Assembly (NCBI RefSeq): GCF_964355755.1
Contig: NC_092675.1
Location: 25,150,412 to 25,214,411 of the forward strand
DNA length: 64,000 bases
Source of the DNA: Antedon mediterranea
Lineage: Eukaryota; Echinodermata; Crinoidea; Comatulida; Antedonidae
Direction: 5' to 3'
Shown: in pieces, positions 1-64,000 of the stretch
Numbering within the stretch: the stretch's first letter is position 1
Layout: each line of letters starts with the position of its first letter
Made by a program: the position numbers and the translations under genes
Notes under the pieces: generated by a model
Database searches by the model: none
The model's input: only the letters and a program-made list of their open reading frames with translations
Told to the model about the DNA's origin: nothing

Positions 1-3000
1 TCCTCTCATAGTTTATCGCAATTTTTTTGACAGCCTCATATGAGACTAGGTTAAGCATGGGTTTCCCATCCTGTAATTAGTAAGTTGTGTACTTGATATT
101 TATTTGCTGGGAGATTAAAAAATAAAATAATACAAATATTATACATACTCTGGTAAATCTTTTGGGTTAGCTTCCTTCTGGTTCTGTAGGTGAAGTTCCA
201 TCTGCTCTTCAAATACTTTTATTGTTTCATTGAATGCATCAGATGCCTGCTGCTTTAATTGAATTTCCTATACAAAAAAAATACAGATTATCATGATTTG
301 GTATAGTATCCACTCACAAAATGTTTTTTAAAAAAATGCACTACACAGCTGTAGAGATATGGTTTAAATACTTTCAAAAGCAACTTTGAACAGCAAATAA
401 AATAAATAAAAACATTAATATTACTTTTGAAAATAACTTCTCTATAATTTACACTATGGTTTTTGTAAAGCAATCTGGATGCATTTCTAATTTTTAGAAG
501 GATGAGGTGCATTTTTTACTAACATATCAGTTATGGCTTACCTGCTGTGTCTTACTATATTCATCATACCATTGGTCGTACTGCTTTGTTTTCGCAAGAT
601 ATTCCAAGTTCTTTTCTAGTAATCTACTAATAACCAATTCAATACTCGTTTCTGCTTCATGGTCCTGTCAAAAATAGATTAACAAAATTAATTATTTATC
701 ATTCTACATCATTATCAATGAACCAATTCTGTGTTAAGAGTATTGGTGATTGTAGATGTTTTAAAGATGATTCACAATTTAAACTCTTCATTAAATAATG
801 AATTCTTTCAATATAAAATATAGATGGCATCAGCAATATTGTCTATACATAATTCAAAACACATGGTAGTACTTACACTTTCATACTTAGAAACAGACTG
901 TACAAGCTTTATATCTAAATTAGCGTTGTACTGTGCTAAGGAATGTGAACGATAATGATTGATTAAATCTGGTACTGAATGAAACTTAAGTGGTTCTGAG
1001 AAGCCATACATTCTGTTTTTATGAAAGATCTTGATCAGTTTATTGCTTCCACCCTTCCTGTAATAAATAAATATGATATTAAGGGGACACTTTGTTGTCC
1101 AGAACGTACCTCCTAAAGCTTGGTTCCCACTAGAACGTAACGCAAGGACGTAAACGCAACGCAAGCGTTTTAACCAATAACAAGCGAAGTTATAGACAGT
1201 TAGCAATTACAAGCGAATAAGCCATCGCTTGTGATTGGTCAATTCACTTGCGTTGCGTTGCGTCGCTAGTGGGAACCACGCTTTAATAGGGGTTCTACTG
1301 TATTAAAAAATACAAATTAAAATATGTATATCTTTTGTCTTTTCCCAATAAATTAGTCTTATTGAACACTAAAAGACTTTTAAAATACATTTTAGTAATA
1401 CAGAGCATCTTTTATCTCATGCAAATGAGGGTCATGCTCTCTAGGGGTACTGAATCTAACAAGCACTTTTTTGAACGAAATTGCTTTCACATCAAATGTG
1501 CTTTTATACTTTTTTTTTTTACCTTATCATTGGTTTGGGTTTTGTCAATCAGAAATAGAGAGAATTGCTATAACCAGCCAGATAACTAGAATAGGTTAGT
1601 ATACAATTATTATATATATATTTTGCTGTAATTTCTTACCTCAATGTGAGTGTATAGTCACCATGAGTTGCCTTGGTTGATGCATCTCGTACCAGAAATG
1701 TGCCATCTGGCATGTCCTTCAATTTCTCATTGGCATCCTCCCTATAAGATAAGATACATTTATTGTCCTTAACCAATTTTTATTTACTTCTAAATGTTGG
1801 CACATACAGTATAACAGTGAAAATATATATAAAAATACAAAAACTATATGAATAAATTATTGACGGTATATAAAAACTACATACAAATAAATTGTCATTA
1901 ATATATATCATAAATATCTTTATTCTTTATTTCAAGCCAACAGTGTAAAACACCAATAACAGGTTGAAAATAAAATAACTAAACTATAAAATATAAGCCA
2001 ATATAAATATATACAAAAATGTAAATAAGATTATTTAAATACTTTCATTAATAATACATTTAAATTGAGAGAAACTACAGTTAAAGATATCTAAATAATT
2101 ATTTTTTTTAAAGACATATAAAATATATATGTAAAGCTATGAAATATAAAAAATTAATGTCAAAATATAAATTCACTTCAGCGCTAGAAGACGCCGAGTG
2201 CGATGAGTACATTAGTCTCCTCATACAGGGATGTCACCAGCTTTTTGGAGTGCCGGTCGGCAAATTTCCCGGGGGAGGGGGTTAACCCCGGGGTATCTCT
2301 CCCCCCCCCCCCCGGGGTTTGTCGTTATTTCAGCGAAACATAAAGAATTAGGAAAATAAATAACAACAAATTGCGTCAGGTCTAGGCCTAACCTTGTACC
2401 ATCGGGGAGTCGCCGTTATTATTCGCGAAAACCAAAAAACGCTCACGAAATGAAAAGCAATAGATCGCGTCAGGCTTAGGCCTTGCCTTGTAGACACTAC
2501 GACCACTAAGGCCTAGCCAAGGCTTAGATAGATGCCCCAAAACCCAAAATCTGAATTCCACAAAAACGGGCGCTTCTTTATTTAGGCCTAATCCCTAATC
2601 AAATAATGTAGATAAATTATTAGCCTAGACCTTACTACTTGTTGCTCGATATATGTTCATGTTCTTTTGCGCGAGAGTTTTTTAGCGTATTCGCGAATTC
2701 CGGATTTTTTGTTTCACAACTGTGCGGCAAGCATGTAGAGTGCATGGCCGGCAAGAACAGAGACACGTGTTTATGGGTTAACTCAAAGATAGTGTCCTAC
2801 TACACTATCTTTGGTTAACTGAAGTTCAGCAACCTGAAGTTATCCCAGGGACGTGTAATTATTGTACCATGCTCGGCGATCATAAACGAACGAACTTGCC
2901 CGGTCTCACTGAACCATGCGCATGTTTTTTTATTTTTTTTAATAGTTCGTAGAGTACAAAAATGTAAAACTAGTAACATAATATAATTAAAGCAGGGTGA

Positions 3001-6000
3001 CAAAACATTCAGCAATTAAAAATGATTTTGTTTGGGTCTATGTAGTTATACATTTTTAATTACTGCGTACTTGTTTGTATTTTTAATCTGTGCAAAATAA
3101 AACGCTTGAATGGTCGCTATGTGAACTTTAAACTTGTACACTGTGCTGTGTAGCACGTTGTTCGCCATGACTCACAAGCTGTAACAATGAATACCAGGCC
3201 AGGGTAGGCCTGGTATTGTGTTACAAATAAAGTAACGTACGTAACCACGGGAAAATTTGCTGTAGTCTTTTGTCTTATCTATATGAGGCTAGCTTGTCTG
3301 TTATTAACGATGTGCTAGGTAAAATGTTTTAGTACGAATTTTAGTTAGGCCTAGGCCTAAGAAATATCGTAATGATTAATAAATAATAGTGGTGGTCGGC
3401 AGCCTGTAAATCCTGGTCGGAAATGTTGAGTGCTGGTCGGGGCCGACCAGCGCCGACCAGCGTGGTGACATCCCTGCTCATATAACCCAAATATATTGCA
3501 CAAAATATAAACATTTAAAAGAAAATGCATAAATGCATATGTAACAATAATGTGTAGAGAGTTCTCAAGCAATTTATCAGTTCATTTTTTAATTAATAAT
3601 TACATAAAAATTCTCTTCTTTTTTACCTTGATATGTCTCCCCAGTACCAATCACTGTCTTCCATCGAGATGCTGGCTTCTTTGCGAATTGGTTGCCGTGG
3701 CAGCGGTGGTGGTACATCTGATTAAAAATAATATTAAAGACATAATTTGGGTTTCAAATTGGCAAATAAAGATGCAACTAAAAAAATGACAATTTTTCTG
3801 AATAAATTTGAATTGGCTATGGTGGCCAATGCTTTATCACAATGCAAAGCTAGTTTTATCATTTTGCCAGCAGCTGTTGAAATAACATTGCAAATAACTA
3901 ACAAGCTTAGCTTCCATATTTGTAAATGTATAATTCAAATCAATTCAATTCAATTTCATTTTAATTCGGAAATATCATCCATATTAATAAACTAATAAAC
4001 AGAAAAATTGTAAACTTTAATATATAGAATGCTTCTCCATCTACAATACATTTCGGAGTTATGGAGCATATGTTTGCAAACACAAGCTACAAGGATGTTA
4101 CCACTATTCAACATACGTTGCATGAAACCATAGGTAGATTTTCGCATACTGATCATGTGTTAGTGAATTAGTGAACAGATTAGAAAGCAATACATACTTG
4201 ACATTGTATCCTTTGAACTAACACCCCAGTCTATCCTCTCTATCAACCACAATATGATCACTCGATGAATTTCAGAATTGTTAATAACTTCTCTGCAACA
4301 ATTAATAACAGTAATAAAATAATAAACAAAACGATGATGCGTTATTATGACACAAGTAACTGGAGATCAACATACAAATATTCAAAACACTAGTTATTTA
4401 AACACAAAAGTGTAAACTATTAAAATTTCAAATATAACAGCATTTGAGCGACTCTTAAATAATAGTAAGTTATCTAGAAGACTGAATGTACAGTACAATG
4501 TCAAAACTACATTTTGATTGGATAAGTATTCCTTATTGTAATCACCAATTGGTTTACAGATATTTAATACATTAATCATTATACAAAAGGAGTACTTATA
4601 TAACTTGTTAGTATTAAGTATCGTAGATTAGAAATAATAAGGACATACATGTATAAAGATACTGATGTAAGCAAATAATCCAGTTGTTGAGTGAGTTGTT
4701 AAAATGCTGCTTTATTGTTGGAAGTTCATTCAAAATAAAACTGCCTTGTGGATTGTGTGTGTATCTTATATTTCAACAAGGGATTTCAATAGTTATTTTC
4801 AACCATAGGAGTAGGAGAATAAAGAGGAAAACTTACAGAATACAATCCCTTGGTGGTCGAAGCAGAATGTGGCAGAAGACAGAAGCAAGTTTCTGTGGTC
4901 CAACTTTGTTGACCAGTGAGTGCTGACAGATGCGTGTGAAGTGCTTCATTAGGTACCTAAGTGTTGACCTGTGAGCCACTGTTAAGGACTCAACCAAATC
5001 ATTAAGTCTCTCCACTTTTTCCATTTCATTCCTTATTGCTGTAAATCAAGATAGGTAGATAGATAGGTGTCCATTTCTTTATTAAACAATATACACGTAA
5101 ATTCTTATTCTTTATTTTTATTTACCCTAAGCAAATATGGTTCAACCAAAAATCCATTTGCATTTGCTTTAATTAATTCTTTTTCAGGATGACAATATAT
5201 ATTTAAATGATCTGGGATATTATTCTGTTTACACACAATATACATTTGACTGCACTACTGCATCACAGGAGGCTTGACAATGTCATATTGGTATTTTTGG
5301 TAAAAGTATAAAGATTCATTAGTAGCTAGTAAACAGAGGGGTTGATATGCCTTACTGAACACGCCCAAACCCATTTAAATTAGCTCGCATATAACGGTAA
5401 ATCGTTAAACTAGCTGCGTTAGTAACTAGTTAAACGGAGTAAAAACATTTGGGCACGCTCCCCTACAGTACATTTGTTTACTTACAATTGGCTTCTATAA
5501 AATCAGAGTACAGATCATGTGATATGACAGGATTCGGTAATTCTCGTAGGTAACGCTTTAGTACACCAGCAATACAATGAATATCGTGAACGTTGTCTAG
5601 ATCCACTGTGTTTGGGTTTTTATTGAATTGTTTCTTAACCTGATTGACTGTGAGCGTTGCAGATGACGTCCTGTACAAACCCTCTGAATTCAAACCTATT
5701 TAAATGGAAACAAACTTGTTTAAAGATCATAGAGTGAAAAATACACAAATACACTACAAACCATGTTACTTTCACTACTAAACTAAACAATGTTGAAGAT
5801 GGCATGAATTGGAAAAAAACTGAATGGAACACAATATCATTTTACAGTTTTATAAAGACAGAAGTTATTTTAAAGACCCTTTTAAATGCTTACATTCATT
5901 CTTTAAAAATGCATTCTGAAGAACCAAACTTCCCAGAAAATTTGAAAAGTGTTTATAGTGAGAGTTGATAGAAAACATTTATATAAATTGTGTAGTGCGC

Positions 6001-9000
6001 AATAACAATAACACACAATTAGTTTATATGTTCTTTTCAATTATTTACACAGTACAATTTCTTAAATAGTTAAACAAAGAATTTCTGACTTCATTTATTT
6101 TCAAAATACCTGAAAATATCTTTAGGAAGAATTACCAATTAATACTTGTACAAATAATGTATTACTATTCTTTATCTTATTTCATACGCATAAAAACAGC
6201 GAGCAACTCGCTAATTACAGGATGGATAAACTATTTAAAGCTTAGGGAGTGAAGTTGAAAGAGTCATTAAACAACGACAACATGTTTACCTCTTTCTTCA
6301 ATTGCTTCAACACATTTGACTACTACAAGAGGTGCTGGGTCACTTGCAGGGTCAAACTGCTCAGATAAATCTCTTGAAAAGACATTTCCTGTACACAAAA
6401 AATTTAATAAATCATTTACTAAAGAAATTTTCAAATTATGGAATACGTAATGGATGTAAAGAATGTCCAGCATTGGTACTGTACTGTAGTTTGTGCTTAA
6501 CATGTTGGTTTAATAGTGCGGGTCTTTGAAATTCAAAATGTCATGCTGTATGTGTGAAACAAGCACTGTGAATTTTATTGGGAACATGTCTACTTTGTAT
6601 GTATTTCCAGGGCACTGTGTTCAAATGATTGCAGTATGACAATACATGGATTATTCCATAACTAAATCTTGTGAAATGTATCTGATAATACCTAACACAT
6701 CCATTAAATGCACTCCACTATAAACCAAAGTGTAAAATACATACGTTTACAAAAACTATTACTTCTGATCGAGGATGAAATATTACAGACGGGCAAACCA
6801 GTCATTGCACAGCTTCTGTGACATATAAGACCACACTCTAAACAAGACAAGAATCATTCTAAAATTATATACAGTACTATATATTATTTAATATATTATA
6901 AAAATAATACGGTGACCCTAAACAGCGTATGCTGACAATCTTGATGAGTAACAGTGGCTGTCTGTAATCCCCTACTACGCTCGCGCTAAGGTCAAATTTT
7001 CGTTCGCCAAAATGGCGAAAGGTTTTGAAAAACATTAGCCAAATTGAAAATCCTTTAGCCAAATTTAAAAAACCTTAAAAAATTCGCAAAAATGTTTATT
7101 AAATAAATAATGTATGTATTTGTTTGTTATTTTACTTCTTTTACATTTATATTATTATTATTTATCCCAATGAAGCTGGTTTTCGTTACCGCGATTTTAA
7201 CACGTTCGTGAAATTTCAAAAAGTGACGTGTCTTTGAAGTTAAAAATATACTATTTCTTATGTACCCATGAGAATAAAAATTATATGCCTGGAAAGATCT
7301 TGTTTAAGGGATTATTTTTATATATTTTTAATCTATGTTTATTAAATATTTTAATAGAAAACACGAGTTAAAAATGAGGTACAAAAGCCGGCGAGCCGAA
7401 ATCTGCGCGCTAAAAATAACTTCGGAAAACACCTACCCATTTTCGCACCCGATCGCACGAGGTCCATAATAGGTGGTGGAGTAATTTTTGTTGCATGTTA
7501 TCAGGCTTTAAATACTCTTTATTTTGATATGTAAATCGGTTATTATTATTATGTACATCCGCCTCATATGTCAATTTTAACGATAACAATTTTTTAGCCT
7601 TTCTCATTATCAAAATCTGGCTAATTTAGTAATGAATTAAAGCTAATTTATATTTCTGTTTGATAAACCACATCGTTTTATTTGACTTTGCGTGGACCTG
7701 GTGCGAAGAAGCCAACAAGACCAACCACTGAAAAAAATAATCCCTACCATAAATATCAGTGTTTACCATTTTCCTTACGGGGGATTCAGTTCTCCGCTTA
7801 TTACTAAATTACCGTCGCCTAGGTATTAGCGCGTTAATTAATGATTGGATAACCCCCGCACAGTGGACTGTTCCATTTTCTGAACTAGTATTCACCGCAC
7901 ACGAGGCATGTCGAAAAATGTCGCCTCTCATCATGGAATACTTGCTTCGAAACGTCAATTTTACCTATTTATTAAATTATTTAATAAGTGGAATATTTAT
8001 CAATCTATTATATAAAACAAGTACGTTAGGAAGAAATGTACCACAGAAATTTAAGAAGCTTTGAATTTGCTATGCAGCGGCCGTAACCCATTCTATGAAG
8101 GCGGCCGAAACGCACTTTGGCCAGGGTTGCCGTTGTAGTATACGTTGTTTCTTAGCTATTCAATTTAAAGCGCAACTTTCGGTTAGAATAATCGAAAGGG
8201 AAATAAAATTAAACATGTTAACATTATACTATTGAGGTAATTACTTTGTTAAATTTAAAATTCCCCTTTTTAAATAACAGAACAGCCTCGTTTACGGAAG
8301 TCTTCGTCCACATGTTTCTGTTTACATTTTCTTCTCGAAGTTCATTTTCTACGTCGAAGAATAGGGACTTCCCCTTTTATTCGCTCATCATCACGTCGAC
8401 GACGACCGGCCACGAACCAATCACATTAACTGTGTGTCATTAAAACGTCATCGAGGCACGCTCTGCGCATGTTTAAACAGAACTAAAAAAATGAACACGG
8501 CGATCGTGACGTCGTCACATAAAATGCTGTTGTGGTAAAAAGTGTACCCGAGTCAGAAAGTACCGAAGTGTGGCGAATTCTCGCTCCCATAAGAAGTCAC
8601 GCCGACCAGGCTAGGCCTAGGCTTGGAAATGTATTTTCGCCAATTTGGCGAACGAGGCAATAATTATTTTCGCCAAATGGAGACTCCAGTCGCCATTGGC
8701 GAATTGGCGAGCGGTTAGCGCGAGCCTAGCCCTACTCGTCTCGAAAGATGTACTAGGTTCTTTAAAGTGCACATGAGCCAGATGTGTACACTGGACCTAC
8801 GGTTTATAGTCCTTATCCAAGAAGACTTGTTTTACCACCTGAACCATGGAGCGAGTAAGGCTCGAACCCTTGCCGATGTTAATATGGCAAGGTATTACAG
8901 TTCCACGGTCTTAACCGCTTGGCCACTCACCGCTATAAACCGCTTATAAACGTTATAAGATAATAGTTGAGTCTGAACATCCGGTTTTAATGCCACAGAT

Positions 9001-12000
9001 TATTGGGGTTATATAAGTAATCTTTAATGTGGGTTTTAACATAGCCTACCTGAACATTGTAGGCCCTGTCGAATTAGACCAAACATGAACTTATGACATT
9101 TATCACACCATTCCATAGTAGAGAAGGTATGCTCCCTTAATGTATGCTCTACTGCTGTATGATGTACTGAAATAATAATTAACAATAAAGTATTTAGAAC
9201 ATTCAAAGTTGTGCTGGACGCTACAGAACTAAAAAGAGAGTTTGCATCTTATTAGAAAATCTTTTGATATCGAGTAAGATGTATTTTTGGTTTACATTGC
9301 ACTGACTTGATATGCATTAGGTTTGGTTGATCAGTCCACAGTTATGGAGGCCAACCTTGCATATTGGGTGGTAATATTCATGGATGTTATTTCCGCCTCA
9401 GTATCTTCTTCTTATTTTCAATCATATACGGAAATTATATATTATACCATAAAGTTCATGATTTTTTGTTATTCATATTGTATGTTTCCTGTTTATCTCA
9501 TCTCTCATTATCTTATCGGTAGCACTGTCTGGAAATGTTATACTATGAATAAATATGATTACATGAAGTTTTCTTGATTAATTTCAGATTAATTATAATT
9601 AAACATCTTTCCTCGTAGGTGTATTATAATCAATATCTAAAACCATTCAAGCAGATAAAGGTCATTAACACCATGTTGCAATATGAATAAATTATGCTCC
9701 ACACATTTTTTAGTAAAGTCATGAAAATTAACTTTTTCCAATTAAAGCTTATCAAAACCTATTAGGTACCTGAAATAACACTGAATCTGTAAAGAACACT
9801 CAAATATTGTGAAAACCATACTTACCATCTACAGACGCTGAGTGTGATGTCACTTGTTTTTTTAATGAGGTACCCTTTGCTAATTCATCTCTTGTTATCA
9901 ACAGACAATTGCGGTGAAACTCATCACCTATTCCCATTTTCTAGAAAAAAAACCCATTAAAACATTAGAGGTAATCGACTGGGCACTTTACTCCCACTGC
10001 TCGCATATAAACAGAGATGTTTTAGGAAAGACTACATCTGCTGACTATCTGCTTAAAACAGCCCAGTTAAATACTCCTATTTGATTAATAATTAGTTAAT
10101 TATATTTATTCTCAGATGAAATGAAAGAGGAGCTAATATTTATGACCAAAATATAGGAAAATATTAAACAGAGAAGCCAAAAGATAACAACAATTTTGGT
10201 AGAGCCATTCTTATAAGAAGGTAAATAGGCCTAGTAGAAGGAAGTAAAATAAATGGCAAGGTACTGTTGGTACAAATTGAAAAAAAAGCATAAACACAAT
10301 CAAGTATCATTGTCATCCTGGTTTGCAGTTCGAGTCCGAGAACACGTTTAAAGGTTATATTATGGACGGGTAAATGCTAAACTGCACAAACATTGAGATA
10401 AAAACCCATGTCGTGAAAAAAAAGGATATAATGTGAAGAAATATACAGTGAAGGAAATATACAGAAAAGGAAGATGATGAAGTTAAAAGGGCCATGTTGT
10501 GTCTAAAAATGTTAATAGTATGTACCACTTACTTCCTTATGGATTTACATACAAATGTATGATTGTGTAATTTAATGGATGCTATATTTATGATAATTGA
10601 GATTATTTTAAAACTGTGAAAAAGTCAATTATTTTCACAATCTAAAAACTTAATTTCATTTTATTTTGTGATGAGATAAGATTGTGGATCTATCTGAAAG
10701 AATTTGATATCTTCACATTCTGTTCACATTGAGTCTGTCAGAATTTGGTGTAGACCGGAGAAAACAGAGCTGCTTTCGCACACATACATTTTGACATCTA
10801 AATCAAATTAGTAGTTTTTATATTTAGCATTTTTCGGTACCCTGATACTAAAAATCTGCATTACAGTTTTTGCCCTGTTTCCGGTTCCCGTGTTTTCCTG
10901 TTTTATTTTTTAGTTTTTATGGGCTGCCTTATACTGTACTGTACAAGCTTTTTGATTTTTTGGAATGTTTTCCCTCCCTATTATTTTAATCATATTCACT
11001 GTTTTTATTTCTTATGAAGTAAAGAAAAGAAATAAATGTTACTTTGATTGATTGATTGAATGTGAATGTTTAGATATTCTTAAACACTATGCCAATGTTC
11101 CCTAATTTTTTATTCTTCCATCAGACAGGAAATCGTCCTCAATGTGAATGTACCTTTACAAATATTTACTAAACCAACAATGCAATTAAAATGATATTGA
11201 TACATAATGATAAACATAGACAGAAAACAAAACATAAAACAATATTACATTATTTATTAGATGATTCACATTTTATGTCACATTTAACAGGATAACAAAC
11301 AATGAACTGTTTCTTCAAAGAAATTCAATTGCAGAAATTAATTTGAAGTAAATGGATAATTGTAAAAGGAACCTCCGACGCAGACTTGTGTCTCTTACGT
11401 TAAATAGGCTATTTAAAAACAACCTACAAAATTCATTACGTTTTAAAGAAGACAATATAGGACTTTTTATTGTACATTTTTTATTCATACTGTATTGGCT
11501 TATACTGTAAATTAAAAATAACTGAAAATTACCCAGAAAAATTAATAAAATGAAACTTCAAATAATATCCAAATAATTTCAAATTAATGCACAAAAAAAA
11601 CCAGTTTGAAACTGAAAAATATCAAAGCAAAAAGGATAGATTTTCGTTTTTTAAAAGATTACAACCACTATGATATACTGTATCTTACTTGTAAAGCCGT
11701 TTCATCTAGGTTGTTCAGTGCATTACCATCAATCTTCTTAGTTTTAAATAAGTCAGCATATCTATAGAGGTTTGTGGCAGCCATCCAATTTAAAATATCC
11801 TCCACTGACCATTCTGCTAAATCCTGTGTAATTAAAAGGTTGATTGATTGATTGATTGATTAGCTTTACATGTTAAAAATTAATTATTAAGATGATAGAT
11901 TATTATTCAAGATGAGAGATTGGGAAACAAAAGTTCATAAATCGATGATGCATGGCCTACTGACGTTTGACAATGACATGTACAGTACAACATACATTTT

Positions 12001-15000
12001 ATATTTTTGATAGGCCTACAGTACATTACTCAAAAGATTCTTTCTTTTTTGTATTGAATGCGTGCAATAAATGTTATAATTTAACTAAATATTGCTAAGA
12101 AAAAATATGCAATATAATTAATAGTTAATTTTTTAATTGGCAAACAATATTACTGTACATTAATATTCCATTGTATGTAAATTAAGGGCAAAAAATCCAA
12201 ATATTAATAACTTGAAAATAATTAAAAAACAAGTCTAGTCATTAAAATCATTTGAGGTATGAAGACTGAGACCTTGTATGAAATGCACACTCTAGTTTTA
12301 GAACAGATTTTTTATCTGGAAAAATAATTATTTGCAAAGTCGATATCACATTATTAATACTGTTAAATGTATCTATAATTATTTTTAGACTACACACTCC
12401 GCTTTAAAACAATAGCGATAAAAAAAAAAGATTAAAATTTTAATTAATTTTAGAAAGGTTCCATAAAACATTGACCACAGCATGCCATACACTCACCCGT
12501 GACCACAAAAATGACAGATATGATCTGTTAAATGTCAACTTGTGTTTATTTGTATATCATTATTAAATTTATTAATTCTATCATCTAAAAACATAATGAT
12601 TTCATTATAAATTTCAGACAAACGGCTTACGGTTGACTATTTTTTCTTCTTTCTTTTTATGGTTTTTAACAGGTAAATAATTTTTTCTCGACCTAATTTT
12701 TCCTCAAAGTCAATCAATTAAGACATTAAAATAATCAATTTAAACAAAAATTGTTTAGCATAAATTATTATTTTTATATTATTTATTTATTTTTTTTTGA
12801 GAGGGGAAAACAATATATTTTTTATACAAACTTACAGTAGGCTGTGAAACATCTTCATACATCCTCTTCTGATCACACGGGCATTTGTTACAATACGGTA
12901 GGCAGATTAAGTGAAATACGTGCTGGCAACGGTCACACCTTTTTCCAACCTGACCACATCCCCAAATATAATCATTACCTGGAAGGAAACAATATAAGTG
13001 TAATAAACGGCCTCCTGATACCTGTATCATAAACAACCACTTTCTACTGTATAAATAGCCATTCTTTGAATTTCAATCAAACATGGCATTTGTAAGATTA
13101 GTATTATCTACTTAGACTAGTTAGTGTTACTGAATACTGTATGTATGCATTTATACACCGAGTTCAGAAGCTAATGTTACTTATTCCACTATGCTATGTG
13201 TTTGATCATCTTTGTTTGAGCCAGATTGATTTTTCACTATGCAGAATGGTTTTTATTTACTTTTCTATAAATAAACCACTGCTTTTACAGTATTTTCCAC
13301 AAAAATACAAGAAAAATATGAACATTAGATTACTGACCATTTCCTTTTCACAGGCTACCAAAATACTAATATTAAATTAATTATTAAATGAATTCGCCCA
13401 CACCTTTATTAAATATTTAAAATGGCAATATTCCTATTAAGCCTCATTAATTATGAATGTATATAGATAAAACAGGAAAGAGCAGTTTAAACTCATTAAT
13501 TATTCATTCATTATGGAAAGGTTACAACATAATGTATGAAAAACAAGACATGACTTGGCTAAGTATAATAAATCAAAAATTATTACAGACATCACTGATA
13601 GTTTCAATTTTTACACATAGCAAAGTCACCATAAGAAGTTTTAAAAATAGTACTTTGTGTTTTTCTTTTGGTACCCATCCTAAGCCCCTCTAATTAGTCG
13701 TACACATTATTTTGATTGAATCTTGTAGCGGTTTGTTTGACCACAGAGTACTGTACATTCCATTCTGGGTGAAAATGTTAATATTTGTTATTACCGTCCA
13801 CCCGCTGATTTAAATGATTTTTTGGGAGCACAAAATTAGAAGAAATGCAGTAAAGATAAAAATATAATTTTTTTTAATCTATTTTAAAATAATTATTTAC
13901 GCACAGAAACAGGCACAACTAAAACTTAGAATAAATTATGTTAGTATGTTTATTATGGTAATACTTGCATGTCACTATTTGGTTTCCATTGAGTAATAAA
14001 ATAAGCTTTAATATCTTTGTACTGATGTACAACGTACTCTGTACTCTTGGTAAACACATCAATACAAAACAGTTTTTACTTCCTTGTCAAACTAGACAGT
14101 GCTTTTAATGTTATCAATGATTTGTTTGAAACTTAAAATTTGAATTTGAGGAATCGCATGTTTTGTTCCTCATGTACTGTACATGTATTGGGTTCGATAT
14201 TAAAACCAGTTTTATTTTTAGATTTATCAGTAAATTTTCATTTCTTAAGGTAAATCCAAGGGTAAACTACCTGTACAGTACTGTACAACACAAAAGATGG
14301 ATAGAATATTAAGTTCAGTATTTAATTTCTCCTAACTTTTTCTAAAACTTGGATCCACCAACAGTAAGGTGAATGAAGGCCTTTTACATTCCTGTTTAAC
14401 GATTATAGTGAAAATGTTTTACCCGATTACAAACTAGTATATTAGATCTGAACAAGCAAACATCAACCACCACACAAGATACAGTACTTTAATTAATACC
14501 GGGGGTCATTTTTAATAATATTTATTATTAACTGGACTAACCAGTTTTTTTAACTAGCCCAAATTCAATTTTACTGGTCATCAAAAAGTGAAAAATTGAC
14601 AGGCCAAACTGGACCAGGTACGATATTGCAGGCCCATTATTCAGGTTTTACCTAGACCTACAAATATTGAATGACTGTTTTCTCCCAGTCTTAACAACAC
14701 TCTTAGAAATGTTAACATTTCTTCACACTATCAGTTTCAAAAGACAGTACGTTTTATACAATAGTAAGATTAAGAAACATGCCAAGTACAAGTAATTTCA
14801 GTTTTATTCGGTTTATTAAACAATAATTTAATCACTTCAACATCTGGTAACATCGGTTATCAGTAGCTCTTTGCTAATTTTCAAATGTCATTGGGGAGGG
14901 ATTTTGTCCATGATTTCCCCTAATCAAATGAAATAATGACGTCAGTCCAATTCACAACGATAACCTGTAGTGCTGCCTCATTATACTACTGTTACAGCTA

Positions 15001-18000
15001 GATGAGAAATTCAAATTAAATGACTGTATTACACTGCAGTAGGTCAGTAAATGCATTCAAATCCCTGCAAGTACTGTATCTGCATTTTACACACTTAGCA
15101 TTGAAGATAGGTCAAAATTCTTAATCCTACTTTTTGGTTTACAGATTGCAACATCCAACTAGATTTATTTTTAGACTTTGGTTTATTAAAAAAACAATGT
15201 ATTATTAAGCCAGCATCTTGATAGAACATACATAACAGTAGTCATCTGAAGAAAGATAATGGCAACTAGTCTACATTTTTTTAATTTAAACAATCTGTCA
15301 GCACCTGCTTCATAATTATTGCAGAACATTATCAGATGTGTGTAGATACTTTATCAATCAATGTGATAATCCCTTTTTGGCAATTACTGTGTGTGCCAAT
15401 TACAGTACAGAAAGAAAATACTGCAACTTTACCTACGAAGTAGCTTCGTAGATAGAACGTAGGCTACGTTGTTGGCTTCGTAGGTTCCATTGTTTGGCTT
15501 CGTAACCTCAATAAACAACTTTCAATGAGCTACGTTCTGAACTTCGTAGGGAGTTCGTAACCAAAATAAACAACCCTACGATGTTCTTAGTGAAGTAAGG
15601 TGTGAAATTAATGTGTTAAATTTAATTGGCGGAGGACAAAGTTGTAAATTAATAAAAAATAAATAATATTTTTTAATAATCGTAATATTTTCCTTCGTGC
15701 GTGTTTACCTACTCAACGGCAAATATAAATTTCCCACGATGTATAACGTAGAGAGAGACACGATCCAACACAGGTGAACCGCAACGAACAGGCCAACTAA
15801 TAAACATAATATAGCGAACGTCCCATCCAGAAACGATGCCGAGAAAAAAAGATCGTAAACAATTCATTCTAAATATAGCATCAGGACGTTCAATCGGTCG
15901 TTCAAAAAGACTGCCGACAGAACGACCGTAATTAATACAGACCTAGTTTTTTTTGGGTCACTTGGCATGAAACGCGATACTCTCTGCTTACCGCAATCTC
16001 TCACATGTTTTTTTTTTTAGGGTGGCTACCGTCTGACGACGATAAAACAGTAATTAAGATCGTGTACCTGGATTTTGTGTCACATGACATGAAACATAAT
16101 ACTCTCTTTAAACTGCTCAGCTCACATGTTTTTTCCCCTCCAAATTCTGGTCGGGCCTTTTTCTTTATACATGTCGTAATCATTTTAAAAGGCCTATTTA
16201 TTTATGTTAAATCTTAATATGGAATATATATTTATTTTGCATATATTTTGTTGGTGTCCTAGCCTAGTTGTCGTTGTTTTTATAATTCGCTAACCCAACA
16301 AGGTAGGAATAAATAATTTATAGTGTAGGCCGCCAAAACAGGCTAGCTAGGCCTAGCCTAGCCTCGACTCTCTCTACGTGAGCTGATGTCCACCGGCCCG
16401 ATGTCGTTTCGTCGGCGGATTTCCGTCCAAATTAGGATAACAAACAATACATCGTAGGCTACAAACAATACATCGTAGGAGAGAACAATTACCTACGATG
16501 TAGGGCGGCTACAAAAATTGACCTACTATCTTTAGGTAGGATTTTAATTAGCAAACAATACATTGTTTGTTTGCATTGTCCATGCTTCTACGAACCACCC
16601 TACGATCGAGGCGTAGCCCAGATTTCATAACAATACATCGTAGGCTACGAACAATACATCGTAGGTAGGAGAGAACAATACATCGTAGGCTACGAACAAT
16701 ACATCGTAGGAGAGAACAATACATCGTAGGCTACAAACAATACATCGTAGGCTACAAACAATACATCGTAGGAGAGAACAATGACCTACGTTCTACCTAC
16801 GAAAGCCTACGCGTAGATACGAAGCAGTAATTTCTTTCTGTACTGTAGAAAAAAAAAATCAGTGGCTACAAATATTCACAAACCCTGAAGAGAGATATTT
16901 ACTGTACCTATGATAAACATTTTACTTAATTCAATAAATATTTAAGAATTTCCATTTACTGTATGTAACTAACTGTATACAATGGCAAGAATTATTTAAT
17001 TGTACAGTAAGGGTGTTTCCCTATAGCCTGTGTGAATTGTGAATATGGCCAGAGTTTCATGCATACTGTACTGTAAAAAATTGTATTTTAATATTAATAA
17101 TTAACACATTTCATATTCATTTCTCTTGTTCAAAATTCAAAAGCAAACATAAAGTACTTACAATAGGAACAAAGTTTTGGAGATATGAAATATGTATCCG
17201 TTAAGTCGTGTATACACTCTGGCTCTAAAACAAATAAAAACAGAAGACAGTAAATTGTCTAAATCTGATCATGAAATCAATCAAATACAGTGCATTTTGT
17301 AAAGTTTTATTTATTAATTTAAAAAAAACATTTCAAAAGTGGTTAATATGGGAAAAAGAAATGTGAAAAAAAAACAACTATGCACAAAAACAGACAAATA
17401 CAGTACAAAACTGATAATGAAAGGTAATATTTTTTACAATTTTGACAAAATATTTACATAAAATATTGAATATACTGTAAGTAATCCAATATTTGTATTT
17501 ACCCGTATTCTTATTGAGGGTTTTTAAATCAGTTCCTTTAACTGGATACTTTTCTTCAATTCAAATTCAATCAAGATTGTATAAAATAAATATTTTAAAA
17601 AAACACAGAGCCTGAATTGCAGATTAACTGTACTTACCACTGTCATTGCCACCTACAGACACATACCCTGAGGTGTCAGGACTCGGTGACCTCGCAGGCC
17701 TGACATCAAATTCTGTCCTGTCAGATCCATTGTTATGATTAACAATATTAATAGCAGGAGAATCTGGCTTATCAAGGGAAGAAGGTTTACTCGGGGGTCG
17801 ACGTACTGGTATTACAATCGTTTCAACATATTTTACAAAAGGACCAGGAAAGCTCCCTCTTTCTTTAGAACGTTCGTTAATACCAGTTAACCATCCTACA
17901 GGCTTTTCAACAGTTCCTTGGAAGTATTCAAGTTTTTCCGGATCTTTTACACTTAAAATATCTCCGGCACAGAGTTGTAGATCCTCCTCTGCATCTTTTG

Positions 18001-18040
18001 GAAAGTCATATAATGCTTCATATTTTACTATTTCTCCCAT
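1..18040 (-). CDS. PIK3R1: Class IA PI3-kinase regulatory subunit, p85-like, with added C1 and SAM domains (3' end cut by window edge)
   Basis: Adaptor that binds phosphotyrosine proteins and holds the p110 lipid kinase. Coding exons in transcript order (plus-strand coordinates): 17638-18040, 17162-17224, 12836-12978, 11689-11823, 9826-9940, 6290-6388, 5486-5695, 4837-5038, 4198-4292, 3627-3717, 1640-1741, 877-1057, 542-664, 145-267, 1-70; all phases agree. Domains: SH3 at residues 1-85 ([13 protein letters not shown]), Pro-rich linker, C1 zinc finger about 140-188 with H-X12-C-X2-C-X13-C-X2-C-X4-H-X2-C spacing, SAM about 204-272, RhoGAP about 300-480 with Arg finger R328 in GLYR, nSH2 with FLVRDAS (R537), then the iSH2 coiled coil, where the window ends near residue 718. 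The rest of iSH2 and cSH2 must lie to the left. Vertebrate p85 has no C1 or SAM. The start is the ATG before the SH3; the frame is open upstream, so a longer N-terminus cannot be excluded. It could equally be called PIK3R2/3; an invertebrate single-copy ancestor is likely. Confidence 0.93.
1078..1302. mobile_element. Nested MITEs in a p85 intron
   Basis: An inner element, 1116-1283, has inverted ends AAGCKTGGTTCCCACTAG and is flanked by TA on both sides. It is full of ACGCAAC/GTTGCGT words. It sits inside remains of another element recognisable by TTAAGGGGACAC at 1078 and AATAGGGGTTCTACTGTA at 1285-1302, which resemble the two halves of the AGGGG/CCCCT inverted-repeat family also seen near 28440-28600 and 62330-62400. 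Neither codes for protein. Confidence 0.6.
2226..3476. mobile_element. Non-autonomous hAT-like DNA transposon, 1251 bp
   Basis: Ends are inverted copies of CAGGGATGTCACCA, and the flanks carry CTCATA as a direct 6-bp duplication (2220-2225 and 3477-3482). CAGGG-type ends are usual for hAT elements. The subterminal regions repeat the GGTCGGC/GCCGACC word several times. No transposase frame is visible inside, so it would need a helper. A C-run of about 15 and a CCCGGGG palindrome lie near the left end. It sits within the p85 intron between exons 1640-1741 and 3627-3717. Confidence 0.72.
6970..8730. mobile_element. Candidate DNA element with GCTCGCGCTAA inverted ends
   Basis: GCTCGCGCTAA at about 6979-6989 is matched by its reverse complement at 8715-8725. 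Just inside both ends lie palindromes of the type TTCGCCAAAATGGCGAA / TTCGCCAATTTGGCGAA. The interior (about 1.7 kb) includes GGCGGCCGAAACG around 8100 and no convincing coding frame. The exact ends and target duplication are unclear because a SINE abuts the right end. Lies in the p85 intron between exons 6290-6388 and 9826-9940. Confidence 0.45.
8731..8930 (-). mobile_element. tRNA-derived SINE, copy A (3'-truncated)
   Basis: Read on the minus strand it begins GTGAGTGGCCAAGCGGTTAAG, an A-box-bearing tRNA-Ser/Leu-like head, followed by a B box (GGGTTCGAGCC) and a unique body. It shares the body word AAGATGTACTAGGTTCTTTA and the CACTGGACCTACGG block with the copies at 25919-26208 and 46594-46944. 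It lacks the 3' part present in the other two. Confidence 0.8.
10860..11075 (+). repeat. Probable LINE 3' tail ending in TTGA repeats
   Basis: A non-coding stretch ends in AAATGTTACTTTGATTGATT with a short (TTGA)n run at about 11047-11064, like the 3' UTR and tetranucleotide tail of CR1/L2-type LINEs. A similar T-rich tail ending in ACAAAATAAATGAAATGAAA lies at about 32490-32572. No reverse-transcriptase frame is attached. Based on tail shape only. Confidence 0.3.
12979..15402. other. p85 intron, left part: AT-rich, nothing recognised
   Basis: Between the second C1-encoding exon and the 1.4-kb element there is about 2.4 kb of AT-rich DNA with frequent short ACTGTAC/GTACAGT words. I see no exon, RNA gene or clear transposon ends here. 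The short open frames have no coding character. Confidence 0.6.
15403..16845. mobile_element. TA-flanked DNA element with ACAATACATCGTAGG arrays, 1443 bp
   Basis: The ends read CAGTACAGAAAGAAAATACT and, inverted, CAGTACAGAAAGAAATTACT: one mismatch over about 22 bp, flanked by TA on each side, as in Tc1/mariner-pogo-type insertions. The right third (about 16436-16800) is a tandem array of ACAATACATCGTAGG separated by CTACA/GAGA spacers. The left end carries CTACGAAG/CTTCGTAG inverted words. The core is A/T-rich with no transposase frame. It sits in the first large p85 intron. Confidence 0.75.
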
Positions 18041-19874
18041 TTTGGTCACAAAATTGTTATCAAGAATATTGCAGTTTTCAAGGTCCAATAACAAATTGAT
18101 CAATATAAAATATAAACCTAGACAAAACAATAAAAAAAACATTTAATATATAAAATATTTAATAATCTGTTTCAACCTCCAGCTTCTGTCCTTCATATTC
18201 AATTATATTACTTGTCTGTCTACATTAAGTCAGCATACATTGGTAGATATTTGTCCAAAACCATCAAGATAAAAAATTATGGTTTCTTTCAGGTAGGTCA
18301 ACCGTGCATTTAATGCCTTGTTTTCTATCAGTAAGGTTGACTGTGGCACAAAGATGCATTGTTGACTGTGCAGAGGAGAAACTTGCATTTGATGCACACA
18401 GATATTTGGTGTTATAGGGCTATTGGCACAATGAAATGCGTGTCAAATTCATTGTTTCTTATTGGCACGGTCTACCATGCATCTACAGTATAGTTTTTTA
18501 GTACTAGTATTAGTAATGCACTGTTTCTTTATTCTATATTTTGGGAGGGGTTTTTTGGTAAAGGTTAAAAAATAAGGACATGCTGGCAACACTAGTCAGT
18601 CTGACCCACTGTTAATTATTTAGTGTAGGTGCATCTTAATATAAATTATTACAATATAAATTAATTATAATAGAATAAAAAAACACATTAAAAAAAATTA
18701 GACTTATTCTTATTATGCAAATAAAAAATAATTTAAAAAAATAACCACTTCCATATAGGCCTAGGCTAAATCATTAAATGAAATCAAATCCCCTGCCTCC
18801 ACCCTTCTGCCACGAGTAATTCTCGCTTAATGTGGCTAGCCTACAAACACAGTACGCTGTGTACAGTGTAATACTACTTCCTAGGCCTACTTAGGCTATA
18901 GCCTAGCCAGCCTAGGCCTAGGCTAAAAATGATGTGATTGGCTGACTCGAAAAGATACTTTCTTGTGGCGGCCCACCGAGAGACTGAACTCAAGTTTTAA
19001 CGCTACCTTTGCCAACACGGCTGTCCTATCCACCTGATTGTTCTTGCATTTCATTCGCTACAATAAAAAAATCAGAAGATGCCGAGAGTTATTATGCAGC
19101 AGGTAAAAAGTGACTGTTTGAGCTAGGCTCCTTTTCGACCCCTGTAAGCCAGATCAATCCAACACGTCTATCCGCGCGAGAAATAACCAGGAAGTAGGTC
19201 TTCGACGACGACGATTTTCGACGACGACCTGAGTGGTAATTTCTTCACACTAATGATGATGTCACACCCAATAAATTTACGTCACAAGTTCAACACCGCC
19301 CCCACACAAGGTTTCCGTCTGCTGCCAATGATGGCGCAATGACAGTCAACTCTAAAAATGGAAAGAAAACACACGGGTTTTCTTGAGAAACATTACATTT
19401 TTTTTTAAACAGAAATATATCACTGTAACCTAGTTATGCATTATGATATCCCCAGCCTTGTATGCCACGGGTTAATAGAAGAAACACCTGCTGTCTATAA
19501 TTCTAGGTTAGCCAGGCTAATCAAGTTTAGCTTAGGCTAGGCCTAGCTAGAGTCTACTACTAGGCCTAGCCGCTAGAGGCTAGAGAAAGCCCTACTCATT
19601 TTGTTGTTTGTATAGGCCTAGCCTAGGCCTAGAAGAAGCCACCCAGACTGGTTGGCTAGTGCCGGGATTTCATTAAGCTACAAGTACTGTACTGGTGGGC
19701 CTAGACTAGGCTAGGCGCGTTTATTATTTTAAATAAGGTCTGTTTAGATTAGTCCATGTGCGACAATATCATTCTCTATAGACTATATTTTCACAAAACA
19801 TGACTTGGCGTATGTAACTTTATCATTGTATTGTAGGCCTAGGATAGGCTAGCTAGATAGAGTAGTACTAGTAG
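18041..19874. promoter_or_regulatory. Divergent intergenic region, probable p85 5' UTR and promoter
   Basis: No coding sequence is supported here. GGCCTAG words cluster at about 18750-18920 and 19500-19730. The block 18940-19390 is richer in CG and holds GACGACGACG-type repeats at 19200-19230, so the p85 transcription start could lie there, but no TATA box, initiator or UTR splice site can be assigned with confidence. Confidence 0.3.
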
Positions 19875-20648
19875 TGTTATGCGCGATTTGAACGATTTGC
19901 GCAATTTGAAATTGCGCAAAAAAATCCTTGCGCAATTTGAAATTGCGCAAAGAATTCTTGCGCAATTTAAAATTGCGCAATGATTTTTTTGCGCAATTTC
20001 AAATTGCGCAAGAAAATCTTTGCGCAATTTTAAATTGCGCTGCACAATTTGTAAATTGCACAAGATAGTTCTTGCGCAATATGACACCTTTGCGCAATTT
20101 GAAAACGAACTGTAAATTTTCCCATACATGGCTAGGCTAGGCCTAGGCAGAGGAGTTTAAAATTTAGTATTTTATTATAAATAAATAAGACCATTTCAAT
20201 GAAGATAATGTTTAATACTCACTTTTTAAGTTTTTAATATTAGTTTAAGCTAGGCCATGTAACCTAGTCAGTATCAGTAGTCCAGACCCTAGCTAGGCTA
20301 GAGTAGTATAGCCGGCCGCCCGCGCCGCGCCCGCCTGGTGGAACACCACCGCTTCGTTTTCCTTCGTCGGTTCTTCGACGGTATGCTAACTTATAACAAT
20401 ATTTGCACTACTAAAATAAGGAAATGCGATATTTATCTTTAATTTTGAATCATTCTTAGAAATTACTATAAGAATATGAGTGTGCATGATTTCACAATCT
20501 GTCGAAAAACCTTGCGCAATTTGCAGATTACTTGCGCAATTTAATATGTTGCTTGCGCAATTTGAAACACATGTTTCAATTCAAATTGCGCAAGGACTTT
20601 TTTTTGCGCAATTTCAAATTGCGAAAATCGTTCAAATCGCGCATAACA
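19875..20648. mobile_element. Palindrome-array DNA element, Ginger-like ends, 774 bp
   Basis: Inverted ends TGTTATGCGCGATTTGAACG are perfect, with 4-bp flanking duplications GTAG (19871-19874 and 20649-20652). Within 230 bp of the left end lie about five near-perfect palindromes built of TTGCGCAATTT and AAATTGCGCAA, and three more copies of the half-site lie within 140 bp of the right end. No protein frame. TGTNR ends and 4-bp duplications are what I know of Ginger-type DNA transposons; assignment is by inference. Lies between the divergent p85 and fukutin genes. Confidence 0.75.
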
Positions 20649-20884
20649 GTAGTATACTTCTTTACTTCGTCACTACACACGTACGTGTAGGCTAATAATA
20701 CTAGTATATATTATTATTATTATACTAAACTTCAAATTCATTCAAGTGGCAGTGGTGGTATTTTAACATCACTGTGTTATTGTTAAGATAACATTTAACT
20801 ACTGTTGTTACTATGAAACTCAAATTTGCTTTCTTAATCAATATTCGAAGTTTATTCTCTTTTTTTTTCTTTTCAACAGTAATC

Positions 20885-20905
20885 ATGATGAGGTTGGTTG
20901 AATAA
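20885..20905 (+). promoter_or_regulatory. Short upstream ORF in the fukutin leader
   Basis: After a polypyrimidine tract and acceptor (TTTTCAACAG ending at 20879) the probable 5' UTR exon holds ATGATGAGGTTGGTTGAATA followed by A: a six-codon upstream frame stopping 14 nt before the main ATG at 20920. If the leader is spliced as inferred, ribosomes would meet this frame first. Confidence 0.45.
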
Positions 20906-20919
20906 CAGATCATATTAGA

Positions 20920-23900
20920 ATGAGAAAATTAACATCGCTTGTCCTTACTCTCACTGTTGGTGCTCTCTTCCTTATTCTACAGATGCTTATTATTCATAAA
21001 TTCATTGAGAGGAGCAAATCTGAAGTAAATATGTACAACATTTTGAATTGAGATCTTCAATTAAATCTGTTCAATTAGACTTCTTTTATGAATGATTGAC
21101 AATATTAATACCTGAATACAACAGATTAATTAAATTAGCATTAATTGTAACACATCATTTATAATTAAATTATTGATTATTTGAAATCATTCAATATATA
21201 AAAAGAAAAAAGAAACTGTTTTAGTAATCCTGTCATGATTCTTTAACATTTTTGTTAGGTATTAGAAGATCAAAGAGAGGCTCTTCAGACACCAGTGCAA
21301 TATGTAAGTTAAATAATAATAGATTTTGATCCCACTTACGTTTAAGTGAGTGAATGCCTATGTTCCCTCCTTTCTAATTTAACATGGTAAGGTTTTATAA
21401 ACAATTTTATAGATATATACTTTGAAAAAATGCTGAAGGTTTTACAATGTTTAACATAGTTTATGTCTGCTGACAGAACCAACTAACAACCAACATTGAG
21501 TCTGATGACTAAAATTACCAAATAATTTATACTTATAGTGTGTAAAGCAATACTGTACAACTAGGATGTACTGAGGTTTTCTTGAATTTTATCTTTCCAC
21601 AGAAGGCTGTTCATATTTTTATGGCAGTAATGAGTAAATTAACTGTTCCAGTGGTTTTAGTAGAGCCATCAATATTGAAAGCAATTATGCAAAAGAGACT
21701 TGGACATCTTAAAGAACATAATGATTGTGAATTTGTATGTATAAAGCGCAACAAAACTACATTTTCTGTCCTTCAACACATGTTGGTGCATCAGCAGGTA
21801 TGGTGTGGTTAAATTACAAATTGAAGTTGAATGATTAGAAAAAGAATAGTTTCACGTTTATTACCATCATTTAGTAACCTCATTTGTATACAACAACAAA
21901 AAACAACTTAGCCAGAGTACAGAATGTCCTTTATTTTCAAAGGCCTAGAAGATTAATATTTTATAGAATTTTTAAGTATCCAGGTTTATACTTTCAATGG
22001 TCTGGATCAAGTCTACCACGTAGATTACTTTCAATGTTATAGACATACAACAGAAACAGCCAACTAAGGATGCAATATAAGCGAATTAATGCCAGCAAGA
22101 CTGGCTGCTGTGTAGTAAATGAATATAACAACATATTATAACCTATACAGTCAACTCTCCCAATACCGGACACCTTTGGGCCGGCCAAATAAGTCTGGTT
22201 TTCCGGGAAAGTCTGGTATTCGGAATGTGTTTTTAATGGTAAAATTAAATTTGGGACCTTTTGGTCCTCAAAAAAAGTCTGGTATTGGGAGACTTTCTGG
22301 TTTTCAGAGAGTAAGGTATTGGGAGAGTTGACTGTATAACATTTTATGAAGTACCTTGGTACAGTTTTATAAAATGATCTTGGTAAAAGTCTTTAGTGTT
22401 CCTGTCACACCAAAATCAGTCCGGGTCAAAATCGGTCCGGCGGACCAGTTTTGGCTGCCAAAATCGGTCCGGGGGACCATTTATGGCTGCCAAAACCTGT
22501 CCGGCCGGACCAATTTTGGCCGCCAAAACTGGTCCGGCCTGGATAAAATCGGTCCGGGCAGTAGGACTGTTTTTGGCCGCCAAATATGGTCCGGTCTTAC
22601 AAATATATGGTGCGCAAAATGAGTCATAATGTATATATCATTTAAAAAAAGGCCATGATTAGTCATTATTGAAAACTACGGGGATTTATTTGTTATTTTA
22701 ATATTATAAATTAAGCCTGTTTTTTTAATTATCATTATTAGTAGTAACTCATCAATAATTAATACTAATTGTTAAGCTTTTTGTATACAATATGTATCTC
22801 TGCCTGTTTTAATCCATTTTTTCTTTTTTAACATCTTCGTTTCCCCATGATGTTAAAAACAATTTAATTTATTAATTATTTATGGTTAATCAATCAATAT
22901 ATCAATTCAATACAATTATTATAAAACAATTATCCAATATTGATTAGGCTGAGGAAGGAAAAAGGCCTCAATCATAAATAAAATCTAGCTGGCAATATCA
23001 GCGTCTCATACCCGTTCATGTGAGTGTGTGGCAGGCCGAAATATGAGTGAACACCTAAGTCATGTTTTTAGATAAAATACATTTATTTATAGTATTTATC
23101 CGACAAGATAACTTACTAATATATATCATGGGATATTTTTCTAGCCATAAACAACTTAAAACAGCATCATAGGCCTAGTAATTCAATTAAAATCGACAGA
23201 AGAAAAGCCCGGACCAATTTTGGGAGTGGCGGACTGCTTTTGGCCACAACTTTAGAGCCAAAACTGGTCCGGCCGGACCGATTTTGGCCCCGGACCATAT
23301 TTATCGTGACATTCCCATGCAAATGCTAGCAATATGCTTACTAAATAGGATAAACGACAGATTAGATGAACATGTCCCTGTAACACAGGCCGCGTATCGC
23401 AGAGGACGAAGCACTACCGAACATGTACATACATGCAAAATGTTAGCAGAAAAGGCAATTGCGTCATCTAACTACGAAATAATATTACTACTACTTGACA
23501 TGACCAGTGCATTTGACACGGTGCGGAGGAATACTCTATTCGACATACTGACACATATATTACAAGATGATGAACTACACATGTTGAAAGTTTTGATAAA
23601 CAATGTAAAATTAAGCGTTCGAATTGGAAAACAGACAGGAAAATTGTTTACTACTACACTAGGAGTACCACAAGGTGACTGTATGTCTCCGATACTGTTC
23701 ACACTATACCTAGCAAAGGCACTCGAATCAGCAAACACAACACCACTACCCCTACAACAGCTTAATATCCAGATGCAGTATGCAGATGACATTTCATTTA
23801 TTAGCGACTCAAAAGAACACATAACTAAAATAAAGATAAATGTAACAGAGAAATTAGCAGAATTCAATCTAAAGATAAACGAAAGTAAAACAGAAGAATA

Positions 23901-26900
23901 CCTAATAGGAAGAAACACCGATAGTAAATGGGAAGAATGCAAATACCTCGGTAGTAACTTGGACACAGAAAAAGACATCAAAAGAAGAAAATCACTAGCA
24001 GCTATGGCATATAACAAGCTGAAGCCGTCGCTAGAACACAAAACGATGTCTATAGACGTGAAATCCCGTTTGTTTGACGCATACATAGCAAGTATTTTCT
24101 TATATAACAGTGAACTCTGGGTACTAAACAAAAAATTACAAGAGAGTATAGATATATATCACAGGAAAATGTTGCGAAAGATGATAGATATTAAATTAAC
24201 AGATAGAGTGTGTAACACGAAAATATACGAGATAACAAAACAAGAAGAATGGAGTAAAAGAATTAAACGAAGGAGACTAAAATCGTATGGACACATAATT
24301 AGATTACCGGATGATACCCCAATCAAACAAACAATGAAGGAAACTAACAGGAAAGTAAAACGACCCGTAGGAAGACCAAGAAATAACTGGATGAATCAAA
24401 TAAAGAAAGACTTACAAGGACTAGTAGACACTAACACAATAACAAACCATCCTGCCATAAACAGAAAAAAATGGAAACAAATTGTGGAAAGCGTAATGTC
24501 GGAAGACGGAAAACGTTAGCAACAAGCAACAATTTCCATGCAAAAGCATATAAGAATACGTTCTCGCATTGATAATACTCTCAACAAACTGCAACATTTT
24601 TATTTAATACAGATGAATCACCTTTTTTTTTCATCTTTTAGGAGGAATTATTAAGTTCTTTAAAACTTCATGGTTTTGCTGTTTTCAAAACTGAAGGAGG
24701 AGATCCTCTAACAGCGCACCAGTTAATGACATCAAAGCTTGTTCCATATCATTATCTGTTAGTCTATCAAGACCATCTCATTCACCTTGCTCTTTTGTAT
24801 GAAAGAAGTGACTTGTATTTATGGAAAGGTCCGCTTGAGTTACCAAGCAGTAGCAAGCTGTACCAAATTAATTTGGAGATTGGTACATTTGCAACTCCTT
24901 ATCCTGCAGCCATTAAAAAGTAAATCATTAATTTATTCTTTATTTTTCCATAATGAAAACTATATACAATTTATTATGCAGCAAATTTACTGGACAAATA
25001 GAATGGTTTTAATTTATTATTAATATATTAATTACATTAGTAATAATGAAAATATAATAACCTTCAATCAAGCACTCTGACTGACTATTATATTAACTCA
25101 TATTATTAGGTTTCTGGCTTATAGTGAAAAACTTTAGTATAACAATAAAGCCAACCATAGAGTATCATCATCATATCCGAATTCTGGATCTGAAACTTGA
25201 ATTTCTTTGAAATAATACAAATGATAGGAGACTTTGTTTTATGTTATATAAAATCATTCAGTGGATCTTCTTGAATTTCTTGACCAATTGTTGTTTAATT
25301 CTAATTCAGTACTTGACAATTTATCATCAGGTTTGAAGTAGCAGAAGTCAAAATTGACGGCATCTCCTTAAAAGTTCCAAAACGGCCAAATAGATATTTA
25401 AGAAGTCTCCAAAATTCAAAGTTTCTTGAGTGTGACTACCAGCAAGCAATGGACTTCTACAGTGTTCATGGGAAAGATGACTCCTCAGTTGCTCTTGATT
25501 TTAAAAATAGAGCAATTGATGTAATATCACAAGGACAAAGAATTTTGGATGAGTTAGGGGTTTCATTCTGGCTTAGTAGTGGTACTTGTTTAGGTAAGTT
25601 TAAGGTAAATATGTAAAATACATTTTTTCAATAGTATAATAATTGATAATCTTTATTGTACTGTACTTTTGCTTAATACACTTGGCATAAACATCATTAA
25701 ATTACTTTTCTGTCTAAACCAATTATGCTGGGTAGTTATAAATGTTTATATTTTGCTGGCTTTCGGCCTCCTGAGTAACACAATGAAATCCTCCACATTT
25801 TTGCTGGTAGTATAAAATGAGTTACATTTAAAGTAGCAAGTTCAAACAAAGTACACCAATCATCAATTGTGCAACACTTTCTTATGTTTGTTTGTTTGTT
25901 TTGTTTGTTTTATCTTTATACTGGGTGACCTCTTCAGTCAAAGACTGATCTCCCAGAGGGCCCAGTTGGTGATCAGTGGCTGTAATGTACTAATACACCG
26001 GGGTAACCCCCTACTCGTCTCAAAAGATGTACTAGGTTCTTTAAAGTGCACACGACCAAGTTGTGTACACTGGACCTACGGCTTATAGTCCTTATCCGAG
26101 AAGACTCGTTCTACCACCAGAACCATGGAGTGAGTGAGCCTCGAACCCCTGCCGATGTTATGGCTACGTGATTACGGTTCCACTGTCTTAACCGCTCAGC
26201 CACTCACTCATATATGTATGTATGTATGTATGTAACAAACAAATATATAACTGAAGTATAATAGTTAGTTAGATAAATGTGTTTAAAGTAATAAGATAGA
26301 AATTGAACAAGTAAGACTATTATCGTATTATCGACCTGGATGACTTTCCATCATTTGTATGATTTATCTATTGTGACTATAAAACATATATCTTCAACTA
26401 CAGAATTATTACACATTTGATCTCGATCTTTAGGATGGTTTAGAGAGTGTAGTATTATCCCACATAGTAAAGACGTTGACTTTGGTATATGGGCAGTTGA
26501 TTACAAACCAAATATAATAAGTGCCTTTGAAATGAATGGCTGGATGTTGAAGCATATACTTGGAAAGGTAATTGTAATATAAACATATATAAAATATGAT
26601 TGTCAGAAAGGCTAATTATTTACATTAATTCAGTAACTATATTTACATGATGTATAGTACTGTATTATTAGGGAAAAAATGTTTTGCAGAACATTGCCAG
26701 AAAGTCTAATGAAGGGTGACTCGATCTCTTAATCATACTATCTGAATTCAAACATTAACATCCAAACACATGACTATAGCCAATCTCTTGGTTGATTGAC
26801 TTCTACACATAAAATCTGTTATTTCAGGTTGAAGACAGTTTTGAATTGTCCTTTATTCATAAAAATGGATTGAAACTTGATTTATTCTTCTTCTATGAAG

Positions 26901-27627
26901 AAGTTGATCATGTTTGGAATGGTGGTACTGATGTCTATACCGCAATTAAATATAAGTAAGTTTTAAGATATATATTATAAAAAAGGCAAAATAATGTGGA
27001 TTAACTGTAGCTGGATTTTAATGGCGATACAAATTTACTAAAAAAAGTAAGTCAAAAGATAAAGTAAACTGCCAGAAAAAACCTATGCTAATTTTAAAAT
27101 AAAATAATAAAAAGGTGACCAGTTACATACAATTTCAACATTAAAGATATTTAAAAAGTATTGAAGTAGTTAGAAAGTATCGTTTCAAAAGAACTTTCAG
27201 ATACATTTTTTTTAAATGCATGTAACCTGTGACATTTAAGTTTGAAATAAGGATTAATAAATATGTTTATATCTTTATGATATTGAAACTAACTAATGAT
27301 AACATGGTATTGGATCAGGATTTGAACCCATGCATTCAGGGATCCTTGCTGGTATATTAACCACCAGTCTACTGTGTCATTATGATAATGAAATTTATGT
27401 TCATATTTTTTAGGTATAGTTTTCCAAAGTTCCATCTGTGTTGGACCGAGTTCCAATTAATGCTTGTGAGAGTTCCATGTGAGACTGAACCATACATCAA
27501 AGCTAACTATGGCAAACATTGGAGAAAGAAATTAGAAGAATGGGATTGGAAAAGCAGCCCACCGAATGTGAAGGAAAATGGCCGTTGGCTTGAAGAAGAA
27601 TACCAGGATGCTATACAAGTATTCTAA
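20920..27627 (+). CDS. FKTN: Fukutin, ribitol-5-phosphate transferase of alpha-dystroglycan glycosylation
   Basis: Golgi type II membrane enzyme; the family adds ribitol-5-phosphate from CDP-ribitol to the core M3 glycan of alpha-dystroglycan. Coding exons 20920-21024, 21259-21303, 21603-21797, 24642-24919, 25331-25593, 26434-26567, 26828-26955, 27414-27627, all GT-AG and in phase, giving about 453 residues against 461 in human. A short basic N-terminus is followed by a single hydrophobic segment at about residues 6-26. The C-terminal LicD-type nucleotidyltransferase part holds [13 protein letters not shown], the acidic SKDVDFGIW motif (metal/nucleotide binding in the family) and [18 protein letters not shown]. 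The end, [16 protein letters not shown] then DAIQVF-stop, matches the family end closely. Intron 3 (21798-24641) is swollen by transposons. The start ATG follows a probable 5' UTR splice acceptor at 20879. Divergent from the p85 gene; DPYD follows on the same strand. Confidence 0.95.
22148..22334. mobile_element. MITE with perfect inverted ends, TA target site
   Basis: CAGTCAACTCTCCCAATACC at the left is matched exactly by its reverse complement at the right, with TA duplicated on both sides (22146-22147, 22335-22336). Length 187 bp, no coding. The ends look like pogo/Tigger or other Tc1/mariner derivatives. It lies in fukutin intron 3 next to the LINE remnant. Confidence 0.85.
22403..23311. 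mobile_element. GGTCCGG-array DNA element, Ginger-like ends, 909 bp
   Basis: Ends begin TGTCAC and finish GTGACA, with TTCC duplicated at 22399-22402 and 23312-23315. The first 200 bp alternate GGTCCGGCCGGACC and TTTTGGCNGCCAAAA palindromes; the last 110 bp hold the same words. The centre is unrelated AT-rich DNA. The TGTNR ends and 4-bp duplication are the same grammar as the element at 19875-20648 although the sequences differ. It interrupts the LINE frame that resumes at 23316. Open frames across its array are an artefact of the repeats. Confidence 0.75.
23312..24519 (+). mobile_element. LINE (non-LTR) reverse transcriptase, 3' part of an ORF2-like frame
   Basis: An uninterrupted frame of about 400 codons. 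Visible RT blocks: [22 protein letters not shown] (catalytic Asp), [21 protein letters not shown] (YADD catalytic box) and [12 protein letters not shown], then a C-terminal GHIIRLPDD and [10 protein letters not shown] segment common in RTE-like and related LINE proteins. The endonuclease domain and the start of the RT domain are missing. The frame continues, in phase, from 22337-22402 on the other side of the inserted DNA element. Clade not assigned. Not part of fukutin: it lies in intron 3 between exons ending 21797 and starting 24642. No tail or target duplication was identified. Confidence 0.9.
25919..26208 (-). mobile_element. tRNA-derived SINE, copy B
   Basis: Minus strand: GTGAGTGGCTGAGCGGTTAA head with A box, B box GGGTTCGAGGC, then the shared body (CACTGGACCTACGG, AAAGATGTACTAGG reversed) and a 3' portion ending near GGTCACCCAGTATAAAG. 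On the plus strand it is followed by a TATG microsatellite at 26209-26233. In fukutin intron 5. Confidence 0.82.
27313..27380 (-). repeat. tRNA-like (SINE head) fragment
   Basis: Minus strand shows a tRNA-like layout: TAGACTGGTGGTTAATATAC at the A-box position and GGGTTCAAATCC as B box about 40 nt later. Acceptor stem pairing is poor, so it is a SINE head or decayed tRNA copy, not a gene. In fukutin intron 7. Confidence 0.4.
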
Positions 27628-27636
27628 TAGCTATCT

Positions 27637-28018
27637 CATGGAGAATGCCTCTCTTCAGATACAACCATTTAACATCTGCCCACATCTCAGATGGAGAATG
27701 TCTCTCTACAGATACAGCCATTGAGCATCTGCCCACATCTCAGATGGAGAGTGCCTCTCACAGATTCAGCCATTGAGCATCTGCCCACATCTCAGATGGA
27801 GAATGTCTCTCACAGATTCAGCCATTGAGCATCTTCCCACATCTCAGATGGAGAATGTCTCTCACAGATTCAGCCATTGAGCATCTGCCCACATCTCAGA
27901 TGGAGAATGCCTCTCGACAGATACAATCATTGAGCATTTGCCGACATCTCAGATGGAGAATGCCTCTTTACAGATACAGCCATTGAGCATCTGCCCACAT
28001 CTCAGATGGATGATGTCT
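27637..28018 (+). repeat. Minisatellite, about 53-bp unit, seven copies, in fukutin 3' UTR
   Basis: Begins 10 bp after the fukutin stop. The unit contains CATCTCAGATGGAGAATG, CTCTCTACAGATACAGCC and ATTGAGCATCTGCCCA; successive copies differ by a few substitutions and by deletion of one or two bases, giving 52-54 bp spacing. The last copy breaks off at GATGATGTCTCTAT. Unit length is not a multiple of three and it follows the stop, so it is untranslated. A poly(A) signal follows at 28356. Confidence 0.9.
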
Positions 28019-28355
28019 CTATTTACAACCATCATATTTACAAGCAAATATGTAGCAGAAATCCTGTACATCATGAAGGCATATCATCATGTATGCATGT
28101 AGCTAAAAGAAGTCTATTGTTCAGATTTTAATATCAAGTTAGTTAGATTGTTGGAGATCATGCTAAAGTCCATCTGAACTTGCATATCTCTACTGTAATA
28201 TCTATACCATCCAACTGACAATGTTCTTCTAAATAAATAAATAACAAAATACATAATATTATGTATTGTATTTTACTACTTAAAAATGATTATGTAAGAG
28301 GAAATAACTTTTTTAATTGCAATAGAATCAGTTTATGTGCTATTTATTATTTTTC

Positions 28356-28361
28356 AATAAA
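28356..28361 (+). terminator. Candidate fukutin poly(A) signal AATAAA
   Basis: AATAAA in TTTTCAATAAAAAAAAG, about 730 bp after the stop and after the minisatellite; other AATAAA words occur at about 28230-28245, so the site used is uncertain. Confidence 0.4.
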
Positions 28362-28439
28362 AAAAAGTAAAATAACTGGAATTTTGTGAAAACCTTTGTT
28401 AATCTTTAATCGCTGCTGCTTCCCTACCAGTTTCAAAAT

Positions 28440-28600
28440 ACAATAAAACCCCTATTAATATGTCCCCTTAATAGGTGTGCCCCTTGAATTGTGGAACCCT
28501 TATTAATTTGTCTCCTTTTAATAGGGGTGTCCGTTGATTAGAGGTACCCCTGTTAATGTTTCCTCTTAATAGGGGTGTCCCTTGAATAGGGCTTGGCTGT
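28440..28600. repeat. CCCCTATTAA/TTAATAGGGG repeat block
   Basis: Three degenerate copies of a roughly 45-60 bp unit, each with TTAATAGGGGTGTCC or its variant and an opposite CCCTATTAAT word. Such AGGGG/CCCCT inverted repeats recur at 1078-1302 and 62330-62400 and look like the ends of a MITE family. The rest of 28602-29230 shows nothing recognisable. Confidence 0.5.
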
Positions 28601-29239
28601 TTATGTTCCAGGAGGGGATATTTATATTGTATAGGCCTACTCAGTAATGGATTACTAGATGGCCTAAACTATTGCATTTACAGTACTGATACTTCTATAA
28701 TAGATTAAAAGAAGAAAATGTACTTTGGCGAAAATAAGGTAAAGAGTCGTCTCTAGAATCAGGACGATATCTACTTTAAAAAGTACTGATTAATAGTTTA
28801 TTACATCATTAAGATATTTGGGAAAGATGATGAAAATTAGATGCTGATTTTGGGCCTAATAGCGCGGAAATTGTACGAGATAATTTGAGATTAGAAAAAG
28901 TGGATGAAGCTGGAAATTCGTCATGTCACCCAAATGCAATTACTGCCTGCTCACAATACTAAATATCCTCTCCGTAACAGAAAAAAATGGAAACAAATTA
29001 TTATGAGAAAACATGTCAGAGATGATGTTTCGTTGTGATTACGCCAGTCCGTTTTATTTATTTATAATACTGTATTTAAATGTAATTTACAAAATATAAT
29101 ATTTAATAAGCCTTGAAAAAGAAAACTGAATAGAAGGAAGATTCGAGATAAAAAAAAATACAAATATATAGTGTGTCTATTCAAAATCATTACATGGTTT
29201 TTAATAGACAAATTTTGCACAGTAAAATAGGGCCCCAGA

Positions 29240-29300
29240 ATTATTCCATGGAATAATGGTCGGACGATGTCCCGTAGTATTAGCCAATCAAATCGCTCAG
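29240..29300 (+). promoter_or_regulatory. Candidate DPYD proximal promoter: palindrome and CCAAT box
   Basis: An 18-bp perfect palindrome ATTATTCCATGGAATAAT (29240-29257) lies about 150 bp before the DPYD start codon, followed by a CCAAT pentamer at 29284-29288 (AGCCAATCAAATC). GGAAT/ATTCC halves resemble TEAD sites, but similar palindromes also occur in repeats. No TATA box. Placement is the main support. Confidence 0.35.
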
Positions 29301-29403
29301 TTTACTTAAAATCTGATATCAGAGATGTGACAGAAATCCGATATTTAACTACGTGGAGCAGGCTGTGTAAATAAACATATGCCTTACCAAACGACAACTT
29401 AAC

Positions 29404-41160
<11,757 letters not shown>

Positions 41161-44137
41161 GATATTATTATTCCTTAACTCATTATTCTACACACTTTCC
41201 CATCCTCAATTTTAATTACATTTCTCTGATTTTACTGTTATGTATTAGTATTTAATTTGTTAATGGCATATATCCAGAAATCACTAAGGGGGAATTTATC
41301 ACTGCTGCAAAATGTGGTAATCCATTTATACATGACAAACATACGCACAAGAGGACAAAGTTGTATAAAAGTTTTTACATTTTTTTGGAGGAGCTGTAGT
41401 TTTGGTTTTTTAAACAAATGTTGGCATCAGATAGGATTGATTTGGATCGGTAGGGGTGTATCTTATTAGGCCTACTTATGGTAGAAGTGCACTTAAAGTT
41501 ACTGTATGTTGCTACAGTAATACACACTTTCAGATTTTTTTGTTAAATTCATGCTAATTAATAATATAAATAAAATACATTTAATTATATAAGTTTGTAT
41601 AGAATTCCTTGGAGAATTATCAGTATGCTTCTTGTCAGAATCTACTAATCTAAAATGAATAGATTTTTGGTGTTTCCATTTCAGTATTACCACCAGTGAG
41701 TATGTCTTCTGATGTTGGACTCAATATTAAAGTTATATATAGAATGCTATTATTTCATATTGAAAAGCATAGTCCATATTTAAATGTGTTGTTTTATCAA
41801 AATAATTATTTGGTAGTTAATTATTTAGTTTACTATTTTTCATTTAAACATATTTATCATAAAATACAAAACTTGTACAGGTATAACATTTTACATAATC
41901 AAGCTTTATAAGTATAAATTTAATGAAAAAGTTGATGAAAAGTGTGATTGGGAAAATGACAAAATGTTTCCTTTATTTTCTTCCTCAAATATTTTGAAAT
42001 ATATAATATACTCTTGCTGTACTATGCCGTATTGTGATAAATTGTTGATATATAACATGGCCATTTATGAAAATAATTACATTACTGAAATAAATTGTAT
42101 TGATTTTAGAGACTTGTTTACAGTGTGATTAAGAGATAAGACTTAAGTGGGGGTAAGACTTAAGGAGTGGGGGGTAAGACTTAAGTGGGGTGGAAAGGAA
42201 TACAATATCAAACATATTTGCAAAAGGAAATATTTAAACAGACTTATTTCTTTCAATACCTCTTTTCTGTGGTGGTCAAGTCCGCTTGCTAGCAAATCCA
42301 GGTTGATCTACCTTGGTAGACTCGTACCAGTGCAGTGCTGTACCAGGACCGTAGCAAGAAATTAACAAAGATGTTTTAAATATAATGAATATAACTTATA
42401 CTTGTTGTTGGGATTGGGTGATGAATTGATTGGTGAAAATTGGCCCTGCTTATACTAAGCAGATATTTGATTGTTTGACAGTACTTTGTATCGCGTGCCA
42501 TTCATTATTTGTATACCATTGAACGTTTTATATGAAAGCCAACTTATGGAGTTTGCCATCTATAATTTTGTAAAACAAATATTTAAAAGGAGAGATCACA
42601 TGGATGGAAGTGCTGAATGTGCATGTTCCTTTCGACGTTATACAACATTATCGTCGTTAACAGTTCAACGACGATTGTTTGAAAACGATCAAGTTGATAT
42701 TATAACGATAGTGAGTACCTTTTCCTGTAAATCGTTAACATTTCAACGTTTACGTAGAAGATTGCCGATTATTGTTAACGATAGCATCGAATAACGTCGA
42801 CAGGAAAACATGGTTAAGCTTTATCAGCCGCTGCTTCGTGCCTGTACAGTAAATGATAAATCAATAGGGATTCTGAATAAACATTGCAATTCCAACAAAT
42901 TTTATTTAAAGATTCAACTACAATAATCCAACAATATGAAGTGTCATAAAAAAAACATGCAACATAAAATATGATATTAATAGTATGGGTAACATAAAAA
43001 AAGCAACACTTTGGGTTTTGGTTAATTCTATATCTAAGTTACTAGCGGTGTTAAAGCTCTATATTATACTAATAATTTAAACCTTTTTACATTTGCGTAG
43101 GAAAAAGTTTAAAAATGAATGATACATTTAATAATGAAACAAATATATATTTTGATAGTTTAGTATAATTTACTACTTTTTTACACTACATGTGACTAAC
43201 ATAAATGCCCAACAAAATAAAATACCAAATTTTAACATTATGGCTTATGGACTATAATACACTTTAATGGGAATGTTTCCAATATATATTATCAAGCATA
43301 CATGCAAAAGTGTTGTTGATACAATCTTAAATAGTCAAATTGAAAATTTAGATTAGTTAGATCATTCCATCCCATCAAGCTACTTTCTGTACCTCCTACA
43401 TTTATTTTGTTATAGCTTACATTTTTTCTCAGTCATCACCAGTATACACATATCATCATACTTTTAATAGCATTCATTCAATATTTCACTCATTCTAAAA
43501 ATTTAACTGCACTAAAATAAGAAACAGGAACACCACATACAGACAATACACCATATACTAATAATGCCAATTAAACATTTTTTTCCTAGATTTTTGAAAT
43601 TAAATATACAATGTGTCTTTGGAGTTTAAACTTTAGTGGATCATGTTACTAATAATTCAGTTCATCTACTCACCAACTATTATAAGCATATGCTTATAGT
43701 GTGGAGAATATTTGCAGTTAATAAAACAAGACGATATATATAAGCACACATATACAATCATGCATGCAGCAACCAAACTTAAATCCAAGTGCAATACACC
43801 ATTCTAAGTTAAGGCGGTAATGACATGAATGTTAAACCACACTTCTAGTGATGCAAATCTTAACAAATAACAAAAGGTGACCACGGCTGCTAATAAGCGT
43901 ACCACCTAATATCCCAATAAGAGGACACCATTCAAAACTAGTTATCTCCTCTTCTAGCTTTGATTAATGCTCCCTTTTGGACGTTTCCTCTTAAATGTAA
44001 TGTACATATTTATACAGTGAAACCATCATCAACTAAATCAAACTAAATTCAATATTCATATTTTTTCCCACAATGTAAACATTATGTGCTTTGTATTTTT
44101 TTTGTAATATCAAGGTCAAAATAAGTGATCAATAAGA
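41161..44137. other. Convergent DPYD-vasa intergenic and 3' UTR region
   Basis: No coding sequence supported. AATAAA at 42089-42094 could end DPYD transcripts and the reverse-strand AATAAA at 42901-42906 could end vasa. A short G-rich repeat with three TAAGACTTAAG words lies at 42131-42192. At 42640-42790 several GTTAACG/CAACGTT inverted words (TCGTCGTTAACAGTTCAACG) suggest a small hairpin repeat. The rest is AT-rich without visible features. Confidence 0.45.
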
Positions 44138-52483
<8,346 letters not shown>

Positions 52484-53063
52484 TTTATTTCAGTATATAA
52501 GATTGATTGTTATTATTGCTTATTAACACTGAGTACTGTTTCTGTAAAGTAAATACATAGGATATAGGTATAGTAGTACAAGCAGTATAGCAATTGGTTA
52601 AAAAAAAAATATGAATGCTATGGTCTAGTGGATACTACATTCGGGAAATTCCCAATAAAAATGTGAAATATGACCTTTGACATTTATCTAAACGCATACA
52701 ATGTTCTGTCTGTAGAAATTACATTACATAAATACTAAATATTTAGTTTCAGTAATGATTAAACACCGATTAAAGTAGTTGATCCCTCCCTAAATACCAA
52801 GAACACCTTTTCAATAGTTTTAAAATTTTGGCTTTGGTTAGATACAGCACTTCTCTAGGCGGTGTGTGACCGAAACAGCCGCCGACTGAAACGGCCGCCA
52901 ACATTTTCTATGGGACGCCAATACCGCCACAGCTACAACAAGCCAATGCAGTATTATAAACGTACAGTAAAGCCTATGAAACCATGATGGAGGAACAAAT
53001 AAATGAAACCAACCAATATATGTTTAAAAATAAAATCAAAGAATAAACATATTTTTTAGTTAA

Positions 53064-55401
53064 AGACCCCTTCCCTGCAATTTTCGACATTTTTTGGAAA
53101 ATAATATATATATATCACTTTAAAAACATTAAACCATGTCATTCCTTGTCTTAAATGTACGTTTTATGGTAAATTATGATAAAAAGTGAGAAACAATGCA
53201 CTACCTAGTAGCTCGCGGCGATCGACCTCTCGTGGACCAGGGCTCGATTTATCTTTTTCATGTTGCTAGCCCACTGGGCTAGTTCACTGTAGATTTCACT
53301 AGCCCATACATTATTTTACTAGCCCACTCATATCGCACCGTGATAGCAGGGCCACCATATAAATGAATACAGGCATTTTGTACAATCTTAACAATCGGGA
53401 ATTGCTACACATTTACATACATACTGTAATATTTCTTGAAAAATTACACAAAATTGTGGTCAAGTTCAATATTGAATATCGAAACGTGGCAGGCTGAAGG
53501 CGCTTGACCTTTGACAAGATCGCCTAATTTTTTAGTTTTAACTTTACAATACTTAGTGTTGTATATTCTGGTACAGCCGCTCCATGATCTCTTTGCTTTT
53601 CTTCCTTATATCTTTACTCTTTTTTAAAGTTTTACTAACGATTTTTATTTTATTTTATTATATTTATGTTTTTGCTTTATGTACACGACAACTAACGATC
53701 AAATAACAGTTTTTCACATCGCAACTTATACAACGTAATTTTGAAAACTTATACAACGTAATTTTGAAAACTACAACCATTTTTCTATATACATACAACG
53801 TACATTTCTAGTCTAACAAAAAAAATTTCTAAACTTTCTATTATTTAAAAGTCGAAGATAGCCAGGTCTCGGGTCCATTCTATTGTCGCCACAGATTGAT
53901 ATCTTCATCAGTACTTCTATGAATGGATGATTAGGTGGGAACACGAACGCTAGTTCATACCCAGTACCGTTTGATCGTACGATTAATCGGGAAACTACCA
54001 TACGAAATTGTATTTCTTTATTGTTCACATAAAAATTAACTTTGCGTCGCATAGTCTATTTCATGCTCACCACATTTACAGAATTGATTTATTGAGGTCT
54101 TTTTGTTGTTGGGCTTCAACCTAGCTGAGAAAACTTTTTAGATTCTGTCTACCTTAGGCCTAGCCTAACCCTAACCAACTCCCTGTCCTAACTAACCTGG
54201 CCCATATTAGATAACTGTAGTAAGGTAGCTAGGATAGACCTACCTAGATCGCATTGGAGCACCTGGCCTACTGCTACCAAAATGGTACTACCTAGCTGCT
54301 GAGCAGCCATCATGATGCCAAATTAACAATACAAACTCTTGTGTCTTGAGACTGCCTACTGAACCTATTGTCTTATTGAAGCTTACAGAGGCCTTTTATC
54401 ACTAAATGATTTATTTTTGGTTTTATTTTAAACAAATTAAAAAATACCAAGCTTTTTGGCTTTTGATTCTATCTAGGCCTACGCATTATAAAATATGGCC
54501 TCCATGGCCTACCTACAGCTGGTATAGAGCCAGCCACCCGGCCCTACAAAATATCCCTAGCTCTGATCTGTGACAACCAGGCCTGACAAGACCAGACAAG
54601 TTATTTTTAACATTGACAAAATTCTACTACATTTGGCCAATCACAATAACCTGAGTAACAAAAACATAATGGCCAATCATAATTCGGGAAATTTGCTTGA
54701 TTATGAGAGGCTCCGCCTACTTCATCTCTTGTTATGGCCACAGCAGCGCGCGAGTGGTTTTTTTTGCTGATGTTGCCAAGGCATGTCTTTTATGCTGGAA
54801 TTATTTTTATGAGGTCATTTCGTCCCAATTTCGAGTTCCCACAACTTACTAGCCATCCGGGCTTAAAGGAAAATACTTTAGGTAGCCCGGAGCTGTTTTT
54901 ACTAGCCATTGTACGCCGGGCTAGCACTAAATCGAGCCCTGTGGACGGTCTTAGGCCTAGCCTAGCTAGGCTTAGTTTTGTAGGCCTAGCTGGTAAACAT
55001 CAGTAACGTACGAACATCGTACGCTAGCTATATACCTACCTAGCCTGACGTTGTATAGTTGCTGCATTAATTGTCTTTCTATTTTTGCCAGACTCCGTTG
55101 ATACAAATTGGGGAAAACCCGGTATTTTCGCTGAAAAATTAGGAGTCTTCCATTTGTTTTGGCCTCACGATCGATCGAAAAGTGGGCGAATTACAGGTGA
55201 AAAACAAAAATATCAATCCACGCGCAATGCATTTTGGGATTTATAGCGGGCCGCTATAATTATTAGAATCGACTTATTTTTCACATTTTTAACCGTTTAA
55301 AGACGAAAAAAGTTATCGCAATAGAACCATATAGTATTATTTTTACATTAAATATAGTTTGTGATCTTAAATTAGATCTAAAAAACGTAGGGAAGGGGGC
55401 T
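53064..55401. mobile_element. TTAA-flanked DNA element split by a hAT-like insertion
   Basis: Ends AGACCCCTTCCCTGC and, inverted, AGCCCCCTTCCCTAC lie between TTAA tetranucleotides (53060-53063 and 55402-55405), the target used by piggyBac and Kolobok elements. Excluding the nested insertion its own length is about 0.63 kb, without coding capacity. Confidence 0.68.
53238..54941. mobile_element. Non-autonomous hAT-like element nested in the TTAA element, 1704 bp
   Basis: Ends CAGGGCTCGATTTA are inverted and the flanks share the 5-bp direct repeat TGGAC (53233-53237 and 54942-54946). Both subterminal zones repeat ACTAGCCC/GGGCTAGT. One minus-strand frame of 79 codons (53813-54052) is unlike anything I recognise and may be chance. 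hAT families with 5-bp duplications are known. Confidence 0.75.
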
Positions 55402-55405
55402 TTAA

Positions 55406-58400
55406 GTTTTTATTAAAATAATGTTTATTATAATAATGTTTATTATAATAATTCACCATTCTAAATTTATTTAACGTATTCAAACAAATACTGTATTTTG
55501 TCCAATTTTAATTCTTTTCCTTACACTTTTACTGTATACATTTAAAAAATATATAAAAAACCCAACTATGTTTACACAATAGGCCTATTCATTATTATAC
55601 GATAGACATAATAATACATAAATAATTAAAAACATGTATCTGTTAATATTTATTAAGTCACATACGTCTAAAGTTATTTCAATCTGAAAAAAAGTAAAAC
55701 AATTGTATTAAACCACACGTCGTTTTGATTACATGTTGTATAACAAACGGCACGCGCAGCGTTTCATACATTCAAACGGCCGTTTCGACTGTAAACCCTC
55801 TAGGCTTAAGTTAGTTAACAATTGGAGTTGAAAGGAGACTAGGCCTAGCGCTGTTAATTACTAGGCCCTAGGCCTAGTTTAGGGCTAGCTAGGCTATATA
55901 TTATAGCGAGGCTTGGAATGTATTGTAGGCCTAACTAGCTAGCCTGGACTTATAGCTAGCTAGGCCAGGCCTAGCTGGCTAGATACAAAACATGGGCCAT
56001 GGCAACAAATTATTGCTTTGAAACTTTTTTATATAAATAGCAGAGAGAGTCAATTGTTGATTGTTGAGAATAGAACGTCCAAACAAATACAAAATAGATT
56101 ATTATTTTAAATAAAAGTCATATCAAAATGAGCTTAAGTAAGGCAAGGAGAGGGGGGTTATTACGAGAACATGTAAGTTAGCCTCTAGGTTTGTAGGCTA
56201 CATAACATGATGCTTGGAACAGAACACACGTGGGGGTCCGGCGCGGTTCGTCGAACACATGCATGATATTGATAAAGAAACAAAAACCACGAGGCATCAC
56301 ACCACCTGTAGGGTCCTTCTTGAATTGTAGGGTCCATCCCCATGTGGAGGACAATGAATGAGATGGCTCACATCAATTGAAACACAGGAAAATAAGCAAT
56401 AAATTGAAATTGTTCATATTGAACAAAAGCATAATAATGAATAGATTACGTATAAAATAAACAAAAAATATGGTTAAAGACTTACAACATCACTCAGCAA
56501 GGAAGAAACGACGACGACACAACAACACACACGGACGGCGGCGATGATGGTGTCAAAAACTAGCCTACGTACCTAGAGACTATCTGTACTGCGCATGGGC
56601 ATGGGTGTAGCACGTGGTTATGAGTGAATAGTCGATCGCGGTGGTGTAATCAAAAATAAATAAATCATTATTTAAATTTAGTGGCTTGCTGTACGTTTAT
56701 TATTATTAATCGAATGTAAATATGTAATTAAAATAATCTGTTGTTTATACATGCACCCTACTAATTGTGTTGTAATTTTCACTTTTCACATTTTTATCCA
56801 ATTATTAAAATAGATCAATAGCTGATTTTGTTATCCAATCCAGTCACATGATTAGAGTCCTAATGTAATGTTATGACCTAATTAACTACGATCATGTATT
56901 AATTGTTTTTTTTTTTTCATTTTTATTTGATTTTTTACTTTAATTTGTGCATTTCAAATTGATATTGTTTACATTATTTGATTGATTGATTTATTTTTAT
57001 TCATATGTCTACAGACTATTTTTTACTTGTGTTTTGCTAAGGTAGGCCTAACTTTATTTCACTCATTACACTGCTGTCTGTATGATTGTGGTAAGATCTG
57101 ACCCTACCAGTTAATTGTGCCATAATTACATGTTATATAAACTTCGTCATCATTATTATCATCCATGTTAAATCATGTAGTCTAGTCACAGTGTAAGACC
57201 GTATCATCTGATTTGGTGATAACACATAGATTAGGGCATTGTACATCCGAGTCATGATTTAATAAATAAAAGAAATATTATTAAAGTCGCATACTCATTA
57301 AATTACTCACATGTGTTATGTGTGTAATGACGAATTGAGTCATAGATACGTATGTAAAAAAAATAAAACAAAAATACTATGTCGAAATTTCAATATATAC
57401 GTATGTCGAAATTTCAACATTTTTCATTTATTTTTTATTTATTTATTTTTTTGTTTTGCTATGTCGAAATTTCGTGTGGCGAGATTAGGCTTTCGTCGTA
57501 CATACGTAGTTATAAACAAAGAGAGAAGTTAAGTACAATTAGGTCCTACTGCTTTTCGGGGTTTTCCTTAAATTAAACTATAAAACTGTAATAATAATAT
57601 CCAGTCAACGTTGTTCTTATTGTTCAACTGAGTTTTTTATAAATGTGCTTATCAGAACAATTTACCCAAAAATATCCAACACACTCAGACTGCAGAGTAG
57701 TCTCCCATGGAGTAGGCATAGGCCTAGGCTACTAGACCCAAAGATTGCACTGAAAATACCAATGGTATCTGACCAGTTTGCCGACTCCCAGTTTACCGAC
57801 TCCAGTTTTCCGACTCCAGTTTGCTGAATCTCAATTTGCCGACTTGCTATGTAAATAGTCGCACACGAAAAAACCCACATTGCCAAAAAAAAATAAAACT
57901 ATGGAAAATCGTACTTTAATTAATGGTTTATATTGCTTAAGATAACAAATTGTTCAATTTGTAAGTTTAATTATTTATAGGTTTATTTAGTATACCTGTA
58001 TATCAACATTGGTTCATAAAATTGTTGTTTTTTTCGACAGATACCTTATGACACTCACGTCAATCATGGAGGTATGCCTCCATGCGTCAATCATAATGTT
58101 ACCGTATATGTTCAGTAATCAAATATCATGTCACGCTTGATTAGGTCCTGAACCCGGAAGTAGGTTAAGGTCGGTAAATAATAATAGTAAAATAACGATA
58201 GGACTGATAGTACAGACAGGCAGTGTTATAAAGTAAAGTTAGTTTCACACTGAATAAGTGTAATCAATTATTTAAAAAGCTGTTTGTTTATATTGATTAA
58301 ATGGATAACACAATCCATACAAAAAAACCGATGATACCAGCAGCTATTCAACGTTCAAAACAGTACTAATTGGAAGCCAATAGTTGTACCAGCTCTAGAT

Positions 58401-59938
58401 TAAAGTATAGTTGGTAAGTATTATCATTCCTCCATGGTATTATGTTACATACTTAAGCGGTCTATGAGAACACAGAGATATTATAGTGAACATCTCTATG
58501 ATGAGAATCATGTTTTTTATTTTACGTTCATGGATCATGATCGGTATTCTACATTTAATGGGTGACTATGAGAGCATTTTTCTGAATGTTGTTGAATGAG
58601 AACTTTACTTATGAGATTGAGAGTATTCAAAATATTTGTTTTTAAACATGACAGTTAGGCCTAGATCCCCCCGCATGAAATCGCCGTCAGATTTAGAGAA
58701 AACAATGAAACAGATTTACAAGAAACCAACAATATGAAAGTACTTTATGAGATTTGAAACACAGTAGGCGTTTTTGCATTATACTAGTTTAGGGATAATT
58801 CACGGGAAAACCATATTTCCTTGTTGTAATTAGCTAAATGTTAAGTACCGGGTGTTAATTTCTTTCCTAAAAAAAAAAAAAGAAGAAGAAGAAGAATCTA
58901 GCCTGTAAAAAATATAATAAAAATGTGATGCCTATACTTTCTCTTATCTATACACCTCATATCTAAGTACGTATAGCCCTAATTTAAATACAAGAGTGTC
59001 TGTATCGACCTTTGAAAGGATATTTATCTAAATTTGCGTCTGATAACAAGCATGTTATAGGCTAATGTTAAAAATACCCCAAAGTTTTAGGTACTAAACT
59101 AAAGTCTCATTCCCGATTGATTGCCTGAAAATAGACAATTGTCCATCCATTTAACATCTTTTTCCTCTGCAATCTAACTTTATCGGTCATACAAAATATA
59201 AAGCTGATCACATCCATGCATTCATTCATAATCCATGATCGTTTTATTCATCATTATCCGATATACCATCATTTTTTTTCCTTTGTCTCCATTATTCATC
59301 ATCTCATCTTTTCGTTTTCGTCACCATCCATTCTACAGTCTTTCGTTCATTTCCTTCAAAAACCCGTCATTATTCAGTGCCATCAGTTCCTTTTCCATAT
59401 CATTTTCATCGTAAAACACTCCAAATCCATGATTCAAGCATCCTTTTACCATTTCACATCCGTCTCCATGTCTTTCATTTTCAATCTTGTCTATCGACTG
59501 CAGTAATAAAATGTAGACAGAGTGGGAAGAAATAAATGGATCCATACACCTTTCCTCCCCCACCCGTCGTCTGCATTATTACCGCAGTCGTTTTTATTTT
59601 CATCATTATCATTCAGCCATTCGACTTGCAACTTCATTTTTTCTAAGGACAAAATTACAACTCCACTCTCAAAGACTTGTAACAAGACTTTGTTTATGTA
59701 GCATCTTGTGTATATGTTTGTCTTGTAAACCTGTCGGGGTCCCTATGCCTATGGATTACCCTCATTAGAATTGGTAAAAATCCTTTTAAATCCTACTCGA
59801 TCTTCTTGCAACTTTATTTACACCGTACCCACAACCTTATCAATCCGACTCGATCTTGCAACTTTATTTACACGTTGCTTGTGTATTCTTCATTTTAGAT
59901 ATTCAATATTTGAATAAAAAAAATTGTACGTGATTGGA
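55406..59938. other. Intergenic region between vasa and the right-hand gene
   Basis: GGCCTAG/GCTAGGC words cluster at 55830-55990. A short start-like exon is possible at 56127-56171 (ATG to a GTAAGT donor) and another spliced-looking 31-nt stretch at 58041-58071, but neither joins in phase to 59939. A 15-16 bp tandem repeat lies at 57773-57844, three copies of TATGTCGAAATTTC at 57378-57472, and a GAA-type microsatellite at 58880-58897. Otherwise nothing recognised. Confidence 0.4.
57773..57844 (+). repeat. Short tandem repeat CAGTTTGCCGACTC, about five copies
   Basis: Units CAGTTTGCCGACTCC, CAGTTTACCGACTC, CAGTTTTCCGACTC, CAGTTTGCTGAATC and CAATTTGCCGACTT follow each other without gaps. Divergence rises toward the right, as in an ageing minisatellite. 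Confidence 0.75.
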
Positions 59939-62537
59939 ATGACAAATGTGTTTGACAGGCGTGCTTCGGCTACTTCGAATGCTCGGTCTTCTCCGAAATT
60001 AGTGAGTAGTCATGAGAATGGCCGAATGCGTCGATCGCAGTCGGTTGGTTACAGAAACTTTGCGCAAAACAGATTCTCAAAACTTGTAAGGTAAACTATG
60101 ATTTATTTGTTTTTGTATACTTTTAGATATTTTTCATCATCATCATCATCATTACCAAATAAATTAACTAATTTTATACATTTGGTCCAATTTTGCCTCC
60201 ATTTTAATATCATTCCGATTAATGTTGCTCTTTCTTTCTATCGATATTTTATTTATTATAGAAAATTGTCTGTGATCACTTTCTCACCGGCCGTACTATC
60301 ACACAGAGGGAGTTTTCTCAATCTACCGTTTTACGACACCCATGCATTATCACCCAATATATTTGCAACGTATTCTGGTCCGGAGGGGGGTCTCACGAAT
60401 GCCCCTTGTGATCCTACTAATGAATCAGGTAAGATATTTTCATTTTTGACCAATCAAATAAAGATCTTGACGGGTGGGACAAGACAAAATAACGGAGGAA
60501 AGAAATATTCCGATTCCTATTATGTTCTCGTGAGAAATATAACACGAGAATATTAGGAAGTAGACACTTGTGTCGTGGTGGATCATTGAAAGAAAATGTT
60601 ATTTTAGTTTTTTTGTTTTTTTGCGCGGGCGGGGGAATAATGCTTAGGCCTATAATATAAACGAACTATTTTTTCTTTCGTTGAGGATGTGGAATAAAAG
60701 GGGAATTTTTTAATTTTTTAAATTTATAATTTATACCGCCTATCCATTATAATTATTAATTGTGTCCTGTTTTTGGACATCGAAATTATTATGTTTTTAT
60801 CGTTTCGTTTCATATTGATTGTTTTACCTGTTGTTGTTTGAATAATATTCGTATTTGTATTGGTTATTAAACTCTATCAATTACGGATGTAGCTTAAAAG
60901 TTAACAAAAAAACAGTACTTAGTAAAAATTGGGAGAGTAACGTTAATATAGTAAAGTTAAAAAATATAAGAATAATATTTAAGAATATCAAAAAATATTG
61001 TTTAAAAAAATACTGTGGAGATGCCGGGGATTGAACCCGGGGCCTCGCGCATGCGAAGCGCGCGCTCTACCACTGAGCTACATCCCCAGTCGGAAGGAAA
61101 GACTTGTATAATTTGTCTATAAAGAAATATGAGGGCGCAATTTTTGTTTCGTGTCATTTTTTTAAATTCAGTCAAAGCGTGTGTCACGTCCGTGATCCAT
61201 CGTGTAATATTTTTGTTACTTTTTGCTTGTAAATTGTCTGATTTTGAAATTAACGGTTAATAGTCAATATTTGATTAATCGAAAACTTATTACTCTTTTT
61301 TGATATATAAGGGTTGTTGGAAATCTTGTCCACGTTCTAGACTAGGCCTAGCCTAGTCCTAGGCAATTTTCCTGCAAAGAGAATTTCCGATGGCGGAAGA
61401 GAAAGAAGCCTGTCTGTTGGACCTTCCATTGAAAAAAGAAGGAAGTGATCATTTTAGTTAGCGCCCTCTATAGTTATAGAACATTAAATTCTCTCTTGAT
61501 GATGAATGGATGATGATATCCCCCCCCCCCCCCCCCCACACACACACACGGGCCCAAACTCACTAGCATCTAAACATACTACAGTATAATATTTTCTTCT
61601 TTTTTTTTTCATAATAAATTTAAGGTACAATACAATAATTAATTAAATATATATAAGGAGAAAGTGAAATTAATTGCTTTATTTTAATTAATTTAACTAG
61701 AAATGTATCCATCTCATCTGGATGTAGGTAGGAACTTAAACTTTAGTTAATGACACTGTCACGTTATGTATGTAACCGTTACTATTACACAATGTGCAAA
61801 ACACAAACGACTCGGACACGGGTACAAAAAAGAAGTATAAGAAATGGTTTATTGATGTTGCTCACCTTAAGGCTCTGACTGCGAATGGTCTTCCTGACCA
61901 TTTGCATTAATTTTAATCATGGGAACAAAGAAAATACACTTAATTACTAAAACAGGAATTAAAGCTACTATAACTGAGTAATGGCCAAAACAGATACCAA
62001 TGAACAAAATATTATAATGAATGGTACAAATCCTATAAACAAATAGTGGACCACGGTATTTCCAGATTACCCTATTCGGAGGACATCCATATTTAAGGGA
62101 ACACCTGCAGCTTTGTCACGGTTCTGGTCCGGCCAAGCAAAGCGAACATCAATGTTTCGTTTTCACATGGCTACGTGGATATCGATTGGTGCATGAGTGT
62201 GGAGCGTAATGAAAACGAAACATTCACGTTGATTTCCAGATCCGTGCAGGAACAGGTGTGAAAGATCTTTTAAGGGGTGCACTGCAAAACAAGGGGAATT
62301 TTTTTTTTTCATTACCATTTATGGCCAACCCCTGCTAAGGGAGACAAGAACACTTGTGTTGTGATTCAACCCCTATTAAGGGGACAATATTTTGGGTAAT
62401 ACTTTGATAATAATTAACATTGTTTATTCTTACAGCACTAAATACCAGAAAAACAGATTGGGATATTCATCATCGTCGAGCATATGGAACTGCAGTGTCA
62501 CTATATGAACGTAATCCAAAAGAACGTTGCAGAACAG
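59939..62537 (+). CDS. 5' coding exons of an unrecognised gene, running off the right edge
   Basis: Three exons fit together in phase: 59939-60090 (from ATG, MTNVFDRRASATSNAR...), 60262-60428 and 62436-62537, giving about 140 residues with no stop. The first part is basic and Ser/Arg-rich (RRSQSVGYRNFAQ), like a disordered phosphorylated N-terminus; the third exon (TDWDIHHRRAYGTAVSLYE) looks more ordered. The third exon would end in a GC donor (ACAG|GCAAGT), because the reading frame stops nine bases later. A possible 11-nt microexon at 63837-63847 has the right phase. I do not recognise a domain. The AVSLYE-like stretch is vaguely reminiscent of segments preceding PP2C-like domains in insect CG9801-type proteins, but that is memory only and weak. 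The first exon could instead be non-initial, although the sequence before it lacks a good polypyrimidine tract. Confidence 0.55.
61016..61087 (-). tRNA. tRNA-Ala, anticodon CGC
   Basis: On the minus strand the sequence starts GGGGATG and ends CATCTCC plus discriminator A, forming a 7-bp acceptor stem with one G-T pair. The A box (TAGCTCAGTGGTAGAGC) and B box (GGGTTCAATCC) are intact and the anticodon loop reads TTCGCAT, giving CGC (Ala). It is 72 nt, intronless, without encoded CCA, and nearly identical to animal tRNA-Ala-CGC. On the minus strand the T run expected of a Pol III terminator is not immediately next to it: an A-rich plus strand (TTTAAAAAAA) at 61001-61010 supplies the T run just downstream. 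It sits antisense inside an intron of the unrecognised gene. Because all stems pair it is judged a real gene, not a SINE head. Confidence 0.95.
61518..61549 (+). repeat. Poly-C run followed by a CA repeat
   Basis: About eighteen C residues run straight into (CA)n, a simple-sequence compound repeat; assembly or length errors are likely here. A similar C run of about 15 is at 2299-2314. Confidence 0.85.
62150..62243. repeat. Hairpin repeat with AATGTTTCGTTTTCA arms
   Basis: AATGTTTCGTTTTCA and its reverse complement TGAAAACGAAACATT lie about 50 bp apart, with further partly matching bases outside (ACATCA / TTGAT). A compact inverted repeat, possibly the core of a MITE. No target duplication recognised. 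Confidence 0.5.
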
Positions 62538-63256
62538 GCAAGTATTAATTCTATAGAATTATAATTCTATAATATATAAGTATAATCATAGCCTGTGGAT
62601 TGATCAAATTCCATCCAAAAACCCCCTTTTTTTTACTCCATTCCATCTTCAAATAATACAATTTTTACCATGTTTTGTTTTGTGATTTAAATATATTTTT
62701 ACAAATACTTTATGTTATGAGCACTACATTTTATTTGGACAAACAACATAGTAGAAAACAACATTAGTGGGTAAAACAACATTAGCAGTTAAGCCACTAC
62801 TACTACTAGGTTTTATGCAGTTGGTTTCTGTTTTGAAGATAGCATACTTACTGTATTATAAACTTAATTTAATTGAAGGACATAGTGTGTCTGTTTGTAG
62901 GCCTTAGGCAATGTAAACTTGAATATTTCCTACATGTTTGTGAGATCAATCAATCATCCAAAATGTAGCTTACCTTGACACAAGCAAGTCAATACCAAGC
63001 TTCCTGTTTTTTACAGTGGGGGAACATTATCGACCATTAACTCATCATTAAGCCTCTGCATTTAGCTGATGAACCATTGATGCTTTATTAAATGGGAAAT
63101 GATATGTGACCTAGGCCAAAACAAGCTACAGCAAAACATTAGTCATGTTAGAGTAGATAAATTAGAGTTGCTATTAACTACACTAGTATTTAAGTGACCT
63201 TTTCGATCTTTTCCTGGACCTAGAAACCCCCAATTCTGTGTTGAGGTGTATAATAC

Positions 63257-63468
63257 CCCTTTTACACTATCACCGTAACAGCGGTGTAACCCCGCAGTTG
63301 TTAGTACACCGGGCCGTTAAACGCCGGTTTTTATTGACTGGTGTAAATGGGAAAATCCAACCACCCGGTGTGCTCTCCCCGGGGTGAAACGAAGCTGAAT
63401 GTATTCCGGTGTACCTTTTCCGGTGTAGTCGAATATACACCGGAGACACGAAGTGTAAACGGTTTTTG
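63257..63468. mobile_element. Candidate MITE rich in ACCGGTGTA words
   Basis: CCCCTTTTACACT at the left and AGTGTAAACGGTTTT at the right form imperfect inverted ends. Between them CACCGGTGTA-like palindromes recur at least six times in both orientations. No coding. Harbinger-like MITEs often have such ends, but the target duplication is not visible. Confidence 0.5.
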
Positions 63469-63836
63469 TGGTTCAAACCCGAGCTGTTAAAGGTCATTGA
63501 CGTGAAAATGTAATATGTTGTCACAGAAATACAATATATTATGCAAACAAAATAGTTTTTTTTTGCTTAAAATACACCTTTTTTTGCTTAGAACAATAAT
63601 TGTACGATATAATGTGCTGTTCGTTATTTTCTTTTAAAGGCACAAACACATTTGTGACTTTTCTTTTCTGCTGAAAATATTGAAATTATTCGTGTGCATT
63701 CTACCTTACCAGAAAACCTAAACTAATTTGATATTGGTGTAACTCTACTCTGGCCGATTCTATGTAGGCCTAATATTGAAAAAGGGAAAATAAATAATAC
63801 TGACGTCTCAATGGATGAAAATGATATCTTTTTTAG

Positions 63837-63847
63837 GAACTGAAAAG
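63837..63847 (+). other. Possible 11-nt microexon of the right-hand gene
   Basis: TTTTTTAG|GAACTGAAAAG|GTACCA has a good polypyrimidine tract, both splice dinucleotides and the codon phase expected after the exon ending at 62537 (adds G-T-E-K). Very short, so chance is quite possible. Confidence 0.25.
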
Positions 63848-64000
63848 GTACCATATAATAATTTTCCTTCATTGATACATTGTTATGCTAATTAACAAAT
63901 ACATTTTTTATTTTAAATACTTGCCGTACCCTACCCTATTTTTACGCCAACCTAACAATTTAAGGCCTATTTAATTTACGTACAGTCTATAAGGCGGAAA

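Follow-up and report, generated by a model that had tools for sequence, protein, structure and literature searches.

The window, a 64,000-nucleotide stretch of the Antedon mediterranea genome, harbors most of a p85 gene carried on the minus strand. The gene comprises 20 exons, of which 16 lie in the window (18040 to 149) and four in the flank (Table 1). Exons 17-20 were taken from the adjacent 10 kb left of the window (C6:25140412-25150411). When joined, the 20 exons form a single open frame of 964 residues, and GT-AG borders were found at 19 of 19 introns. The domain order of the product is SH3-C1a-SAM-C1b-RhoGAP-nSH2-iSH2-cSH2. Exon 7 was ended at the donor at 6763, because use of the next donor (GTAAAC) would place a T ahead of GA and thereby create a stop codon.

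An earlier, sequence-only reading of this DNA had named exons 2-5 and had assigned a C1 and a SAM domain to them. The coordinates of the four exons were exact, their splice sites are canonical, and their phases agree. The placement of C1 and SAM between the SH3 and RhoGAP of one p85 gene was borne out by the gene model and by Pfam. The junction 9826/6388, also proposed at that time, keeps the frame, but other junctions exist, as exons 6 and 7 intervene.

Table 1. Exons of the p85 gene (window positions) with the content of each and its basis.
Feature	Position	Strand	Content and phase	Basis
Exon 1	17638..18040	-	Start codon, p85-type SH3, proline-containing tail; ends in phase 1	Gene model, human p85alpha SH3 match
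Exon 2	17162..17224	-	First half of C1a finger; phase 1 in, 1 out	Gene model, Pfam
Exon 3	12836..12978	-	Second half of C1a finger; phase 1 in, 0 out	Gene model, Pfam, solved-C1 match
Exon 4	11689..11823	-	First part of SAM; phase 0 in, 0 out	Gene model, Pfam, solved-SAM match
Exon 5	9826..9940	-	Last part of SAM; phase 0 in, 1 out	Gene model, Pfam
Exon 6	9050..9166	-	First half of C1b; phase 1-1	Gene model, Pfam, solved-structure match
Exon 7	6763..6837	-	Second half of C1b; phase 1-1	Gene model, Pfam, solved-structure match
Exon 8	6290..6388	-	Start of RhoGAP; phase 1 in	Gene model
Exon 9	5486..5695	-	RhoGAP with arginine finger (GLYR, residues 389-392)	Gene model, genome profile search, motif
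Exon 10	4837..5038	-	RhoGAP	Gene model, genome profile search
Exon 11	4198..4292	-	Segment beyond the Pfam RhoGAP match	Gene model
Exon 12	3627..3717	-	Proline-rich linker and start of nSH2	Gene model
Exon 13	1640..1741	-	nSH2 with FLVR	Gene model, motif
Exon 14	877..1057	-	Remainder of nSH2	Gene model, human p85alpha match
Exon 15	542..664	-	iSH2 coiled coil	Gene model, Pfam
Exon 16	149..267	-	iSH2 coiled coil	Gene model, iSH2 genome search
Exons 17-20	Left of window	-	Remaining iSH2, cSH2, stop	Gene model, flank

Assignment to the class IA PI3K regulatory subunits

Against solved structures, the SH2-iSH2-SH2 part of the protein matched human p85alpha at 1.1e-134. The best solved-structure match of the N-terminal 96 residues was the SH3 of human p85alpha (3.1e-14); in Pfam, this SH3 scored 21.6 bits, below the SH3_1 cut-off of 22.9. 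The iSH2 p110-binding coiled coil (PF16454) was recovered at 1.5e-44 over profile positions 3-160 of 161, and SH2 (3.2e-36) was recovered in two stretches flanking it. Both SH2 domains retain the phosphotyrosine-binding arginine (FLVR, residues 598-601; FLIR, residues 879-882). The full-protein Pfam comparison also returned RhoGAP (1.9e-44), SAM_1 (6.4e-10), and C1_1 in two stretches. Upstream of the SH2 domains there are thus a p85-type SH3, albeit under the Pfam cut-off, and a RhoGAP, albeit nearer to those of chimaerins than to that of human p85alpha.

Human p85alpha and p85beta (PIK3R1/PIK3R2) possess SH3, RhoGAP, nSH2, iSH2, and cSH2 in the same order. There is no space for C1-SAM-C1 in human p85alpha, however, where the SH3 match ends at approximately residue 89 and that of RhoGAP begins at approximately residue 115. 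The RhoGAP of the Antedon protein scored up to 119.5 bits with chimaerins, 94.8 bits with ARHGAP5, and 94.6 bits with human p85alpha. Because this domain scores higher with chimaerins, and as high with ARHGAP5 as with p85alpha, orthology is based on the SH3 and SH2-iSH2-SH2 parts. We conclude, with a probability of approximately 0.85, that the gene encodes a class IA PI3K regulatory subunit (a p85/PIK3R orthologue) with a long arm, SH3-C1a-SAM-C1b-RhoGAP, before nSH2-iSH2-cSH2.

Genome searches were carried out against the assembly of 18 contigs (354 Mb). The iSH2 family gave two matches, both of which are exons of this gene; a second p85 locus was not detected by this exon-wise profile search, which can miss weak copies.

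C1, SAM, and RhoGAP domains of the arm

The spliced product of exons 2 and 3 contains the pattern H-X12-C-X2-C-X13-C-X2-C-X4-H-X2-C, as had been claimed. When the residues of this 70-residue stretch were shuffled 200,000 times, the pattern, with X13 or X14 allowed, appeared 0 times. C1a alone scored 7e-7 in Pfam (29.4 bits vs the C1_1 (PF00130) cut-off of 26.5), and its nearest solved C1 was a PKC gamma chain (2e73, 1e-9). The tail of C1a is irregular, in that the spacing of the final ligand is off and the full zinc pattern failed. The sequence-only reading had counted this finger only; C1a is real, but a second complete finger, C1b (exons 6 and 7), had been overlooked. C1b alone scored 1.3e-12 (47.7 bits; cut-off 26.5), displays the full zinc pattern including the last X7-C, and adjoins the RhoGAP directly on its N-terminal side. 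By score, both C1a and C1b are C1 domains (PF00130), and both show the zinc-ligand pattern, C1a with the exception of the last ligand spacing. A genome-wide C1 profile search yielded 19 matches, none in this p85 gene, in which each C1 half is too short to be picked up before splicing. Only a chimaerin query recovered the first half of C1b from the genome (9.6e-4).

The SAM domain assigned to exons 4 and 5 was confirmed (SAM_1 alone, 1.5e-11, 44.9 bits; cut-off 23). Its matches to solved SAM domains were weak, the best at 1.1e-4. Polymerising SAM domains self-associate via mid-loop and end-helix surfaces.

C1b and RhoGAP together aligned with beta2-chimaerin over 250 residues (3.8e-50), which was the best solved-structure match for this stretch. 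As in C1b-RhoGAP here, the chimaerins (CHN1/CHN2) have a C1 followed by a RhoGAP; they are not known to have an SH3, SAM, or iSH2. Chimaerin keeps P11 in its C1 and the asparagine in its RhoGAP, whereas C1b and the RhoGAP of the Antedon p85 are without them. A chimaerin-like gene is present in the same genome (C7:3.80 Mb), with two matches of 77% and 70% identity over query residues 3-93. Three introns are common to this gene and p85 at the same aligned site and phase, namely, within C1, before SEGLYR, and after FI-x-A. In this genome, however, it is common for an intron to fall within C1 or close to position 84 of the RhoGAP profile: 9 of 19 C1 matches ended at profile positions 32-34, and 14 of 53 RhoGAP matches, those of p85 and the chimaerin-like gene among them, ended at 81-86, although the end of a match is only an approximate guide to an intron site. 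An extra intron near query residue 115 is present in the chimaerin-like gene and absent from p85. In the reciprocal search with the RhoGAP of human p85alpha, the best non-p85 matches were ARHGAP15 and myosin IXb (55.5 bits each), and chimaerins scored at most 54.3 bits. Given the common intron sites, the extra intron, and a reciprocal search showing no preference, p85 and chimaerin were not established as specific sisters, and "chimaerin-like unit" is used here as a description, not as a statement of common origin.

The arginine finger, a lysine, and an asparagine are the catalytic-site residues of RhoGAP domains. In alignments, the Antedon p85 retains the arginine finger (GLYR) and the lysine and has lysine in place of the asparagine; this last position is Asn in chimaerin and ARHGAP5 and valine in human p85alpha. 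The Arg, Lys, and Asn set of an active RhoGAP is incomplete here, and Asn is missing from human p85alpha too. In an excerpt of a review, the GAP activity of human p85 in vitro is described as very low or very weak (PMC7458397). Our best guess for the RhoGAP of this p85 is a docking or weak-GAP role.

Diacylglycerol and the proposed function of the arm

Pro241, Gly253, Gln257, and Gly258 of PKC delta C1B are given, in an excerpt of PMC9110374, as strictly conserved non-zinc residues of diacylglycerol (DAG)-sensitive C1 domains. All four residues occur in the three reference C1 domains compared (the second C1 of PKC beta, PKC gamma 2e73, and beta2-chimaerin). Counted from the first zinc histidine, we take them to be positions 11, 23, 27, and 28. 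The residues at these positions are P, G, V, and G in C1a and M, G, Q, and G in C1b, i.e., three of four in each, and neither finger has the P11, G23, Q27, and G28 of a DAG-sensitive ("typical") C1. The sequence-only reading had linked the gene to DAG and phorbol esters. Since each C1 is without one of the four strictly conserved residues (V at 27 in C1a, M at 11 in C1b), this link is weakened, and strong DAG sensing by C1a or C1b appears unlikely from their residues.

The arm could still be a DAG/phorbol-responsive switch through which the output of phospholipase C is passed on to PI3K and to the control of the Rho family. Both fingers have G23, G28, and the zinc pattern as far as H-X2-C; in addition, Q27 and L24 are kept in C1b, and P11 and W22 are kept in C1a. 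Moreover, chimaerins are the nearest match of C1b and RhoGAP, and the chimaerin C1 binds DAG. We consider such a switch improbable, however, with one of the four strictly conserved residues missing per finger.

For a class IA regulatory subunit with a long arm, as preferred here, the iSH2 would hold and restrain p110, and the two SH2 domains would recruit p110 to docking sites with phosphotyrosine, in the manner of human p85. As zinc fingers, C1a and C1b may contribute contacts with membranes or proteins and not act as strong DAG switches, and the SAM may provide a protein-protein or self-association contact. Within the arm, C1b and RhoGAP would constitute the chimaerin-like unit, and the main role of the RhoGAP would be the docking of small GTPases or weak GAP activity. 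C1a, SAM, and C1b would later have been lost in the vertebrate line. The odds that the C1, SAM, and RhoGAP domains of the arm function as proposed are about even; we infer every function of the arm, as well as the co-transcription of arm and SH2 exons and the time of the loss.

Published architectures and the proposed history of the arm

Class IA regulatory proteins with C1 have been reported from Mollusca, Cnidaria, and Ichthyosporea, and those with SAM from Mollusca, Arthropoda, and Choanoflagellida (Philippon et al., 2015, PMC4617754). As in the Antedon protein, a core of RhoGAP and SH2 carries C1 or SAM on its N-terminal side; in contrast, a C1 domain, but no order C1-SAM-C1, is described in the text, and SH3 is confined there to choanoflagellates and p85alpha of ray-finned fish. 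Echinodermata, Hemichordata, Cephalochordata, and Strongylocentrotus have 0 occurrences each in the main text of that paper. PI3Kp85alpha of Penaeus vannamei has two extra C1 domains and one SAM vs human p85 (2025, PMC12817958, in excerpt). The excerpted text speculates on membrane recruitment and reports that the full-length ORF was amplified for expression. By domain content, the shrimp protein resembles that of Antedon in its two C1 domains and SAM, but an "N-terminal SAM" is described. Excerpts of PMC8797975 and PMC3238295 contained nothing on a C1/SAM p85 architecture.

Whether the architecture had been described was a question raised by the sequence-only reading. C1 and SAM in p85 are already published (PMC4617754 and PMC12817958), and extra domains of these kinds in p85 are as such not news; no paper with exactly the order SH3-C1-SAM-C1-RhoGAP, or with a case from echinoderms or hemichordates, was found in the open-licence literature searched. 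The taxonomic distribution of C1/SAM p85 was taken from the same two papers, and it agrees with the suggestion that the architecture goes back to the metazoan ancestor and was lost later in vertebrates. An old architecture with later loss is plausible and is largely in print already.

The C1 and SAM exons may alternatively be confined to an alternative isoform, with a vertebrate-like SH3-RhoGAP-SH2 p85, or a shorter protein, as the main product. With exon 1 ending and exon 8 beginning in phase 1, the frame would survive the skipping of exons 2-7; the same holds for the C1b exon pair alone, which has phase 1 on both sides. The chance of this is slim in our estimation: the intact state of the domains and their canonical splice sites suggest maintenance, and the shrimp orthologue, the full-length ORF of which was amplified, has two C1 domains and a SAM (PMC12817958, in excerpt). 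A separate gene lying within introns of p85, for which the 4.2-kb intron between exons 2 and 3 leaves space, or a pseudogene relic has a negligible probability, as the exons are on the same strand and collinear, junction phases match, no stop occurs, scores exceed the curated cut-offs, and the same kinds of domain are published for p85 of other lineages (PMC4617754 and PMC12817958). The open frame, the splice sites, the domain scores, and the orthologues in print led us to reject a separate gene, a pseudogene, and chance alike.

For the long-armed regulatory subunit, a broader proposal can be offered tentatively, although we regard it as doubtful. The p85 of early animals may have been a multi-input membrane scaffold, in which a chimaerin-like RhoGAP next to PI3K was gated, within a single polypeptide, by a SAM and two non-canonical C1 domains. 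The full order would be kept in Antedon, the arm would have been lost only toward vertebrates, and the weak RhoGAP of human p85 would be a remnant of the lipid-gated module. Human p85 is an important disease gene, the weak RhoGAP (BH) domain and N-terminal arm of which are poorly explained. A complete deuterostome p85 gene with a longer arm can serve as a reference for the losses of the vertebrate line and as a construct for asking whether C1 and SAM once controlled PI3K recruitment.

Elsewhere in the assembly, a Hox cluster of 12 homeodomain genes spans approximately 380 kb on C2, with 11 of the 12 genes on the plus strand. The genes are presumably in canonical order from the posterior end to Hox1, and the reversed gene is presumably posterior. 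This layout suggests that the animal is probably an ambulacrarian. A COX1 search of the assembly gave 0 matches. Hox and distalless are located on separate chromosomes in hemichordates (PMC11175523, in excerpt), and a distalless gene was not recognised among the homeobox exons read here. Nine further homeobox exons, which did not refine the placement of the animal, were found in the genome, eight of which contain a readable homeodomain.

Genes and an open frame around p85

The downstream neighbour of the p85 gene is a longin/synaptobrevin SNARE gene, which shares its strand. The protein, joined by eye before it was scored in Pfam, matched Synaptobrevin (3.7e-25) and Longin (1.6e-10), and we take the gene to be VAMP7-like. 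A fukutin-like gene was represented by exons in the window; one of its three pieces matched FKTN_N in Pfam (9.8e-12), and the remaining two gave no Pfam match. A long open frame for a reverse transcriptase, with RVT_1 (1.6e-25) over its first 242 residues, comes from a retrotransposon.

Repeats

A tandem array of a 78-base unit (TRF scores 792-1016) begins ~220 bases 3' of the p85 stop codon and perhaps lies within the p85 3' UTR. Short palindromic units of the TTGCGCAATTTGAAATTGCGCAA type are repeated about 2 kb upstream of the first p85 coding exon. A tandem repeat in the window also has a 78-base unit; read by eye, its minus-strand consensus resembles a glycine-rich CCHC zinc knuckle like that of Vasa-type proteins.

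Coordinates of the features (L001, 10-kb flank left of the window; C2, a contig of assembly G000)
Feature	Location	Strand
SNARE gene	L001:1382-3563	-
Tandem array near p85 stop	L001:7242-7957	
Palindromic units	window 19897-20059 and about 20520-20640	
Reverse transcriptase frame	window 23191-24519	+
Fukutin-like exons	window 25317-27627	+
Tandem repeat, zinc-knuckle consensus	window 49309-49555	
Hox cluster	G000:C2:7827797-8206132	

Hox cluster

The Hox cluster on C2 contained 12 genes, one of them reversed; judged by its label, this gene is presumably posterior.
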